Origin: Desulfovibrio sp. | Lineage (GTDB): Bacteria; Desulfobacterota; Desulfovibrionia; Desulfovibrionales; Desulfovibrionaceae | DNA: 64,000 nt | Assembly: GCA_030145055.1 (NCBI GenBank) | Contig: JAQYWK010000003.1 | Location: forward strand, 186,001-250,000 | Direction: 5' to 3' | Part shown: one piece after another, positions 1-64,000 of the stretch | Numbering within the stretch: the first letter of the stretch is position 1 | How the letters are laid out: every line of letters begins with the position of its first letter | The notes under the pieces: model-generated | What the model was told of the DNA's origin: nothing | Seen by the model: the letters and a program-made list of their open reading frames with translations, nothing else | Databases searched by the model: none | Translations under genes and position numbers: made by a program

Positions 1-199
1 AATAACACATGATCAGAACAAGTCAAATGAACATATCTAAAGCTGAAAAGAGTTGCTGAAAGCGTTAATTTTCAAATTCAGAATACCATTTGCAGATTCC
101 TTATCTTATATGATAATAATATCCTCAGAAAAAACATCGTTTCCATCAAGCATCCCTTTCCACTCCTAGAGCCTTAAGGATTAAAAAAAATCACAAGGC
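1..199. other. Window edge, no gene seen
   Basis: AT-rich sequence upstream of the rimP operon promoter. I see no open frame with a ribosome site and no RNA gene. A short inverted repeat (GCCTT at about 171, AAGGC at about 195) lies just upstream of the -35 box. Confidence 0.4.
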
Positions 200-228
200 T
201 TGACATTGCAAAATGATGCGCCTAAGTT
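200..228 (+). promoter_or_regulatory. Sigma-70 type promoter of the rimP-nusA-infB operon
   Basis: TTGACA at 200-205 and TAAGTT at 223-228 are 17 bases apart, a perfect -35 with a weaker -10. It is the only convincing promoter before rimP and predicts a leader of about 195 bases. The -10 region overlaps one arm (220-227) of an 8-bp inverted repeat whose other arm is at 276-283. Confidence 0.55.
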
Positions 229-360
229 GCTGTCCTCGGTGCGAATGTATTTTAGGGTTTCTTTTTTAGGTGCGGACTTAGGCTTTACTGGCCTTAACTC
301 ATACCTGATATCTCGCATCGGGCCTCAAACTGTGACCTTTTGTAGGGTTGTAAGATGCTG

Positions 361-391
361 AGGTGGGCCTTTTTCAGGTCCACTTTTTTTT
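361..391 (+). terminator. Attenuator-like hairpin in the rimP leader
   Basis: The arm at 362-369 pairs with 377-384 (8 pairs, two of them G-U) around a 7-base loop and runs into seven T residues, which is the form of an intrinsic terminator. It lies between the promoter at 200 and the rimP start at 430, so it would stop most transcripts of the operon unless it is read through. That position suggests attenuation, perhaps by NusA encoded downstream. The alternative is that it ends an unseen short leader RNA. Confidence 0.6.
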
Positions 392-429
392 ATTTTGGTC
401 GCCATGCGACAATAAAAACGGGGAATATC

Positions 430-897
430 GTGGATCAAGGCTCATTAGCCAAAAAAATAAGTGAATTCGTGGAACCGGCAATCGAGTCCATGGGTCTTTC
501 ACTTTGGGGTGTTGAAGTAACTTCATCAAACCGCCCAGTTGTTATCCTTTATATAGATAGCGAAACCGGAGTGAGCATTGATCAATGCTCTAAGGTTAGC
601 AAAGACATCGGGCTTATGCTTGAAGTCGAAGAAGTAATCGACAACGCATATGTTCTTGAAGTGTCCTCCCCCGGTTTAGAACGCAAATTTTTCAAACCAG
701 AACAGATTACAGCGAAGATCGGTAAAAAGATCGAAGTTGTACTCACAATACCCATGGTGGACCGTAGAAAATTCCGCGGAATCGTAACCGAAACCGACGA
801 AGACGGCCTCACACTTCAGCTTGAAGATCAAGACGATCCGGTAAAGCTGGAATGGGACAGAATTAGAAAAGCAAAACTCATTCACGAGTTTAAATAA
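430..897 (+). CDS. rimP: Ribosome maturation factor RimP
   Basis: RimP assists assembly of the 30S ribosomal subunit in the cytoplasm. The protein has 155 residues, the normal family length. It shows the N-terminal RimP domain (ESMGLSLWGVEV, then VSSPGLERKF at about residues 77-86) and the C-terminal SH3-like barrel (KFRGIVTETDEDG). I chose the GTG at 430, preceded by GGGAAT. An in-frame ATG at 355 would read through the attenuator hairpin and add 25 residues unlike the family. It is the first gene of the classic rimP-nusA-ylxR-infB operon, so it is probably co-regulated with nusA. Confidence 0.93.
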   Translation: MDQGSLAKKISEFVEPAIESMGLSLWGVEVTSSNRPVVILYIDSETGVSIDQCSKVSKDIGLMLEVEEVIDNAYVLEVSSPGLERKFFKPEQITAKIGKKIEVVLTIPMVDRRKFRGIVTETDEDGLTLQLEDQDDPVKLEWDRIRKAKLIHEFK

Positions 898-972
898 TAA
901 TAATCAGGAATTTATCTGGCTTGTCGGTACACATTTTGTGCATTGAACAAAGTACCGGAGCGGAGGAGCGAT

Positions 973-2385
973 ATGGGTTCTGAACTCAAGAAAGCGATTG
1001 ACCAGATCAGCAAAGACCGTGGAATCGATAGAGATCTATTGGTAGATACTCTCGAAGAAGCAGTCCGTTCTTCTGTAGCACGCAAATACGGCGATGCTAT
1101 GGATATTGAAGTTAATTACAATGAAGAAGTCGGTGAAATAGAAGTATACCAGTTCAAAGTGGTAGCCGCAGAAGTCACTGACGAAATCAGCGAAATTGTA
1201 CTTGAAGAAGCGAAAGAGCATGATCCTAACGTTCAGGTTGACGACGAAATGGGCTTTAAGCTCAAAATCGAAGATCTAGGAAGAATCGCTGCGCAATCCG
1301 CAAAGCAGGTAATCATTCAGCGTATGCGTGATGCAGAGCAAGAAATTATCTACGATGAATACAAGAGCCGCACCAACGAAATCGTTAGCGGTATCATTCA
1401 GCGCAGAGATCGTTCAGGCTGGATTATCAACCTTGGAAGAACTGAAGCTGTGTTGCCAAAAGGTGAGCAGATTCCTCGCGAAAGATACAAACGCGGAGAT
1501 AGAGTTCAGGCTTTCTTGATTGATGTGCAGAAAGAAGCTCGCGGGCCACAGATTACTGTTTCCCGTTCACATCCTGATTACATGACAGCACTTTTCAAAA
1601 GAGAAGTACCGGAAGTTGACGATGCAACTGTTAAAATCATGGGCGTTGCCCGTGATCCAGGCCTTCGTGCCAAGGTTGCCGTAAACTCACTGGACAGAGA
1701 TGTTGATCCAGTCGGAGCATGTGTAGGTATTCGTGGTTCCCGCATCCAGAACATTGTTCAGGAACTCCGCGGTGAAAGAATCGATATCGTTGTTTGGAGT
1801 CAGGACATTGCTGTCTACGCTCAAAACGCACTTTCCCCTGCTGTCATCGCAAGAATAGCCGTTGATGACGAAGAGAAGATTCTCGAAGTTGTAGTTCCAG
1901 ATGATCAGCTTACTGTGGCTATTGGCCGCAAAGGGCAGAACGTTAAACTTGCTTCAAGACTACTCGGTTGGAAGATCGATATATTCACAGAGAGCCGTTA
2001 CGGTGAAATGAACGCAGCAAGTAAAGGCATGGATCAGCTTGCCAGTGTTGCTGAAATCAACCTTGACAACTTTTTTGCTGCCGGCTTCGAAACAGTTAAC
2101 CAGATTGCCCGTGCTTCTGAAGAGATCCTCATGGTCATTGAAGACATGACTCCTTCAAAAGTATCCGATATCAAATCAGCTATTAAGCTTCTTGGTATGG
2201 GTGACGATGACGCGGACTACTTGGATGACATGGACGTAGCAGAAGCGCCTATTGAAGAAACTGTAGGAGATGAAGAATCTCTTGAAGTGGATGAAACAGA
2301 AGCTGAAGCTGAAGTTGAAGTTGAAGTTGAAGTTGAAGAAAACAACTCCGAAGAAGATCAAGCTTCGGAAACAGATAAAGAATAA
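973..2385 (+). CDS. nusA: Transcription termination/antitermination factor NusA
   Basis: NusA binds RNA polymerase and nascent RNA and controls pausing, termination and antitermination. In order, the 470-residue protein has the N-terminal polymerase-binding domain, an S1 domain (about 135-200, GWIINLGRTEAVLP), two KH domains (GIRGSRIQNI and AIGRKGQNVKLA) and a C-terminal helix-hairpin region. It ends in an acidic tail encoded by GAAGCT/GAAGTT hexamer repeats near 2302-2340, which could vary in length between strains. The ATG at 973 follows a strong GGAGGAGC site; an in-frame ATG at 943 has none. NusA is a plausible effector of the hairpins in this operon. Confidence 0.97.
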   Translation: MGSELKKAIDQISKDRGIDRDLLVDTLEEAVRSSVARKYGDAMDIEVNYNEEVGEIEVYQFKVVAAEVTDEISEIVLEEAKEHDPNVQVDDEMGFKLKIEDLGRIAAQSAKQVIIQRMRDAEQEIIYDEYKSRTNEIVSGIIQRRDRSGWIINLGRTEAVLPKGEQIPRERYKRGDRVQAFLIDVQKEARGPQITVSRSHPDYMTALFKREVPEVDDATVKIMGVARDPGLRAKVAVNSLDRDVDPVGACVGIRGSRIQNIVQELRGERIDIVVWSQDIAVYAQNALSPAVIARIAVDDEEKILEVVVPDDQLTVAIGRKGQNVKLASRLLGWKIDIFTESRYGEMNAASKGMDQLASVAEINLDNFFAAGFETVNQIARASEEILMVIEDMTPSKVSDIKSAIKLLGMGDDDADYLDDMDVAEAPIEETVGDEESLEVDETEAEAEVEVEVEVEENNSEEDQASETDKE

Positions 2386-2393
2386 GTGGGTAT

Positions 2394-2639
2394 TTGTCTT
2401 TGACCGGAATGGATAGCACTGACAAGGATTATCCTGTCAGATCGTGCGTGATTTGCAGGCAGCGATTTGCCAAAAAAGACCTATCTAGGTTTGTTATCGG
2501 CAAGGAAGCTTCCGATGACGAATTAATTCCGGACAACAAGAAGATAATGCCAGGACGCGGATACTATGTCTGCGAAAGCGATAAATGTCAGGACAAATTT
2601 AATTTTTTTAAGCCGCGCAAGAAGAAATTTAGGGGGTAG
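2394..2639 (+). CDS. ylxR: YlxR/DUF448 RNA-binding family protein
   Basis: Small basic protein of 81 residues lying between nusA and infB, the usual place for ylxR. The family signature is visible: RSCVICRQRFAKKDLSRFV near the N-terminus, then GRGYYVCE and a lysine-rich end. YlxR proteins have been proposed as nucleoid- or RNA-associated regulators; the exact role here is not visible. The start is uncertain. TTG at 2394 sits 4 bases after GTGGG, while ATG at 2409 lacks a clear ribosome site and would remove five residues before the conserved part. Confidence 0.85.
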   Translation: MSLTGMDSTDKDYPVRSCVICRQRFAKKDLSRFVIGKEASDDELIPDNKKIMPGRGYYVCESDKCQDKFNFFKPRKKKFRG

Positions 2640-2645
2640 TGTTAT

Positions 2646-5573
2646 ATGACTGCAAAGATAAAAGTTAAGGAATTGGCCGCCGAACTAGGCGTCAATCCCA
2701 AAGATATTCTTCAAAAGTTGCGAGACTTAGGAGTACAGGCCAAAAGCACTGTAGCGGACATCGATGACGACTCAGCCAAGGCTGTTCGCAAAGAGCTCGC
2801 TGGAGCATCAGCCAAAGTAACTCAGAGGGAAGTTCAACCCGGAGTTATTGTACGTCGCCGTAAAGGTGGCCCAGCCAAAGCAAATTCTGAAACTCCAGAA
2901 GCTGAAAAGCCTAAGGATAAGGATTCTGATGCTACCACAGAGGTAGCTAAAGAAACTCCTGCAAAGAAGCCTGCTAAAAAAGCTGCTGATAAGAAAGTTA
3001 CTGATGGATCTAAAGCTGATGAAAAGGCTCCTGCTAAAAAGAAGAAGCCTAAAAAGAAGGCTCCTGCTAGAGCAGAAGTGCCTCTTGCAAAAGTTATCAA
3101 GCCAGAAGATCTTGAAGCGAAAAAACAAAAAGAAGCAACTCCGGCTGAGAAAGCGGAAACACCCCCATCTGCAGAACCAGCCAAAGAAAAGGCTCCTAAA
3201 AAAGAAGCTGCAAAGAAACCTGCTGCAGATAAAGGCAAGCCTTCTAAAGATACAGCTGACAAAAAAGAAGCTAAGCCTAAAGACGCTAAACCAAAAGACG
3301 GCGAGCCTAAAAAGAAAAAGCGCAAGAAGAAGAAAGAAATCGAGCCGCCTAAAGTTAAAGTTATTTCAAGGCCCGATCCAAATCTTCAGGCTGCACAGCG
3401 CGCAGCGGAAGGCCCTTCCGGTGGAAAAAGACCTTCTCCTGGCGCTAGACCTAGCGGTCCCGGTGGAAGACCTGGTGGTCCTGGCGGAAGACCTAGCGGT
3501 CCCGGTGGAAGACCTGGTGGTCCTGGCGGAAGACCTAGCGGTCCCGGCGGAAGACCTGGTGGTCCTGGTGGCCCTGGTGCAAGACCTGCTCCTGCAGGAA
3601 GACCAGTTCCCGGAGCTCCACAGCCTGGCGCAGATGATGGTCAGAGCAAGAAAAAGAAATTTAAGAAAGATAAGCGCGTCGTTGAGTTCGGTAAGGACCA
3701 TAAGAAGACCGGCCAAGATCGCGATATGGAAAGTAAGTTTCGCCGTAAGAAAAAGGGCAAGAAGGGTAAACGTCAGGAACAAGAGCCTGTCGTCCAGAAG
3801 CCGCTTAAGGCAGCTAAGCGTAAAGTTAAATTCAACGAAGCAATCAGATTGGCCGACATGGCTCATCAGATGGGACTTAAAGCGCAAGAGCTTATTAAAA
3901 CTCTCTTCGCTCTTGGAGTCATGGCTACAATCAACCAGTCACTTGACCTTGATACAGCCACCTTGCTTGCAGCTGAATTTGAATACGGAATTGAGAACGT
4001 ATCCTTCTCCGAAGAAGAATTGCTCGTTCCGGCCACAGAAAAAGATGACGAAAAGTCACTTATGCCTCGTCCTCCCATTGTTACTATCATGGGACATGTT
4101 GACCACGGTAAAACATCACTGCTTGACGCAATCCGTCACAGTACTGTTACCGATGGAGAAGCTGGCGGCATAACACAGCATATTGGTGCTTACCACGTAA
4201 CCACCGAACGAGGAGATATCGTATTCCTTGATACTCCGGGCCATGAAGCTTTCACCACTATGAGAGCACGTGGAGCGCAGGTTACTGATATCGTAATTCT
4301 AGTCGTCGCAGCTGACGACGGAGTTATGGATCAGACCCGTGAAGCAATAAGCCATTCTAAGGCTGCCGGAGTTCCCATTGTTGTTGCAGTCAACAAAATG
4401 GATAAAGAAGGCGCCAACCCAGAAAAAGTCCAGCGTGAACTTGCTGACTACGACCTCGTCCCCGAGGACTGGGGCGGAGATACAATGTTCGTTCCTGTAT
4501 CAGCTAAACAGCGTACAGGTCTCGATCATTTGCTAGAAATAGTTCAGCTTCAGGCTGAAGTCCTTGAGCTTAAAGCTAATCCCAACAAAGCCGCTCGCGG
4601 TAACGTCGTTGAAGCTAAGCTTGATAAGGGACGTGGTCCTCTAGCTACTATCTTGATTCAAGAAGGAACCATCAATCAGGGTGATCCTTTTGTTTGTGGT
4701 CTTTACCACGGACGAGTCAGAGCTATGTTTAATGACCGCGGTCAGAATATTAAGACAGCAGGTCCCGCCTTCCCAGTTGAAATTCAGGGATTTGACGGAA
4801 TACCGCTAGCAGGTGATGAATTCATCTGTGTGTCTGACGATAAGAATGCTCGTAAAATTGCTCAGGAACGTAAGCTGAAACATCGCGAACGTGAACTGGC
4901 AGGCAAGTCTAAAGTGACTCTCGAGTCATTCCTTGCTTCCAAACCTGATCAGGAAGTTCAGACTCTCAACGTTGTCCTTAAAGCCGACGTACAGGGTTCA
5001 CTTGAAGCAATTGCTGAAGCTCTCGCAAAACTTGCTACTGATGAAATTAAAGTTGAAGTCATTCACGGCGGCGCAGGTGCAATCACAGAATCAGACATTC
5101 TGCTCGCATCAGCAAGTCAGGCCATCATCATTGGATTTAACGTAAGACCTACAGTTAAAATCAAAGAAGTGGCTGAACGTGAACAGGTAGAAATTCGTTT
5201 CTACGACATCATCTACAAGCTCGTCAGCGAAATTAAAGATGCGATGGCTGGAATGCTCTCCCCTGATATTAAGGAAGTATATCTCGGTCAGGCAGAAGTT
5301 CAGCAGACCTTCTCCGTACCGAAAATCGGAACAGTTGCAGGTGTTAAGGTTGTAGACGGTAAGCTCACAAGGCATGCTAAAGTTAGACTGCTTCGTGAAG
5401 GAGTCGTAATCTACACAGGAACCTTAACCTCACTGAAACGCTTCAAAGATGACGCCAAAGAAGTTGCCAAAGGGTACGAATGTGGTGTTGGACTTGAAAG
5501 ATACAATGACATTAAAGAGGGCGACGCAATCGAAGCCTTCGAAGAAATCGAAGTCGCAAGAACTCTCGAATAG
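2646..5573 (+). CDS. infB: Translation initiation factor IF-2
   Basis: IF-2 is the GTPase that brings fMet-tRNA to the 30S subunit and promotes subunit joining. The 975-residue protein has an IF2_N module at 1-55. A long Lys/Ala/Pro-rich linker follows, with three [14 protein letters not shown] units at about 268-309. A second IF2_N module lies near 395-445, then the G domain: GHVDHGKT near 481, DTPGHE near 528, NKMD near 584. Domains II, III (C1) and IV (C2) complete it. The start follows AGGGGGT. It is longer than E. coli IF-2 (890) because of the linker. An internal start giving a shorter isoform is possible but I cannot place it. Confidence 0.97.
3447..3572 (+). repeat. 42-bp coding minisatellite in infB, three copies
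   Basis: Three consecutive in-frame 42-base units start at 3447, 3489 and 3531. Each encodes [14 protein letters not shown] and they differ by a few bases. They lie in the unstructured linker of IF-2, so gain or loss of a unit would be tolerated. This is a likely strain-variable site. Confidence 0.85.
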
Positions 5574-5580
5574 CAATTAT

Positions 5581-5607
5581 AAGGGGCGGCACATGTCGCC
5601 CCTTTTT
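5581..5607 (+). terminator. Intrinsic terminator between infB and DUF503
   Basis: AAGGGGCG (5581-5588) pairs perfectly with CGCCCCTT (5597-5604) and the stem is followed by six T. It sits 7 bases after the infB stop, inside what is otherwise a continuous operon, so it probably lowers rather than ends expression of the genes that follow. Confidence 0.85.
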
Positions 5608-5625
5608 TAAACTTTCAAGCACAAA

Positions 5626-5913
5626 ATGATAATCGGCGTACTTTCACTTGAATTCAGACTTCACGGTAATAATTCTCTTAAAGGCAAACGAAAAATCTCA
5701 CTTAGCCTGAAACAAAAATTGCGCAATAAATTTAACGTCTCCGTATCAGAAGTCGAAGCGCAAGACTCCCACGAAAGATTAGTTCTAGCTGTAGTGACAG
5801 TCGCGAACGAAACTAGTAAAGTAGATAGCAGATTATCAAAAGCCCTTGCAATGGTCGAAGCCATTTCTCCCGCAGAATTGATAAATTGTGAAACAGAAAT
5901 TTTTAGTTCCTGA
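5626..5913 (+). CDS. DUF503 (YlxP-like) family protein
   Basis: Conserved small protein of 95 residues, matching the DUF503/YlxP family in length and in the pattern IIGVLSLEFRLHGNNSLKGKR. The family is usually found between infB and rbfA, as here, and is presumed to serve ribosome assembly or translation, but no biochemical role is established that I can name. The ATG at 5626 has only a weak ribosome site. It lies between two terminator hairpins (5581-5607 and 5909-5941), which is unusual for an internal operon gene. Confidence 0.85.
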   Translation: MIIGVLSLEFRLHGNNSLKGKRKISLSLKQKLRNKFNVSVSEVEAQDSHERLVLAVVTVANETSKVDSRLSKALAMVEAISPAELINCETEIFSS

Positions 5914-5941
5914 TCGTTTCGGTCAGGATAATTTTTTTTTA
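5909..5941 (+). terminator. Intrinsic terminator between DUF503 and rbfA
   Basis: CCTGATC (5909-5915) pairs with GGTCAGG (5921-5927), followed by ATAA and a run of ten T. The 5' arm overlaps the DUF503 stop codon (5911-5913), so ribosomes finishing DUF503 would interfere with its folding. Coupling of termination to translation is an inference. Confidence 0.7.
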
Positions 5942-5954
5942 AAGGTACATAGAT

Positions 5955-6308
5955 ATGAAAACGTCCACATCACGCCGCTCCATCAAGATGGGTGACATGA
6001 TTATGCGAGAACTCGCTACAATGCTTATTGAAGATGTTGCTGATCCACGCCTCGAAATGGTTTCAATCAGCGGTGTTAGAATCAACAAAGATTTGAAATA
6101 CGCAGAAGTTCTTTTCACTCTTTCAGGTGATAAAGAAAAAATAGCCGCGGCTCAGCAAGCTTTACAGAAAGCAGCCGGCTACATGCGCAGCACTCTCAGT
6201 AAGCGCCTTAGAGTTAGACAGGTTCCGCTACTCACATTCATTCACGATAATTTTCTCGAGGAGATGGTCTATGGAAAATCCATTGAAAGAAATCTGCCAG
6301 ATTCTTAA
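5955..6308 (+). CDS. rbfA: Ribosome-binding factor A
   Basis: RbfA binds the 30S subunit during late 16S rRNA maturation. The 117-residue protein has the KH-like RbfA fold and signature: RRSIKMGDMIMRELATML at the N-terminus, DPRLEMVSISGVRINKDL in the middle and RVRQVPLLTFIHD near the C-terminus. The start follows AAAGG with good spacing. The 3' end overlaps the next gene (nrnA-like) by 38 bases, with the ribosome site of that gene inside rbfA, so the two are translationally coupled. Confidence 0.95.
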   Translation: MKTSTSRRSIKMGDMIMRELATMLIEDVADPRLEMVSISGVRINKDLKYAEVLFTLSGDKEKIAAAQQALQKAAGYMRSTLSKRLRVRQVPLLTFIHDNFLEEMVYGKSIERNLPDS

Positions 6309-7239
6309 GGGTGAAGACGATTTTCTCATCGCTTCTCATTATCACCCGGATGGTGATGCTCTTGGTTCCACAGCCGCCCTCGGATTTATCTTAAAAGCTC
6401 TCGGAAAACGCTTTCGTATTTACAATCAAAGCGGCGTTCCTGAGGCAATGAAGTGGTTTACCCTTCCTTCTACCATGCTTACCGAAGTCCCTAAAAAGTT
6501 CGACGGCTGGTACATTATTCTTGATTGTGGAGACGCAGCGCGCATGGGTGAAACTCTCATGAATGCTATGGACCCTGAAAAGTCCATCAATATTGATCAC
6601 CACATGGGTAACTCCGATTTCGCGACCATCAACTGGGTAGACACAAACCGCCCGGCTGTTGGTGAGATGATTACACTCATCGCACGCGAACTTAAAATTT
6701 CACTGTCAGGTCCAATCGGCGAAGCAATATACTTATCTATTGCAACCGATACTGGATTTTTCACTTACGGCAACACTAAGCCGGAAACCCTAGAAATTGT
6801 GGCTGATATTCTCAGACACGGTTTACAGCTTGACGAGTACGTTCCGAAAATTCGCAATCAATGGTCGATGAAACGTATTAAGCTCTGGACCATTGCTCTC
6901 GCTAAAATCGAGCTGTACCATGATGATCAGACAGCAATGATCTTTGTCACTCAAGAGATGCTCACCGAAACAGATACAGGTGGACCAGACTGCGAAGGAT
7001 TAGTAAATTTCATTAGAAGAATTCGTAATGTTCGTGTTGCGATTGTCGTTCGCGAAGATACTCAGCATAGATTTAAATTCAGCCTTCGTTCATCAGGGCC
7101 TGATAATGTGCAGGTTGTTGCCTCAACTTTCGGAGGTGGCGGCCACAGAAACGCCAGTGGCGGAATGATCGAGAATACTGCAGAGTATGTACGCAATAGG
7201 CTTACTGAAACTCTTTCTGAAAAGCTTTACAATATATAA
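6271..7239 (+). CDS. nrnA: DHH-family phosphoesterase, NrnA-like (oligoribonuclease / pAp phosphatase)
   Basis: DHH/DHHA1 phosphoesterase of 322 residues, the usual length for NrnA enzymes, which degrade nanoRNAs of 2-5 nucleotides and dephosphorylate pAp. Visible motifs are SHYHPDGDALGS (about 20-31), LDCGDAARMG, the DHH box IDHHMGN near 109-115 and the GGGGHRNASGG loop of DHHA1 near 288-298. The ATG at 6271 follows GAGGAG inside rbfA. The position between rbfA and truB is standard. A cyclic-di-AMP phosphodiesterase role cannot be excluded from sequence, but the GdpP-type membrane and PAS parts are absent. Confidence 0.9.
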   Translation: MENPLKEICQILKGEDDFLIASHYHPDGDALGSTAALGFILKALGKRFRIYNQSGVPEAMKWFTLPSTMLTEVPKKFDGWYIILDCGDAARMGETLMNAMDPEKSINIDHHMGNSDFATINWVDTNRPAVGEMITLIARELKISLSGPIGEAIYLSIATDTGFFTYGNTKPETLEIVADILRHGLQLDEYVPKIRNQWSMKRIKLWTIALAKIELYHDDQTAMIFVTQEMLTETDTGGPDCEGLVNFIRRIRNVRVAIVVREDTQHRFKFSLRSSGPDNVQVVASTFGGGGHRNASGGMIENTAEYVRNRLTETLSEKLYNI

Positions 7240-7250
7240 AGGAACATCCT

Positions 7251-8189
7251 GTGGGAAGAAAACCTCGCGTAAGCCCTTTTCAAAAACATGGCGTGCTTGT
7301 TCTAAATAAGCCAACCGGACCAACTTCTGCTGATTGCCTTAACACGATTAAACGTGAATTAAAGCAATCCAAGATTGGACATGCCGGAACATTAGACCCT
7401 CTCGCCGAAGGTGTTTTGCTTGTAATGCTCGGCCAAGCAACCAAACTTGGACCATATTTAATGGGACAAGATAAAATTTACTCTGGAAGTCTAATAATCG
7501 GAAGAACTACCGACACTTACGACATTCAGGGAGAAGAAACTTCGTCCAGTGATGTTTCAAGCATTACAGAAAAAATGGTCGAAAAAGAAATTTTAGCATG
7601 GAATGACTTGACTAGTCAGCAGGTTCCTGCATATTCGGCTGCTAAGCACAAGGGTAAACCACTCTATGAGCTTGCTCGAAATGGCGATGAAATTCCTGTT
7701 AAAATTAAAAGCATTAAAATTTTTGATGGTAAACCGCTAGAAGTGAGTCTGCCAATGGCCCGTTTTCGAGTAGGGTGCTCTGCCGGCACCTACATTCGCT
7801 CCCTCGTCCACAGCTTGGGGATACGGCTCGAATGCGGCGCAGTAATGGAATCACTTAAGCGTGAAGAAAGCCGACCGTTCACGTTGGCTGAAGCACATGA
7901 TTTAGATGAGGTTCTTAACGATCCTGACGGTTTTGAGAGTCGTATTATTCCGATTGCGGATGCACTTCCTCATTGGCCCAAATTCACTGTGGGTGAAAAA
8001 ATGGCCGCCGATATCAAGAACGGAACAAGAATCCCAGTCGAAAATGTGCCTGGTGCAGCTGGATCATTAGTAATTGAAGGTGATAGAGCTATGTTTCTTG
8101 ATCCCGAGGGCATTCCGCTTTCATTAGCGGAGGCCAAATACGTTGATAACAACTTGCACTGGACTGTTCTTCGCGGCTTGTGGGGTTGA
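7251..8189 (+). CDS. truB: tRNA pseudouridine-55 synthase
   Basis: TruB converts U55 in the T-loop of tRNAs to pseudouridine. The 312-residue protein has the catalytic motif GHAGTLDPLAEG, with the nucleophilic Asp near residue 49, then KIYSGSLIIGRTTDTYD and the GTYIRSLVHSLG motif. A C-terminal PUA-like part closes the protein. The GTG start at 7251 follows AAAGGAACATCCT and lies 11 bases after the previous stop, so it belongs to the same transcript. Confidence 0.95.
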   Translation: MGRKPRVSPFQKHGVLVLNKPTGPTSADCLNTIKRELKQSKIGHAGTLDPLAEGVLLVMLGQATKLGPYLMGQDKIYSGSLIIGRTTDTYDIQGEETSSSDVSSITEKMVEKEILAWNDLTSQQVPAYSAAKHKGKPLYELARNGDEIPVKIKSIKIFDGKPLEVSLPMARFRVGCSAGTYIRSLVHSLGIRLECGAVMESLKREESRPFTLAEAHDLDEVLNDPDGFESRIIPIADALPHWPKFTVGEKMAADIKNGTRIPVENVPGAAGSLVIEGDRAMFLDPEGIPLSLAEAKYVDNNLHWTVLRGLWG

Positions 8190-8259
8190 TTCCCTGTGGG
8201 ATTTAGACTTCTAGCACAAACAAACATTCGTGTTACAGAACGCGAAGGAGGGTACCGCT

Positions 8260-8529
8260 GTGGTAATGACCGCTGAAGATAAGGCAAAAGTAATTGAGGA
8301 ATACCAGTTAACACCAGGAGACACAGGTTCTCCAGAAGTACAGGTTGCACTCCTGACAGCTAGAATTTTGTATCTTACAGGCCACTTTAAAGATCACAAA
8401 AAAGATTTTCACTCACGTACTGGACTCCTGAAAATGGTTGGACAGCGCAGAAACATCTTGAAATACCTGAAGTCTAAAGACGTTCAGCGTTACCGTGATC
8501 TTATCGCAAGACTTGGTCTTCGCAAATAA
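8260..8529 (+). CDS. rpsO: 30S ribosomal protein S15
   Basis: S15 binds 16S rRNA early in assembly of the small subunit platform. The GTG at 8260 gives 89 residues, equal to the E. coli protein, and lies 7 bases after GAAGGAGGG; ATG at 8266 is the alternative. Conserved stretches are [32 protein letters not shown] and the GLRK end. It is the last gene before a strong terminator. In enterics S15 represses its own mRNA through leader structure. The 70 bases upstream contain only a small TCCC/GGGA hairpin here. Confidence 0.96.
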
Positions 8530-8539
8530 GCAGTTGTTT

Positions 8540-8571
8540 AAGGGGAGGAGCGATCCTCCCCTTTCTTTTTT
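8540..8571 (+). terminator. Strong terminator after rpsO
   Basis: AAGGGGAGGA (8540-8549) pairs perfectly with TCCTCCCCTT (8554-8563) around a GCGA tetraloop, followed by a T-rich tract. It ends the rimP-to-rpsO transcript. Confidence 0.93.
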
Positions 8572-8878
8572 ATACGCTCTAAAATTATATTTCCTTAATT
8601 CCATACATATTATAATGTTTGAATCATACGAAATTAATTTACAAGGCAAATCAGGCAAACACACTTTTAGTTTTTTTTAAGCCCGCAGAAACTCTGTTAA
8701 AGGCGCTTAATAGATACTAAAATATTAACGGTTTCTGGCATCCCCTTATGGATTTTTAGTTGGCTAAGGAAAGGGTTCAGATTCATCTGAAATCTTCCCT
8801 GAGCCGGCTAGAAAATTCGGGCTGTTTCTGATTCCGTTTTTCCAAATTTATTTACAACCAAACTCATGAGGAGTTTAA
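8572..8878 (+). promoter_or_regulatory. pnp promoter region and structured leader
   Basis: No gene is visible here. From 8762 to 8805 a nested hairpin can be drawn: GGCT/AGCC outside, GGAA/TTCC in the middle, and a perfect 7-bp stem TTCAGAT/ATCTGAA at the tip with a 2-base gap. Polynucleotide phosphorylase mRNAs in enterics carry a leader hairpin cut by RNase III for autoregulation. A similar role is likely by analogy but not shown. A TATAAT at 8611-8616 lacks a good -35 box. The pnp ribosome site (GAGGAG) is at 8867-8872. Confidence 0.5.
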
Positions 8879-11083
8879 ATGTTAGTACCTTTTGAAAAAA
8901 CCTCAGTAATGGGCCAAGTAGGCGCATTAGACATCAAGATCGAAACAGGCCGTATGGCGAACCAGACCAACGGTACTGTTCTTATTCAGTCCGGTGGAAC
9001 AGTTGTTCTTGTCACTGCTGTAAGCATGACAACCAGCGAGCCTAGAGACTTTTTCCCTCTTACTTGTAACTATCAAGAAAGAACTTACGCAGCAGGCCGT
9101 ATTCCCGGTGGTTACTTCCGCCGCGAAGTAGGTCGTCCTTCTGACCGTGAAACTCTTGTTTCCCGTCTTATGGATCGCCCTATCCGCCCAATGTTCCCTA
9201 AATCTTTCACCGACGAAGTACAGGTTATCGCAACCGTCCTTTCCGCTGATAAAGATACCAACCCTGATGTCCTGGCTATGACCGGAGCTTCCGCGGCACT
9301 ACATCTCTCCGACATGCCTTTCAACGGCCCAATCGCCGCTGCAAGAATCGGAATGGTAAATAACGAATTCGTTCTCTACCCTACATATAAAGGTATCACT
9401 GACGGCAGCGATCTTAACCTCGTATTTGCAGCAACTCGCGACGCTGTAATCATGGTTGAAGGTAGCGCGCAGTTCCTTTCTGAAAACACAATCGCTGAAG
9501 CGCTTGAATGGGGACATGAGCAGCTTGCTCCAATGTTCGACCTTCAGGACGCTCTCAGAGAAAAAGTCGGTAGACCAAAAAGAGTAATTGCTGATGTTGT
9601 AAAGGACGAAGAAGTTATCACTCTCGTTACTGACAACTTTGCTGCTGACCTTGATGCGGCTTTGACAATTCCAGAAAAAATGACTCGTAGAGCTGCAAAA
9701 TCTGAAGTTAAAAAGAGCGCAGTTGCATTCATCACCGAGAAATTCCCTGAAGAGCCAAAAAGAGCTAAAGCTGTAAGCGAAGCTATGGGCGCACTAGAGA
9801 AGAAAATCGTACGTGGACGCATCGTTGAGAAAGGTATTCGCATTGATGGTCGTGATTTGACCACAGTTCGTGACCTAGCCATGGAAGTCGGCACATTGCC
9901 AATGACACATGGTTCCGGCTTGTTCCGCAGAGGTGAAACTTCAGCTCTAGCAATTTGTACTCTCGGTAGCTCTCGCGACGAACAGAGATTTGAAACTTTG
10001 ATCGGTGACGATACTAAACGTTTCATGCTCCATTACAACTTCCCTCCATATTGTGTTGGTGAAGCTAGATTCCTTCGTGCTCCATCACGCCGCGAAATCG
10101 GACATGGTATGCTTGCTGAGCGCGCACTGACTCCAGTTCTTCCTTCAGCAGAAGATTTCCCGTTCACCATCCGTGTAGTTTCCGAAATCATGGATTCTAA
10201 CGGTTCATCTTCAATGGCTTCTGTTTGTGGTACTACTATGGCTCTTATGGACGCTGGTGTGCCAATCACAGCTCCTGTTGCTGGTATCGCAATGGGACTT
10301 TGTCAGGAAGGCGACGAATTCTACGTATTGACTGACATCCTCGGCGACGAAGATGCACTCGGCGATATGGACTTCAAGGTTGCTGGTAGTGAAGAAGGTA
10401 TCACAGCAATTCAGATGGATATCAAAATCAGCGGAATCCCTGCTGAAGTTCTTCGCAAAGCACTCGCACAGGCGAAAGAAGCTAGAATGCTTATCCTGAA
10501 TGACATGAAAGAAATCATTGCTGAGCCAAGAAAACAGCTTTCTGTTAATGCTCCTCAGATGCAGGTTGTTAACATCAACCCTGAGAAGATCAGAGACCTG
10601 ATTGGACCTGGCGGTAAAAATATTAAAGCGATCACTGCTGAAACTTCTGCGGACATCGACATCGAAGATTCCGGTAAAGTTTCCATTTTCGCTCCTACAC
10701 TCGAGTCTCTTACTAAGACTGTACAGATGGTTGAATACTACGACCAAACGGCAGAACTCGGTAAGAACTACGTAGGAACAGTTAAAAAGATCCTCGAAAT
10801 TGGTGCAATCGTTGAGATTCTACCTGGCCTCGAAGGACTTCTACACGTTTCCCAGATTGACGTTGAGCGCATTGAAAACGTAACAGACGTTATTCAGCTC
10901 GGTCAGGAAGTAACTGTTAAGGTTGTTGAAGTTCAGCCTAACGGACGCATCAGACTTTCCCGTAAAGCATGGCTCATGGAACAGGCTGGACAGGAAGTTG
11001 ACCTCGACAGATTCAAAATGCCTAGCGGCGGACGCCCTCCAAGAGGCGGACCTCGTGACGGTGGTCGCGGCGGACGCAGATAA
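8879..11083 (+). CDS. pnp: Polynucleotide phosphorylase
   Basis: PNPase is the phosphorolytic 3'-to-5' exoribonuclease of RNA turnover, a trimer often associated with RNase E. The 734 residues hold two RNase PH domains joined by an alpha-helical linker (GRDLTTVRDLAMEVG opens the second). A KH domain (LIGPGGKNIKAI, about 573-584) and an S1 domain (GTVKKILEIGAIVEILPGLEG) follow. The protein ends in an Arg/Gly-rich tail after residue 715, a likely RNA contact. It lies next to rpsO, as in many bacteria, but is separated by a terminator and has its own leader. Confidence 0.97.
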   Translation: MLVPFEKTSVMGQVGALDIKIETGRMANQTNGTVLIQSGGTVVLVTAVSMTTSEPRDFFPLTCNYQERTYAAGRIPGGYFRREVGRPSDRETLVSRLMDRPIRPMFPKSFTDEVQVIATVLSADKDTNPDVLAMTGASAALHLSDMPFNGPIAAARIGMVNNEFVLYPTYKGITDGSDLNLVFAATRDAVIMVEGSAQFLSENTIAEALEWGHEQLAPMFDLQDALREKVGRPKRVIADVVKDEEVITLVTDNFAADLDAALTIPEKMTRRAAKSEVKKSAVAFITEKFPEEPKRAKAVSEAMGALEKKIVRGRIVEKGIRIDGRDLTTVRDLAMEVGTLPMTHGSGLFRRGETSALAICTLGSSRDEQRFETLIGDDTKRFMLHYNFPPYCVGEARFLRAPSRREIGHGMLAERALTPVLPSAEDFPFTIRVVSEIMDSNGSSSMASVCGTTMALMDAGVPITAPVAGIAMGLCQEGDEFYVLTDILGDEDALGDMDFKVAGSEEGITAIQMDIKISGIPAEVLRKALAQAKEARMLILNDMKEIIAEPRKQLSVNAPQMQVVNINPEKIRDLIGPGGKNIKAITAETSADIDIEDSGKVSIFAPTLESLTKTVQMVEYYDQTAELGKNYVGTVKKILEIGAIVEILPGLEGLLHVSQIDVERIENVTDVIQLGQEVTVKVVEVQPNGRIRLSRKAWLMEQAGQEVDLDRFKMPSGGRPPRGGPRDGGRGGRR

Positions 11084-11106
11084 GCTTAATTACTTATAGA
11101 TAATTT

Positions 11107-11146
11107 AAAAGGCTCTGAAACTAAAAAGGTTTCAGAGCCTTTTTTT
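11107..11146 (+). terminator. Terminator after pnp
   Basis: A 15-bp perfect stem (11107-11121 with 11129-11143) around a 7-base A-rich loop, core GGCTCTGAAAC, ends in a T run. Confidence 0.93.
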
Positions 11147-11175
11147 AGCCAAAAAGTATTGGGAGTCTTGAACCT

Positions 11176-11346
11176 TTAATTATCCTTAACTTCCTGCTTA
11201 CCTTCCTCATATCCCTGCTTGAAGTCATCTGGAGCCTGTTTCACTGTTTCGGTCGCCTTGCCGGTTTCTTTGCCCATCCATGAGCACGCAGGGATCACAG
11301 AAAACATAAACATTGCCAGCATAATCATACAAATTGTTTTTTTCAT
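11176..11346 (-). CDS. Small lipoprotein, 56 residues
   Basis: On the minus strand a strong ribosome site (AAAGGAGCG) precedes an ATG at 11346 and a 56-residue frame ends at 11176. The product starts MKKTICMIMLAMFMF, a typical lysine-led hydrophobic signal peptide. An IPAC lipobox follows, with the acylated Cys at residue 21. The mature part is 36 residues, charged (KETGKATETVKQAPDDFKQG) and probably helical. It should be exported and lipid-anchored. No family is recognised; it resembles short entericidin-like or Lpp-like lipoproteins only in layout. It is easily missed because of its size. Confidence 0.72.
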   Translation of the reverse strand: MKKTICMIMLAMFMFSVIPACSWMGKETGKATETVKQAPDDFKQGYEEGKQEVKDN

Positions 11347-11612
11347 GAATCGCTCCTTTAATTATTCAATTTAAAACAAAGCTATCTAATTTAAATATTG
11401 ATTCATAATTACATAAAACTATATTTTCATGAAATATTATTTTCAACAATATCCAGTTGAACAGTCCTTCAAAATTTTGATCAAAAGGCTCTCCCATGAC
11501 AGCTATAATACACTAGAATCCTTAATTGAACTACCATTGACAACTCTTACTTAACGCTGTTAGCGATGATTAAGAAAATTATAAATCAACCTAAGCTTGC
11601 CTGAGAGTTCAA
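11347..11612. other. AT-rich intergenic region
   Basis: Divergent spacer between the small lipoprotein gene and the hydrolase gene. It must hold both promoters, but no clear -35/-10 pair stands out and I see no further gene. Confidence 0.35.
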
Positions 11613-12542
11613 TTGCAAAATATAATTCCGCAATCCTTGAGTAATAGTAAACCATCACGCAATTTACAAATAATCTTGATATTATTTTTAACCATCTTCC
11701 TGCTTCATGGAAGTTCAGAACAAACTGAAGCTTCCGATAATCTTCCGAAAACGACAACTTCAAAAGATGGTTCAATAATTTCTTATGAGACATACGGAGA
11801 AGGCGATCAAACGCTAATTTTTGTGCATGGCTGGTGCTGTGACAGCAGATACTGGCGAGAGCAGATTTCTTTTTTTTCAAAGAAATATAAGATGGTGCTT
11901 GTTGACTTAGCAGGACACGGACACTCATCTTCAGAGCGTAAAAATTACACAATGAAATCATTCGGGGAAGATATTAAGGCTGTAATAGACGCCACAAATA
12001 GCGATAAAGTCATCCTTATAGGGCATTCAATGGGGGGGCCAGTAATAGCAGAGACAGCGCGATTAGTTCCAGATAAAATCATTGCTTTAGTTGGGATTGA
12101 TACCCTTGAAAACATTGAATATCCAATGACCGACAAAATTAAAGGCCAAATACTTGGCCCCCTTGAAAAGAACTTTCGTAATGGCTGCAGCAATATAGTG
12201 AATGGAATGTTTTCAAATTCAACAGACCAGTCAATTCGTAACTGGGTAGTTTCTGATATGTCAGCGGCGCCACATGCTGTAGCACTGAGTGCCAATAATG
12301 CATACTTTGATCAGTATATAACTGGAGAATCTGCAAAGATTTTTGAAGAAATTAAACTACCCATATATTGTGTAAATGGCGAAATATGGCCAATCAACTA
12401 CGAAGCAAATCGCAGGCATATGCAATCATTTGACGCAACAGTATTGAAAGGAGCTGGGCACTTCCTGATGTTAGCTAGGCCCAATGATTTTAATGAAGCT
12501 CTAGATAAGACCATCATTAAAATATTGAAAAAACATAAATAA
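11613..12542 (+). CDS. Alpha/beta hydrolase with N-terminal export or anchor segment
   Basis: A 309-residue protein. Residues 17-38 (LQIILILFLTIFLLHGSSEQ) form a hydrophobic signal peptide or membrane anchor, so the enzyme probably works in the periplasm or on the membrane. The hydrolase fold follows: the oxyanion motif FVHGW near 69-73, DLAGHGHS, the nucleophile elbow IGHSMGG (Ser near 139) and the C-terminal GAGHF with the catalytic His. The substrate is unknown. The start is a TTG at 11613 with a weak ribosome site and could be wrong by some codons. It is AT-rich relative to its neighbours and flanked by long spacers, so it stands alone. Confidence 0.8.
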   Translation: MQNIIPQSLSNSKPSRNLQIILILFLTIFLLHGSSEQTEASDNLPKTTTSKDGSIISYETYGEGDQTLIFVHGWCCDSRYWREQISFFSKKYKMVLVDLAGHGHSSSERKNYTMKSFGEDIKAVIDATNSDKVILIGHSMGGPVIAETARLVPDKIIALVGIDTLENIEYPMTDKIKGQILGPLEKNFRNGCSNIVNGMFSNSTDQSIRNWVVSDMSAAPHAVALSANNAYFDQYITGESAKIFEEIKLPIYCVNGEIWPINYEANRRHMQSFDATVLKGAGHFLMLARPNDFNEALDKTIIKILKKHK

Positions 12543-12612
12543 AGACAAGCCACTCACTCTAGTGACATTGGCCACAATCTAAATTTTAATTACATATATC
12601 ATATTTTGCACA

Positions 12613-13902
12613 TTATAACCTTTCATCAATAACGCGCTTAGTCTTAGCAAAACTTCTCGGTAACAAACCGGGCTTAAGTATTTCTACATTTGCCCTGACG
12701 AGAATTAGTTTACGGATTTTATCACAAATGGCTTTTGCAAGGTTTGCATCGTTATCAGCCGATACACCAGGCTTGCGCTCAACATTGACAGTCATGTGAT
12801 CAAGTCCCTGGCGGCGTTCAAGTAAAATTTGATACTCAGAACTTGCTTCAGGGAAAGCTTCAAGCACCGACCCAATCTGACCGGGATATATATTTACAGC
12901 CCTGAAGATAAACATATCATCACTGCGGCCTGAAATCATGTCATGACGAGGCATAGAACAGCCACACGCACACTCTCCCGGAATAATGCGGGTCAAGTCA
13001 CGGGTACGGTAACGTACGAGCGGAGAGGCCTCCTTACTAAGTGTAGTAACGACAAGCTCCCCAATTTCACCGTCCGCAACAGGCTCAAGAGTTACGGGGT
13101 CGATGATTTCGGCGATATATTGATCACCCCAGTAATGAATACCGTCCTGAGCCTGGCACTCAATCCCTGCCCCCGGGCCATATAATTCAGTCATGCCTGA
13201 TATATCATGACTTGATTCTAAACCGAGAGAGTCTTCAAACTGTTTACGCATTTTCGGAGTATGCGCCTCGCCACCGAAGATGCAGCGCTTGAGCTTAAGC
13301 TTATCAGTCAATCCGGCTTTGCTAGCCTCTTCACCTAGTAACAGCGCCATTGAAGCCGTTGAACAAAGACATGTAGCCTCAAGATCAACTAAAATCTGCA
13401 ACTGAATTTCGAGCATCCCCGGGCCGACAGGTAACGTCATTGCGCCAAAATGTTCTGAGCCGAGCTGAAATCCTGCTCCCGCAGTCCATAGCCCATAGCC
13501 CACACAAACTTGCACTCTATCAAGAGTTGTAAGTCCGGCAAGCTCGTAACATCGGGCAAACATATTCTTCCACGTGTCGATATCCCGCTGAGTATATGAT
13601 AAAATTTTGCGTTTGCCAGTTGTTCCACTTGAGCCATGAATTCTGACGACATCCTCTTCCGGAACAGAAAGAAGCGGAAGCGGATAACCTTCTTTGAGAT
13701 CATTCGCAGTAGTGAACGGGAGTTTTCTGATATCATCCAGTGTTTTTATATCACCAGGTTCAATGGAATTGCCTTTGAACTGAGCTGCATAAAAAGGACT
13801 GTTCTGCGCAGTGTGAGATACCGTCCACTTGAGACCTTCAAGTTGCTTTTCCGCCAATTCGTCTGGCCCAAGCTCTGGAATAAATCTATATTTGCCGCTC
13901 AT
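12613..13902 (-). CDS. PaaK-like phenylacetate-CoA ligase family protein
   Basis: AMP-forming acyl-CoA synthetase of the PaaK group, 429 residues, the normal length. It has the Ser/Gly/Thr-rich loop GSSGTTGKRKILSYT, the ISGMTELYGPG motif, a Cys pair in CACGC before RTRDLTR, and the C-terminal PaaK domain ending PRSFAKTKRV. Desulfovibrio relatives carry several such genes, often for indolepyruvate-derived aryl acids. The true substrate cannot be read here. I chose the ATG at 13902, preceded by AAGGAGATAG; the longer frame to 13950 has no support. The gene converges with the hydrolase gene with no clear terminator between them. Confidence 0.88.
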   Translation of the reverse strand: MSGKYRFIPELGPDELAEKQLEGLKWTVSHTAQNSPFYAAQFKGNSIEPGDIKTLDDIRKLPFTTANDLKEGYPLPLLSVPEEDVVRIHGSSGTTGKRKILSYTQRDIDTWKNMFARCYELAGLTTLDRVQVCVGYGLWTAGAGFQLGSEHFGAMTLPVGPGMLEIQLQILVDLEATCLCSTASMALLLGEEASKAGLTDKLKLKRCIFGGEAHTPKMRKQFEDSLGLESSHDISGMTELYGPGAGIECQAQDGIHYWGDQYIAEIIDPVTLEPVADGEIGELVVTTLSKEASPLVRYRTRDLTRIIPGECACGCSMPRHDMISGRSDDMFIFRAVNIYPGQIGSVLEAFPEASSEYQILLERRQGLDHMTVNVERKPGVSADNDANLAKAICDKIRKLILVRANVEILKPGLLPRSFAKTKRVIDERL

Positions 13903-14044
13903 TTCTATCTCCTTGAGAACTTGTTCTATCCTGATAACTATCGTATTCACGCCCGAGTGACTTTGTTAAACTAATTTTTTTTACAGGAAAACCCGAAATA
14001 TTCGCGGCAACCTGATTAACGAGCTATTATCCCCGGTTAATCTT

Positions 14045-14836
14045 ATGAATCTATATCCCTCAGCCATTTCAAACGCAATGTTATGCAGTGCCGTTTTAAT
14101 AGGTGCAGTGCTAGGCAGTTTCTACGCCTGCGCTGTCTACCGCTACATTGCAGGCCAAACGTTAATAAATCCACCTCGCTCAATGTGCCCTGACTGCGGA
14201 CACCAAATCAAGTGGTATGAAAATATCCCTCTGCTGAGTTATATCTTTCTCAGAGGAAAATGCTCAGCCTGCGAAGTTACCATCAGTCCGATGTACCCTG
14301 TCATCGAATGCGCTTCCATCCTTTGGGCAGTACTACTAATGTTTGCATATGGCCCATCAGGTCTATGGATAATGTATATGTTCTTTGGCGGGTTGATGAT
14401 CATAGCATCTTTTATTGATCTAAAAACCTTCATCCTGCCAGATATAATTACCATTCCCGGATCAATACTGGCTATACCCTGTTCTGCCCTGCTCACAAAT
14501 CTGGGTTGGGAAGGAGCTATTCTGGGCGCAGGAATCGGCGGTGGTTTATTCTGGTCGCTTAGACTGCTTTATCGAGGACTGAAAGGAGTAGAAGGACTGG
14601 GCCTTGGCGACGTAAAAATTATGTTTATGATCGGCGCATTGGCAGGACCGCAAAACCTGCCACTCGTGATCACCGTTTCCGCATTTACCGGACTTTTCTC
14701 GGCGCTTATTATGATGATGGTAGACAAAAAACGTGAATATGGAAGCATGATCCCCTTCGGACCGTTTTTAGCTCTAGGATCAATGCTCAGCACCCTTTAT
14801 GCGGAGCCATTCTGGATTTGGTATCTGCAAGGATAA
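14045..14836 (+). CDS. pilD: Prepilin peptidase (leader peptidase / N-methyltransferase)
   Basis: Inner-membrane aspartyl protease that cleaves and N-methylates type IV pilin-like precursors for pili or type II secretion. The 263-residue protein has an N-terminal membrane segment and the cytoplasmic zinc-binding pair CPDC (about 48-51) and CSAC (about 73-76), which marks the bifunctional form. About seven further hydrophobic segments follow. The two catalytic Asp sites are present: FIDLKTFILPD and GLGLGDVK (about 184-191). No pilus genes are adjacent, so the substrates lie elsewhere. Confidence 0.93.
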   Translation: MNLYPSAISNAMLCSAVLIGAVLGSFYACAVYRYIAGQTLINPPRSMCPDCGHQIKWYENIPLLSYIFLRGKCSACEVTISPMYPVIECASILWAVLLMFAYGPSGLWIMYMFFGGLMIIASFIDLKTFILPDIITIPGSILAIPCSALLTNLGWEGAILGAGIGGGLFWSLRLLYRGLKGVEGLGLGDVKIMFMIGALAGPQNLPLVITVSAFTGLFSALIMMMVDKKREYGSMIPFGPFLALGSMLSTLYAEPFWIWYLQG

Positions 14837-14979
14837 AATAAGCCTAAAAAACAAAAAAGATTAAGCCCAACCTGAAACAACGCGGTCGGATTTAATCTTC
14901 ATATAAATTTAACCAAAAGATGAACATAAATTTTGACAAGCAAAAATATCAGCTACCGAATTTAAGATTTTGAAAGAGG

Positions 14980-15009
14980 AAAGGGGAAGTCTTTGCGGAC
15001 TTCCCCTTT
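14980..15009. terminator. Hairpin between pilD and the small helical gene
   Basis: AAGGGGAAGTC (14981-14991) pairs perfectly with GACTTCCCCTT (14998-15008). The T runs are short on both strands. It is closest to the end of the minus-strand gene at 15024, which it probably terminates, and could act in both directions. Confidence 0.65.
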
Positions 15010-15023
15010 TCAAATCGAAATAA

Positions 15024-15284
15024 TTAAATTCCGAAGGGACCAAACTTCTTAACGTATTCCTGAAGTTCTTCCCAAAGGTGCTCGGAAAATTTGTCGTATT
15101 TTTCAGCAGCAGTGTCGTAGCTTTCTAGCTTTTTAACAACGTTTGCAGCTTTGTCGTATACTGTTTTAAATTCAGCTTCATCCATGCCTGTCATATCCAT
15201 AGCTTCTTCTTTAGAAAGATTGCCAGTATGGACAAAGACTCCGGACATAACGCCCATCATCTTTTTTACATTCTTCTTAGCCAT
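15024..15284 (-). CDS. Small helical protein of unknown function, 86 residues
   Basis: The 86-residue product is predicted to be mostly alpha-helical and cytoplasmic. It has a lysine/methionine-rich start (MAKKNVKKMMGVMSG), then MDMTGMDEAEFKTVYDKA and two amphipathic helices ending VKKFGPFGI. It has no signal peptide, cysteines or membrane span. The ATG at 15284 follows AAGGGG at good spacing; a GTG one codon earlier is less likely. I do not recognise a family. It stands alone with its own terminator-like hairpin, so it is probably a monocistronic, well-expressed gene. Confidence 0.7.
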   Translation of the reverse strand: MAKKNVKKMMGVMSGVFVHTGNLSKEEAMDMTGMDEAEFKTVYDKAANVVKKLESYDTAAEKYDKFSEHLWEELQEYVKKFGPFGI

Positions 15285-15495
15285 CACATACCCCTTAAAA
15301 ATAAAGTTAAATTAATCCTTGTTATTCGGAATGCAATTAACATCATTTCCCCCATTATTGCAAGCAATTCAACGCCCAACATCTATCAAAACAAAGTTTT
15401 AGAACCATACATAACTGTCGCAGCATAAGTCATCATTGCCTTTTTCGTACGGCGAACGTATTATCTTTTTTTAAACTTATTAAATAAATACACAT

Positions 15496-16623
15496 ATGAA
15501 TAAAATAAACAATAGCATTTGGATTAACGCAGGCGAAGCTTCAGGCGATATGCATGGAGCAAAACTGGCAGCCAGACTGATGAAGTCAGACCCTGACCTG
15601 AAGGTTCTCGGTATGGGCGGCTCGGACATGGAAAAAATAGGATGCGATATCCGTTACCCCATGGAACTTATTTCTCTAGTAGGGTTTACAGAAGTTTTCC
15701 CTAAACTACCACGGTTATTAAAACTTTTTGGCCAAATAGGAGATATTCTGAAAGCAGAACGTCCTAAAGCGGTCATTTTAATAGACTGCCCAGACTTTAA
15801 CTTCAGAATAGCCAAAATTGCGCATAAACTTGGCATCCCTGTATACTATTACATCACGCCGCAAATATGGGCATGGCGACAAGGGCGTGCAAAATTTCTA
15901 CAAAAATATGTACGTAAAATTTTATGTATTCTTCCCTTTGAACAACAATTCTTCAAGGATCGCGGTGTAGATGCGCAGTATGTCGGGCACCCGCTATTAG
16001 ATATTCTTCCACTCACAGAACTTGATGCAATCGAACCAGATCCGCACTTGGTTGGCATCCTCCCAGGTAGCAGAAGTAAGGAAATATCCACACTTCTTCC
16101 TGAATTCGCAAAAACTGCCGAAAGACTTCTCGCAGAATTCCCGTACTTAAAATTCGCAATCGCACGCGCTCCGGGTGTTACTGAGAAAAAACTCCGCAGC
16201 TTCTGGCCCGCAAATATTCCAGTTACTATTAACCAACCTGAAAACCGCTACCGTTTAATGCGAAATTCAAGTGTAATTATGGCGGCATCCGGCACGGCCA
16301 CTCTCGAGTGCGCCCTCATCGGCACACCAACCCTTGTGGCATATAAAATGTCCGCATTTTCCGCATTTCTTGCCCGCAGGATTATTTCTGTAAAGTATGT
16401 AAGCCTTGCAAATTTAATTTCCGACAAACCTATCCTACCGGAATGTTTACTCGAAGAAGCTACTTCTGAGCATTTTTACCCATTCATGAAAGAATGGATC
16501 GGGAACCCTTCCGCCGCTCTAGCTACCCGAAATGAACTAAAAGATCTTCGCAAAATGATAGGAGAACCTGGAGTTGCCGAAAGAGTCGCGGACATAATTG
16601 AAGATGATTTGAACTCAATTTAA
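15496..16623 (+). CDS. lpxB: Lipid-A-disaccharide synthase
   Basis: LpxB joins UDP-2,3-diacylglucosamine and lipid X to make the lipid A disaccharide on the inner face of the cytoplasmic membrane (GT19). Length 375 is normal. The N-terminal signature NAGEASGDMHGA, the segment LVGFTEVFP, YYITPQIWAWRQGR and the LPGSR donor loop are all present, followed by ASGTATLE near residue 258. The ribosome site before the ATG is weak. It is separate from other lpx genes and followed by a strong terminator, so it is likely monocistronic. Confidence 0.95.
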   Translation: MNKINNSIWINAGEASGDMHGAKLAARLMKSDPDLKVLGMGGSDMEKIGCDIRYPMELISLVGFTEVFPKLPRLLKLFGQIGDILKAERPKAVILIDCPDFNFRIAKIAHKLGIPVYYYITPQIWAWRQGRAKFLQKYVRKILCILPFEQQFFKDRGVDAQYVGHPLLDILPLTELDAIEPDPHLVGILPGSRSKEISTLLPEFAKTAERLLAEFPYLKFAIARAPGVTEKKLRSFWPANIPVTINQPENRYRLMRNSSVIMAASGTATLECALIGTPTLVAYKMSAFSAFLARRIISVKYVSLANLISDKPILPECLLEEATSEHFYPFMKEWIGNPSAALATRNELKDLRKMIGEPGVAERVADIIEDDLNSI

Positions 16624-16663
16624 GTTCGATTAAACTCGCTTTAAACCTTCACAAGACCCAAAA

Positions 16664-16694
16664 AAACCTCCGGACCCAATGTCCGGAGGTTTTT
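16664..16694 (+). terminator. Terminator after lpxB
   Basis: AAACCTCCGGAC (16664-16675) pairs perfectly with GTCCGGAGGTTT (16681-16692) around CCAAT and runs into five T. Confidence 0.93.
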
Positions 16695-17081
16695 CTGACT
16701 TTGAACAATACGAAACAGCCAACATGACTATTTCGCATTTCACAACTAATTTACAATTAAACCATTCGTAACCAGCCGAATTTAGATGACTAGTTACGTT
16801 ACATTCCTGCCGTATAAAAAACCTCCTGAAAGCATTACTCGCTAAAGTGGAAAGACACCTCAGCTGTCAGGATAGAGTGCACATCATCAAAAATTTTAAT
16901 CGATAATACCACTTACCTAGCTTCGAATAAAACCTAGAAAAAAAAAATTCAAGCAAAATTTCAATTACTTCTCTTTTTTATTTTAAAAAAGACTTTTTTT
17001 CCTACTATTTCAATAGAAAGGGAACATTTATCCCACCCCTAAAAGCCATAAGACACTGTAATTCGTCACTTTTACTATCAT
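16695..17081. other. Gene-free AT-rich spacer
   Basis: About 390 bases with no credible frame. An imperfect inverted repeat (CGTAACCAG near 16768, CTAGTTACG near 16790) is present, and A/T tracts are dense from 16930 to 17000. These would suit bending or enhancer binding upstream of the sigma-54-like site at 17082. Confidence 0.4.
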
Positions 17082-17097
17082 AGGAACAGAAGTTGCT
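17082..17097 (+). promoter_or_regulatory. Candidate sigma-54 promoter
   Basis: AGGAACAGAAGTTGCT matches the -24/-12 consensus TGGCAC-N5-TTGCW with GG at 17083-17084 and GC at 17095-17096, exactly ten bases between. Two outer positions differ. The predicted start near 17107 leaves a short leader with AGGAGG before the ATG at 17131. Confidence 0.5.
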
Positions 17098-17130
17098 TTC
17101 TCTAAGGGCATATAATCAGGAGGAATCAAA

Positions 17131-17424
17131 ATGGAAATCAGCTTTGCAAATGATCTAGTTAACGGTCACGCTAGGAATGAAAACATCAGTTCAGGAAAAG
17201 GCCATGCCACACCTGTTCAGACACGTGCGCAGACAATCGACACAGTTTCATCTAATATCAGATCCGGAATGAACAGTCAGGATGTAGATCCTGATCAACT
17301 CCTTGAAAAAACTGTTGAAGCTTCCGCACAAACAGGTGGCATAAACGAAGCACACGACTTCGACATGGCCAGAGTAATGAGACTTCTGTCTGATCCACTT
17401 CTTCAAGAAGATACTCCAGACTAA
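17131..17424 (+). CDS. Unrecognised small protein, possibly flagellum-related, 97 residues
   Basis: The 97-residue soluble product has no signal or membrane segment. The N-terminal half is polar and probably unstructured (HARNENISSGKGHATPVQ), followed by DTVSSNIRSGMNSQDVDPDQLLEKTVE and a helical end FDMARVMRLLSDP. The MEISFAND start and Ser/Asn-rich helix pattern are reminiscent of flagellar accessory proteins, but this is a weak resemblance only. It has an excellent ribosome site (AGGAGG), a sigma-54-like promoter and its own terminator, so it is a monocistronic regulated gene. In Desulfovibrio-type bacteria sigma-54 often controls flagellar and surface functions. Confidence 0.72.
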   Translation: MEISFANDLVNGHARNENISSGKGHATPVQTRAQTIDTVSSNIRSGMNSQDVDPDQLLEKTVEASAQTGGINEAHDFDMARVMRLLSDPLLQEDTPD

Positions 17425-17510
17425 ATTTCAAGCAGAACCATTCTTGCTTAAAATGTTTTTTCTTCTCGCATGCAATACGATTTTCATGCCGGATTATAGT
17501 TATTTTTTTT

Positions 17511-17554
17511 GGCAAATCCCCGTTTTTACACGATTCGGGGCTTTGCCTTTTTTT
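17511..17554 (+). terminator. Terminator after the 97-residue gene
   Basis: GGCAAATCCCCG (17511-17522) pairs with CGGGGCTTTGCC (17536-17547) with one mismatch, followed by seven T. Confidence 0.85.
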
Positions 17555-17610
17555 ATGCAAAATGGTAATGATTAGAAGTCACTGCCATTAAAGAATTACG
17601 TTTAAAATAT

Positions 17611-18270
17611 ATGAATGATATTAAGCTAATAAAATCGCCTGAAAAACCGGCTTTCGGTTATCCTCCAATGGAATCCAACTTAACACCTCCAGAGCCTGTT
17701 AAGTCCGATCCTTTGTGGTCTGTTCCTACTGCAGCAGAATGTATGCAGCACTGGGAAGATTACAATATGTTCGACAACATTAAAGCTCACAGTACACAGG
17801 TCGCAAAAGTAGCTGTCTCCATTGCTTTGATGGCTGAAAAAGCGAATGTTCCCGTGGAGGTAAAGACCGTTCAAGCATCTGCCCTTCTTCACGACATTGC
17901 TAAAAGCTATTGCATAAAACACAGCGGGAACCATAGCCAGCTAGGTTCAGCATGGACCATGCAACTGACTGGGAACCCCGTTATTGCAATGGGCGTGTTG
18001 CATCATGTCTTCTGGCCTTTCGAGCCAGATGCTGAAAAATATTTCCTCCCGCTTCTTGTAAGCTACGCCGACAAACGCGTAATGCACGACACCATGACTT
18101 CGCTTGAAAAAAGATTCAGTGATTTAGCCGTAAGGTACGGTAAGACTGATAAAATCAAGCAGAGAATTAGACAAACATTTGAACAGGCCCTGATCCTTGA
18201 ACAGCGGCTTGGCAATTTAATCGGAGTTGATCTCAATGCATGTTCTTTTGATAGCGGGCGGTTGGTCTGA
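17611..18270 (+). CDS. HD-domain phosphohydrolase family protein
   Basis: A 219-residue cytoplasmic protein with an HD domain. Metal ligands are visible in NIKAHSTQVAKVA (His), ALLHDIAKSY (the HD pair), NHSQLGSAW, GVLHHVFW and SYADKRVMHD. A Pro-rich N-terminal stretch of about 45 residues precedes the domain. HD proteins hydrolyse nucleotides or phosphoesters; the substrate is not evident. Its last 35 bases overlap the ddl start and the ddl ribosome site lies inside it, so the pair is translationally coupled. That placement suggests a link to envelope synthesis, but this is inference. Confidence 0.8.
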   Translation: MNDIKLIKSPEKPAFGYPPMESNLTPPEPVKSDPLWSVPTAAECMQHWEDYNMFDNIKAHSTQVAKVAVSIALMAEKANVPVEVKTVQASALLHDIAKSYCIKHSGNHSQLGSAWTMQLTGNPVIAMGVLHHVFWPFEPDAEKYFLPLLVSYADKRVMHDTMTSLEKRFSDLAVRYGKTDKIKQRIRQTFEQALILEQRLGNLIGVDLNACSFDSGRLV

Positions 18271-19144
18271 CGAACGGGAAGTGTCCTTGAGCGGAGCAAA
18301 AGGCATACACAAAGCCTTACTTGAGCTTGGACATGAAGTCGATTTTTTAGACCCTGCAACAGATTTCGATACACTAATAGACCGCGCTGATCACGCTGAT
18401 TTTGCTTTTATAAATCTCCACGGTTCGCCAGGAGAAGACGGTCTGATTCAAGCAATGCTGAATCAAGCATCCTGCCCGTATCAAGGATCTGGACCGGAAA
18501 GTTCTTTTCTGACGCTTAACAAAGCTGCGGCAAAAACAATTTTTGATAAAAATTCTATTCTCAGCCCTAAGTGGGAATTGGTTTGCCCTGCTAAAGAATG
18601 CAAGGGAATTGAAAGACTTTCTCCGCCAGTGTTCATTAAACCGAACTCAGGCGGATCAAGCCTCGGAATGACTCTTGCGCAAAGCGCAAAAGACATGACA
18701 GCAGGGATTGAAAAAGTTTTCAGCATGGGCGACAGCGCACTGGCTGAAGAATATATTCAGGGAATAGAAGTAACGTGCGCCATCCTCGGAGATGCCCCCT
18801 TACCAATTATCCTTATTACGCCGCCTGAAAATGCGGAGTTCTTTGATTACCATAGCAAATACGCCCTTGACGGGGCGAAGGAAGTCTGTCCGGCACCGCT
18901 AGAAGATTCGCTGACAAGGGAAATTCAGGAAATAACCCTTAAGGTGCATAAACTTCTTGGACTGAGCGGATATAGCAGAGCTGATTTTATAATTTCTAAC
19001 GGAGTCCCATACCTTCTGGAAGTAAATACTCTTCCGGGAATGACTCCTACCAGCCTTGTCCCGAGAGCAGCAAAAGCGGCTGGATACTCATTCTGTCAGT
19101 TAATCGAAAAACTTATAGAACTCGGACAAGAAAAGCTGAAGTAA
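18236..19144 (+). CDS. ddl: D-alanine--D-alanine ligase
   Basis: Ddl makes the D-Ala-D-Ala dipeptide of peptidoglycan with ATP. The 302-residue protein is an ATP-grasp enzyme with GGWSDEREVSLSGA at the N-terminus, LHGSPGEDG, KPNSGGSSLGM in the ATP lid, EEYIQGIEVTCA, and the C-terminal metal site EVNTLPGMTPTSLVP. I use the ATG at 18236, nine bases after CGGAG; a TTG three codons upstream is unlikely. It forms a run with waaA, kdsB and carA. Confidence 0.95.
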   Translation: MHVLLIAGGWSDEREVSLSGAKGIHKALLELGHEVDFLDPATDFDTLIDRADHADFAFINLHGSPGEDGLIQAMLNQASCPYQGSGPESSFLTLNKAAAKTIFDKNSILSPKWELVCPAKECKGIERLSPPVFIKPNSGGSSLGMTLAQSAKDMTAGIEKVFSMGDSALAEEYIQGIEVTCAILGDAPLPIILITPPENAEFFDYHSKYALDGAKEVCPAPLEDSLTREIQEITLKVHKLLGLSGYSRADFIISNGVPYLLEVNTLPGMTPTSLVPRAAKAAGYSFCQLIEKLIELGQEKLK

Positions 19145-19170
19145 CTTTTTTTCAACGTCAGGACCATTAC

Positions 19171-20448
19171 ATGTCACAATCTCTCAAGCTTCGGACAGCC
19201 TCGTTTGTCTACGACCTCGGTTGGAAAGCCGCCTTACCATTTCTACACAGAAACGAAAGGCTGCGCGAAGGATTTGATCGTAGAACCCTAAAACACAGCC
19301 TTCCTCCGCAAGCAGATGTATGGATTCAGGCGGCATCAGCAGGCGAATCAAAATTAGCCTCGCGCATCTTAAGTAATATAAAAGCAGACAGCCCTACTAA
19401 ATTTTTATTAACCACAAACACGTCTCAAGGTCTCTCAGAACTTGAAAGAATGGTGCACAGACTTACACCGAACGCCCGAAATGTTTCTGCGACAACAACA
19501 TACTTCCCCTTTGATATGCCCAGTCTGGCTATCAAGGCACTAAAAGCCGTTAACCCTAAATTAGTGGTTTTACTTGAAACTGAAATATGGCCCGGATTTC
19601 TTCTAGCATGTAAGGAACTCGGAATAAAAGTTGTAATAATCAATGCACGGATGAGCACCAAATCCCTCGCTGGATATATGACATGGCCTTCATTTTTCAA
19701 AACCATTGCGCCTGAAGAGGTTCTTGCAATCTCACCCAATGATGCAAGCAGGTTCAAGACTCTTTTCGAGATAGACAAAGTCAACTTGATGCCCAATATC
19801 AAGTTTGACAGCACAGCGACAGTTGCTCCGCTCGCTTATACCGCGAATCCTCTTTCGTCCATTTTCAAACCCAAGACTCCATTCATAATACTTGGCTCCA
19901 TCCGCAAGGAAGAAGAATCTCAAGTTTTAAAGCTCACTGCTGCTCTCAAAAAAGAAAGACCGAAGACAGTGATAGGCCTTTTCCCACGCCACATGCACAG
20001 AATTGATGCATGGAAAGAAATGTTAGATCAGAAAGGTCTTCCGTGGATTCTCCGTTCGGAAGTTGAGGGTAAGATACCCTTCGGCCACATTGTTCTATGG
20101 GATGTATTCGGAGAAATGCTTTCTGCCTTTTCTCTTGCACGAGCTGCTTTTATCGGCGGAAGCCTAGCCCCTGTCGGCGGGCAAAATTTTCTGGAGCCGC
20201 TTTCGTATGGCGTAACTCCTGTTATTGGACCCTATTGGACGAACTTCAACTGGATCGGAAAAGAAATTTTTGACAAAAAACTGGCTAGACAGGCTGATGA
20301 CTATGAAGGCGTTTTAAAAGATCTTCTTCTTATTAGTAAAAAAGCCCCCAAGCCGGACAAAGTTAAAAAAGATTTTGAGAAATATCTTGAAAACATGCGT
20401 GGCGGAACAGAAATGGCTTGTGAAGCTATTCTGCGTAACTTGAGCTAA
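19171..20448 (+). CDS. waaA: 3-deoxy-D-manno-octulosonic acid (KDO) transferase
   Basis: WaaA (KdtA) adds KDO from CMP-KDO to the lipid A precursor at the inner membrane (GT30). The length of 425 is normal. The acceptor-side motif IQAASAGESK is at about 51-60, ETEIWPGFLLACKELGI at about 133-149, and the donor side has GSIRKEEE and GGSLAPVGGQNFLEP near 328-342. The usual long N-terminal membrane helix is weak here, so attachment may be peripheral. Its partner kdsB follows 13 bases downstream. Confidence 0.95.
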   Translation: MSQSLKLRTASFVYDLGWKAALPFLHRNERLREGFDRRTLKHSLPPQADVWIQAASAGESKLASRILSNIKADSPTKFLLTTNTSQGLSELERMVHRLTPNARNVSATTTYFPFDMPSLAIKALKAVNPKLVVLLETEIWPGFLLACKELGIKVVIINARMSTKSLAGYMTWPSFFKTIAPEEVLAISPNDASRFKTLFEIDKVNLMPNIKFDSTATVAPLAYTANPLSSIFKPKTPFIILGSIRKEEESQVLKLTAALKKERPKTVIGLFPRHMHRIDAWKEMLDQKGLPWILRSEVEGKIPFGHIVLWDVFGEMLSAFSLARAAFIGGSLAPVGGQNFLEPLSYGVTPVIGPYWTNFNWIGKEIFDKKLARQADDYEGVLKDLLLISKKAPKPDKVKKDFEKYLENMRGGTEMACEAILRNLS

Positions 20449-20461
20449 AGGATAATAGAAG

Positions 20462-21205
20462 ATGAATTTAGTTTCAGGATGTTACGGAATTATTCCGGCA
20501 CGCTACGAATCCAGCCGATTCCCCGGCAAACCTCTGGCTGATATTTGCGGGAAGCCTATGTTCTGGCATGTTTGGTCCAGAGCCAGCAAGTGTCCTGAAA
20601 TGAAAAAGGTTGTCCTTGCAACTGACAGTACCTTAATTATGGACGCAGCCGAAAAACTGGGAGTCCCGGCTGTAATGACAGCAGACACTCATACTAGCGG
20701 CACGGATAGAGTTCTTGAGGCGGCAAGAAAATTGAATCTGCCAAAAGACTCAATTGTTGTTAATATTCAAGGTGATGAACCTTGCCTAGCTCCGGAAATG
20801 CTATCTGATTTGGTCAGCCCTTTTGCGGATAACAGCGTAAGAGTTACAACTCTTGCCTCACCAATCAGCGCGCAGGAGGCTCTTTCCTCCGACAGAGTGA
20901 AAGTCGCACTTGCCAAAGACAGCAGAGCACTATATTTTTCGCGTTCTCCCATACCTTTTTCTCAGGATGGTAAGGGAGAATATTTATTGCACATCGGCCT
21001 ATACGGCTTCCGCATGGAAGCCCTTGAAACATTCGCCAGCCTGCCTGCTTCCCCGCTTGAAAAAAGGGAAAGGCTTGAACAGCTCAGGCTGCTGGACAAC
21101 GGAATATCCATCCATGTCACGGTTACAGGACACTCCTGCCACGGAGTCGACCGCCCGGATGACTTGGATACAGCCATAAAGATTCTTAAGAGGGAACAAA
21201 TATGA
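20462..21205 (+). CDS. kdsB: CMP-KDO synthetase
   Basis: KdsB activates KDO with CTP to CMP-KDO, the donor used by WaaA encoded just upstream. The 247-residue protein has the nucleotidyltransferase start [27 protein letters not shown] near 99-109, and the product-side motif HIGLYGFR. The start follows AAAGGATAATAGAAG. The stop overlaps the carA start (ATGA at 21202-21205), so translation is coupled. Confidence 0.96.
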
Positions 21206-22326
21206 AAGCCATCTTGGCACTTGAAGACGGAACTTGGTTTGAAGGTACATCCTTCACCGGCCCCGGAGAATCTGGCGGAGAAGCCATCTTCAACACTGGC
21301 ATGACCGGATATCAGGAAGTCCTCACCGACCCATCCTACACCGGACAGATGGTCTGCATGACCTATCCGCTTATCGGTAACTACGGAATAACCAAAGAAG
21401 ACAACGAATCTTCTAAAGTTCATGTTGCCGGATTTATCGTTAAAGAATGTTGCAAAAAGCCTTCAAACTGGCGTTCTGTTATATCACTTCCTGATTACCT
21501 TAAAGAAGCAGGAATTATAGGAATTGAAGGAATTGACACACGCGCTCTGACTCGCCACCTCCGTATTAACGGAGCCATGCGTGGAATCATTTCCACTGAA
21601 GAAACCGACCCTGAAAAGCTAGTTGAAAAAGCAAAAAGACTTCCTCTAATGGAAGGTCAGAACCTTGCAGATACAGTGTCTTCAGATTCTTGCTATGAGT
21701 GGAAAGACAACAAACCTGTCCCTGCCGATGTTTCCGCAGGCTACAAATGGAGCGGAGACGCACCCAAACTAGTGCTCATTGACTACGGTGTTAAATGGAA
21801 CATTATTCGTCTTTTAGCGAATCAGGGTTTTCAAATCCTATGTGTCCCTTCAAGCTATAGTGAAAAACAGATTCGTGACTTAGGTCCCGACGCTATATTT
21901 CTTTCCAACGGTCCCGGCGATCCCGCAGTCCTTGACCATGCTGTTAAAACAGCTCGTGCTCTTTGTCAGGACTTCCCGACAGCAGGTATTTGCCTTGGAC
22001 ATCAGCTTCTCGGGCTCGCGCTTGGTGGTAAAACTTTCAAGCTGAAATTCGGTCATCACGGTTGTAATCAGCCTGTTTTAGACTTGGAATCCAATAAAAT
22101 TGAAATATCTTCACAGAACCATGGTTTTTGCGTTGACATTTCTGAGTGTTCCGATCTTATGATGACACATAAAAATCTGAACGATGAGACGTTAGAAGGG
22201 TTTGCTCATAAATCCAAACCAATCATCGCAATACAGTTTCATCCCGAAGCAGCTCCCGGTCCACGCGACAGTGAGTATTTCTTTTCCAGATTCCGTAATC
22301 TAGTAAAAGACGCTCTAGGTAAATAA
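21202..22326 (+). CDS. carA: Carbamoyl-phosphate synthase small subunit
   Basis: Glutamine amidotransferase subunit that supplies ammonia to CarB for carbamoyl phosphate, used for pyrimidines and arginine. The 374 residues include the N-terminal CPSase_sm domain ([17 protein letters not shown]) and a class I amidotransferase domain with LSNGPGDP, the nucleophile in [11 protein letters not shown] (Cys near 266) and the FHPEAAPGP triad end near 347. CarB is not in the window. The ATGA overlap with kdsB is an unusual pairing of LPS and pyrimidine genes, and may only reflect operon packing. Confidence 0.96.
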
Positions 22327-22355
22327 CTCTCCTAAATTATAAAAGCGGAGAAAAT

Positions 22356-23159
22356 ATGTCCGGTGAACTTACAAACGCCCGAAAAAAATTAGCTGGAGTA
22401 TCAAGCCTTTTAAAGCAGCAAAAGGCTATGCCTGCTGTTCAGGCTGTATACGATGCCGTTGTTGCGATGCTTCGCGGCTCTTTGATGAAAGCAGAAAGAG
22501 AAGAATTTCAAGAACTTCTTGATAGCGCGGTACACATCCTTAATAGCGACAAAAAGCTACGTGAAGATTATCCGCTGATTATCAACTATTCTCATGGGGA
22601 AGAAAAGGTTCTGATGGAAGTTCTGCGCGAGCTCTTAAAAGAGTTGCAGGAAAAAGTCAGTAATAACGCTCAAGACCTTTTAAAAGCCATGAATGCTAGA
22701 AAGCAAACGTTGCTGACACAAGGGCAAGAGCTGATAGAAAAAGGTGACATCCCTGAAGCAAACATCCTTTTCAACCAGCTTATTAGCGAATTTAAGGATG
22801 ACACAGATCTAAGAGCCGAAGTTGCTGACAAATTCATCAAAGCCGGACTTTACGAAGACGCTCTTGGATACCTTGAAGATGCGCTAGCCAATGACCCTAA
22901 TGCGATATTCCTGTATAATCGTATCGGCATTGTTCTGCGCAAAATGAAAGATTTTGCAACCGCAGAAAAATACTATCTCAAAGCTTTGCAGTTAAATGAT
23001 AAAGATGAATATCTCTATTTCAACTGTGGTCGTTTATACTACGACTGGAAGCAGTGGGATAAAATGGCAGAAGCAGCTAAAAAAGCAATTGCGATTAATC
23101 CGAACTTTTCCGAAGCTGAAAAAATGCTCAAATTTGCCAACAAAAAAATTGGCATGTAG
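22356..23159 (+). CDS. TPR-repeat protein of unknown role
   Basis: A 267-residue soluble helical protein. The N-terminal half (1-140) is a coiled, charged helical region (AVVAMLRGSLMKAEREEF). The C-terminal half has about three tetratricopeptide repeats: AEVADKFIKAGLYEDALGYL, IFLYNRIGIVLRKMKDFATA and EYLYFNCGRLYYDWKQWDKM. Such proteins are scaffolds; the partner is unknown. A good ribosome site (GCGGAGA) lies before the ATG. It follows carA by 29 bases and is probably the last gene of the HD-ddl-waaA-kdsB-carA transcript. Confidence 0.85.
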   Translation: MSGELTNARKKLAGVSSLLKQQKAMPAVQAVYDAVVAMLRGSLMKAEREEFQELLDSAVHILNSDKKLREDYPLIINYSHGEEKVLMEVLRELLKELQEKVSNNAQDLLKAMNARKQTLLTQGQELIEKGDIPEANILFNQLISEFKDDTDLRAEVADKFIKAGLYEDALGYLEDALANDPNAIFLYNRIGIVLRKMKDFATAEKYYLKALQLNDKDEYLYFNCGRLYYDWKQWDKMAEAAKKAIAINPNFSEAEKMLKFANKKIGM

Positions 23160-23183
23160 CAAATTAATTTGATCATAAAATTA

Positions 23184-23236
23184 TAAAAGCTCAAGTCTCA
23201 AAGCAGTAAATCTGCAACAGAGCTTGAGCTTTTCTT
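23184..23236 (+). terminator. Long-stem hairpin directly before gmhB
   Basis: AAAAGCTCAAG (about 23185-23195) pairs with CTTGAGCTTTT (about 23223-23233). An inner stem GCAG/CTGC (23203-23206 with 23212-23215) sits inside the loop. The T tract is short (TTTTCTT). It either ends the upstream transcript or acts as a regulatory leader for gmhB, whose start lies within 15 bases. Confidence 0.6.
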
Positions 23237-23248
23237 ATGGATACACCT

Positions 23249-23782
23249 ATGAAAAATTATATCCTTCTGGACCGCGACGGCACAATTATCTTCGACAAAC
23301 ACTACCTCAGTGATCCAGAGGGAGTTGAAATTATACCGAACGCCGAAAAAGGTCTAAAAATAATGCTTGAAGCCGGATTTGGCCTTATTGTCGTGACTAA
23401 TCAATCAGGCATAGGAAGAGGATATTATTCAGTCGAAGATATGAATAGCGTGAATAGCAAAATGGAAGCGCTACTATCAAAAAGCGACATCAAATTTGAT
23501 GCAATATATCACTGTCCGCACACACCGGATCAAGCATGTAATTGCCGCAAGCCCGCAACAGAAATGTTCGACAAAGCCATCGCTGAATTTAACTTAGAAC
23601 CAACTCAGTGCTACGTTATAGGCGATAAAATATGCGACATAGAACTTGGTCTAGCTAAAGGAGCAGACGCAATCCTTGTCCGCACAGGGAAAGGGCTTGT
23701 CGAAGAATCCGAATGTATCGGCAAAGCCACATACATCGCCGATGACTTAGTTGATGCTGCTAATTATATATTAGGAAAATAA
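23249..23782 (+). CDS. gmhB: D-glycero-D-manno-heptose-1,7-bisphosphate 7-phosphatase
   Basis: GmhB removes the 7-phosphate of heptose bisphosphate on the way to ADP-heptose for the LPS inner core. It is a HAD phosphatase of 177 residues with the nucleophile motif LLDRDGTI, VTNQSGIGRGYY, the zinc-binding loop CPHTPDQACNCRKP, and GDKICDIELGLAKGA. The ATG at 23249 is chosen because GGAT lies eight bases before it. The ATG at 23237 is also possible but abuts the hairpin. Sequence alone does not settle the alpha or beta anomer, so histidinol-phosphate phosphatase is a less likely alternative. Confidence 0.88.
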   Translation: MKNYILLDRDGTIIFDKHYLSDPEGVEIIPNAEKGLKIMLEAGFGLIVVTNQSGIGRGYYSVEDMNSVNSKMEALLSKSDIKFDAIYHCPHTPDQACNCRKPATEMFDKAIAEFNLEPTQCYVIGDKICDIELGLAKGADAILVRTGKGLVEESECIGKATYIADDLVDAANYILGK

Positions 23783-23789
23783 TTTTTAT

Positions 23790-24773
23790 TTAAGCGTCTA
23801 CCATTGTTTCTGCAGTTTCTAAGGCGGCTTTAAAGCTTTCTAAGGATGCTTTTCCTGTTCCCGTAATATCGTAACCTGTCCCGTGATCAGGTGAGGTTCT
23901 TGGGAATGGCAACCCTAGCGTGATATTTACTGCTTCGCTGAAATGTAAAAGTTTTAACGGAGCTAAACCCTGATCGTGATACATGGCTAGTACGGCGCTA
24001 TAAGTGCCCTGCGCAGCAAAATGGAAAATAGTATCGCCCGGGAATGGTCCTTCTACGTTTAATCCTTTCGCATTCGCCTCTTTAATAGCCGGCTCAATAA
24101 TATCAATTTCTTCACTACCAATTCTGCCCGACTCACCCGCATGCGGGTTAAGCCCACATACCGCTATGGGTTTATCCAACCCTAATGACTTAACAAGCTG
24201 ATCTGTCAAATCGAGACAGCGTAAAATTCTTTCCTTCGTAATCAAAGCCGGAATATCTACGAATTTAGGATGTGTGGTAACGAGGCTTACCTTGAGCTTC
24301 GGCCCGCCAAGATGCATGCACACATTCGCACGCCCGACTCCTGATCTTTCTGCGAGAAATTCAGTGTGCCCCGGAAAATCAAATCCAGCCAATTGCAACA
24401 TGGCCTTATTTAATGGACAAGTCACAAGCCCAGAAACAACCTTCGCTTCGAGCAACTGCGTCGCAGTTTCAAGAGCCTCGCCAGCACCACGACCGCCTTC
24501 AGGGACCGCAACGCCAACTTCCAATTTATAATCTTTAATCTTATCAGGGCAATATAAATAATATCCGGCCTTAGCTCCGACAATCTCAGAAGGATCGCTA
24601 ATTTCCTCATAAAAGGGATCAAGACCAAGCCGCTCAAGATGGTACTCCAAACTATTGGCAGGCCCAATCATCAAAAAAGATCTCTCAGGCTTACGCTCAG
24701 CAAGCAATCTACAAACAAGTTCAGGTCCTAAACCATTCGGATCACCAAGAGTAATACATATATTCTTTTTCAT
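23790..24773 (-). CDS. pdxA: 4-hydroxythreonine-4-phosphate dehydrogenase
   Basis: PdxA oxidises 4-phosphohydroxy-L-threonine in the DXP-dependent pyridoxal phosphate pathway. The 327-residue protein has ITLGDPNGLGPEL at the N-terminus, TCPLNKA, FPGHTEFLAE, the metal His in CGLNPHAGESGRIG, MYHDQGLAPLKLL and TSPDHGTGYDI, all typical. The ATG at 24773 is preceded by TTTTGGATG; an ATG four codons upstream is the alternative. It converges tail to tail with gmhB and lies downstream of glgB but behind that gene's terminator. Confidence 0.95.
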   Translation of the reverse strand: MKKNICITLGDPNGLGPELVCRLLAERKPERSFLMIGPANSLEYHLERLGLDPFYEEISDPSEIVGAKAGYYLYCPDKIKDYKLEVGVAVPEGGRGAGEALETATQLLEAKVVSGLVTCPLNKAMLQLAGFDFPGHTEFLAERSGVGRANVCMHLGGPKLKVSLVTTHPKFVDIPALITKERILRCLDLTDQLVKSLGLDKPIAVCGLNPHAGESGRIGSEEIDIIEPAIKEANAKGLNVEGPFPGDTIFHFAAQGTYSAVLAMYHDQGLAPLKLLHFSEAVNITLGLPFPRTSPDHGTGYDITGTGKASLESFKAALETAETMVDA

Positions 24774-24866
24774 AATTTCATCCAAAATTAATATTTAAAA
24801 ACTTTCACTGAAGTAGCCGAACTTACCCAATACCATTTCAAATCAGTTAGCAAGGGTACAAACATA

Positions 24867-24909
24867 AAAACGGAGAAAAGCTCCTAAAATAGAAGCTCTC
24901 CCCGTTTTA
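24867..24909 (-). terminator. Terminator of the glycogen operon
   Basis: On the minus strand AAAACGGGGAGAGCT pairs with AGCTTTTCTCCGTTTT with a small bulge, then TTTTTATGTTTG. It lies about 50 bases beyond the glgB stop and before pdxA. Confidence 0.75.
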
Positions 24910-24961
24910 AAAAAAACGAGCAATAATAAAACAAAAATACCGCCTTAAAAAGACCCCACGA

Positions 24962-26860
24962 CTATTCAGGCCGTAAAGCGACAGCGCCAAGAGGTGGCAA
25001 TGTAAGTTCGAGGTAATATGGGAAAGCGCCAATTTCTCCGGCTTTGCGAGCGTTTACTGCACCGACGTTACCAACATTGGACCCGCCATATATTTCTGCA
25101 TCGGAATTGAAAATCTCTTTCCATTTTCCGCCCTGTGGACACCCTAAACAATATCCTGTGCGTACTACCGGCGTAAAATTGAAAACCCAAAGAATGGGCT
25201 TTTCGTCTTCACTTTTACGTAGAAAGCTTATGGTAGACGACCTGAAATCGCTGAAATCAACCCATTCAAACCCCGACCAATCGTTATCCTGTTTATACAT
25301 GGCAGGATTTTCTTTCATGGTCCGATTTAAATCTGAAACGGTATTTCGTATTCCTTGATGCGCGGGAAATCCGAGTAAAAGCCAGTCTAATTCTTTACGG
25401 CAATCCCACTCGTTCCACTGACCAAATTCACAGCCCATGAAGAGCAACTTTTTACCGGGATGGGCCCACTGGTAACTGAAAAGTAAACGTAGGTTCGCCA
25501 TCTGCTGCCACGTGTCGCCGGGCATTTTAGATAGCAAGGCTCCTTTTCCGTGTACTACTTCATCGTGTGAGATAGGTAAGACAAAATTTTCACTGAATGC
25601 ATATATCATTGAGAAAGTGAGGCTGTTGTGATGATAGGCACGATGAATTGGGCTTTTGCTAAAATAGTCGAGAGTATCGTTCATCCAGCCCATATTCCAC
25701 TTGAAGGTGAACCCCAGTCCGCCTGTGTATACTGGACGGGACACACCGGGCCATGAAGTTGATTCTTCGGCAATCATCATAGCGCCCGGGAACTGATCAT
25801 GGACAACCGTATTGAGCTGCTTGAAAAGCTCGATGGCTTCTAGGTTCTCATTACCGCCATGTTCGTTAGCAACCCACTCACCCTCTTCTCGCGAATAATC
25901 GAGGTAAAGCATAGATGCAACAGCGTCGATACGAATTCCATCAATATGAAATTCCTTCAGCCAATAGAGCGCGTTGGTCAGCAGGAAATTACAAACTTCG
26001 TGCCGTCCAAAATTGAAAATATATGTGCCCCAGTCAGGATGCTCACCTTTACGAGGATCAGCATGCTCATAGAGAGCCGTACCGTCAAAACGACCAAGTC
26101 CCCATTCATCTTTAGGAAAATGACCCGGCACCCAGTCCAGAATAACGCCAATGCCTTCTTCGTGACATTTATCAATAAAGTATTTGAGATCGTCAGGAGA
26201 TCCGTGCCTTGAGGTCGGGGAAAAATAATGACTGGTCTGATATCCCCATGATTCATCGAGAGGATGCTCAGCAATAGGCATCAGTTCTATATGTGTGAAA
26301 CCCATATCTTTTACATATGGAATAAGTTCTTCGGTTAACTGACGATAAGAGCGATAATCCCACCCTTCTCTGCGCCATGACCCGAGATGTACCTCGTAAC
26401 AGGAAATTGGTTTCTCGAGCGGGATTCCGTCTTCTCTGCGCTTTGCCATCCACGATTCATCGGCCCATTCGTAATTATCCAGTCCCCAAGTAACGGCGGC
26501 GTGTCCGGGACGCATTTCAGAACGAAACGCGAAAGGATCTGTTTTGGTCACCTCGCGCCCATCGCTTTGAATGACTTGATATTTATACATCTGGCCGGGA
26601 GTAACATCCGGCACAAACCCCGCCCATATGCCGGAAACACCGACAGGCATCAAAGGATTAGTGCGGCTGTTCCACTCATTAAAATCACCTGCCACGTAAA
26701 TATTCTGTGCGTTCGGCGCCCATACAGCAAAACGGTATCCTTCCTTTCCATCCTGCACATCAAAATGCGCTCCGAGAATCCGGTAAAGATCCCAGTGCTG
26801 TCCTTTACCGAACAGGAACAAATCAAAAGGAGCTATGTAAACGGGTAAAGTTTCTGGCAT
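24962..26860 (-). CDS. glgB: 1,4-alpha-glucan branching enzyme
   Basis: GlgB forms alpha-1,6 branches in glycogen. The 632-residue protein has an N-terminal CBM48 module (FAVWAPNAQNIYVAGDFNEW), the GH13 barrel and a C-terminal beta domain. Catalytic sites are visible: GIRIDAVASML (nucleophile Asp), IAEESTSWPGV (acid Glu) and SHDEVVHGK (Asp). The start follows GAGGATTA. It is shorter than E. coli GlgB (728) because the first N-terminal module is missing, which is common. It is the last gene of the glgA-small protein-glgB run. Confidence 0.96.
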   Translation of the reverse strand: MPETLPVYIAPFDLFLFGKGQHWDLYRILGAHFDVQDGKEGYRFAVWAPNAQNIYVAGDFNEWNSRTNPLMPVGVSGIWAGFVPDVTPGQMYKYQVIQSDGREVTKTDPFAFRSEMRPGHAAVTWGLDNYEWADESWMAKRREDGIPLEKPISCYEVHLGSWRREGWDYRSYRQLTEELIPYVKDMGFTHIELMPIAEHPLDESWGYQTSHYFSPTSRHGSPDDLKYFIDKCHEEGIGVILDWVPGHFPKDEWGLGRFDGTALYEHADPRKGEHPDWGTYIFNFGRHEVCNFLLTNALYWLKEFHIDGIRIDAVASMLYLDYSREEGEWVANEHGGNENLEAIELFKQLNTVVHDQFPGAMMIAEESTSWPGVSRPVYTGGLGFTFKWNMGWMNDTLDYFSKSPIHRAYHHNSLTFSMIYAFSENFVLPISHDEVVHGKGALLSKMPGDTWQQMANLRLLFSYQWAHPGKKLLFMGCEFGQWNEWDCRKELDWLLLGFPAHQGIRNTVSDLNRTMKENPAMYKQDNDWSGFEWVDFSDFRSSTISFLRKSEDEKPILWVFNFTPVVRTGYCLGCPQGGKWKEIFNSDAEIYGGSNVGNVGAVNARKAGEIGAFPYYLELTLPPLGAVALRPE

Positions 26861-26866
26861 GAAATA

Positions 26867-27070
26867 TTAATCCTCAGATTTACGGGAATTCTCGAGACAT
26901 TCAATATAAAACAGACAATCTTTCTGAGTGCAAAAGCCACTTCCAGCCCTGGCGAAACAATCAAAATTGCCTTCGACTCTCTGAAGCAAGCGAACAGCCT
27001 TCACTATATCCAGCCCTTTCACATCTACGCCAAGCCTTCTGGCTAAGTCTTCTATCATTTCACGTGACAT
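26867..27070 (-). CDS. Small four-cysteine protein in the glycogen operon, 67 residues
   Basis: A 67-residue protein between glgA and glgB, 8 and 6 bases from its neighbours and with its own TAGGTAA site, so it is clearly a real operon gene. The N-terminal part (MIEDLARRLGVDVKG, then VKAVRLLQRVEG) looks like a SAP- or Rho-N-type helical pair. The C-terminal part holds four Cys (FDCFARA, FCTQKDC, IEC) that could bind zinc or an iron-sulfur cluster. I recall similar small SAP-domain hypothetical proteins in Desulfovibrio. No function is established. Its place suggests a link to glycogen control. Confidence 0.82.
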   Translation of the reverse strand: MSREMIEDLARRLGVDVKGLDIVKAVRLLQRVEGNFDCFARAGSGFCTQKDCLFYIECLENSRKSED

Positions 27071-27078
27071 AATTTTAC

Positions 27079-28527
27079 CTAAATTCTCGCGCCGAGTTTA
27101 CGGTACAGTTTAATATACTCATCAGCCGAACGGTCCCATGTAAATTGTTTCCGCATGGCCCGGACAATCATCTTGTTCCACTCTTCCCTGTCATGCCACG
27201 CCTCAACAGCCTGACCTACTGCGGCTAGAAAAAGATCCCCATCCGGCTCCGCAAAGGTAAATCCGGTTGAATCATCGGCAGGATAAGGCGTAATAGTATC
27301 ACAAAGCCCTCCCACGGCGGTGGCAACAGGCGGCGTGCCGAATCTAAGAGCGTAAATCTGAGTGAGGCCACACGGTTCATAGCGAGAAGGCATCAGAAAT
27401 ATATCTGATCCGGCCTGAATTGCATGAGCTAAATCTTCAGTATATCCAATCTGCACGCTCATTCTTCCAGCATACTCTTCCATAAGTTCAAGGAGCTGTG
27501 CTTCATATGCAAGATTACCCTCACCAAGCACAACCAGTCCAACATCTTTTTTCATTAACTCAGGTATGAGTTCAATAAGCAGATCCACACCTTTCTGATC
27601 CCGTAAACGGCCTATAAAACCGAGGACGGGTTTATCTTCGAGGGCATCCGACATAAAAAAATCACGTAGCATGCTCTTCTTACATACCTGTTTCCCGCTG
27701 ATATCATCAGCCGAATAACAGCACGGCAAAAATTTATCTTCACACGGGTCCCACACATTGTAATCAGCGCCATTCAAAATGCCTTCAATTTTTCCACTAT
27801 GACTTGCTAAAAAATCTTCAAGCCCACAACCGAATTCTACTCCAAGTATTTCGTCCGCATAAGTAGGACTAACGGCAGTAACTGCGTCACTGTATGCAAT
27901 ACTTGCTTTAAGCATATTGAAATCGCCGTAAAACTCAGCACCATGCATTGACCAAGCTTCGGCAGGAAGACCGGATTCATGAAACAATCTTTCGGAAAAA
28001 CGACCTTGAAATGCTAGATTATGAATAGTCGCAACGGACTTAGTGTTCTTCCAAAAAGGATCAGTCAAACGTTCAAAATGTAAATAAGGCGGAACTAGCG
28101 CAGACTGCCAGTCGTGGGAATGAATAACAGCTGGCGGACTGGGCAGAAGTCTCGCCCATTTTAAAACAGCTTTGCAAAAGAATATAAATCTTTCACAATT
28201 GTCGAAATAGTCGCCGTTATGCGTATTGTAATAATGGCGACGATCAAAATATTCGCCTCTAGCTACAAAATAAACAGACATCCCATTATAATCCGTCTGA
28301 TAAATCTCTGCAGTCGTCGAAGGCCACGGATATCCCACAGGCAAATCGGAATAAACGAGCCTCAATTTATGACCGTCTAAATTCATGCGTCCATAAAAAG
28401 GTGTAATAACGGCCGTTTTAACCCCTTTTTCGTGAATACTTGGAGGTAACGCCCCCATAACATCGCCGAGTCCGCCTGTTTTTGAAAAAGGATACATTTC
28501 CGAAGTCACGTATAGAACGTCATGCAC
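27079..28527 (-). CDS. glgA: Glycogen synthase (ADP-glucose dependent)
   Basis: GlgA elongates alpha-1,4-glucan from ADP-glucose (GT5). The 482-residue protein has the donor motif [13 protein letters not shown] at about 16-28, [32 protein letters not shown] near 308 and the [19 protein letters not shown] motif. The start is a GTG at 28527, about ten bases after GGGAG. It opens the glg run and follows a Nudix gene by 20 bases, so all four may be co-transcribed. glgC is not present in this window. Confidence 0.95.
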
Positions 28528-28547
28528 TGGGCTAGCTCCCTATTATT

Positions 28548-29036
28548 TTATGCCTGCTCAACTGAATTACTGACGGAAGCCGCTGCTTGCAACGCTAGAA
28601 CTCTTGTTGAAAAATCATTCAAAATATCTCTATGATCGAAAACTAATTCAGGTAAATCCCCAAACTGATAAAATTTTGCACGCCCCGCATCATCTCCCGC
28701 TTTTAAGCAATCAATGCAGCGAGCCACAGCGCTATAAGTAACACTTATGGTGTGCTGCCTTTCATCACGACACGGCATAGAGTAAACCCCGACAAGTCCG
28801 GTAAGCACAACATCAAGGTTAGTTTCTTCTTTTGCTTCCCGAACAGCGGCAAACTCAAGAGTTTCACCGTAATCAACAAATCCTCCGGGTAACGCCCAAC
28901 CCAGCGGCGGATTCTTCCGCTCAATCAACACCACTCCCTTACAGGGATCATATATAATGATATCGACAGTAGGAACCGGATTTCGGTATACAGCAACATC
29001 TTCTCCACAATGAGGACATGGCTTTGATCCGAGCAT
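28548..29036 (-). CDS. Nudix hydrolase with N-terminal CxxC
   Basis: A 162-residue Nudix enzyme. The full Nudix box is present ([20 protein letters not shown] then ET), which binds Mg and hydrolyses nucleoside diphosphate derivatives. The layout ([16 protein letters not shown]) is closest to ADP-ribose pyrophosphatases. A CPHCG at the N-terminus recalls the zinc ribbon of NudC-type proteins, but only one CxxC is seen. It precedes glgA by 20 bases, so ADP-ribose or ADP-glucose could be the substrate; that is inference from context. Confidence 0.87.
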
Positions 29037-29363
29037 ATTGAATAATCCTGATTAAAGTTCAAAGCAAAAAATTAGAAAAAACAAACAAATCAGATAAGTG
29101 GCAACTCGGCATAATTATTAACTCATATGCTTTTTCATTACAAGCGAATACGATTCTTTTTTATGAGATCAAACGACAACTAACTTTCTGCTGTTCAAAT
29201 TATTGAACTATCTAGTTATCCCTTGCACGCCAACGCTTTTGAACCTTTTTAAGTGAGCTGATTCATTATCGCAACAAAAAGTTAATAATCCAGCTTAAAT
29301 ACGCACGTATCACCAGAACAGTTACAACGGTGCGACTTTCCGGTGCTAACCATAGATACAAAA

Positions 29364-29462
29364 CGAAAAGCCCCACCGTTGATTATTCGGTGGGGCTATT
29401 TTTTCGATATTAATCTCAGCAAAAGAGTGAAGGTAATTAGAATATAGCAACACGCGTGCCAA
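29364..29462. repeat. 99-bp direct repeat, copy 1, with terminator hairpin
   Basis: Starts CGAAAAGCCCCACCG and ends CACGCGTGCCAA. The first 40 bases form a hairpin (GCCCCACCG with CGGTGGGGC) with T-rich flanks on both strands, so it can terminate in either direction. The right end carries the perfect 8-bp palindrome CACGCGTG. Copy 2 begins 515 bases downstream, has the same length without gaps, and differs at about five positions. Confidence 0.85.
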
Positions 29463-29652
29463 ATTATTAAAAAGAACAATTTGACACCCAAGCACTCGTA
29501 ATAACTAACATTACACAAAAACACGATTAGTCGTATATCTGTGTAAAAAGTTAAAAATTTTATACTTCATAATTAAAAACAGCAGATCCATTGGGTTTTG
29601 GGTTAAATTTTTTGAACCTCAACATGAAAACTGTTCGCGAAGATACTTTTGA

Positions 29653-29793
29653 TTTACCCAGGAACTTAGACTTAACCACCAGTTCTTAAAAAACTTCCCC
29701 GAGGACTTTAGCCATATTTTAGCACTTCAAGAGTGCAACGTTGTCGGCATTACAGATAGATTATCACAGGGGCTTGTAAAAATGGACAGGTAG
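29653..29793 (+). pseudogene. Possible gene remnant between the two 99-bp repeats
   Basis: A 46-codon open stretch bounded by stops reads like protein (QFLKNFPEDFSHILALQE, then CNVVGITDRLSQGLVKMDR). It has no start codon of its own. A short frame with an ATG at about 29622 (MKTVREDTFDLP) lies just upstream in another phase, as if a frameshift had split one gene. No family is recognised and it may be chance. Confidence 0.25.
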
Positions 29794-29878
29794 AAATAGG
29801 CCCGTAATTGAAGTTCCCATCGATAAGCATGTTCATGCACTTTTAGACTACTAAGTAGACAGTGGAGGGCTAGAAAAT

Positions 29879-29977
29879 CGAAAAGCCCCGCCGTTGATTA
29901 CTCGGTGGGGCTATTTTTTCGATATTTTTCTCAGCAAAAGAATGAAGGTAATTAGAATATAGCAACACGCGTGCCAA
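29879..29977. repeat. 99-bp direct repeat, copy 2, with terminator hairpin
   Basis: Same element as 29364-29462. The stem here is GCCCCGCCG with CGGTGGGGC, so the change at position 12 keeps pairing as G-U in one RNA strand. It ends with the same CACGCGTG palindrome. Confidence 0.85.
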
Positions 29978-30136
29978 GTTTTAAAAACCTCAAATTTAAA
30001 CTATAATCGCTTGATAATATTAACTTTTAATTCAAAATAATCTACAGCTGTATCGCCGCAAAAAGTACAACATTTTATACTCAAATAATGCATACCCTTT
30101 GTTTAAGCTGTTTCCAGTTAAATATTTTGTACCATC

Positions 30137-30175
30137 AAAAACAAAAAGGTCTGCTCCTTTAAAAAAGAGCAGACC
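30137..30175 (-). terminator. Terminator after tsaC
   Basis: GGTCTGCTC (30148-30156) pairs perfectly with GAGCAGACC (30167-30175). On the minus strand the stem is followed by TTTTTGTTTTTG. Confidence 0.9.
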
Positions 30176-30201
30176 CGATGAGGAAATTTAATATGAAAAG
30201 T

Positions 30202-30810
30202 TTAATCAATAATTGTAAATCCAGCCTGAGTTAGTGCGGAACGAGAAATCACTCCATCACGGAGAACTTTTACTCTGCCGTTAGGGAAAGGCTCTACTAC
30301 AGTGGACGGACTACCACCGCGAGGAGCGGGATTACCGTCAAAAACACCTTCTACCGAATCAGTTAATTCGCTATCAATATCCTCAAGCTTTTCAGCAGCA
30401 TCCTTACCGCTAAAATTAGCACTGGTTGCAATAAGCGGAGCGCGGGAAGAAAGACAAAGCTTGGAAGCAATAGGATGTTCACTCCACCGAACTGAGGTGT
30501 AACCACGTGAGTCCTTCACAGCAGACGGCAACTCACTGCGCGCTTCAACTAAAATAGACAAAGGTCCGGGCCAGAATACTTTTGCTAGTTTAAGCACATC
30601 AGGCGTCGCATATTTCGTAACAAGCTCAAGCTGTTCCATGCTACCAATGATAAGAGGTAGCGGTTTTGAAACGGGCCGTCCTTTTACCAAAGAAACACGA
30701 TTTGCAGCCCCCTCATCACGAGCATCAGCTCCAAGGGCAAAAAGAGTCTCGGTGGGGTAAATAATCACTCCGCCCGATCTAATTATTTTAACGGCGTCAA
30801 TATTGGTCAT
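30202..30810 (-). CDS. tsaC: L-threonylcarbamoyladenylate synthase (YrdC/Sua5 family)
   Basis: TsaC makes threonylcarbamoyl-AMP from threonine, bicarbonate and ATP for the t6A modification of ANN-decoding tRNAs. The 202-residue protein is the short YrdC-only form. It has GGVIIYPTETLFALGADA at about 13-30, KGRPVSKPLPLIIGS, TSVRWSEHP, PLIATSANFSG and GGSPSTVVEP. The ATG follows CGGAG. Interestingly mtaB, which acts on t6A later, is also in the window (49716-51014) but far away. Confidence 0.93.
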   Translation of the reverse strand: MTNIDAVKIIRSGGVIIYPTETLFALGADARDEGAANRVSLVKGRPVSKPLPLIIGSMEQLELVTKYATPDVLKLAKVFWPGPLSILVEARSELPSAVKDSRGYTSVRWSEHPIASKLCLSSRAPLIATSANFSGKDAAEKLEDIDSELTDSVEGVFDGNPAPRGGSPSTVVEPFPNGRVKVLRDGVISRSALTQAGFTIID

Positions 30811-30952
30811 CTTGATTCTCCGATCATTTCAGTACGTACGAAGCGAATACATATAACAGCTTTAAAGCGTATGTCCAACATCTTTTACAATGCGCAGAAA
30901 TAAAGTAGTAAAAAACCATATTGAGAACACGAAACGCCGTATGGAGAAATTG

Positions 30953-32617
30953 ATGCCCCCTCAAAACCCTGAATTTACCACTTCTGATGTCAAACTTTTT
31001 TTGAATGAAATGAAAAATGCGGTTCCATTGTGGGTTCTTGGGACCGAAGAATACTCGCATCAATGCGAACTTATTAATACATTTCAGCGCCTTTCAGATT
31101 CAAAACCTTTTTTTACGATTCCATGCCGCGAAATAGCGCGCTTAATATGGATGCAGAATCCACTAAATAACTATGCCGCACAAAAGTTTTCACAACTGAG
31201 TGATATAAACACTCCTGATGAACTCAAAAAATTAATTAATTACATTTCCGCTATAAATATGAACTGTGTTCCTGTTGAAGATTTAGACATTCTGCTTCAA
31301 ACAGGCGATAATCCTTTGATAATTAAGCACCTTTTCCCTTTATTGCGCGGACCAGAAGGAATAGCGTTCCTAGCCCACTCATGGGACATGCTACTACGCT
31401 TAGGTAGTGCCGAATTAGTAAAGTCAGCGTTAGAAATGACCAACTGGAACGACCAGTTAACCCCTTTAAAACATAGGTTGTATGCGCAGTATAGTTTTTT
31501 GTACCGACCTCCATACGAAGCGTTGGACTCGGTTGAAAAGCTTGATGGTAACATATGGGGGCAGTGGAAAGAGTACATTAAGTGCGAGCTCTTATTAAAA
31601 ATCGACGCAAATGATGAGGCTATAGCCACCCTTTCCGCGCTCTGGAAGAATAATATCTGGAATTTAAACTGGGGGCTAAAACTTCACGCATTACTAAACC
31701 CCATTGATACATCAAATATTTTAGATTTATCGGATGAAGTTTCAATTCTGATGTACTCATGGAACAACGGGAACCTGATAGACAATACTCTTAAAAACGT
31801 AGCCGGATCAAATATAGGTAGGGCAAAAGTTTTCGCCCTTAACAATGGATCAAGCGACAACACGGGGGACGTAGTCCAAACAGCCGGAAAACTCTTTCAG
31901 GAGGGGCAATATGATTCAATTCAGTTGCCCGTAAATGTAGGAGCTCCTGCGGCTAGGAACTGGCTGCTTGCAGAACCGGAAGTCCGCAAAGGCAAATGGG
32001 CCGTATTTTTGGATGACGATGTTGAATTGCCGGAAAACTGGCTTGAAGAATTACTTGCAACCGCAAAAACATATGGAAACCCGGGAGCAGTAGGCTGCCG
32101 GATTACATCGACCGCAAAGCCTACATCTCTTCAATCAGCAGATTACCACATGCTACCGCCCGGAATCGGGGAATCTCAGATCGAAGGTTTAACCGAAAGA
32201 ATTATGATTTTTAATAATTGCGGATCGAATTTTGATTACGGACAATTTTCATATACCCGTCCGGCTATGCACGTCTCAGGATGCTGCCATATGCTGAACC
32301 TTGAAGCCATCAATAAGAGTGGACCATTTGACGTCCGCTTCAGTCCTACTCAGTTCGATGACCTTGAGCGTGATTTACGACATTATCTGGATGGGCATGA
32401 ACACATATATGCAGGCCAGCTTCGCATAGGGCACATTCAGCATTCAAGTCTGGCAAAAGCAAGTAACATGCGCGGTATGGCGCAGGTTTTCGGCAACAAG
32501 ATTAAGTTAGAGAGCAAGTTTAGCGAAGCTGACGTCGAAAAGATGTTCTCAAAAGACTTAATATCCCTCTGGACGGATACAGAAGCCAAATGGAGAGAAC
32601 TGGCGACCCATCTCTAA
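30953..32617 (+). CDS. Family 2 glycosyltransferase with a long N-terminal helical domain
   Basis: A protein of about 554 residues. The C-terminal half is a GT2 (GT-A fold) domain: LMYSWNNGNLIDNTLKNV, FALNNGSSDNTGD, NVGAPAARNWLL, the DXD-type site FLDDDVELP, and an acceptor region with CCHMLNLEA. The N-terminal part of about 260 residues is helical and has no family I recognise. The ATG at 30953 follows GGAG; an in-frame ATG at 30890 has no ribosome site. No membrane segment is seen. The 3' end overlaps trmH (opposite strand) by 4 bases. Flagellin, LPS or pilin glycosylation are all possible. Confidence 0.8.
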   Translation: MPPQNPEFTTSDVKLFLNEMKNAVPLWVLGTEEYSHQCELINTFQRLSDSKPFFTIPCREIARLIWMQNPLNNYAAQKFSQLSDINTPDELKKLINYISAINMNCVPVEDLDILLQTGDNPLIIKHLFPLLRGPEGIAFLAHSWDMLLRLGSAELVKSALEMTNWNDQLTPLKHRLYAQYSFLYRPPYEALDSVEKLDGNIWGQWKEYIKCELLLKIDANDEAIATLSALWKNNIWNLNWGLKLHALLNPIDTSNILDLSDEVSILMYSWNNGNLIDNTLKNVAGSNIGRAKVFALNNGSSDNTGDVVQTAGKLFQEGQYDSIQLPVNVGAPAARNWLLAEPEVRKGKWAVFLDDDVELPENWLEELLATAKTYGNPGAVGCRITSTAKPTSLQSADYHMLPPGIGESQIEGLTERIMIFNNCGSNFDYGQFSYTRPAMHVSGCCHMLNLEAINKSGPFDVRFSPTQFDDLERDLRHYLDGHEHIYAGQLRIGHIQHSSLAKASNMRGMAQVFGNKIKLESKFSEADVEKMFSKDLISLWTDTEAKWRELATHL

Positions 32618-33204
32618 CGGGTAAGCCAATCATCTACGAACCCTTCCATCTCTTCCGTTGGAAAAGAAGGTGAATCGTACATGCCCTTAGCATATCTCTG
32701 CGAAAAACCGTGATACAAAATTAAGGCTGCTGCAACAGAGACATTAAAGCTCTGAATCATGCCCTGCATGGGGATATAAACTTCATCAGGCACGAGCTCA
32801 GCAAGTTCGGGGGCTGTTCCGCTATGTTCATTACTGAGAATAACCGCAGAGGGAACGCTTAAATCAAAGTCCATCAACGGTCGTGCGCTTTCTGAAAAAC
32901 CGGTTCTAAGAACCTGATAACCTTGTTCTCTTAGTGAACCGACCATTTTGACAGGATCAGTATGCTTAGTACTCTCTACCCATTTTTTACCAGAAGCCGA
33001 AGTTTTATTAGCAAAATCCGGCCACTGGGCAGTGGTATAATACAAATGAATACCATAAACGCCAAACGCATCACAACTACGCAAAATAGCGGACACATTA
33101 TGTGGATCCCAAACATTATCAACGATAAGGGTTAGATCCTTCTGGCGCTTTTCTAGCACTTCCCTAATTCTGGCTTCTCTTTGAGGTGTTCTCTTCTTTT
33201 CCAT
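32614..33204 (-). CDS. trmH: tRNA/rRNA 2'-O-ribose methyltransferase, TrmH (SpoU) family
   Basis: SPOUT-class methyltransferase of 196 residues. The three SpoU motifs are visible: DNVWDPHNVSAILRSCDAFG (motif 1), LSNEHSGTAPEL (motif 2) and IPMQGMIQSFNVSVAAA (motif 3, the trefoil knot cofactor site). The long motif 1 and short C-terminus resemble TrmH, which methylates G18 of tRNAs; an rRNA target is not excluded. The start codon lies in ATGG with a weak ribosome site. Confidence 0.87.
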   Translation of the reverse strand: MEKKRTPQREARIREVLEKRQKDLTLIVDNVWDPHNVSAILRSCDAFGVYGIHLYYTTAQWPDFANKTSASGKKWVESTKHTDPVKMVGSLREQGYQVLRTGFSESARPLMDFDLSVPSAVILSNEHSGTAPELAELVPDEVYIPMQGMIQSFNVSVAAALILYHGFSQRYAKGMYDSPSFPTEEMEGFVDDWLTR

Positions 33205-33298
33205 GGCGCATTAACTACTCAACCTTTCCACAGTTTGCAAGTAAAGCCGTAAAGTTCAGTTTTAACAGTGAAATTATTTATTAATTAATTAATAATTA

Positions 33299-33328
33299 TT
33301 GACTATATATTGATTAAAAAAACACTAT
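33299..33328 (+). promoter_or_regulatory. Candidate promoter of the CheY/Hpt/CheA-like operon
   Basis: TTGACT at 33299-33304 and CACTAT at 33323-33328 are 18 bases apart in very AT-rich sequence, about 40 bases before the first gene. A TATAAT at 33339-33344 has no well-spaced -35 box. Confidence 0.4.
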
Positions 33329-33368
33329 GTGTAAGTATTATAATATAATTTCATTAATGGAGGCTTTA

Positions 33369-33770
33369 ATGAGAGCGCTAATCGCCGAGGATGAATTTGT
33401 CGGCAGAAAACTTATTTCGACGTTTCTTTCACCGCTTTTTGAGATTGATATTACAGTAAATGGAAAAGAAGCTTTAGAAGCATTTAAGATAGCTTTCAAA
33501 GAAGGAAAGCCTTATAAACTGATTTTTATGGACATCATGATGCCTGAAATGGACGGCCTTACTGCCCTTGATGCAATCCGAAAGTTTGAAACAGAGAATA
33601 AAGTTCTAAGCAAAGATACAGTTAAGGTGTTCATGACGACTGCAATAGATGACCCTAAAACGGTAATTCGCTCGTTCCATGATCTTGAAGCTTCAGCGTT
33701 TCTAGTAAAGCCTCTGTTAAAAGAAAAACTTTACGAAGAATTAGAAAAAATAGGCCTCCTAAATAAGTAA
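33369..33770 (+). CDS. CheY-like response regulator (single receiver domain)
   Basis: A 133-residue stand-alone receiver. The acidic pair is in LIAEDEFVG and the phosphoacceptor Asp in FMDIMMPEMDG. The Thr switch (VFMTTA) and the Lys in AFLVKP are also present. There is no output domain, so it acts by protein contact, as CheY does. The ATG at 33369 sits five bases after GGAGG; upstream in-frame ATGs at 33327 and 33357 lack a site. It is the first gene of a three-gene signalling operon with a separate Hpt protein and a CheA-like kinase. Confidence 0.92.
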   Translation: MRALIAEDEFVGRKLISTFLSPLFEIDITVNGKEALEAFKIAFKEGKPYKLIFMDIMMPEMDGLTALDAIRKFETENKVLSKDTVKVFMTTAIDDPKTVIRSFHDLEASAFLVKPLLKEKLYEELEKIGLLNK

Positions 33771-33793
33771 TATCGGGTTTCACGGAGCTACAG

Positions 33794-34543
33794 ATGAGCG
33801 ATGACGATTCATTAGTTGAAGAATTCTTTTCAGAAGTTAATGATAAATATTACCCTCAAGTCCTTGAGGGGATTGACCTTCTCGACGAAGAACAAATAGA
33901 AGAAGGTATTGAGATTCTCTCGCGCCCGTTGCACACAATTAAAGGTGTAACAGGTTTTATGACAGGCTTTGAGCCTGCGTCTGGCTTTACTCACAAAGTT
34001 GAAAGCTTTCTGAAAAAAATGGAATCGGGCGAGGTCGGAAGAAAACTTCCGCAAATAGCATTAGCCATTGAATCTGTTAACTCAATATTTATCCTCATTG
34101 AACAACTGCGAAATACTGGAACTTATGACCAAGAATTTACATCATCCATCGAAAGTAGACTTTTAGAAGAAGGTAAAGCTGTTGCAGGACCTGTCGACAG
34201 CGGACTGAACCCTATAGAAATTGAGTCGATAGACGGTACTGAAATTATAAGCCTTGCAGTCAACAGACTTTACCTTGCCAGCCAGCGCAATCCCGTCAAA
34301 GAAGTATTGCAGGGAATTGAAACCGGCAGCCGAGTTCTTTTTGACTTCAGCAACACTCTCTCCGTAGGTTCATCTCTTTTTGAAGTTATTGCCTCATTTT
34401 CCCAAGACCTTGAAATTGGAATCGTTGGCATGAACAGTTTATGCTCAGCCAATTTTCACACTTGGGGATTTTCGAGACACCTCACAGAGTATGACAATAA
34501 AGAATCTTTCATTTCGAACAATCTTTCTGGAGCAAATGTATAA
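33794..34543 (+). CDS. Stand-alone Hpt protein with a C-terminal STAS-like domain
   Basis: A 249-residue protein. The N-terminal 1-115 is an Hpt/CheA-P1 domain with the phosphoacceptor site RPLHTIKGVTGFM (His47). It ends in helices that close the four-helix bundle (HKVESFLKKMESGEV). Residues about 150-245 (GSRVLFDFSNTLSVGSS then LEIGIVGMNSL) have an alternating pattern like STAS domains; this second assignment is weaker. The stop TAATG overlaps the kinase start by one base, so the two proteins are made in step. It probably provides in trans the histidine the kinase lacks. Confidence 0.83.
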   Translation: MSDDDSLVEEFFSEVNDKYYPQVLEGIDLLDEEQIEEGIEILSRPLHTIKGVTGFMTGFEPASGFTHKVESFLKKMESGEVGRKLPQIALAIESVNSIFILIEQLRNTGTYDQEFTSSIESRLLEEGKAVAGPVDSGLNPIEIESIDGTEIISLAVNRLYLASQRNPVKEVLQGIETGSRVLFDFSNTLSVGSSLFEVIASFSQDLEIGIVGMNSLCSANFHTWGFSRHLTEYDNKESFISNNLSGANV

Positions 34544-36273
34544 TGAAAGACAGTATAGCAAGCTGTATTGAAGATATACAAGAGACTATTATCAATCTGG
34601 AACAAGGCTCCGGAGATATTAACAATATCATGCAAACCCTTGGTCTTGCGAATGTAAAAATACCATCTGCGCAGGTTATAGCTTTGCTCGACATGTTGGC
34701 AGACGGCATAACCCCCGTGACGTCGGACTTAGTAACAACTCTACTTGAAATCACCGAAGCTCAGAAAAAATTATTTTTCTGCATTGCAGGACTTTTGGAT
34801 AAAGGAGCCGCGCCTGTTGACTGCAAAACCAAGGAAATTGTAGCCGAACCAGTTCTAAAAGTAGATCTCGCTCAGACTGAAGCCGCAGATCTTGACGCAT
34901 TTGAACAACTCATGGCTAAAGAATCCGGGGAAATAGCGGACGAAACTCTAACCGATGAGAATCAGCCGCAAGAAGAAATAAAAACCGAAGAGCCTCAGGT
35001 TTCAGTTGCAGCTTCGCAGATCAAATCAGAAGAGAAAACTGAAAAAGTAGCACAGTCAAAATCTAAGAAAAAAGACAAATCACAAGCAATATCTTCAATC
35101 CGCGTTTCAACGCAGCAGCTTGATTCTATCATCGAGCTTGTCGGTAAACTGATGGTTACACATGCTGTGATAGCACAGACCGGAACCGACAATATGGCTA
35201 AAATTTCCGTAAGCCTCGGCGAGCTTGATAAAGTAATCCGAAGCCTGCAATCTGAAGTGGATGAAATAAGACTTGTTCCTTTAAAACAGATCTTTATGCC
35301 CATGCACAGACTCGTTAAGAGCACATCCCAAAAACTAGGCAAAAGAATTAAGTTTAATGTCACAGGCGAAGAACTGGCTCTTGATAAAACAATTGTCGAA
35401 TGTCTTAACGAACCCCTCGTCCACCTGCTCAGAAATGCACTTGACCATGGGATTGAGTCTACCGAAGACCGCCAAATGTGCGGAAAGGATGAATCAGGAA
35501 CTGTCAGCCTTTGCGCAAGCAGAAAAGGCGAATTCGCCTACATCGAAATAATTGATGACGGTAAAGGACTTGATTCAGAAGTTTTACTTTCAAAGGCTCT
35601 TGAACGTGGACTCGCCGACCCGGAAAAGCAATATACCGAAGAAGAAATTTTCGAGTTTATCCTCCAATCAGGATTCTCAACAGCTGATGCAGTGACCGAC
35701 ATATCAGGCCGCGGAGTAGGGATGGATGCGGTTGTAAGCTCTATTCAGAACACTCTTGATGGTAAAGTTTCTATTAAAAGTAAACTGGGTAAAGGATCAA
35801 CTTTCACCATTGCCATTCCTCTAAGCCGATCTGTTAATGAAGGTATTGTTGACGCGCTGATTACCTCTGTAAACTCCGAAATCTTTATTTTCCCAAGTCG
35901 CGAAGTTCTCGAAGTATACGAACCGAACCTGAAAGAATTTGCCCTTCTGCCAGACGGACGCGAAACTGTTTCTGTTAGGGGCAAGATTCACCCGCTAATA
36001 CGGATGCATACTGTCTTTGATTATCCTCAACCACCCGAAGGGCAGCTTTCAAAAGTAATCCTAGTGAAACTTGGAAAAAACAGCGCGGCAATACTTGTAG
36101 ACGATGTTTTGCGCCAGCAAAAAGCTGTTGTTACCGGGTTCACTTTGCCTGTAAACACCATCTACAAACTCCCCATACTCGGCTTCGGAATGATGGGAGA
36201 AAATGACGCATTGGTTGTAGACACTGAGACATTAATCAATACTCAGTTGGGACTAAGCGAGGCTGGAGTATAA
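34543..36273 (+). CDS. CheA-like histidine kinase with a degenerate P1 domain
   Basis: A 576-residue CheA-type kinase. Residues 1-95 resemble a P1 four-helix bundle, but the usual HTLKG phosphoacceptor site is replaced by IMQTLGLANV near 29-38, so the His is lost. A charged linker follows (105-180), then P3 dimerisation (SSIRVSTQQLDSIIELVGKL). The P4 ATPase has HLLRNALDHGIES (N box), DDGKGLD (G1), GRGVGMDAV (G2) and GKGSTFTI. The CheW-like P5 ends the protein. No P2 is evident. No receptor, CheR, CheB or CheW gene is adjacent, so it looks like an alternative-function system rather than classic chemotaxis. Confidence 0.9.
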   Translation: MKDSIASCIEDIQETIINLEQGSGDINNIMQTLGLANVKIPSAQVIALLDMLADGITPVTSDLVTTLLEITEAQKKLFFCIAGLLDKGAAPVDCKTKEIVAEPVLKVDLAQTEAADLDAFEQLMAKESGEIADETLTDENQPQEEIKTEEPQVSVAASQIKSEEKTEKVAQSKSKKKDKSQAISSIRVSTQQLDSIIELVGKLMVTHAVIAQTGTDNMAKISVSLGELDKVIRSLQSEVDEIRLVPLKQIFMPMHRLVKSTSQKLGKRIKFNVTGEELALDKTIVECLNEPLVHLLRNALDHGIESTEDRQMCGKDESGTVSLCASRKGEFAYIEIIDDGKGLDSEVLLSKALERGLADPEKQYTEEEIFEFILQSGFSTADAVTDISGRGVGMDAVVSSIQNTLDGKVSIKSKLGKGSTFTIAIPLSRSVNEGIVDALITSVNSEIFIFPSREVLEVYEPNLKEFALLPDGRETVSVRGKIHPLIRMHTVFDYPQPPEGQLSKVILVKLGKNSAAILVDDVLRQQKAVVTGFTLPVNTIYKLPILGFGMMGENDALVVDTETLINTQLGLSEAGV

Positions 36274-36417
36274 TCATATTTTTCAATAGAAACAGACTAA
36301 ATTTCATTATTTAGTGAGAGATCAAAAAGCTTTGCTCCCTCTCCTTTGTCTGCTATAAATCCGAGTTCACGCAAAGCAAAAGCACACACAACGATTTTTT
36401 CCGCAGGGATATATTTG

Positions 36418-37209
36418 ATGAAAAAAGGCATTCTTCTCGCAGCTCATGGTTCGAAAAATCGGGCCGCCAACTCTTCTCTCAGCAACATACTTAAGCTAAC
36501 AAAAGCTGAATACCCGGATATCCCCATAAAAAGTGCGTTCACATCCTACCATGTGCGCCAAATAATGAAAAAAAAAGGACAACCACTTCCCTCGGTTGAA
36601 GAAGTCCTAACGTCTATGCATGAAGACGGAATTACCCATGTAGTGATTCAATCACTTCATGTTATTCCGGGTATTGAATTTCATCACATCACTAGAATAC
36701 TTAATAAAATTGAAAAAGGTGAGATTAACTTTGAGAAGGCAATCTTCGGACAACCTCTTCTTAGTGATGAGCAAGCGGTTGATGAAGTTTCTGACATCAT
36801 TTTATCCCTTTTGCCGGAACGTGACCCCCAAAATGACGCTTTAATATTGGTAGCCCATGGCTCTCGTCATTCAGGAAATATTTTTTACCATAAATTTAAA
36901 TTAGCACTTGAAGAAAAAGATAAAAATGCATTTTTAGGAGCTGTAAGTTCTCCCACTGACATCTATGAAATAAGTGATAAAATTGAAAAATCAGGTATAA
37001 AAAGAGCATTTCTCATCCCACTTCTTTTCGGAGCAGGCAACCACGTCCAAATGGACATGGCTGGGGATCACGATGAATCATGGAAGAATATAGTTTCTGC
37101 AAAAGGAGTTGAACCAATTCCAATTGTTCGCGGAATTGGTGAATTTGATATTTTTGCCAAACGCTGGATGGACAACCTGCGTAATGCTATCAAAGAATTG
37201 GACAAATAA
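36418..37209 (+). CDS. cbiK: Sirohydrochlorin cobaltochelatase
   Basis: CbiK inserts Co2+ into sirohydrochlorin for anaerobic cobalamin synthesis (class II chelatase); iron insertion for siroheme is also possible in this family. The 263-residue protein shows the metal-binding His sites in LLAAHGSKN, IQSLHVIPGIEFHH and LILVAHGSRH, and GAGNHVQMDMAGDH near the C-terminus. The ATG at 36418 follows AGGGAT. No signal peptide precedes it, so it is the cytoplasmic rather than the periplasmic type known from Desulfovibrio. A corrinoid-activator-like gene lies 114 bases downstream. Confidence 0.92.
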   Translation: MKKGILLAAHGSKNRAANSSLSNILKLTKAEYPDIPIKSAFTSYHVRQIMKKKGQPLPSVEEVLTSMHEDGITHVVIQSLHVIPGIEFHHITRILNKIEKGEINFEKAIFGQPLLSDEQAVDEVSDIILSLLPERDPQNDALILVAHGSRHSGNIFYHKFKLALEEKDKNAFLGAVSSPTDIYEISDKIEKSGIKRAFLIPLLFGAGNHVQMDMAGDHDESWKNIVSAKGVEPIPIVRGIGEFDIFAKRWMDNLRNAIKELDK

Positions 37210-37322
37210 ATCTACTGCCTGTTTAAACGATAAAAGACTACAGACACGCCTGCTCTTGCTAAACAGCCTCCTCGCATATATGTTATGCTGGTACGGACAA
37301 CTTTTTCCTAAAAACGACTACA

Positions 37323-38879
37323 ATGAAAAATAATCTGACCGTGAATGTTCATGACGGAACAGTCCTTGAACTGACACCATCAACTGAGCTTAACCTTGCT
37401 CAACTTCTATTTCTGAATGGAGCTTTTAACGGAGTCCCTCTCTGTTCGGGCATGGGCCGTTGCGCCTTGTGTAAAGTCAGATTCGATTCTGACGCACCAA
37501 CTCCCCTGAAAGAAGAATTAAAGAAATTCAGTTCAGACGAAATAGAATCCGGCTACCGCTTATCATGTTTGCACAAAGCTAACGCAGGAACCGTTTACCT
37601 CCCGCAGCCAGAGCGCGTTGTCCCAAAAATTTCTGGTAAATTCGCAAGCGGCATACCGGATAATCTTTCACTCGCAGTAGATCTCGGGACCACGGGCATG
37701 CACTGGGCGTTTACATTAAACGGCGAAATAGTAACCTCTGGCCAAGAACTAAACCCGCAAATCGGCCTCGGCAGCGAAGTTATGTCCCGCCTTGCTTTCG
37801 CGCAAAATCCTGAACATTGCAAAATTTTATCGGACCTTGTCACAAGCAGACTTGCCGAGATTATTGAGCAGACCGCGCCCGCAAAAGACATGGTCATCAC
37901 GGGCAATCCCTCAATGATCTCAATTCTTGCCGAGGACAACGTCGAAGGACTAAGCCGTGCGCCATATTCACTTCCAAGTCCGGGCGATGAGATTCTATCA
38001 CTTAATCACAATCTTCCAAAAGCTTATGTACCTGCCCATCTAGCCCCTTTTGTCGGAGCAGACATAACAGCAGGCATTGTTTCCCTTAATTTTTCAGACG
38101 CAGTCCCTGAGCCGCCATATCTTTTTGCGGATCTAGGAACTAACGGCGAATTTGTCCTCTGCCTTTCACCAGATGAATACATTGTGTCATCTGTTCCCAT
38201 GGGCCCAGCGCTCGAAGGCGTAGGACTATCCAATGGCAGAACAGCTGGACCGGGTGCTATTTCATCTTTCACCCTCACCCCGACCGGACTTTCTCCATCA
38301 TTAATAAGCGAACCGGACAGCCGAACCACTCCGGGTATTACAGGAACAGGATATCTCTCACTCTGTTCTATTTTACTAAAATCAGGAGTACTCACCCGCG
38401 AAGGACAATTCTCAAATGGAAACACCCCTTTTGCGGCGCGACTAGCCCAAAAAATAACAGAACTACACGGCTCTCCGGCCCTTAATCTTGGCTTAAATTC
38501 GGAGCTTTTACTCCCTGCTTCTGATATAGAAGAAATATTAAAAGTCAAAGCCGCTTTCAATTTAGCCACGACGGCCCTGCTAGATCAGGCCGATATGCGC
38601 CCTTCTTCGCTGAATTCCTTAATTCTAGGCGGAGCAATGGGACAGCATGTAAATATTAATGATCTTGTAACTACTGGTTTTATTCCTGCTGAAACAGGTC
38701 CTATAACCCGCGCCGCAGGCAACACCTCCCTAGCAGGAGCTGTAATTCTCACAAATAATAAAAATGCTCGAGATTTCGCGTCAAATCTACCTTCCCTAAC
38801 TACCGTATTGGAGTTAGCTGGAGAGCAGGATTTTGGACAAAAATACCTCGAAAGGATGATATTTCAATATGTCTATTAG
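37323..38879 (+). CDS. RACo-like ferredoxin/ASKHA ATPase (corrinoid protein reductive activator family)
   Basis: A 518-residue protein. Residues 1-95 form a 2Fe-2S ferredoxin domain with Cys41, Cys47, Cys50 and Cys82 (CSGMGRCALC, then RLSCLH). A linker leads to an ASKHA ATPase domain with VDLGTTGMHWAF, FVGADITAGI, FADLGTNGEFVL and LGGAMGQHVN. This is the layout of RACo/RamA-type activators that use ATP to reduce inactive Co(II) corrinoid proteins to Co(I). The adjacent cbiK fits a corrinoid theme. Its target methyltransferase is not in the window. The last 11 bases overlap the next gene. Confidence 0.88.
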   Translation: MKNNLTVNVHDGTVLELTPSTELNLAQLLFLNGAFNGVPLCSGMGRCALCKVRFDSDAPTPLKEELKKFSSDEIESGYRLSCLHKANAGTVYLPQPERVVPKISGKFASGIPDNLSLAVDLGTTGMHWAFTLNGEIVTSGQELNPQIGLGSEVMSRLAFAQNPEHCKILSDLVTSRLAEIIEQTAPAKDMVITGNPSMISILAEDNVEGLSRAPYSLPSPGDEILSLNHNLPKAYVPAHLAPFVGADITAGIVSLNFSDAVPEPPYLFADLGTNGEFVLCLSPDEYIVSSVPMGPALEGVGLSNGRTAGPGAISSFTLTPTGLSPSLISEPDSRTTPGITGTGYLSLCSILLKSGVLTREGQFSNGNTPFAARLAQKITELHGSPALNLGLNSELLLPASDIEEILKVKAAFNLATTALLDQADMRPSSLNSLILGGAMGQHVNINDLVTTGFIPAETGPITRAAGNTSLAGAVILTNNKNARDFASNLPSLTTVLELAGEQDFGQKYLERMIFQYVY

Positions 38880-40257
38880 AGTCACATCACTTTTCCCATT
38901 ACCACAAGAAAAAGTCACCAACACGCTAGAATACTATGAAAAGATATTGGATCAAGCTGCGCCTCTACGTGCAAGACACAGAGAGGAAGTCCACTACGCT
39001 ATCCGCGATTTATCAAAAATGCTAACAGGTGACCGCGCAAGTTTACCCAAAGATTATATGGGTGATCCACGCACATTTAATGCCTACTTACGCTTTTTCC
39101 TACCTTGGAATTTATACAGACTTACCCGCCTTTTTCAGGGCATGGATTTCGATCTGCCCAACGACGGCGTCATCATTGACCTCGGAGCAGGACCACTAAC
39201 TGTCGCGCAGGCTCTTTGGATTGCAAAACCTAATCTTCGTGAAAAACGGTTGACCTTCATCAACGTTGACCGTTCACCGAAGCCAATGCGCGAAGGTCAA
39301 AAACTATTTGAAGCTCTTGCGCCCAAAAGCCCTTGGAAAATGGTTAACGTCAAAGGCGGCCCATCATCCAAGGTTCGCGAAAAAGCGAACCTGCTAATCA
39401 CCGCAAACATGGTGAACGAAGCTTCATCCGGAATGCGCACGCCCCTTCCACTATGGGCAAATAAATTCTCTCAGCAGATAAGCAGAATGCTCGCACCTAA
39501 AGGGAAAATACTCATCATTGAACCAGGCATCCGCCGTTCGGGCCGCGTTCTTTCCCTTTTGCGTAATGAATTTATCGAGAAAGGACTTTCAATTCTAGCT
39601 CCATGTCCACATCACGAAGAATGTCCTATGAGCGGCGAACAAGGGAAGTCATGGTGTCATTTTAACTTTGACTCGACCCATGCTCCAGAGTGGCTACAAA
39701 AGCTCGCTAAGAAATGTCGCATGGAAAAAGATAATGTCAGCATGAGTTTCCTATACGTAGGACAGGCAGATGCCCCTACTCCAGTGCCAGAAGAAAACAG
39801 TATGCTCATACGAACTGTTTCTGAATCATTTAGAATTGACGATGGCGGATTTGGGCAATACGGATGTGCCGCAGAAGGTTTAATTCTTCTTCTAGCCAAA
39901 GGCGAAGCAAGATCCATTTTCCCTGGTGGGCTCGTAGGAATTCCAACACCAGAAAAACTGGAAGAAGATCTAAAATCAGGCGCGAAGATTGTTGAGCTGC
40001 CGACTCGCGCAATTCATAAAGGTGCGAATGCAAAGCCTTCTGACCCGAAATCTGATCACAAGTCAAAATCTGATCGAGACTCAAAACCAGTTGAACGCTC
40101 TGGTTCAAGGCCTGATTCAAGAAAAAGTCATTCTCCAAAGGACGCATCAGATTCTTGGACGAATTCAAAAAAAAGTAATTCTCCAAAAGATACATCTGAT
40201 TCTTGGACGAGTTCAAAAAAAGAGTCCTACAAAAAGAATAAACCTCCCCGCAAATAA
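38869..40257 (+). CDS. Rsm22/METTL17-like ribosomal small-subunit family protein
   Basis: A 462-residue protein of the Rsm22 family (PF09243), a methyltransferase-like fold linked to small-subunit assembly in mitochondria. Visible parts are an N-terminal helical region, VIIDLGAGPLTVAQAL at 101-116, LITANMVNEA, ILIIEPGIRRSGR, and a conserved Cys motif around 244-263 (CPHHEECPM, then WCHF). In METTL17 the equivalent Cys residues hold an iron-sulfur cluster. The last 75 residues are a Lys/Ser-rich tail with two 16-residue repeats. It overlaps the activator gene before it and is 20 bases from lipB. Confidence 0.85.
   Translation: MSIRVTSLFPLPQEKVTNTLEYYEKILDQAAPLRARHREEVHYAIRDLSKMLTGDRASLPKDYMGDPRTFNAYLRFFLPWNLYRLTRLFQGMDFDLPNDGVIIDLGAGPLTVAQALWIAKPNLREKRLTFINVDRSPKPMREGQKLFEALAPKSPWKMVNVKGGPSSKVREKANLLITANMVNEASSGMRTPLPLWANKFSQQISRMLAPKGKILIIEPGIRRSGRVLSLLRNEFIEKGLSILAPCPHHEECPMSGEQGKSWCHFNFDSTHAPEWLQKLAKKCRMEKDNVSMSFLYVGQADAPTPVPEENSMLIRTVSESFRIDDGGFGQYGCAAEGLILLLAKGEARSIFPGGLVGIPTPEKLEEDLKSGAKIVELPTRAIHKGANAKPSDPKSDHKSKSDRDSKPVERSGSRPDSRKSHSPKDASDSWTNSKKSNSPKDTSDSWTSSKKESYKKNKPPRK
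40123..40218 (+). repeat. 48-bp coding tandem repeat, two copies
   Basis: Units 40123-40170 and 40171-40218 each encode 16 residues (KSHSPKDASDSWTNSK and KSNSPKDTSDSWTSSK) in the basic tail of the Rsm22-like protein. A partial similar stretch precedes them. Copy number could vary between strains. Confidence 0.8.
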
Positions 40258-40277
40258 GGGTGGAAGGATAACTTCCG

Positions 40278-40916
40278 TTGGATTTTATTGATCTGGGAAT
40301 TATTCCCCATGGCGAAGCTGAAAAAATTCAGATTGAAAAACTTAATCAGGTTATGCAATCTGCTGCGCCTGATGCTCTCTTCCTGCTAGAGCACCCTCCC
40401 GTGGTGACTCTCGGCAGGCAGGGAGGGCTAGACAACCTAATCATAAGTGAAGACGCCTTGCGAAGCATGGGCGCTGAGGTTGTTCGTACGACCCGTGGTG
40501 GAAACATTACTTGTCACTATCCCGGTCAGCTTGTTATTTACCCTGTGATGCGTATTGAGAAGCGACGCGGCGGCATTAAGAAGTTCTTTCATGACATGGA
40601 AGAAACTGCTATCCGAACTGCAGCACGGTTCAATGTTTTAGCTAGCAGAAGCGAAGGTCAACCCGGTGTATGGGTTGGTGACGGCAAGCTCTGCTCTATC
40701 GGAATCGGGGTAAAAAAATGGATCACTTACCACGGCCTTTCATTTAATATTTCCCGCGACATGACACTTTTCAATGCTATAACCCTTTGCGGGTTGCATG
40801 GCGCACACCCGACATCCCTTTCTGCTGAGGCGGATAAGGATATTGACATCGAGGATGTTAAAAATGTCTTTAAAGAAGAATTCAGAAGAATATTTGCGGA
40901 TTCCTTCGTGGCTTAG
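40278..40916 (+). CDS. lipB: Octanoyltransferase LipB
   Basis: LipB moves the octanoyl group from acyl carrier protein to lipoyl domains of enzymes such as GcvH. The 212-residue protein has LLEHPPVVTLGRQGG, RTTRGGNITCHYPGQLVIYPV (the RGG and HYPGQ core), the catalytic Lys/Cys region KLCSIGIGVKKWITYHG, and LCGLHGAHPTSLS. The start is a TTG at 40278 after GGAAGGATAA. The lipA start lies inside its 3' end, so both lipoate enzymes are co-translated. Confidence 0.94.
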   Translation: MDFIDLGIIPHGEAEKIQIEKLNQVMQSAAPDALFLLEHPPVVTLGRQGGLDNLIISEDALRSMGAEVVRTTRGGNITCHYPGQLVIYPVMRIEKRRGGIKKFFHDMEETAIRTAARFNVLASRSEGQPGVWVGDGKLCSIGIGVKKWITYHGLSFNISRDMTLFNAITLCGLHGAHPTSLSAEADKDIDIEDVKNVFKEEFRRIFADSFVA

Positions 40917-41742
40917 AGTTAAGCTTCCGGCGGGTAAATCTTTCAATGACACGGCAAAACTTCTGGCTGACCTGAACTTGAATACGGTCTGCCAGAACGC
41001 GAAATGTCCCAACACATGGGATTGCTTTTCGCGCAAAGTCGCCACGTTCCTTATTATGGGGTTCGTGTGTACCCGCAACTGTGCCTTCTGCAACATTGCT
41101 TCGGGTGATATGGATCCGCTGGATGCGGACGAACCGCGCCGTATTTCCGAGGCAGTCTCAAGACTCGGTCTCAAGTACGTAGTGGTCACGTCAGTCACGC
41201 GCGACGACCTGCCGGATGGTGGAGCTGCGCACTACGCTGAAACCATCACGCGCATTCGCACCGACCATCCTAATTGTAAGATTGAAGTGCTAATTCCAGA
41301 TTTCCAAGGTAACCTTGATGCGCTGAAAACCGTCATCAAAGCCGCTCCTCATGTCATCAATCACAATGTGGAAACTAGCCCAGATCTGTACTCAGAAATC
41401 AGGCCTCAAGCCGATTATCAGCAAAGTCTTGAGATGCTGGATAGAGTGAAAACGTTGAGCAATAGTATTCCTGCGAAATCAGGATTAATGGTAGGCCTAG
41501 GCGAAACGGATGAGCAAGTTTACAAGGTTATTAAAGATCTCGCGGAAATAAATTGCGATATCGTCACTGTCGGGCAATACATGCGCCCATCAAAAGAGCA
41601 TCCGGCTGTAAAAAGATACGTTGAGCCGAGTGTTTTCGATGAATATGCCAAATACGGGAAGTCATTGGGGATAAAAAATATTTTTAGTGCGCCGCTGGTT
41701 CGCAGTAGTTTTCAAGCTGCGGAATCGTTTGATAAGTTATAA
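40864..41742 (+). CDS. lipA: Lipoyl synthase LipA
   Basis: Radical-SAM enzyme that inserts two sulfur atoms into octanoyl groups. The 292-residue protein has both clusters: the auxiliary CQNAKCPNTWDC (C-x4-C-x5-C) and the radical-SAM CTRNCAFC (C-x3-C-x2-C). VVVTSVTRDDLPDGGA and GLMVGLGETDEQV follow, and a C-terminal Ser lies in the RSSF motif, which ligates the auxiliary cluster. The ATG at 40864 follows GAGGATG; a longer in-frame start at 40798 would overlap lipB by a further 66 bases without support. Overlap with lipB is 53 bases. Confidence 0.95.
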   Translation: MSLKKNSEEYLRIPSWLRVKLPAGKSFNDTAKLLADLNLNTVCQNAKCPNTWDCFSRKVATFLIMGFVCTRNCAFCNIASGDMDPLDADEPRRISEAVSRLGLKYVVVTSVTRDDLPDGGAAHYAETITRIRTDHPNCKIEVLIPDFQGNLDALKTVIKAAPHVINHNVETSPDLYSEIRPQADYQQSLEMLDRVKTLSNSIPAKSGLMVGLGETDEQVYKVIKDLAEINCDIVTVGQYMRPSKEHPAVKRYVEPSVFDEYAKYGKSLGIKNIFSAPLVRSSFQAAESFDKL

Positions 41743-41786
41743 ATAAGATTTTTCAACTAACTGATTAGTAAAATTTATCAAGATTA

Positions 41787-42830
41787 CTATTGGTCATCTA
41801 ATTCTTTTAATATTTTCTTAGCGCGTGAATTGCCTTGATTGGAGGCTTTTACTAACCATTTCTTTGCCTCATCTTCATCTTTGAGACTATCTTCTCCTAA
41901 AAGGAGAAGGGCCAATTCAATTTGAGCAGCAACAAGCCCCGTTTTCGCGAGCGGAAGATATATATCTTTTGCTTTTTCAGAATTTTTAGGAACACCAATT
42001 CCATGGTTATAACAGTCTCCCATAAAGAGAATTCCTAATCTATCCCCTTTGTTTGCGGCTTGGCTGACAAGTAAAAAGACCTTTTTATAATCTTTAGGCA
42101 CACATATTCCTTTATAATACAAGGCAGCCATATTGCGCATTGAAGGTGCATATCCATAATCAATGCTTTTCTGATACATCTTAAGAGCCATGGTGCAATT
42201 CGCCGCAACTCCCAGTCCGCTTCCATAAAAAAAACCCATTGCACCGATTGCCCTTACATATCCTTGTTCAGCAGCTAAACTATACCACTTAGCTGCCTTC
42301 CTATAGTCTACAGCTCCTCCCAATCCTTTTTCATTTAGAAAACCTAATTGGAATTGTGCATGCACATTTCGCTCTTTCGCCAATGCTGACAAAACTCTAC
42401 GCTCGTCAGAATAGTTTTTAGTTAGATCGTAAAACCCAGCATAAACTAAAAATTTAAATTTATCGGAAGCAAAATGATCTATATAAATGGGTATTGCTGG
42501 ACCTAGCACTACACAACACATTACAAAGAGAACCAAAGCCTTATTTCTTTTCATTTTAGGAACATCAAAATCAAACTTTAAAAAAAGAGATAAAGAACTT
42601 TTGAAATTTGCAACTAAAGAATTCCAACCAGATACATTATCGCCCCTCTCTCCTCCCGCAACCAACCTGCACACAAATATAAAATAGTCAGCCGAAAAAC
42701 CGATTAGAGGAATCGCAAAGGCAATCATGTACTGTGTAACAGTTTTCGAAATAGAGAAAATGAAAACAAAAATCATCAGATTCATTATCGTAAACATAAA
42801 TTTTGTAAGTATTGTTTTAATTATATTCAT
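41787..42830 (-). CDS. Membrane-anchored Sel1-repeat protein
   Basis: A 347-residue protein. The N-terminal 120 residues hold about three hydrophobic segments (IMNLMIFVFIFSIS, IAFAIPLIGFSADYFIFVC, ALVLFVMCCVVLGPAIPIYI). The rest is a string of Sel1-like repeats of about 36 residues: AQFQLGFLNEKGLGG, AIGAMGFFYGSGLGV, SMRNMAALYYKGICV, GILFMGDCYNHGIGV. Sel1 repeats mediate protein contacts; whether they face the periplasm depends on topology. The ribosome site AAGAGG is good. Its AT-rich codon use and position alone between two unrelated operons suggest a recent arrival, which is inference. Confidence 0.85.
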   Translation of the reverse strand: MNIIKTILTKFMFTIMNLMIFVFIFSISKTVTQYMIAFAIPLIGFSADYFIFVCRLVAGGERGDNVSGWNSLVANFKSSLSLFLKFDFDVPKMKRNKALVLFVMCCVVLGPAIPIYIDHFASDKFKFLVYAGFYDLTKNYSDERRVLSALAKERNVHAQFQLGFLNEKGLGGAVDYRKAAKWYSLAAEQGYVRAIGAMGFFYGSGLGVAANCTMALKMYQKSIDYGYAPSMRNMAALYYKGICVPKDYKKVFLLVSQAANKGDRLGILFMGDCYNHGIGVPKNSEKAKDIYLPLAKTGLVAAQIELALLLLGEDSLKDEDEAKKWLVKASNQGNSRAKKILKELDDQ

Positions 42831-43204
42831 AAAACCTCTTTATATCTTTTAATAGCAGGAATCCCCGTCCCCATTAGGAACAATCTGACGAGTCATCTTC
42901 ATGTATACTTATCTGCAAACTCAGCTGAAATTCCTTAATTACGACCTTAGCCCTGCCAGCATTATTACACGAATAAATTAACTAATTCTGGTTCTATGCA
43001 AACACTTGTGTCTTTACAAGTGTATTCTCAAAAAAACCTTATTTTGTGATGCAGGAACTCTTGGCAAAACAGCTCTTATTATGGACAAAAAAATGATTAA
43101 CGAATATCACAATTATGCAATGCAGCTACTAATTCAGTCTTGAAAATTGCGCCCAAGTTTTACATAATTTACAATTCACACCAATCCTGCAATTCATATT
43201 TGCA
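42831..43204. other. Intergenic region with an inverted repeat
   Basis: Divergent spacer between the Sel1 gene and the Crp-like gene, with no gene visible. A perfect inverted repeat, ACACTTGT (43002-43009) and ACAAGTGT (43016-43023) with a 6-base gap, could be an operator. Its spacing is roughly that of Crp/Fnr-type half-sites, but the sequence is not TGTGA-like. Confidence 0.45.
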
Positions 43205-43244
43205 AACGGTTAATCCGGCACATAAAGTCGGATAATCAACCGTT
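43205..43244 (+). promoter_or_regulatory. Leader hairpin before the Crp-like gene
   Basis: AACGGTT (43205-43211) pairs with AACCGTT (43238-43244) and an inner stem ATCCG/CGGAT continues after a small internal loop. The ribosome site AGGAGC starts at about 43251, so folding or binding at this hairpin could affect translation. Confidence 0.5.
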
Positions 43245-43262
43245 ATAGCTAGGAGCAAATAA

Positions 43263-43946
43263 GTGGCAATAATCCCACAGCAGACCGTTCAGTTGAAACA
43301 AGTTTCTCGTGGAAATTTCTTGATGAGTAATGTGCTTAAGCACAATGTTCTATTTAGAGAAGGAACCAAAGGCGAAGCCGCTTACATTCTGACTGAAGGG
43401 AAGATTGAAATATCCGGTACTGTTGAAGGGCATAATAAGGTCTTTGCCAATCTCACGCCTGTTTCTATTTTCGGCGAAATGGCTCTTTTTTTAGACGAAG
43501 GCGTACGCACCGCCACGGCAACTGCTCGTGAAGATTCAAAAGTCATTGTAGTCACTAAAGATGATTTCGATGAATATTTGCAGAACTCGCCCAAAGTTAT
43601 CACTTCGATCATCACGGTACTCGTTAATCGTCTTAAATCCACAACCCAGAAAGCTATGAAAGTTCCGAGCGCAAACATGGGCGTGGTTCGCATGCTTGAT
43701 ATGTTTATTGCCAATGGAGCGACAAAACTCAAATATGAATCAACACTTAAATCCCTTGCGGATTCATTCCTGACCACGACAGACACCATTGAGCAATACA
43801 TCCAAGAGCTAGCGGAACAAGGGCTGCTTACCGTAACCCAAGATAGCAACGAGCGGCGTGTTATCCATATTTTGGAGCAAGATCTGTTCAAAACAGTGGT
43901 ACAAAACAAGAAAAACAAACTTTCTGCCGAACCGCCCTTGACCTAG
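43263..43946 (+). CDS. Crp/Fnr-like cyclic-nucleotide-binding protein
   Basis: A 227-residue protein. Residues about 20-120 form a cNMP-binding domain (VLFREGTKGEAAYILTEGKIE, then IFGEMALFLDEGVRTATATA, which is the phosphate-binding cassette region). The C-terminal half (LKSLADSFLTTTDTIEQYIQELAEQGLL) resembles a winged helix with the spacing of an HTH, but it lacks a typical Crp recognition helix, so DNA binding is likely but not certain. The start is GTG at 43263 after AGGAGC. A Crp-like regulator next to a palindromic spacer suggests self-control. Confidence 0.82.
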   Translation: MAIIPQQTVQLKQVSRGNFLMSNVLKHNVLFREGTKGEAAYILTEGKIEISGTVEGHNKVFANLTPVSIFGEMALFLDEGVRTATATAREDSKVIVVTKDDFDEYLQNSPKVITSIITVLVNRLKSTTQKAMKVPSANMGVVRMLDMFIANGATKLKYESTLKSLADSFLTTTDTIEQYIQELAEQGLLTVTQDSNERRVIHILEQDLFKTVVQNKKNKLSAEPPLT

Positions 43947-44119
43947 AACTAAAGAAATCAATTTCCCCTAAACAATATATTCATTATTGACAAAAGAGTT
44001 CGCTGCCGCTTACGCAGTAACTGAAGGTTGCAGTATTCAACAGCTTATTAATCGTTAGAATACGCCTTGAATAAATGGCTTGCCGCATGCCCTGATCACT
44101 TAATAAAAAGGAGAAGGAA

Positions 44120-44392
44120 ATGCCTAAATTTGTTATTGAACGCGAAATCCCCAAAGCTGGAGATCTTAAAAAGTCAGAATTGCAAGGAATTTCACAGACT
44201 TCATGTGGAGTATTGCAACAGCTAGGGCCACAGGTTCAGTGGGTTCAGAGTTATGTAACCGATGACAAAATTTATTGCATCTACATAGCTCCAGATGAAG
44301 CTTCAGTCCGCAAACACGCCGAAATGGGCGGGTTTCCGGCAAATAGCATCTCAGTAGTTAGATCTATCATCGATCCGACCACAGCAGAGTAA
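44120..44392 (+). CDS. DUF4242 family protein
   Basis: A 90-residue cytoplasmic protein of the DUF4242 type, a ferredoxin-like small domain. The family pattern is seen in KFVIEREIPKAGDL at the N-terminus, VQWVQSYVTDDKIYCIYIAP in the middle and VRKHAEMGGFPANSI near the end. One member (SCO4226 of Streptomyces) binds nickel; whether that holds here is unknown. A very strong ribosome site (AAGGAGAAGG) and a dedicated terminator suggest high expression from its own promoter. Confidence 0.85.
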   Translation: MPKFVIEREIPKAGDLKKSELQGISQTSCGVLQQLGPQVQWVQSYVTDDKIYCIYIAPDEASVRKHAEMGGFPANSISVVRSIIDPTTAE

Positions 44393-44405
44393 AAAGTTTC
44401 ACAAT

Positions 44406-44443
44406 AAAAAAAGGTTAGCTAAATTAATAGCTAACCTTTTTTT
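44406..44443. terminator. Bidirectional terminator between DUF4242 gene and recJ
   Basis: AGGTTAGCTA (44412-44421) pairs perfectly with TAGCTAACCT (44428-44437), with an A run before and a T run after, so it can end both the plus-strand DUF4242 transcript and the minus-strand recJ transcript. Confidence 0.93.
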
Positions 44444-44492
44444 ATTGAAAGATAGTGCAGAATTGCTGCAAAAATTAGTAATTACAATTCGC

Positions 44493-46226
44493 CTATTCAA
44501 GCTTACGAGTAAAATCCTTAACAGTAATTTCTATAGTAGGAATCCCGTTAAACTTGTCGATCTTGGGTGAAAAAGCAAAACGCATCTTTGAGCCAATCAA
44601 ATTCGATCCCAATTTCTCAGCAAGCCGCCATGCTTTGGCAGTCATTTTGCGCTTCTTATCCAAGTCCGAAATGACCAATTTCACATGCTCTTTGCCCATG
44701 GGCCTACGCTCCATAATTTCTACAGGCGTGGTGGTGAAAACAGGTTCAGGATTACCCATGCCGAAAGGCTGCATCAGCTCCATCTCTTTGAGTAGGACAT
44801 AATCTACTTTTTCCAGCGGTAATTCTTTATCAACTTTGAGTGTCGGCTTTAGCGGCTCCGGCCCAACAGTATCAAGCACCGCTTTATCGAAACCTTCTTT
44901 AAGTTTCTCAAAGTTTGCAGCAGGGAAAGACATACCAGCAGCCAGCTTATGACCACCAAAATTTGTAAATAAATCTGACATCTCGGTTAACGCCTCATGA
45001 ATGTGAAATTCACGGGTAGACCGTGCAGACCCTTTGATAACGCCATCATCTTCGCAAAGAATAATGGTCGGGCGATAATACTTTTCTACAACGCGTGATG
45101 CGACAATTCCAATGATTCCGGGATGCCAGTCGGGAGAGAAAAGTACCAGTCCTACCCTATTATGAGGTGGACGGGATTGCTCTTCAGCCTGCGCGAGCGC
45201 CTCATGTAAAATGCGATCTTCTTCCGCGCGCCGCTCAGTGTTAAGTGCGTCAAGTTCCTTTGCTATGGGACGGGCAGTTTCCATATCATCGGCAAGCAGC
45301 AACTTAAGAGCCTTGTCAGGATCACCCATTCTACCAGCTGCATTTATTCTTGGAGCAAGTCCAAACCCTACCTGCCCTGCCCCAATTGCGGCAAACATAT
45401 CATATTTGCTGACAACTTTAAGAGCAGCCAGACCGGGCCGCTTTGCTTCTTTTAAAAGGAGCAGTCCGTTCTTAACTAAAATTCTATTATGACCTTGCAA
45501 TTCAACAACATCGGCAATGGTACCGAGAGCTACCAAATCAAGATATTGGCGTAGATCAGCAGGTTCACCCGGAAGAAGACGATTCATTTGCGCCATGAGC
45601 ATAAACGCAACGCCAACACCCGCAAGAGTCGCGCACGGGCAGTCATACTCTTTGCCGTTCAATGTTTTCAGCCTGGGATTGCAAATAGCGGCGGCTGGCG
45701 GAAGTTCGTCACTTGGTAAATGATGATCGGAAACAACTACGGTCATTCCCATTTCATTTGCGGCAGCAATCTCTGCGTTATTCGTAATTCCGCAGTCAAC
45801 GGTGAGTAGTAGCTCCACCCCGTCATCACTTAATTTCTGTAGATAAGGGATATTTAGGCCGTAGCCCTCTTCAATTCTATTTGGGAGATGATGAGTGCAC
45901 TCAAAACCGCGGGCTTCGAGAAAAGTTTTAACAAGGGCAGTTGAAGTAATGCCATCCACATCATAGTCACCCCACACAGCGAACTTTTTGCCAGCCGCAA
46001 GGCCGTCTACGAGCACCTTGGCTGACTCTTCTACTCCGGGTATTTCCGTCGGTTTGCATAAATTTCTAAGACCGGGTGAAAGATAAAAATCCATTTCAGC
46101 GCGAGTTTTAAACCCTCTATTCCATAAAATTTCAGCGAGCAGTTCGGTAATGCCTAGCTCCGCCGCAAGTATCGGTAAGGAAGAAGGTAATTCTTCTTCG
46201 CTTCTCAGCTTCCAAATGGATGGCAA
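44493..46226 (-). CDS. recJ: Single-stranded-DNA-specific exonuclease RecJ
   Basis: RecJ degrades ssDNA 5'-to-3' in recombination and mismatch repair. The 577-residue protein has the motifs WGDYDVDGITSTALV, LTVDCGITNN, VVSDHHLPSDELP (DHH), ATLAGVGVAF, and the DHHA1 part with FGGHKLAAGMS. An OB-fold-like C-terminus ends in VKDFTRKLE. The start is TTG at 46226, seven bases after CGGAG. It is the distal gene of a minus-strand run beginning at yicC. Confidence 0.95.
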   Translation of the reverse strand: MPSIWKLRSEEELPSSLPILAAELGITELLAEILWNRGFKTRAEMDFYLSPGLRNLCKPTEIPGVEESAKVLVDGLAAGKKFAVWGDYDVDGITSTALVKTFLEARGFECTHHLPNRIEEGYGLNIPYLQKLSDDGVELLLTVDCGITNNAEIAAANEMGMTVVVSDHHLPSDELPPAAAICNPRLKTLNGKEYDCPCATLAGVGVAFMLMAQMNRLLPGEPADLRQYLDLVALGTIADVVELQGHNRILVKNGLLLLKEAKRPGLAALKVVSKYDMFAAIGAGQVGFGLAPRINAAGRMGDPDKALKLLLADDMETARPIAKELDALNTERRAEEDRILHEALAQAEEQSRPPHNRVGLVLFSPDWHPGIIGIVASRVVEKYYRPTIILCEDDGVIKGSARSTREFHIHEALTEMSDLFTNFGGHKLAAGMSFPAANFEKLKEGFDKAVLDTVGPEPLKPTLKVDKELPLEKVDYVLLKEMELMQPFGMGNPEPVFTTTPVEIMERRPMGKEHVKLVISDLDKKRKMTAKAWRLAEKLGSNLIGSKMRFAFSPKIDKFNGIPTIEITVKDFTRKLE

Positions 46227-46266
46227 ATTAAACTCCGTTATGATTTATGGGAAAAAGAGATTTGGA

Positions 46267-47130
46267 CTAAAAATTAAACTTCATATCAACAACGACATCG
46301 CTCTTTTTCTTTTCTTTTGTAGCGCTTTTAACTTTAGCTTTTACAGGAGCTGTCGGGGCAGCAGCATCTTCAACCATAATAACATCGTCTTCACCGCACC
46401 CAATATCTTCCATATATTTCAAAAAGCGCCCAGCTTCTTCATGTCGCGGATTTATCTGAAGGCTTTTCTGAACATACTCAAGACATTCCTGAACCTTACC
46501 CTTTTCAAAATATGCGCGGGCAATATTCAAACACAAATTTTCATCAGGTTTGCTCATTTTTTCGGCTTTGTGGTAATAATCTAGAGCCTGACCGAGCATA
46601 CCGTTTTTGCGTAAACTAATTCCAAATTCGTTAAATAAATGCTTATGCTGAGGCTCAAATGTGGAATCGAGTACCACCAGACGCTTAAAAATATCGCTAG
46701 CGCGGTCAGTTTCACCCCGCGCAAGATATGTTAGTCCCAGCCCAAAATTTGCCCGTACATTATGCTCGTCAATCTCTATTGCAGAACTAAATTCATATTC
46801 AGCGCTGTAATGCTCCGATCTATCACGGTGTAGTTCCCCGCGAGCAACAGTTAAATCCAGCTCCTTCATCCGAGGTAAAACAACTTCAAGATAATGTTCA
46901 GGTTCAGGTTCATAATTATTGAGAAAAACTTCCACAGTAACAATCGTCTTCATACCAGATGGAACATCATTCTCATTTAAGGGCTGAACCTCAACAGTCT
47001 TATCCGCGAGTTCTGTAACATACCAAAACATCTTTTGAGTGGTACGTTTCGTAGTCGTACCAGTACCCACACTTGCATTCTGCACAGTTGAGAAAACGCC
47101 CTGAATCATGACATTTTGGCCTATCGACAT
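46267..47130 (-). CDS. TPR protein
   Basis: A 287-residue soluble protein. The first 90 residues are beta-rich and Thr-rich (SVGTGTTTKRTTQKMFWYVTE) and hold no known domain. From 95 on there are about four tetratricopeptide repeats (AEYEFSSAIEIDEHN, ANFGLGLTYLARGETDRA, NEFGISLRKNGMLGQALDYY, CLNIARAYFEKGKVQECLEY). The last 40 residues are an Ala/Lys-rich tail. The start may be ATG at 47130 or at 47109. I recall similar TPR proteins in Desulfovibrio genomes but no function. It lies between pyrF and recJ. Confidence 0.83.
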   Translation of the reverse strand: MSIGQNVMIQGVFSTVQNASVGTGTTTKRTTQKMFWYVTELADKTVEVQPLNENDVPSGMKTIVTVEVFLNNYEPEPEHYLEVVLPRMKELDLTVARGELHRDRSEHYSAEYEFSSAIEIDEHNVRANFGLGLTYLARGETDRASDIFKRLVVLDSTFEPQHKHLFNEFGISLRKNGMLGQALDYYHKAEKMSKPDENLCLNIARAYFEKGKVQECLEYVQKSLQINPRHEEAGRFLKYMEDIGCGEDDVIMVEDAAAPTAPVKAKVKSATKEKKKSDVVVDMKFNF

Positions 47131-47148
47131 TTATCTAACGGTCTCCAG

Positions 47149-47841
47149 CTAAGAGTTCATTTCGGCAATAATTCTGCGAGCAGCTTCTGCCGGATTATCA
47201 GCGCCAGTGATCGGACGTCCTACAACGAGAAAGTTAGAACCTCTGCTGACAGCCTGAGCAGGAGTTACGACTCTGCGCTGATCATCAGAAACACTTGCAG
47301 GCCTGATTCCTGGAGTCAGGCATAAAAAGTCGTTACCACATTTTTCTTTGACGGCTTCAACTTCTAGGCCGGAACAAACAACCCCGTCCAGACCTGCCTG
47401 CGATGAAGCAAGAGCCAGATCAAGAACAGCATCACCTAGTCCATTTGGAACCGCAAAAGGAAGATCTTCTTCTCCCATACTTGTGAGCACGGTAATAGCC
47501 ATGAGCAAAGGCCCTTCATTACCTGTTGCGGCTTCTGCGCGCCCTTCACGAGCGGCAATTGCCATACGTTCTCCGCCCATTGCGTGAAGGCTGAGCATAT
47601 CAGCTCCGCCTAGAGTTGCGGAACGCACAGCACCTTTTACGGTGTTTGGAATATCAAAAAATTTGAGATCAACAAAAACTTTAAAACCCATCTCTTTAAA
47701 TGTGGAAATGAGCTGTGGTCCTTCCGCACAAAAAAGTTCAAGACCAACCTTAACCCACGGAGCAACTCCGCGAACTTTCTCAGCCATTGCAATGGCGTCC
47801 TTGGCATTCTTAAAATCGAGGGCAACAACTAATTCAGACAT
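47149..47841 (-). CDS. pyrF: Orotidine 5'-phosphate decarboxylase
   Basis: PyrF makes UMP from OMP, the last step of de novo pyrimidine synthesis. The 230-residue protein has the N-terminal VVALDFKNAKDA, the catalytic VFVDLKFFDIPNTV (D-x-K-x2-D), LTPGIRP and the phosphate site NFLVVGRPITGA. It starts with ATG after GGGAG. The gmk stop lies two bases before the pyrF start, so the two nucleotide genes are packed together. Confidence 0.96.
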   Translation of the reverse strand: MSELVVALDFKNAKDAIAMAEKVRGVAPWVKVGLELFCAEGPQLISTFKEMGFKVFVDLKFFDIPNTVKGAVRSATLGGADMLSLHAMGGERMAIAAREGRAEAATGNEGPLLMAITVLTSMGEEDLPFAVPNGLGDAVLDLALASSQAGLDGVVCSGLEVEAVKEKCGNDFLCLTPGIRPASVSDDQRRVVTPAQAVSRGSNFLVVGRPITGADNPAEAARRIIAEMNS

Positions 47842-47842
47842 A

Positions 47843-48475
47843 CTACTCCCAACTGCTTAATACACTTTCAAGAAGTCCCGGATTGGTACAGGGACGATTT
47901 TTTCCGGCATGATAAATAGCTCTAAGCTCTGAGTAAGCTTGTTCAAGATCATCGTTAACGATCCAGAACTCAAACTTAGGAGCTGAAGCCATTTCTTTCA
48001 TAGCATTTCTTAGTCTGCGAGAAATAACCTCGGCAGAATCGGTATTTCGTCCTTCAAGGCGAGACCGTAAATCAGAATAAGACGGAGGCATCAAAAAGAC
48101 AAATATCCCGTCAGGCATAGTTTCCATAAGCTGCATTGCACCCTGAAAATCTATATCAAAAAGAATATCCATACCTTTAAACAACATTTTTTCAACAGGC
48201 TTTTTGGGAGTCCCATAAAAATTACCATGGACCTCTGCCCATTCGGCAAATTCACCTGCATCCCTTTTGGCGATAAATTCCTCAGTGGACAGAAAATAAT
48301 ATTCCCTGCCGTGAGCTTCACCTTCTCTAGGCTCGCGAGTTGTACACGAAATGGAAAAGCCCACTTCTGAAAATTCCTTGCGAAGTTTCTGCACCAGAGT
48401 GCTTTTCCCGGTACCGGAAGGAGCACAAAGTACTAGCACCTGACCCTTTCTGGGCGGTCTTGAAATATCAGTCAT
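47843..48475 (-). CDS. gmk: Guanylate kinase
   Basis: Gmk phosphorylates GMP or dGMP to the diphosphate. The 210-residue protein has the P-loop [12 protein letters not shown] near 19-30, [13 protein letters not shown] and [12 protein letters not shown] for GMP binding, [10 protein letters not shown], and the lid [24 protein letters not shown] at 48475 is used because GAAGAGG lies before it; a TTG two codons upstream is the alternative. It overlaps remA by 8 bases, the conserved yicC-remA-gmk arrangement. Confidence 0.96.
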
Positions 48476-48728
48476 TATCAACCTCTTCAGATGTATAACG
48501 ATGTCCGATAGTTTCTGCCTGAATAGCTGACAGAATTACATGATTGGAATCCGTCACTATAATTGAACGTGTTTTACGCCCCTGAGTGGCATCAACAAGA
48601 CGTCCTTCCTGCCTTGCATCTTCACGAAGCCTACGCATCGGAGATGAGGAAGGATTGACAATGGTAATTACGCGGCTGGAAACCACGTAATTACCGAAAC
48701 CAATATTAAGTAATGTTTGCTTTTGCAT
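48468..48728 (-). CDS. remA: RemA/DUF370 family protein
   Basis: An 86-residue DUF370 protein with the family core [46 protein letters not shown] and [19 protein letters not shown]. In Bacillus RemA is a ring-forming DNA-binding activator of biofilm matrix and osmoprotection genes. In proteobacteria the role is not established, but the gene is kept between yicC and gmk as here. The start is ATG at 48728 or a TTG two codons earlier; the ribosome site is weak, suggesting coupling to yicC. Confidence 0.9.
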
Positions 48729-48739
48729 TTGCAACCAAA

Positions 48740-49621
48740 CTATTCGATGTTTTGAACCTGCTCACGGCACTTTTCAAGCTCAGCTTTGAACTCAACAACT
48801 ACGCGGCTGACTTCAATATCCTGACATTTGTTACCGCAAGTATTGATCTCTCTGAATGTTTCCTGAAGAAGGAAATCAAGTCTTTTACCTGCATCCTTAT
48901 TACCCTCAAGAACTTCAAAGATGCGATCAAGATGAGCATCCAAACGAGTAGCTTCTTCTGAAACATCAAGCTTATCAGTAAGAATCGCTACTTCCTGAAT
49001 CATTCTGTCTTCAGAGTATTCCGCGCCAAGAGTTTCCATCATATTAGTAACTCTTTCAATAAGAGCTGCGCGTCTCATTTCAAGAATTTCAGGAACCTTA
49101 GCTTTAACGGTTTCGCCGTATTCTTTAAGCAAAGTGAAGCGTTCTTTAAGGTCGACAACCATGTCATCACCTTCGGCTTGTCTGGACTCGCGCCAGTTGG
49201 CAAGAGCACCTTCAAGACCTTTAGCGATGGAAGCGGCAAGAGCTGGGTCCGGCTCGCTTGAAGCATCTCTCCACAATGAGGATAGGCTGAAGAGTCTATT
49301 GTAATCAGGAGTGAAATCTACGCCATCAGCAGTCGCCATATCGCGAACCTGTGTGATCATAGCTTCTGCCTGGAGTTTATTCAGACCAATTCCGAGAAGC
49401 TCTGCGCTGAAAACTTCAAGGTTCAAAGAAATATCTACTCTACCGCGAGATCCATATTTTCTGACCAATTTTTCCCAGCGGGATTCGTATCCGCGAAGGA
49501 AACCGGGCAATCTCCATTTAAGATCAAGGTAGCGAGAATTAACGCTACGAATTTCCCAACAATGAGACCATTTATCTTCAGTAGTATCAAAACGTCCAAA
49601 TCCAGTCATGCTTACAGGCAT
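48740..49621 (-). CDS. yicC: YicC/YloC family endoribonuclease
   Basis: A 293-residue YicC-type protein with the N-terminal signature [28 protein letters not shown] near 22-39, and the C-terminal DUF1732 part [32 protein letters not shown] and [19 protein letters not shown]. The E. coli and Bacillus members are endoribonucleases that affect small RNA decay. The ATG follows GGAGG. It is the first gene of the yicC-remA-gmk-pyrF-TPR-recJ run. Confidence 0.94.
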
Positions 49622-49715
49622 TTAAGCCTCCTTACTTTTTAAATATCATTTAAACAGCATTATCGTTTATGCTGCTCATCAATTTTATATTATCATTTTA
49701 TATCAACAGTCCGAC

Positions 49716-51014
49716 TTAGATAAGACGAACAATCAATTTGTCATCAACAACCTTTACAGGAGCAACTTTCACGAGTTCACGTGGAACAGTTCCTTCAAAA
49801 CCTTCCTCAAAAACACAGGTAGAATAAAACTCGCAAATACCTGTATTCTTATTTTGAAAAAGGATTCGCAACGAATCTAATTCAGAAATTTTATTTAAAA
49901 ATTCAATCTTCTTTTCTTCGACTAAACTACGCAAAAGAGCACCGCGTTCTTTCTTCACAGAACCGTGCAATTGATCTTTCATCTTTGCCGCCGCCGTGCC
50001 CGGCCTCACTGAATACGGGAAAACATGCGCATAAGATAGAGGGAGTTTACGGCAAAATTCGAGAGTATTATTAAACTCTTCCTCAGTTTCACCGGGAAAA
50101 CACGTCAAGATATCAGCTCCAAGCCCGAAAACGGGCCATATCAGGCTTAACTTCTCAATAAATGCAAGCGCATCCTCAGCCTTATAATGCCCCCTGCCCA
50201 TCCTTTTAAGCACGTTGTTATCGCCGCTCTGCAAGGATAAGTGAAGTTGTGGACAAATTAATTTCGAAGCTGAAAAAATTTCCAAAGCACGTTCTTTCAA
50301 CTGCCCCGGTTCAAGTGAACTGATGCGAAGCCGAACTTTACCGCCCCACTCTGAGCCGAACTCATTTTCAATCCGCTCCATGAGATCCCAAAAATCAGGA
50401 CGCCCTTCAAGCTCAAGACCATAATGACTGAGATTAATGCCACTAATAATCATTTCTCTGAATCCGGCCGCAAGTAGCCGCTCAATTTCGGCCAGCACAT
50501 CGTCCATTTTTCTACTGACACTGGGCCCGCGAGTAAGAGGAACAATGCAATATGTACAGCGATGAGAACACCCATCCTGAACCTTAACTACAGCTCTTGT
50601 TCTCTTATAATCTTTGATTGCATAAGGCTGAAAGATTGTTTCCGCCTCGTTATCTTTAGGCTGACTGTCAGGCTCACCAGCTGTACCAGTAAGTTTCAAA
50701 AGATCAGCCTTACGTTCCTGCGGAATGACTTCAATAACACCGGGAAGTTCAGCTAGCTCAGTGCCGAAAACTTGCGCAGCACAACCTGTAACGATTATAT
50801 TAGCATCAGGGTTGCGGCGGTTAAGATTACGAACAACCTTACGCAAATCCTGCAAGGCCGATGCGGTGACAGCACATGAGTTGATCACAACTTCATCAGC
50901 ATCTTCATCATTTACACCCTGCTCAAAACCCATCTGCACCCAGCGCTGGCGTATCGCTTCACTCTCATATTGGTTGATCTTGCAACCCATCGTGGTGATC
51001 CAAAATTTTTTCAT
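49716..51014 (-). CDS. mtaB: tRNA t6A37 methylthiotransferase MtaB-like
   Basis: Radical-SAM methylthiotransferase of 432 residues that adds a methylthio group to t6A37 in tRNAs. Three parts are visible. The N-terminal UPF0004 domain has Cys ligands in TMGCKINQYES, NSCAVTASA and VTGCAAQ. The radical-SAM core has DGCSHRCTYCIVPLTRG. A short C-terminal part resembles TRAM. The CKxNxYE pattern favours MtaB over MiaB or RimO. The ATG at 51014 begins the conserved part; an in-frame ATG at 51047 would add eleven atypical residues. Confidence 0.9.
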   Translation of the reverse strand: MKKFWITTMGCKINQYESEAIRQRWVQMGFEQGVNDEDADEVVINSCAVTASALQDLRKVVRNLNRRNPDANIIVTGCAAQVFGTELAELPGVIEVIPQERKADLLKLTGTAGEPDSQPKDNEAETIFQPYAIKDYKRTRAVVKVQDGCSHRCTYCIVPLTRGPSVSRKMDDVLAEIERLLAAGFREMIISGINLSHYGLELEGRPDFWDLMERIENEFGSEWGGKVRLRISSLEPGQLKERALEIFSASKLICPQLHLSLQSGDNNVLKRMGRGHYKAEDALAFIEKLSLIWPVFGLGADILTCFPGETEEEFNNTLEFCRKLPLSYAHVFPYSVRPGTAAAKMKDQLHGSVKKERGALLRSLVEEKKIEFLNKISELDSLRILFQNKNTGICEFYSTCVFEEGFEGTVPRELVKVAPVKVVDDKLIVRLI

Positions 51015-51092
51015 ATTTCTACCTAAGTTATCCTGATCATATAACATGGAGCTTTAAGATATTAAACTCTTAACTTTGTACGCCAGTGATAC

Positions 51093-52334
51093 CTACTTAC
51101 CTTTCAAACGTTGAAGCTTATCAGCTTTCTTTTTGCGTCCGGCCTTACTCAGCTCTTTTTGCTGAGCTTCATCCAGAACAATAGGCAAAGGCTTAGGCGC
51201 CTTGTAATCAAACTTATCTAAATGATGAACAGAGAAACCTCCGCCAAGCTGCGTCTCTATCTTTTCAACCTTGGCTACATCCTCGGTTGCGGTAAAAAGA
51301 AAAGCAACACCCTTTCGGGACTTTTCGTTGATCATTTCTATACGATGTTTATATATTTCAACAGTATCTGGGATATCATAATTAATGACATGTGTAATAG
51401 ATGAGCATTCAATACTGCGCGCATCAAGGTCAGTGGAGACCATAATTTTAAACGTGCCACTCTTAAAACCATCAAGCGCGCGCATGCGTTTACTTTGCGC
51501 AAGATCACCATGCAATTCAGCTGCATTAAACCCGTATTTTATAAGCCTAGCGGCAAGCCGGTTCGCCCAGCGCTTAGTCCTGACAAAGATCAGAACACTT
51601 TCTGACTCAATGTCTTCAAGCAAGGCTTTCAAAAATTCCTGCTTGAGATGAACAGGTACAGGACAACAAATATGCTTAACAGTTTCAACCGGGGCTGTAT
51701 TTGCAATTTGAAAAATTTCAGGCTGATTTAATACTTCGGAACTTAGTATACTCACTCCCGCATGCAGTGTTGCAGAAAACATCAAATTTTGACGTTTAGA
51801 AGGCAGCGCTGCCAGAACAGTTTTTATATTATCTAACAAGCCCATCTCAACCATACGGTCAGCTTCATCAATCACAAGTGTTTCAACTTGCGATAAATCA
51901 ACCTCACCACGAGCTATCATATTAGATAGCACAGCAGGACAAGCTGTTAGCAGTGATACTCGGGAAATATCTTTAACTTGTTTTGCAGGATCAGCTGAAC
52001 AAACAATCCCACTGCGCATTCCAGTCTGCTTACCGAAAGATATAAATTTATCATGAATCTTAAGAGCTATATCACGAGTAGGAGCTAAGACTAAAACGCG
52101 GATGGGACCACGAGTTTCAGCTCCATTTTTCACCAAATTCTGCAAAATAGGCAGTACAAAGGCTCCGGTTTTACCGGTACCCGCCTGAGTAAAGCCCAGC
52201 ACGTCGTGACCAGCTAAAACAGCGGGAATAATTTTCTCTTGAATCAGAGTAGGTGTGTCCTGACCAGAAGCGCGAACCCCCGAAGAGATGCGAGAATCGA
52301 AGCCAAAAGAATCAAAACTCAAATAAAACTCCAT
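51093..52334 (-). CDS. DEAD-box RNA helicase-like protein with degenerate motifs
   Basis: A 413-residue SF2 protein. Intact motifs are the Q motif (TPTLIQ), motif I TQAGTGKT (49-56), DEAD (156-159) and SAT (187-189). Motif Ia is APTRDIA, close to normal. Motif Ib, usually TPGR, reads CPAV, motif V reads STDLDARSIE, and motif VI, usually HRIGRTGRAGR, reads HRIEMINEKSR (330-340). The motif VI arginine fingers needed for ATP hydrolysis are therefore absent. Lys-rich C-terminus (GRKKKADKLQRLKGK). It may bind RNA without normal unwinding. Start at ATG 52334; an upstream in-frame ATG at 52421 adds residues unlike helicases. Confidence 0.88.
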   Translation of the reverse strand: MEFYLSFDSFGFDSRISSGVRASGQDTPTLIQEKIIPAVLAGHDVLGFTQAGTGKTGAFVLPILQNLVKNGAETRGPIRVLVLAPTRDIALKIHDKFISFGKQTGMRSGIVCSADPAKQVKDISRVSLLTACPAVLSNMIARGEVDLSQVETLVIDEADRMVEMGLLDNIKTVLAALPSKRQNLMFSATLHAGVSILSSEVLNQPEIFQIANTAPVETVKHICCPVPVHLKQEFLKALLEDIESESVLIFVRTKRWANRLAARLIKYGFNAAELHGDLAQSKRMRALDGFKSGTFKIMVSTDLDARSIECSSITHVINYDIPDTVEIYKHRIEMINEKSRKGVAFLFTATEDVAKVEKIETQLGGGFSVHHLDKFDYKAPKPLPIVLDEAQQKELSKAGRKKKADKLQRLKGK

Positions 52335-52424
52335 TGCCGTGATAAAATATAATGCCGTGCAGAGCGCGCGGACTATCATATATTTATTACGCACTGTAAA
52401 GTGAAATGGATTACCGTTCAAACA

Positions 52425-52463
52425 TAAAAAGCTCCTTCGGCATATACATACCGAAGGAGCTTT
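52425..52463 (-). terminator. Terminator after the methyltransferase-like gene
   Basis: A perfect 13-bp stem (52428-52440 with 52451-52463, core GCTCCTTCGG) with a 10-base loop. On the minus strand it ends in TTTTTATG. Confidence 0.85.
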
Positions 52464-52490
52464 CCGAAATTCTATCTGAAACAGCTAAAT

Positions 52491-53480
52491 TTACCAGCGA
52501 TGAGAAAGGCGGGTTTTGGACCATTCTGACAAATATGGCATGAGTTCATTACCAAGTTCATGGAGTGGCACAATATTCCCTTCAATAATAATCCCCTGCG
52601 GCAAGAGATTCATTTCATGATATTCTTTCGGCCCAAGGAAAGCTGTGTTCTTTGCGAGCAGTACTGAAACATTCATTTCCTTACAAAATGCGATAAGGCC
52701 TTCAGGAAAAAATCCTGCGTTCGCAATGTTCTCACCAAGTGTCCCGAAAAGAGTTTTACTGATGGAAACAAAATGTTCCCTGCGTAAAGGCTGATGCATA
52801 GCGGCGACCATTTCATTCGAAACGAATGTAACCTGCTTATTCAAAAGAGGTTCATAATTACGACAATCCCTAGCATCACCTAAAATAATTTCAGCTAAGC
52901 CCAGTTCTTTAAAAATTTTGTAGCTCTGCAATCCGACCATTTTATCATACTCAATTCCATAAAGAGTGATATCTTTAAAACCGAGTCTGCGGGCATGAAT
53001 GTGCTGAGCAAGTAGTAGAATTCCGGTTCCTGTTCCGATATCAAGACCAACGTATTCATCTGATTTCGTAAGCTTAGGAGATATTTTCTGAGTAATAATG
53101 GAACGAATAATATGGCTTGTCTTAGTTACATCCGCAAGCATTCTTAAAGAAAATGACCACTGACGTAGGTAATTCATCAGCTCAATGTTATCATCCGGTT
53201 CATTAAGACTGCTATGACGACTGAACATTTCACAAAGTGCACTAATATCCTGAAGTGGCACAACTTCATCAAAGCTACCCTTGTGGACATAACAATAAAA
53301 ATATTTGAGAACCATACCCATAATCATATAATCTGTAACAATTACGGTAGGGTCGCTTAGCGTATCAACATCTTTAAGCAGTGAACTCTCAGTATAAAGT
53401 AATGGGTCGATGACCAAATCCTGTGTGAATTGGTGCGGGTAGCGAACTTTTTCAGCTTCCATGGCGGTCTGTTCCTGCAT
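52491..53480 (-). CDS. SAM-dependent methyltransferase-like protein
   Basis: A 329-residue protein. The only clear motif is a Rossmann cofactor loop VGLDIGTGTGILLL near 143-156, followed by LYGIEYDKMVGLQSY and LGDARDCRNY, as in class I methyltransferases. The N-terminal 130 residues are helical and unfamiliar, and the C-terminal part has no catalytic motif I can name. The substrate is unknown. The ATG at 53480 lies nine bases after AAGGAG; a GTG two codons upstream is too close to it. It is monocistronic with its own terminator. Confidence 0.72.
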   Translation of the reverse strand: MQEQTAMEAEKVRYPHQFTQDLVIDPLLYTESSLLKDVDTLSDPTVIVTDYMIMGMVLKYFYCYVHKGSFDEVVPLQDISALCEMFSRHSSLNEPDDNIELMNYLRQWSFSLRMLADVTKTSHIIRSIITQKISPKLTKSDEYVGLDIGTGTGILLLAQHIHARRLGFKDITLYGIEYDKMVGLQSYKIFKELGLAEIILGDARDCRNYEPLLNKQVTFVSNEMVAAMHQPLRREHFVSISKTLFGTLGENIANAGFFPEGLIAFCKEMNVSVLLAKNTAFLGPKEYHEMNLLPQGIIIEGNIVPLHELGNELMPYLSEWSKTRLSHRW

Positions 53481-53651
53481 CTCCACTATCTCCTTGCAAT
53501 CATCAATATGTTAAAGAGGCACTCTTTGCCCTTGCCCCCCATATTGCACAGACCATACCCAAACTTTGCACACCTCCGCCCTCATGCAAATTTTTAAAAA
53601 TTAAACATGTTATATTAACATGTTACATGGTAAATATTTTTTTGGAAGACC

Positions 53652-53687
53652 TAAAAAAGCCGCTTTCAAATAATGAAAGCGGCTTTT
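53652..53687 (-). terminator. Terminator after the RNase H-like gene
   Basis: AAAAGCCGCTTTCA (53655-53668) pairs perfectly with TGAAAGCGGCTTTT (53674-53687); on the minus strand a T run follows. It can also work for a plus-strand transcript. Confidence 0.9.
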
Positions 53688-53706
53688 AGCAGGAAAAATA
53701 TTCACC

Positions 53707-54564
53707 TTAGAATTTACGGAAAGATCCTCCCGAAGGATATCTACGTCTGATGGAATCTACCACGCCAATATGCGCGTTGAACGGATTATCCGGGACCGCA
53801 GCCTCGAGTATCGGGACTAAATCATGTTGCGGAAACCTTTCTATATGAAGGTTATATCCCTTAACCATAAGGTTTTCGAGGTTCACACTATCTAATACAT
53901 TATAGGCTAATAGCGTTTCGAGCGCTTCTTCATTACCGGACATTTCATATTCATTCCACAAAAGGACAGCGAAATAACCATCAAGCCCGGTAGCATCACC
54001 ACGGTCCATGCCAAAATATTGTTCAATGCCCTTAAGCCCGCCTGTAATTCCAAGCGACCTAAAAACAAAACGTAAATCAATATGAGCTGCATTAATTTTA
54101 ATGCCGAAATATTTCTCAATAAAAGGCACATCAAAACATTTCCCATTGAAACTTACGATCATGGGATACTTAGCAATCTCATCTTCAAAGTCATAAAGAT
54201 TGCGCCCCTGAACATAAGTTTTCACTTCACGTCCATTCCAGAGAGCTATGGTCGTAATATCGCAGGAGTGGGCATCTGTGCCTGTGGTTTCTATATCTAT
54301 GTATGCGATGTTGTCCTGAAAATGCGAATACATACGCCACTGATCTGATGCCGGAAGTCTATCCGCAAACCAGCGGGGATCTCTCCCTTTGAGCCGTTCC
54401 AAAGATTCACTGCACCCTTTTTCAAGAGCACTGATTCTGGCATCTGAAAACGGCATGTCAGCACCTTTCATAATGTCTGACCAATTACTGATTCCGGAAT
54501 CCCATATTTTGGATTCGGTGACATTCCCGATCCCTTCAAGATGACAAAAAGTTCTTTCAAGCAT
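53707..54564 (-). CDS. RNase H-like (YprB-type) exonuclease domain protein
   Basis: A 285-residue protein with a DEDD-type exonuclease fold (RNase_H_2/YprB group). Acidic sites are visible in AYIDIETTGTD (D-x-E, near 88-98), SFNGKCFDVPFIEKYFG, HIDLRFVFRSLG and YNVLDSVNLENL. A short N-terminal helical part precedes the domain (HLEGIGNVTESKIWDSG, similar to a helix-hairpin-helix entry). It probably trims DNA or RNA 3' ends; the substrate is unknown. The start follows AAGG. It is a single-gene unit. Confidence 0.85.
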   Translation of the reverse strand: MLERTFCHLEGIGNVTESKIWDSGISNWSDIMKGADMPFSDARISALEKGCSESLERLKGRDPRWFADRLPASDQWRMYSHFQDNIAYIDIETTGTDAHSCDITTIALWNGREVKTYVQGRNLYDFEDEIAKYPMIVSFNGKCFDVPFIEKYFGIKINAAHIDLRFVFRSLGITGGLKGIEQYFGMDRGDATGLDGYFAVLLWNEYEMSGNEEALETLLAYNVLDSVNLENLMVKGYNLHIERFPQHDLVPILEAAVPDNPFNAHIGVVDSIRRRYPSGGSFRKF

Positions 54565-54795
54565 ATCAAACCTTGCGTATATATTTATATCTGTAGTTAA
54601 AAGAGCCGCAGAGCGAAGTTTTAATTTACCATCAGACCACTTCGATAACTATTCATTGTAGCGCTCAATAGCGGTAATAATCAATATAGTCCAGTTCGAA
54701 GGCGACATTGACAATTGATTGGTTTGGAACCTACATGAATAAAACTTACAGATATATTTTTGTGATCTTATAATAGTCATGATAGGACATATATA

Positions 54796-55803
54796 ATGGA
54801 AAATTTCGATTTTCAATCCATATTAGATAAATTAGACAAGCTTGACTTCAAGCAATTGTTAGACAAGCTAAATTTACAAGGATTATTAGATAAGCTGGAT
54901 TCAATGGTAATCGGACCTGTCATAGAGCTTTATAAGTCTCTCCCACCTGAATCACTGCCAATAGTTCTCACTCTTGCAGGCGGAATCGGACTGTTTGCCG
55001 CGATCATTGGCTTCATTGTCCTGCGACCATCTCCAAAGAAGAAAAGTAGTGCTTCGGATAAATCCAATAATTTTATCGCATCTTTCAAAAATAACGGTGT
55101 AATATTAGATATCGCAGAACCTGATGCACATGACAATTTACTCGCGCGCGCGGTTATCACCGACATTCAGGAAGATAGACTGCACCTTGAATTAGTAGAA
55201 GATCTGGGACTATCAAAAAACACTGAACCCAGACCAATGCTGATCATGTTCCCGCCTGAGAAAACAGAGACCGGATCAGTTAACAGCTTTAAGGCCGTAA
55301 TTATTTCTGTGGATTGCAGAACGGAAAACTGCGGACGGATAACAATCAGCATCCCGAACAATTTTTCCAACGTGAAACGCCGTCGGCATAAACGTAAAAG
55401 AGTTATCGATCAACAATTTATACGGGTCAAGATGTGGCTCGGAGCACCTGACACAGACGACGCCTCTTTTGCAGACGCAGTTCCAGACCTGGCAGTAAAT
55501 TCATATGATCCGAGGTCCGGCGGTCACGAAGATAACGAAGTTATCAATATTTCAAACGGAGGCATCGGAGTCCGCACTCCGCTAATACTGAGCGAAAATA
55601 AATTTGATTCGGGAACCGATGTGCTCATTAACATCTTCATGTTCAATTTCCGCCAAAAGGTTTTCAAGCCATATTGGTATGCAGGACAAATCCGCACAGT
55701 TGAAAATATTGATAGAGCAACTTGCCGACTAGGAGTTGAATTCACCATGAGCGGAACTCTTCGCGATGAAAATGAACAGTTTATTGATTGGACAGAAATA
55801 TAG
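54796..55803 (+). CDS. Membrane-anchored PilZ-domain protein
   Basis: A 335-residue protein. Residues 1-40 are a repeated amphipathic stretch (LDKLDKLDFKQLLDKLNLQG). A membrane helix follows at about 53-76 (LPIVLTLAGGIGLFAAIIGF). The cytoplasmic part has a YcgR-N-like domain and then a PilZ domain with the cyclic-di-GMP residues in RRRHKRKR (about 194-201) and NISNGGIGV (about 251-259). It should bind c-di-GMP at the inner membrane and affect motility or surface behaviour. The repeated LDKL helix is odd and may drive self-assembly. Confidence 0.83.
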   Translation: MENFDFQSILDKLDKLDFKQLLDKLNLQGLLDKLDSMVIGPVIELYKSLPPESLPIVLTLAGGIGLFAAIIGFIVLRPSPKKKSSASDKSNNFIASFKNNGVILDIAEPDAHDNLLARAVITDIQEDRLHLELVEDLGLSKNTEPRPMLIMFPPEKTETGSVNSFKAVIISVDCRTENCGRITISIPNNFSNVKRRRHKRKRVIDQQFIRVKMWLGAPDTDDASFADAVPDLAVNSYDPRSGGHEDNEVINISNGGIGVRTPLILSENKFDSGTDVLINIFMFNFRQKVFKPYWYAGQIRTVENIDRATCRLGVEFTMSGTLRDENEQFIDWTEI

Positions 55804-55816
55804 TTTTTAAACGGAT

Positions 55817-55849
55817 AAAACCCCGACAGGAATAATATTCCTGCCGGGG
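55817..55849. terminator. Convergent-gene terminator
   Basis: CCCCGACAGGAAT pairs with ATTCCTGCCGGGG (55821-55849) with one mismatch. The minus strand has TTTT after the stem, so it best serves the minus-strand genes above, between two convergent units. Confidence 0.75.
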
Positions 55850-55910
55850 CTAATCATGTCGTACCGTCATCTAACGCAAAGGGCTAAATCTATAAACCGG
55901 TCTATTAAGT

Positions 55911-56264
55911 TTATCCGACCTTATGGATGTAGCGGTTCTTCACAAGTGGAGTTCCTTTCGCAACTCCTAAATATCCGCGACACCGCGCTCCATCCTTTTT
56001 GACCTGGCCAAGATCCTCTTTAAGAGTTGCATGCAACTTCTTTGCTTCTGAAGTAAGCTGTCCTTGAAGAGACTTAAGTTTCTCAAGCTTACCCATGATA
56101 GCCTCAAGACTCACACTTTCTTTAGTTTGCAAGGCCTGACTGGTATAAAGATCTCTTTTTTCAGAAACCTGAAAAGCTTCTTCAACTTCTCCGGCTATCA
56201 GATACTTCATTTCCTGATGACCCAAATTCAAAGCCTGATCCAAAAGATTTAAAGTATCAGCCAT
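55911..56264 (-). CDS. FlgN/FliT-like helical chaperone candidate
   Basis: A 117-residue helical protein. The pattern LLDQALNLGHQEMKYLIAGEVEEAF then SEKRDLYTSQAL resembles the FlgN/FliT group of flagellar export chaperones (two long helices with a charged turn). The C-terminus is basic (GTPLVKNRYIHKVG). The family call is by pattern only and a different helical protein is possible. It follows a gene of unknown function by 5 bases, so the two are one unit. Confidence 0.65.
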   Translation of the reverse strand: MADTLNLLDQALNLGHQEMKYLIAGEVEEAFQVSEKRDLYTSQALQTKESVSLEAIMGKLEKLKSLQGQLTSEAKKLHATLKEDLGQVKKDGARCRGYLGVAKGTPLVKNRYIHKVG

Positions 56265-56269
56265 GACAG

Positions 56270-56875
56270 TTATCCCTTCGCTGCTGTCCTGATATCTTCA
56301 CGAATTGCGGAAATAACATTCTTCCACTTTTCAACTGAAGGCAGGAATTCATATTCAAGTAAATCTGCAAGCAAAATCCAATCTTCATTTTCTAGCACTT
56401 CAGTCATTTCAGTGAAAAGACTGGAAAATTCATCTACAATAGGCTCAAAACCAATTTCTTTGCTCAAGGAAAATTGATCCCTTAGAGTTCCGACCATGCC
56501 GAGGAAGTCTCTAGTTACATCAAGAAGATCCTGATATAATTCAAGAGCTTCAGCATCGTCAGCCTGTCTAAAAAGTTCCGCAACCTGCTTACCTCCGCCC
56601 GCCATGATATTCACGACTTTGTATAGTTCGAGGGTAATGCTGCTAGCCATTTCTACAGTGGTAGAGCTTTTGATTTCGAGAGATTCCACTTCAGAAGTTT
56701 CGATATCTTCTGACTGGTTTGGGTAAATTTCGCTGAAAGGTTCTTCGTTTACTAGCACATCAGTTACGATGCGGTCAGCAAGAAATCCCTGTTCGATAAC
56801 ACTTTCAAAAACCTGTTCTAGATTCTCAAAACTTCTAATGTCCATGTCCCTTTTTTGTCCATCGATAACGATCAT
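56270..56875 (-). CDS. Unrecognised acidic helical protein, 201 residues
   Basis: A 201-residue acidic cytoplasmic protein. The N-terminal 60 residues have a beta pattern (MIVIDGQKRDMDIRSF, LVNEEPFSEIYP). The rest is long amphipathic helices (ITLELYKVVNIMAGGGKQVAELF, LELYQDLLDVTRDFLGMVGTL). The ATG at 56875 follows an excellent AGAAGGAGAG; the longer frame to 56929 is unlikely. I do not recognise a family. Its operon partner looks like a flagellar chaperone and a GT9 gene lies just upstream, so a role in flagellar assembly or glycosylation is a guess from context. Confidence 0.75.
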   Translation of the reverse strand: MIVIDGQKRDMDIRSFENLEQVFESVIEQGFLADRIVTDVLVNEEPFSEIYPNQSEDIETSEVESLEIKSSTTVEMASSITLELYKVVNIMAGGGKQVAELFRQADDAEALELYQDLLDVTRDFLGMVGTLRDQFSLSKEIGFEPIVDEFSSLFTEMTEVLENEDWILLADLLEYEFLPSVEKWKNVISAIREDIRTAAKG

Positions 56876-56956
56876 GATTACTCTCCTTCTAAAATTGGTA
56901 CGTATTTTTTTCCGGTTAGTCCGGTACACAGGAGAATATACAAAAGCTATGCCAAC

Positions 56957-58534
56957 TTACTCAAAAGAGGAATAAAGAGCAGAAACAAGCCCTCTGTACC
57001 GCTCCAGAAGCAGTGCAAGTCCATCCATGGAATCATGCGCTCTGGACTCGAAATACCAAAGAGATGAAAGCACAACAAGCTCTGGATTTGATGAAAAAAT
57101 ATCGTGTATTTTCTGGAAGTTAGCTAAAAATTTTACTTTCATACTTTCAATAGGATTTGCCTGTAGCAGCATGGACTGTTTGGTTAAAAGAAACAGCAGG
57201 TCGCGGGCTTCAGCGAGAGGCGGAATAAGCTTTGATCTAAATTCGGAAGATGGGACAATATCTGCTGGTTTCAAGGCGGAAAGGTCTTCCTCGTCAAGAA
57301 AACGACGATACAAATCCCTTTGAATCTTGATCCACTTATAACGATCTGAACTGTCATGGCCAGATAGCGAAGTAAGCGCCATAAACCCTTGATCATCACG
57401 CCCGGTAAGATATGCGCGAGTCCCCGTTTCTTGGGGGCTATCCCACTCTCCAGTCGTCAAAAAATGTGCTACAGCATCAAATACGTAAGCCTCGCTGACT
57501 TCATGGCGGCACATATTATCACTTGGACAAGGAACCCCGAACGAACATGGATGACAATCCACATCAGGCTCAAGGCAAAATAGGTTTTCCGCAGCAGGAC
57601 CGGTATCCCACGGTTGCGCGGTTGCCAGAAAAATAGCGACAACAGGTACGCCGCGTCCGGCAGCAAGGTGCATTGTTCCGGTATCATTAGTTACTAAAAG
57701 ATCAAGCTTCCCAAGCACGGCAGAAAGTTCCGCTAACCCAGTTTTACCCATAAGATTAATGTATGGGAATGTTGCTCCCTCAAGAATCCTGCTACCAATA
57801 TCCTGCTCACTTTCTGTTCCCAAAAGAACCGGGACCTTGCGTAATTCATTCCATAATTTATTGCCTAGTTCCCTGAAATGTTCGACAGGCCAACGCCTGC
57901 GATCTTCACTCGCTCCGGGCTGAAAGCCAATATAGCCTTGCACGGCATCAACTTTCGCACCTTCATATATAGGAGGTACAAGTAATTCATCCGCGACAGC
58001 GTTCATCTTAATAGATGGTTCGGCAAGCTTAAACGGTACAGTGTCACCAAGCCCTGCAACTCTGCTAAAGAGATCCACTACATTAAAAGGACTGGCCCCT
58101 CTGTTCGCGGACGCAACTTGCAGAAATCCGGCCCAAGGCGAAGTATCAGCATTGAATCCGAAATTATCCACGGCAAACCCGCGAAGCTCGCGGACCTTGC
58201 GGCCACTGCGGGTAAGGCGCATAGCAAGTAGACGGGCCGGAAGTGACGGCGTTAGGTTAATGATGAGGTCTGGATCTATTTGCTCTTCAATTTCAGCGCA
58301 GAAAGATTCGAATAACAGCAAGGCCTCGCGCCAATCACGGTCAAGCGCGGCAAGGACGGAAGCTCCGGGCAGGGCAAAAGTACTTGCGACATCGCGCATA
58401 AGCGCTGTTGTGCCTGAAAAATTATCAAGACACATTATACTTGGTTCATATCCCGCAAGCTTAAGCCCGGAAATAACGGGCTGAGTCTGGAGCAGATCAC
58501 CGAAACGAGTAAGATTTATAACAAGCGCTTTCAT
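56957..58534 (-). CDS. GT9 glycosyltransferase (heptosyltransferase-like) with C-terminal extension
   Basis: A 525-residue protein. Residues 1-340 are a GT9/heptosyltransferase domain: ALVINLTRFGDLLQTQPVI at the start, GFQPGASEDRRRWP, LMGKTGLAELSAVLG, TNDTGTMHLAAGRGVPVVAIF, and a CHPCSFGVPCP cysteine motif typical of the family. About 180 extra helical residues follow, where normal members end near 340-350. This points to an extra interaction domain. The ATG at 58534 begins the conserved part, after GGAAG. The acceptor is either LPS core or another surface glycan. Confidence 0.85.
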   Translation of the reverse strand: MKALVINLTRFGDLLQTQPVISGLKLAGYEPSIMCLDNFSGTTALMRDVASTFALPGASVLAALDRDWREALLLFESFCAEIEEQIDPDLIINLTPSLPARLLAMRLTRSGRKVRELRGFAVDNFGFNADTSPWAGFLQVASANRGASPFNVVDLFSRVAGLGDTVPFKLAEPSIKMNAVADELLVPPIYEGAKVDAVQGYIGFQPGASEDRRRWPVEHFRELGNKLWNELRKVPVLLGTESEQDIGSRILEGATFPYINLMGKTGLAELSAVLGKLDLLVTNDTGTMHLAAGRGVPVVAIFLATAQPWDTGPAAENLFCLEPDVDCHPCSFGVPCPSDNMCRHEVSEAYVFDAVAHFLTTGEWDSPQETGTRAYLTGRDDQGFMALTSLSGHDSSDRYKWIKIQRDLYRRFLDEEDLSALKPADIVPSSEFRSKLIPPLAEARDLLFLLTKQSMLLQANPIESMKVKFLANFQKIHDIFSSNPELVVLSSLWYFESRAHDSMDGLALLLERYRGLVSALYSSFE

Positions 58535-58844
58535 CAGATGGAGCTTCCTTTCTTTAATCTTTTTAAGATAATATACCTTGGTAACATCAGTATACAAGCT
58601 CGGGCAATAGCAACTAAGGGCCGCAAACGGCAACTTTTTCAGATAAACGGGCAATTCAATCCGCCAAACGGTGGTATACTCCGCCCACGTTTTATTCCTG
58701 CCGTTTATCGAAAAGCATGTGCATCAAAAGTGAAAAGTGTATATAACTAGCTCATCCGGTCAGAAAAACCATTTGTGGGGTTACAAACCGGATAACCCTT
58801 TTCTGCATAATCAGGCACCTATTAACTCTCAGGAGGTTCAGCAC

Positions 58845-60827
58845 ATGACTAAAGAGAACAAAATTGAAAGCCTTTCTACTGAAAACAGACTTTTTAATCC
58901 TCCGGCTAACGCAAACGCATGCGTGAAAAGCCTTGAAGAATACAAAGAAATTTATGACCGCTCCATTAATGACATGGAAGGATTCTGGGCCGAGCGCGCA
59001 GAGGAACTAATCACATGGGACAAAAAATGGGACACCGTTCTTGAATACGATTTCGACAAACCGGAAATCAACTGGTTCAAAGGCGGAAAATTGAACGCGT
59101 CTGCAAACTGTCTTGACCGTCACATTGAAAATGGTCGCCGTAATAAAGCTGCTCTCATCTGGCAGGGAGAGCAAGACGACGAAGTTAAAGTTTACACATA
59201 TGATATGCTTCACCGTGAAGTTTGCCGCTTTGCAAACGTTCTTAAAAAACTTGGAGTAGAAAAAGGCGACCGCGTTTCTATCTACCTTCCAATGATTCCT
59301 GAACTTGCTATCGCAATGCTTGCATGTACCCGTATCGGCGCACCGCACACCATTATTTTCGCAGGATTCAGCTCAAACAGCCTTCGTGACCGCATCAATG
59401 ATTGTGGCGTTAAAGTTCACATCACAGGAGACGGCGTACTTCGCGGCGGCAGAGTTATTCCTTTGAAGCCAAACTCCGACGAAGCACTCAAAGAATGTCC
59501 GACAGTTGAGCAGTGTGTTGTTGTTCCAAGAGCCGGCAACGAAGTTGAAATGGTTGAAGGTAGAGACAGACTCTGGGGCGAGCTCATGTCCGACCCGGAT
59601 ATTTCCAACGACTGTCCTTACGAACTCATGGATGCAGAAGATCCTCTTTTCATCCTCTACACTTCCGGTAGTACTGGTAAACCTAAAGGCGTTTTCCACA
59701 CAACTGGTGGTTACATGACCTACGCAGCTCATACTTGCCAATGGGTTTTCGATATGAAAGATGATGATGTTCACTGGTGTACAGCTGACATCGGCTGGGT
59801 AACAGGACATTCATACATCGTATACGGACCACTCGCTCTCGGTGCAACCAGCATCATGTTCGAATCCGTTCCGACCTATCCAGATCCAGCAAGATTCTGG
59901 CAGGTTTGTGAAAAGTTCAGAGTTAATATTTTCTACACCGCTCCTACTGCCATTCGTGCTCTCATGCGTGAAGGCGACCAGTGGGCTGAAAAATATGACC
60001 TATCCAGCCTGCGTGTTCTCGGAACAGTTGGTGAACCTATCAACCCCGAAGCATGGATGTGGTACCACGATAAAATCGGTGATAAAGATATCCCGATCGT
60101 TGACACATGGTGGCAGACTGAAACAGGTGGGCACATTCTTGCGCCTCTACCTTACGCAACACCGACTAAGCCAGGCTCCGCAACACTTCCTCTGCCAGGT
60201 ATTGATGCATCGATTGTTGACAGACACGGCAAAGAAGTCGGGCCTAACGAAGGCGGATTCCTCGTTATCAATAAACCTTGGCCTGGAATGCTTCGCGGCG
60301 TTTGGGGTAATCAGGAAAGATTTAAACAGCAGTACTTCCAAGGATTCCCGGGCGTATACGAATCCGGTGACGGAGCTCGCGTGGACGAAGACGGCTACTT
60401 CTGGATCATGGGCCGCGTAGATGACGTTATCAACGTATCCGGCCATAGACTCGGAACAGCTGAAATCGAATCCGCGCTGGTTTCACATCCGAAAGTTTCT
60501 GAAGCAGCCGTAGTTGGTATGCCTCATGAAATTAAAGGGCAGACAATTTACGCTTACGTAACTCTCAAAGCAGAGTTCGACGAAGATGATGATATGACCA
60601 AAGAACTGCGTATGCATGTTCGTAAGGAAATTGGACCTCTGGCTTCGCCGGAAGTCATCCAGTTCTCCCCATCTCTGCCTAAAACCAGAAGTGGTAAAAT
60701 CATGCGCCGTATCCTTCGTAAGATTGTTGAAGGCGACACCGCTAATCTCGGTGACACCTCAACCCTCGCAGATCCGTCAGTTGTGACAGCTCTTATCGAA
60801 GGTTACGATGAAATCATGAAACCTTAA
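58845..60827 (+). CDS. acs: Acetyl-CoA synthetase
   Basis: Acs activates acetate with ATP and CoA through acetyl-AMP. The 660-residue protein has the acyl-adenylate motifs YTSGSTGKPKGVFHTTGGY, WWQTETGGHILAP and SGHRLGTAEIE, and the PKTRSGKIMRR end with the regulatory and catalytic Lys at 618, a site acetylated in many bacteria. The ATG at 58845 lies ten bases after AGGAGG; an in-frame ATG at 58737 would add 36 poor residues. The upstream region is shared with the divergent GT9 gene. Confidence 0.96.
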   Translation: MTKENKIESLSTENRLFNPPANANACVKSLEEYKEIYDRSINDMEGFWAERAEELITWDKKWDTVLEYDFDKPEINWFKGGKLNASANCLDRHIENGRRNKAALIWQGEQDDEVKVYTYDMLHREVCRFANVLKKLGVEKGDRVSIYLPMIPELAIAMLACTRIGAPHTIIFAGFSSNSLRDRINDCGVKVHITGDGVLRGGRVIPLKPNSDEALKECPTVEQCVVVPRAGNEVEMVEGRDRLWGELMSDPDISNDCPYELMDAEDPLFILYTSGSTGKPKGVFHTTGGYMTYAAHTCQWVFDMKDDDVHWCTADIGWVTGHSYIVYGPLALGATSIMFESVPTYPDPARFWQVCEKFRVNIFYTAPTAIRALMREGDQWAEKYDLSSLRVLGTVGEPINPEAWMWYHDKIGDKDIPIVDTWWQTETGGHILAPLPYATPTKPGSATLPLPGIDASIVDRHGKEVGPNEGGFLVINKPWPGMLRGVWGNQERFKQQYFQGFPGVYESGDGARVDEDGYFWIMGRVDDVINVSGHRLGTAEIESALVSHPKVSEAAVVGMPHEIKGQTIYAYVTLKAEFDEDDDMTKELRMHVRKEIGPLASPEVIQFSPSLPKTRSGKIMRRILRKIVEGDTANLGDTSTLADPSVVTALIEGYDEIMKP

Positions 60828-60851
60828 TATTAAGGTAACATAGTCCGGATC

Positions 60852-60920
60852 AGCCGGGAGTTCAGATGCTTTCAACTATTGCACGGTGGCAGTAATAGCA
60901 TCCTGAACCCCGGCTTTCTT
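60852..60920 (+). terminator. Large hairpin terminator after acs
   Basis: AGCCGGGAGTTCAGATGCT (60852-60870) pairs with AGCATCCTGAACCCCGGCT (60897-60915) with one bulge and one mismatch, around a 26-base loop. The T tract is short (TTTCTT), so termination may be partial. Confidence 0.7.
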
Positions 60921-61039
60921 ATGTCCAAAGACAAATTTAACATCACGTACATAGATTCTTGCTTGCAAAGTCGCATCTAACTGATATCATACTCCCATTC
61001 TCTTTCGGCAGAACCTAATTTCTGAATAAAGGAGCTTGT

Positions 61040-61897
61040 GTGCGACGCCAAATTCAACAAATCTTTCAAGGTGAGCCAGTTACCGAAGGAGCCGGAGTAA
61101 AGCTCCATCGCGCTTTCGGATACTTTGAGGCATCACTTTTCGATCCATTTCTGATGCTGGACGATTTCCGTTCACACAATTCAGAAGATTATATCAAAGG
61201 TTTTCCATGGCATCCGCATCGCGGCATCGAAACCATCACATATATACATAGTGGAGATGTAGAGCATGGCGACAGCCTTGGAAATGAAGGGACTATTTCG
61301 TCTGGATGCGTCCAGTGGATGACTGCCGGAAGCGGTATTGTTCATCAAGAAATACCCAAAGGAGATGAAAACGGAGCCATGCTCGGTTTTCAATTGTGGG
61401 CGAACCTGCCTGCTTCCCATAAAATGATTGATCCATATTATCGTGAAATTACTAAGGCTGAAATCCCTGAAGTTGTGCGCAATGATGGAACAGTTATCAA
61501 GGTAATTGCGGGCGAAATAGACTCCGTTCGCGGTCCGGCAAGAAATATTGCCATCAATCCGCAATACTTCGATTGTATAGTTCCCGCAGGACTGGAATTC
61601 GTTCATCCTACTATTAGTGACTACACAGCCTTCATATATATTATAGATGGAGATGGAACTGTAAACGGAACTGTCGTTGAAAACCGCTCGCTCGTATTAT
61701 TCGAAAAAGGCGACGAATTTGGTGTATCCGCGGGTGAAGGCGGAATACGTTTCTTGCTTATGACTGGAAAACCTTTAAATGAACCAATTTTCTGGCGCGG
61801 CCCCATCGTCATGCACACCAAGGAAGATCTTGATCTTGCTTTCCGTGAGTATGAGGAAGGAACATTTGTTAAAATCGGTATACCAAGAGGAAAATAA
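61040..61897 (+). CDS. Pirin-family cupin protein
   Basis: A 285-residue bicupin of the pirin family. The metal site is visible in FPWHPHRGIETITYIHSGDVEHGDSLG (residues shown in part: HPHRGIETI, GDVEHGD) and GSGIVHQEIP. The C-terminal cupin holds FIYIIDGDGTVNG. Bacterial pirins include quercetin 2,3-dioxygenase-like enzymes and regulators of central metabolism (some act on pyruvate dehydrogenase); which applies here is open. The start is GTG at 61040 after AAAGGAGC. It is followed within one base by a nitroreductase, so the two are co-transcribed and may act on redox-active aromatics. Confidence 0.92.
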   Translation: MRRQIQQIFQGEPVTEGAGVKLHRAFGYFEASLFDPFLMLDDFRSHNSEDYIKGFPWHPHRGIETITYIHSGDVEHGDSLGNEGTISSGCVQWMTAGSGIVHQEIPKGDENGAMLGFQLWANLPASHKMIDPYYREITKAEIPEVVRNDGTVIKVIAGEIDSVRGPARNIAINPQYFDCIVPAGLEFVHPTISDYTAFIYIIDGDGTVNGTVVENRSLVLFEKGDEFGVSAGEGGIRFLLMTGKPLNEPIFWRGPIVMHTKEDLDLAFREYEEGTFVKIGIPRGK

Positions 61898-61898
61898 A

Positions 61899-62525
61899 AT
61901 GAATTTCAACGAGATTCTGACCAAAAGAAGAGCCGTTAATTATTTCGATACCGAACGCGATGTAGACGAAGAGCTATTGAAAATAGTTATTGAAAACGGA
62001 GCAAAAGCACCTTCCAGTTACAATCTCCAGCCGTGGAAGTTGAAAGTACTGCGTGACAATAAACAGAAAGCAGTACTTCAAAAACTTGCCTTTGATCAGC
62101 CCAAAATAACCGAAGCACCTGTTATACTCATCGTTCTAGCTGACCGTGATGGTTGGAAAGAAGGAAACAACTCACTAGAAAGCGTTTTCAAAGATTTTGT
62201 CAGCTCTGGAAAAATGCAACCCGATCAGCGGGACTGGTTTTTAGGAGCAACCACCGGTCTTTACGGACGAGACACTGAAGCGGCACAAGCTTTTGCCAAT
62301 AAAAATGCCGGATTATTCGCCATGTCGCTGATGTATTCCGCATCCGCGCAAGGTCTTGAAACTCATCCAATGGACGGGTTCGACCATGACGGAGTTAAAA
62401 AAGAATTTAATATACCTGATAATTTTTGGATTCCTATGCTTATAGCAGTCGGTTACCTGAAACCGGGTGTAAAAGTTCACCCAAAAGGCTGGCGTCAATC
62501 GTACAATGATATGCTTTTAAAATAA
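61899..62525 (+). CDS. Nitroreductase family protein
   Basis: A 208-residue FMN-dependent nitroreductase-like enzyme, normally a dimer using NAD(P)H. The FMN site is visible in KRRAVNYFDTERDV and KAPSSYNLQPWKLKVL, and the second site lies in SLMYSASAQGLETHPMDGFD. The ATG at 61899 lies after AGAGGAAA and one base after the pirin stop; the open frame continues upstream into the pirin gene but is not used. The substrate is not evident; quinones and nitroaromatics are usual. Confidence 0.92.
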   Translation: MNFNEILTKRRAVNYFDTERDVDEELLKIVIENGAKAPSSYNLQPWKLKVLRDNKQKAVLQKLAFDQPKITEAPVILIVLADRDGWKEGNNSLESVFKDFVSSGKMQPDQRDWFLGATTGLYGRDTEAAQAFANKNAGLFAMSLMYSASAQGLETHPMDGFDHDGVKKEFNIPDNFWIPMLIAVGYLKPGVKVHPKGWRQSYNDMLLK

Positions 62526-62661
62526 TCACCCTGCCAGCGGCAAATTTCGGCCATAGGCGGTAAAAATTTGGCGAGAAATACTTTTCCGTAATTTTTCATA
62601 CCGTTCACCGAATATGGAATGCACTGGTAATTGATCTGTGGTTTAATTCATAAATGAAAAG

Positions 62662-62685
62662 GCGCTCACCCGCAGAAGTGAGTGC
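62662..62685 (+). promoter_or_regulatory. Hairpin in the transporter leader
   Basis: GCGCTCAC (62662-62669) pairs with GTGAGTGC (62678-62685), one pair being G-U, around an 8-base loop, about 60 bases before the transporter start. No T run follows directly. It may end the nitroreductase mRNA or regulate the next gene. Confidence 0.4.
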
Positions 62686-62744
62686 ACACAATTGAAACAG
62701 CAGAAAGGGCTTTTTTTTCAATCTCAACACCGGGGGCAAGACAA

Positions 62745-64000
62745 ATGAGTGAACAAAAAACAATGAACAGATGGTTTGTAGTACTGGGAGCAATTCTTAT
62801 TCAGCTTGCTCTCGGGGCAATCTATGCATGGTCTGTATTTACTCCATCTCTTATTCATGACGGATGGACAAAAATTCAAACTCAAGCAGTCTTCTCTATC
62901 GGCCTTGTAACTTTTGCCCTCTCCATGGTTTGGGCTGGTAAAAAAATGGCTGTATGGGGTCCTAAAAAACTCGCAATGTTGAGTGGGATTGTTCTTGGAG
63001 CAGGTTACGCTCTTGCAGGAATGTTCGGCGGAACCAGCTTCCCGGCTCTTTGTCTATTTATCGGTGTTATCGGCGGAGCAGGTATCGGGTTCGGATATGT
63101 TGTACCTATCGCAGTTGGTATGCGCTGGTTCCCGGATAAAAAAGGTTTCATCACTGGACTTGCTGTTGCAGGTTTCGGATTCGGTGCAATGGCGTGGGTA
63201 AAACTCGCTGGGGCATGGGGGAATCTCATCAGCGATTTTGGCCTTTCCATGACTTTCTCTATCTATGGAGTCTTATTTTTTGCAATGATAGCACTCGGCG
63301 GAACATGGATGGTTTTCCCGCCCGAAGGATGGTTGCCAGAAGGATATAATCCAAAAATAACATCCTCCGGTAAAACTGCGAAAAAAGAGGTTGATTTCTC
63401 ATTCGGAGAAATGCTTAAAACACCACAGTTTATCCTTATATTTTTAACTTTCACTGTTAGTGCTGCGGCAGGCCTTATGTCCATCGGCCTTATGAAACTT
63501 TACCCGATGGAAGCACTTCAGGCACAGGGACTTTCAGCTACAGAATCAAGTGCAATCGCTGGAACTGCAATGGCTGTGTTCTTTAGCCTTGCAAATGGAA
63601 TAGGCAGAATTGCATGGGGCACCGCAAGTGATAAACTTGGGCGCAAAATGTCAATCTTCCTGATGACTGCAATTCAGGGTGTCACGCTACTTGCCTTCAC
63701 AAGCATGGCTGGACATGAATACTTACTCTACATTGGAGCAACAATAATCGGCTTTAACTTCGGTGGTAACTTTGCTCTCTTCCCGACCATGACAGCGGAT
63801 ACTTTCGGGACCAAAAATGTTGGGCAGAACTACCCATACGTATTCTTAGCGTACGGAGTGGGCGGAATATTCGGTCCAATGCTAGGCGGACAGCTTGGCG
63901 ACCTCGGCAACTTCCCAATGGCTTTCACCATTTGTGGAGCTTGCTGTCTCTTAGGGGCCGTTGCTATCTCCCTCGTAAAGGTTCCAAAGAAAGTACTTTC
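62745..64000 (+). CDS. MFS transporter, OFA (oxalate/formate antiporter) type, partial
   Basis: The first 418 residues of a major facilitator transporter; the window ends before the stop. The start follows CGGGGGCAAG. At least eleven hydrophobic segments are present, beginning WFVVLGAILIQLALGAIYAW, a typical OFA-family start. The loop 2-3 region has GKKMAVWGPKKLAM and the middle loop carries the charged GKTAKKEVDF. The second half has GRIAWGTASDKLGRKM. OFA members exchange small carboxylates such as oxalate and formate; the closeness to acs makes an acetate, lactate or pyruvate-type substrate plausible but unproved. Confidence 0.9.
   Translation, partial: MSEQKTMNRWFVVLGAILIQLALGAIYAWSVFTPSLIHDGWTKIQTQAVFSIGLVTFALSMVWAGKKMAVWGPKKLAMLSGIVLGAGYALAGMFGGTSFPALCLFIGVIGGAGIGFGYVVPIAVGMRWFPDKKGFITGLAVAGFGFGAMAWVKLAGAWGNLISDFGLSMTFSIYGVLFFAMIALGGTWMVFPPEGWLPEGYNPKITSSGKTAKKEVDFSFGEMLKTPQFILIFLTFTVSAAAGLMSIGLMKLYPMEALQAQGLSATESSAIAGTAMAVFFSLANGIGRIAWGTASDKLGRKMSIFLMTAIQGVTLLAFTSMAGHEYLLYIGATIIGFNFGGNFALFPTMTADTFGTKNVGQNYPYVFLAYGVGGIFGPMLGGQLGDLGNFPMAFTICGACCLLGAVAISLVKVPKKVL

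Follow-up and report, generated by a model that had tools for sequence, protein, structure and literature searches.

A likely split CheA phosphorelay with a separate Hpt-STAS phosphocarrier in Desulfovibrio

Three head-to-tail genes on the plus strand (positions 33369-36273) of the 64,000-nucleotide stretch of Desulfovibrio sp. DNA analyzed here, which we refer to as the window, code for a lone receiver, a protein in which Hpt and STAS domains are combined, and a kinase resembling CheA. Together they very likely form a split CheA phosphorelay, in which the kinase would donate a phosphoryl group in trans to the Hpt-STAS protein, at His47, and this protein would in turn pass it to Asp55 of the receiver. 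This reading builds on the domain make-up of the three proteins, the loss of the phosphoacceptor from the kinase, the invariant His and Asp residues and the order of the genes across relatives, all of them read from the sequences; the direction of phosphotransfer, the partner of the STAS domain, and the input and output of the system are what we infer from them. According to the proposed mechanism, the kinase dimerizes via its P3 domain and binds ATP in its P4 domain; as its own P1 domain no longer contains the histidine helix, it would act in trans on the Hpt-STAS protein and phosphorylate His47 there. The phosphoryl group would then move from the Hpt domain to the receiver encoded just upstream, where Asp55 would accept it, and the vestigial P1 domain may have stayed in the kinase for structural or docking purposes. 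Through its STAS domain, the phosphocarrier would gain a second contact, most likely to an RsbW-like kinase of the anti-sigma type or to a different partner-switching protein, and through this contact the relay could be gated by, or report to, a serine switch. The Hpt-STAS/split-kinase family offers some 80 conserved examples of such a system, its kinase half is testable without a P1 domain of its own, and its phosphocarrier may form a bridge between two kinds of bacterial switch.

The receiver is a single-domain protein of 133 amino acids (33369..33770; Pfam Response_reg, E 8.2e-16); its start was set at a conserved ATG at position 33369, while the mechanically derived open reading frame begins at position 33327. 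It is followed by the gene for the Hpt-STAS protein (249 amino acids; 33794..34543) and by that for the kinase (576 amino acids; 34543..36273), and the latter two genes overlap by a single base (TAATG), just as the first-pass annotation of this DNA had stated. The same annotation regarded the gene set as complete enough for a His-Asp relay, and receiver, Hpt and kinase are indeed all present. It also noted that neither a receptor nor a separate CheW protein is encoded here, which holds for the entire window: no CheW or MCP match was found in it besides the kinase's own P5 domain, and the locus hence lacks the CheW and MCP genes that lie beside cheA in a classic chemotaxis operon. The entry point for input that the annotation proposed, P5 or the STAS-like part, is a conjecture.

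A search with the Hpt protein against 288 genomes of the family yielded matches in 198 of them (E <= 0.001), most of which were short and of the P1 type. Strong matches, chosen by eye, were found at 81 places in addition to the window; the weakest has an E value of 1.4e-30, if one disregards the second piece of a broken gene in genome G224. Eighty of the 81 places were retrieved with their flanks; the remaining one (L212, from genome G169) is identical to locus L034. In all 80 retrieved loci, a match to the kinase is found downstream of the Hpt-STAS gene on the same strand, with the kinase loci of L093 and L098 being frameshifted and that of L099 being truncated at a contig end. A receiver gene precedes the Hpt-STAS gene in 78 of the 80 loci and is absent from L092 and L143. 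The receiver/Hpt-STAS/kinase arrangement is stable across related genomes, and the possibility that the split is an artefact of sequencing or annotation was ruled out by its presence in all 80 retrieved loci. A profile of the Hpt-STAS protein matched 83 of 348 genomes of the class (E <= 1e-12); 82 of these belong to the family of the window's organism and one (G311) to another family of the same order. When the same profile was applied to a sample of 395 genomes from the phylum, 23 matched, three of them over the full length (G156, G160, G311); the other 20 matches are weak and partial (E 6e-13 to 1e-10), reside in reading frames of 629-1382 amino acids, and presumably represent the P1 domains of ordinary CheA proteins.

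The N-terminal part of the Hpt-STAS protein (residues 1-128; 33794..34177) is a CheA-P1-type Hpt domain consisting of five helices. An AlphaFold2 model of the whole protein, built from 11 sequences (mean pLDDT 84.0, pTM 0.53), shows a five-helix bundle that is followed by an alpha/beta domain. In comparisons with VIA-align, the CheA P1 structure 1i5n_B ranks first for residues 2-131 (Z 16.6, rmsd 2.0, 125 aligned residues); designed and repeat helical bundles also reach scores of 12 to 15.5, and the fold alone is therefore not decisive for the identity of this domain as a CheA P1. The domain is also matched by a profile of the CheA P1 domains from the same genome (E 3e-14), and Pfam Hpt recognizes 11 out of 11 aligned members of the Hpt-STAS family (best E value 7.4e-7), the window's protein on its own staying below the Pfam cut-off (18.1 versus 24.6 bits). 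The segment H47-T-I-K-G is invariant in the window and the retrieved loci (81/81 rows), and the codon for His47 is found at positions 33932-33934. As in other split CheA systems, a P1 domain with an HxxKG motif (here HTIKG) and the CheA P1 fold thus resides on a separate protein. The presumed acceptor of the next step, Asp55 of the receiver (codon 33531-33533), is equally invariant: D8, D55 and K114 are each present in 79 of 79 rows of an alignment of the window with the retrieved loci.

The kinase possesses P3, P4 and P5 domains, but no P1 domain that could be phosphorylated. Pfam identifies an H-kinase_dim domain (P3; residues 184-239, 35092..35259), an HATPase_c domain (P4; residues 290-428, 35410..35826) and a CheW domain (P5; residues 439-566, 35857..36240; E 4.2e-13), and gives no Hpt match in the kinase at E <= 1. 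Alignment of the P3-P5 part with solved CheA begins at residue 165, and the motifs of the ATP-binding domain are intact, with N298, D338, G340, G342 and the segment GRGVGMD (389-395) each being present in 80 of 80 rows. By contrast, the kinase of the window has no histidine before residue H207. A scan of the N-terminal bundle, combined with inspection of the rows, ruled out a retained phosphoacceptor of its own: an HxxKG motif is absent from all 79 rows (of 81) in which the bundle is visible, and the alignment of all 81 rows has no invariant histidine column in this region. The only matches to the pattern H..[KR][GA] before P3, found in L119 and L136, are both HAEKA sequences in the linker just ahead of P3. 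Together with the invariant His47 of the neighboring protein, these data bear out the first-pass annotation in its central claim, that of an Hpt in trans and a kinase devoid of its own phosphoacceptor.

One might envision autophosphorylation of the kinase at a different site in its bundle, for example a histidine at alignment position 37, with the Hpt-STAS protein being an accessory relay step. A histidine is indeed found at position 37 in 48 of 81 rows, more often than at any other position of the bundle, and at position 74 in 25 of 81 rows. Yet 19 of the 81 rows, that of the window included, are without any histidine in the aligned bundle (18 if L093 with its broken start is excluded), and position 37 lies past the deletion discussed below instead of opposite the P1 histidine. 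Set against the histidine-free N-terminus of the window's own kinase, we consider this explanation extremely unlikely, and regard phosphorylation of His47 in trans as the preferred reading.

What, then, is the N-terminal region of the kinase (residues 1-92; 34543..34818)? A profile of it matches, over residues 5-72, a profile of eight CheA-type P1 domains from the same genome (HHalign, E 1.9e-4); these eight were hand-picked from the 22 Hpt domains of the genome, and the match is seen only against them, as neither the profile of all 22 Hpt domains (E 0.31) nor the sibling Hpt domain (E 0.23) gave a match. When the profile was anchored to the columns of the window's protein, a score of 29.2 (E 9.6e-5) was obtained. 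The reversed profile scored 15.1, and the highest scores among 200 column shuffles and 200 block shuffles were 18.6 and 21.1, respectively, so that none of the 400 shuffles reached 29.2. The profile alignments open a gap of 10 residues, or of 13 when anchored, in the kinase, and the histidine of the P1 domains falls inside this gap. The first-pass annotation described the sequence IMQTLGLANV as standing where HTLKG should be found; the motif histidine is missing, as it said, but it is a deletion of 10 or 13 residues and no substitution that accounts for its absence. In line with this, the second helix comprises only seven residues (26-32) in the AlphaFold model of the kinase, compared with 21 (35-55) in the Hpt-STAS model. 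For kinase residues 1-91, the model is of low confidence (pLDDT 63.3, pTM 0.36), and its comparison with 38 chains gave a best Z score of 4.2, with no P1 domain among the rows listed. From the profile alignments, the most plausible reading of the kinase's N-terminal domain is a vestigial P1 domain from which the histidine helix has been lost. Several P1 repeats occur in further CheA-type proteins encoded by this genome, and the two of L020 and L022 (frames of 1111 and 995 amino acids) seem to be without the HxxKG histidine.

The genome of the window's organism has 31 MCP matches and 17 matches to the CheW domain, and it encodes three more CheA-type kinases (H-kinase_dim proteins); this inventory leaves room for cross-phosphorylation. 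It would also be compatible with an alternative in which another CheA phosphorylates the Hpt-STAS protein, and the kinase encoded next to it serves as a scaffold or a phosphatase. Against such a role stands the fact that this kinase keeps all of its catalytic motifs and that its gene and the Hpt-STAS gene are adjacent in 80 of 80 loci; we therefore deem it very unlikely, and continue to view the local kinase as the probable phosphoryl donor for His47.

The C-terminal part of the Hpt-STAS protein is a STAS domain (residues 139-245; 34208..34528), as had been anticipated when it was called STAS-like. In the structural model, the alpha/beta domain (residues 135-245) matches SpoIIAA (1tid_D; VIA-align, Z 14.5, rmsd 2.3, 109 aligned residues), and Foldseek agrees with the assignment as STAS (best match 4hyl_A, E 3.4e-5). 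A profile of 14 STAS regions from the same genome matches this half of the protein with an E value of 5.6e-10, and Pfam STAS matches eight out of 11 aligned members (best 3e-4), the window's own protein not being among the matches shown. No CheW match was found in the C-terminal half, and the P1-bearing protein hence does not carry a P5 domain of its own. STAS-type domains are usually at home in serine-based switches. In the RsbW/SpoIIAB-SpoIIAA systems, a partner switch is operated through phosphorylation of a serine of the STAS protein. The profile alignment places Ser193 of the Hpt-STAS protein (codon 34370-34372) at the position of the SpoIIAA phospho-serine, in the column that we take to be the phosphorylated one. 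As in antagonists of the SpoIIAA/RsbV type, this position is occupied by serine in 75 and by threonine in three of 80 rows; the residue preceding it is mostly glycine (67/80 rows).

The two most divergent members of the family, G311 (L211) and G004 (L143), whose kinases likewise have no HxxKG motif in their bundles, differ from the window's group in their gene neighborhood. In both, an RsbW-like ATPase fused to a STAS-like half is encoded directly upstream of the Hpt-STAS gene (HATPase_c_2, E 1.1e-13 and 1.8e-12, respectively). In G311, the RsbW-STAS gene is immediately preceded by one for a SpoIIE-type phosphatase; in G004, a SpoIIE-type phosphatase fused to a receiver is encoded just downstream on the other strand. 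Moreover, the Hpt-STAS protein of G311 has a STAS half that resembles the RsbW-STAS protein of G004 (E 1.7e-8). This gene context suggests a link between the CheA relay and serine partner switching, and it points to a partner-switching role for the STAS domain that was not part of the first-pass annotation. The RsbW-STAS gene is rare, being found in three of 348 class genomes and in two of 395 phylum genomes, one of the latter (G362) with a partial match. Searches of the class and phylum genomes detected it in none of the close relatives of the window's organism, and in this group neither a gene for an RsbW-like kinase nor one for a sigma factor adjoins the Hpt-STAS gene; RsbW-like and SpoIIE-type proteins are encoded in the window's genome at unlinked positions. 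Genome G315 (L240; 7492-10129, minus strand), one of the three in the class with this gene, has kept genes for an HD-GYP protein, a SpoIIE-type phosphatase and RsbW-STAS, and both the Hpt-STAS protein and the split kinase are absent from the 15 kb of sequence examined, from which it follows that RsbW-STAS and the Hpt-STAS set are not obligate partners.

With these findings in mind, the STAS domain could also have no partner-switching role at all, and instead bind a ligand or hold the Hpt domain at the kinase or receiver in the manner of a substitute P2 domain. The close relatives without an RsbW-STAS gene, and the Gly that replaces the canonical Asp before the serine in most of them, speak for this possibility, whereas the hydroxyl residue that 78 of 80 rows have at position 193 and the RsbW-like kinase encoded next to Hpt-STAS in the two divergent relatives, with its similar STAS half, speak against it; in our view, the absence of such a role is about as likely as not, and a partner-switching function in the system at hand is itself rather doubtful. 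A more far-reaching scheme, in which the Hpt-STAS protein is phosphorylated at two sites, by the split CheA on His47 and by an RsbW-like kinase on Ser193, with each modification gating the other pathway, is put forward here as a rather doubtful conjecture. Under it, the full module (RsbW-STAS, SpoIIE-type phosphatase, Hpt-STAS and kinase) would survive in the divergent relatives, and the window's group would have been cut down to the relay, with the partner encoded at an unlinked site.

To the first-pass annotation the arrangement looked distinct from classic chemotaxis; a distinction in kind is not borne out in this form, as split CheA proteins with the P1 domain on another protein have been published (PMC3591291, PMC2829493, PMC7656254). 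The separation of P1 from CheA is already a published principle; it is the fusion of Hpt with STAS, the relic P1 domain and the gene context that differ here. According to the published accounts, CheA4 of Rhodobacter sphaeroides consists of P3, P4 and P5 without a P1 domain and phosphorylates the P1 domain of another protein, which then serves a single receiver (PMC3591291, PMC2829493, PMC3964821); transfer from P4 to P1 in trans has been proven for this route from CheA4 to CheA3 and then to CheY6 (PMC3591291). As described there, CheA3 possesses a P5 domain and a long phosphatase linker, whereas the carrier studied here is an Hpt-STAS protein without P5; CheA4 is entirely devoid of P1, whereas our kinase keeps a relic of it, and the CheA3 and CheA4 genes are part of an operon with those for CheB, CheR, CheW and a receptor, unlike the locus reported here. 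In Synechocystis, a CheA homologue is likewise reported to be split into an Hpt protein, Hik36 (PilL-N), and a kinase protein, Hik43 (PilL-C), with Rre6 interacting with both; their genes are far apart, they control pili and aggregation, and a STAS domain is not mentioned in that account (PMC7656254). Split CheA proteins are said to be rare (11 of 481 in a survey cited by PMC3591291), and proteins resembling CheA4 to occur in few species (PMC2829493); split kinases have been modelled as a route to ultrasensitive or bistable responses, with one well-studied natural example (PMC3591291). The main text of the paper on D. vulgaris CheA3 contains neither 'Hpt' nor 'STAS' (PMC3944678), and a description of an Hpt-STAS protein was not found among the papers examined from the literature searched.

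On the side of the serine switches, the system shares with RsbW/SpoIIAB-SpoIIAA (structures 1tid and 1h4x) the STAS fold and the serine at the phosphorylated position, as well as, beside the divergent relatives, the genes for an RsbW-like kinase and a SpoIIE-type phosphatase. It departs from it in that the STAS domain is fused to a histidine phosphocarrier.

Several further observations concern the surroundings of the locus and its relatives. In the window, a gene for a CbiK-type chelatase (36418-37209) lies 3' of the kinase gene on the same strand, and a CbiK-like chelatase occupies the corresponding place, also on the same strand, in 70 of 80 loci; the L034 copy begins one base past the stop of the kinase. 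A SpoU-type methyltransferase was found by BLAST near the locus in 73 of 80 cases, and a FecCD-like ABC permease is encoded downstream in 47 of 80, with the family names of neighbors outside the window having been assigned partly by eye. Further along the window (38869-40257), an Rsm22-like methyltransferase with a long, partly repetitive C-terminal tail rich in Ser, Lys and Asp is encoded. In genome G224 (L144, at about 4998-5700), the Hpt-STAS gene is frameshifted after about 80 residues, and the receiver and kinase genes are open. Finally, a chemosensory cluster of another family in genome G362 (L242, minus strand, about 683-11903) presents another case in which CheA and partner-switching genes are associated; it comprises MotAB-like proteins, two STAS proteins, CheY, a CheA with an intact P1 domain, a P1-CheW protein, CheD, a REC-SpoIIE protein and a REC-RsbW-like protein, names that were mostly given by eye.
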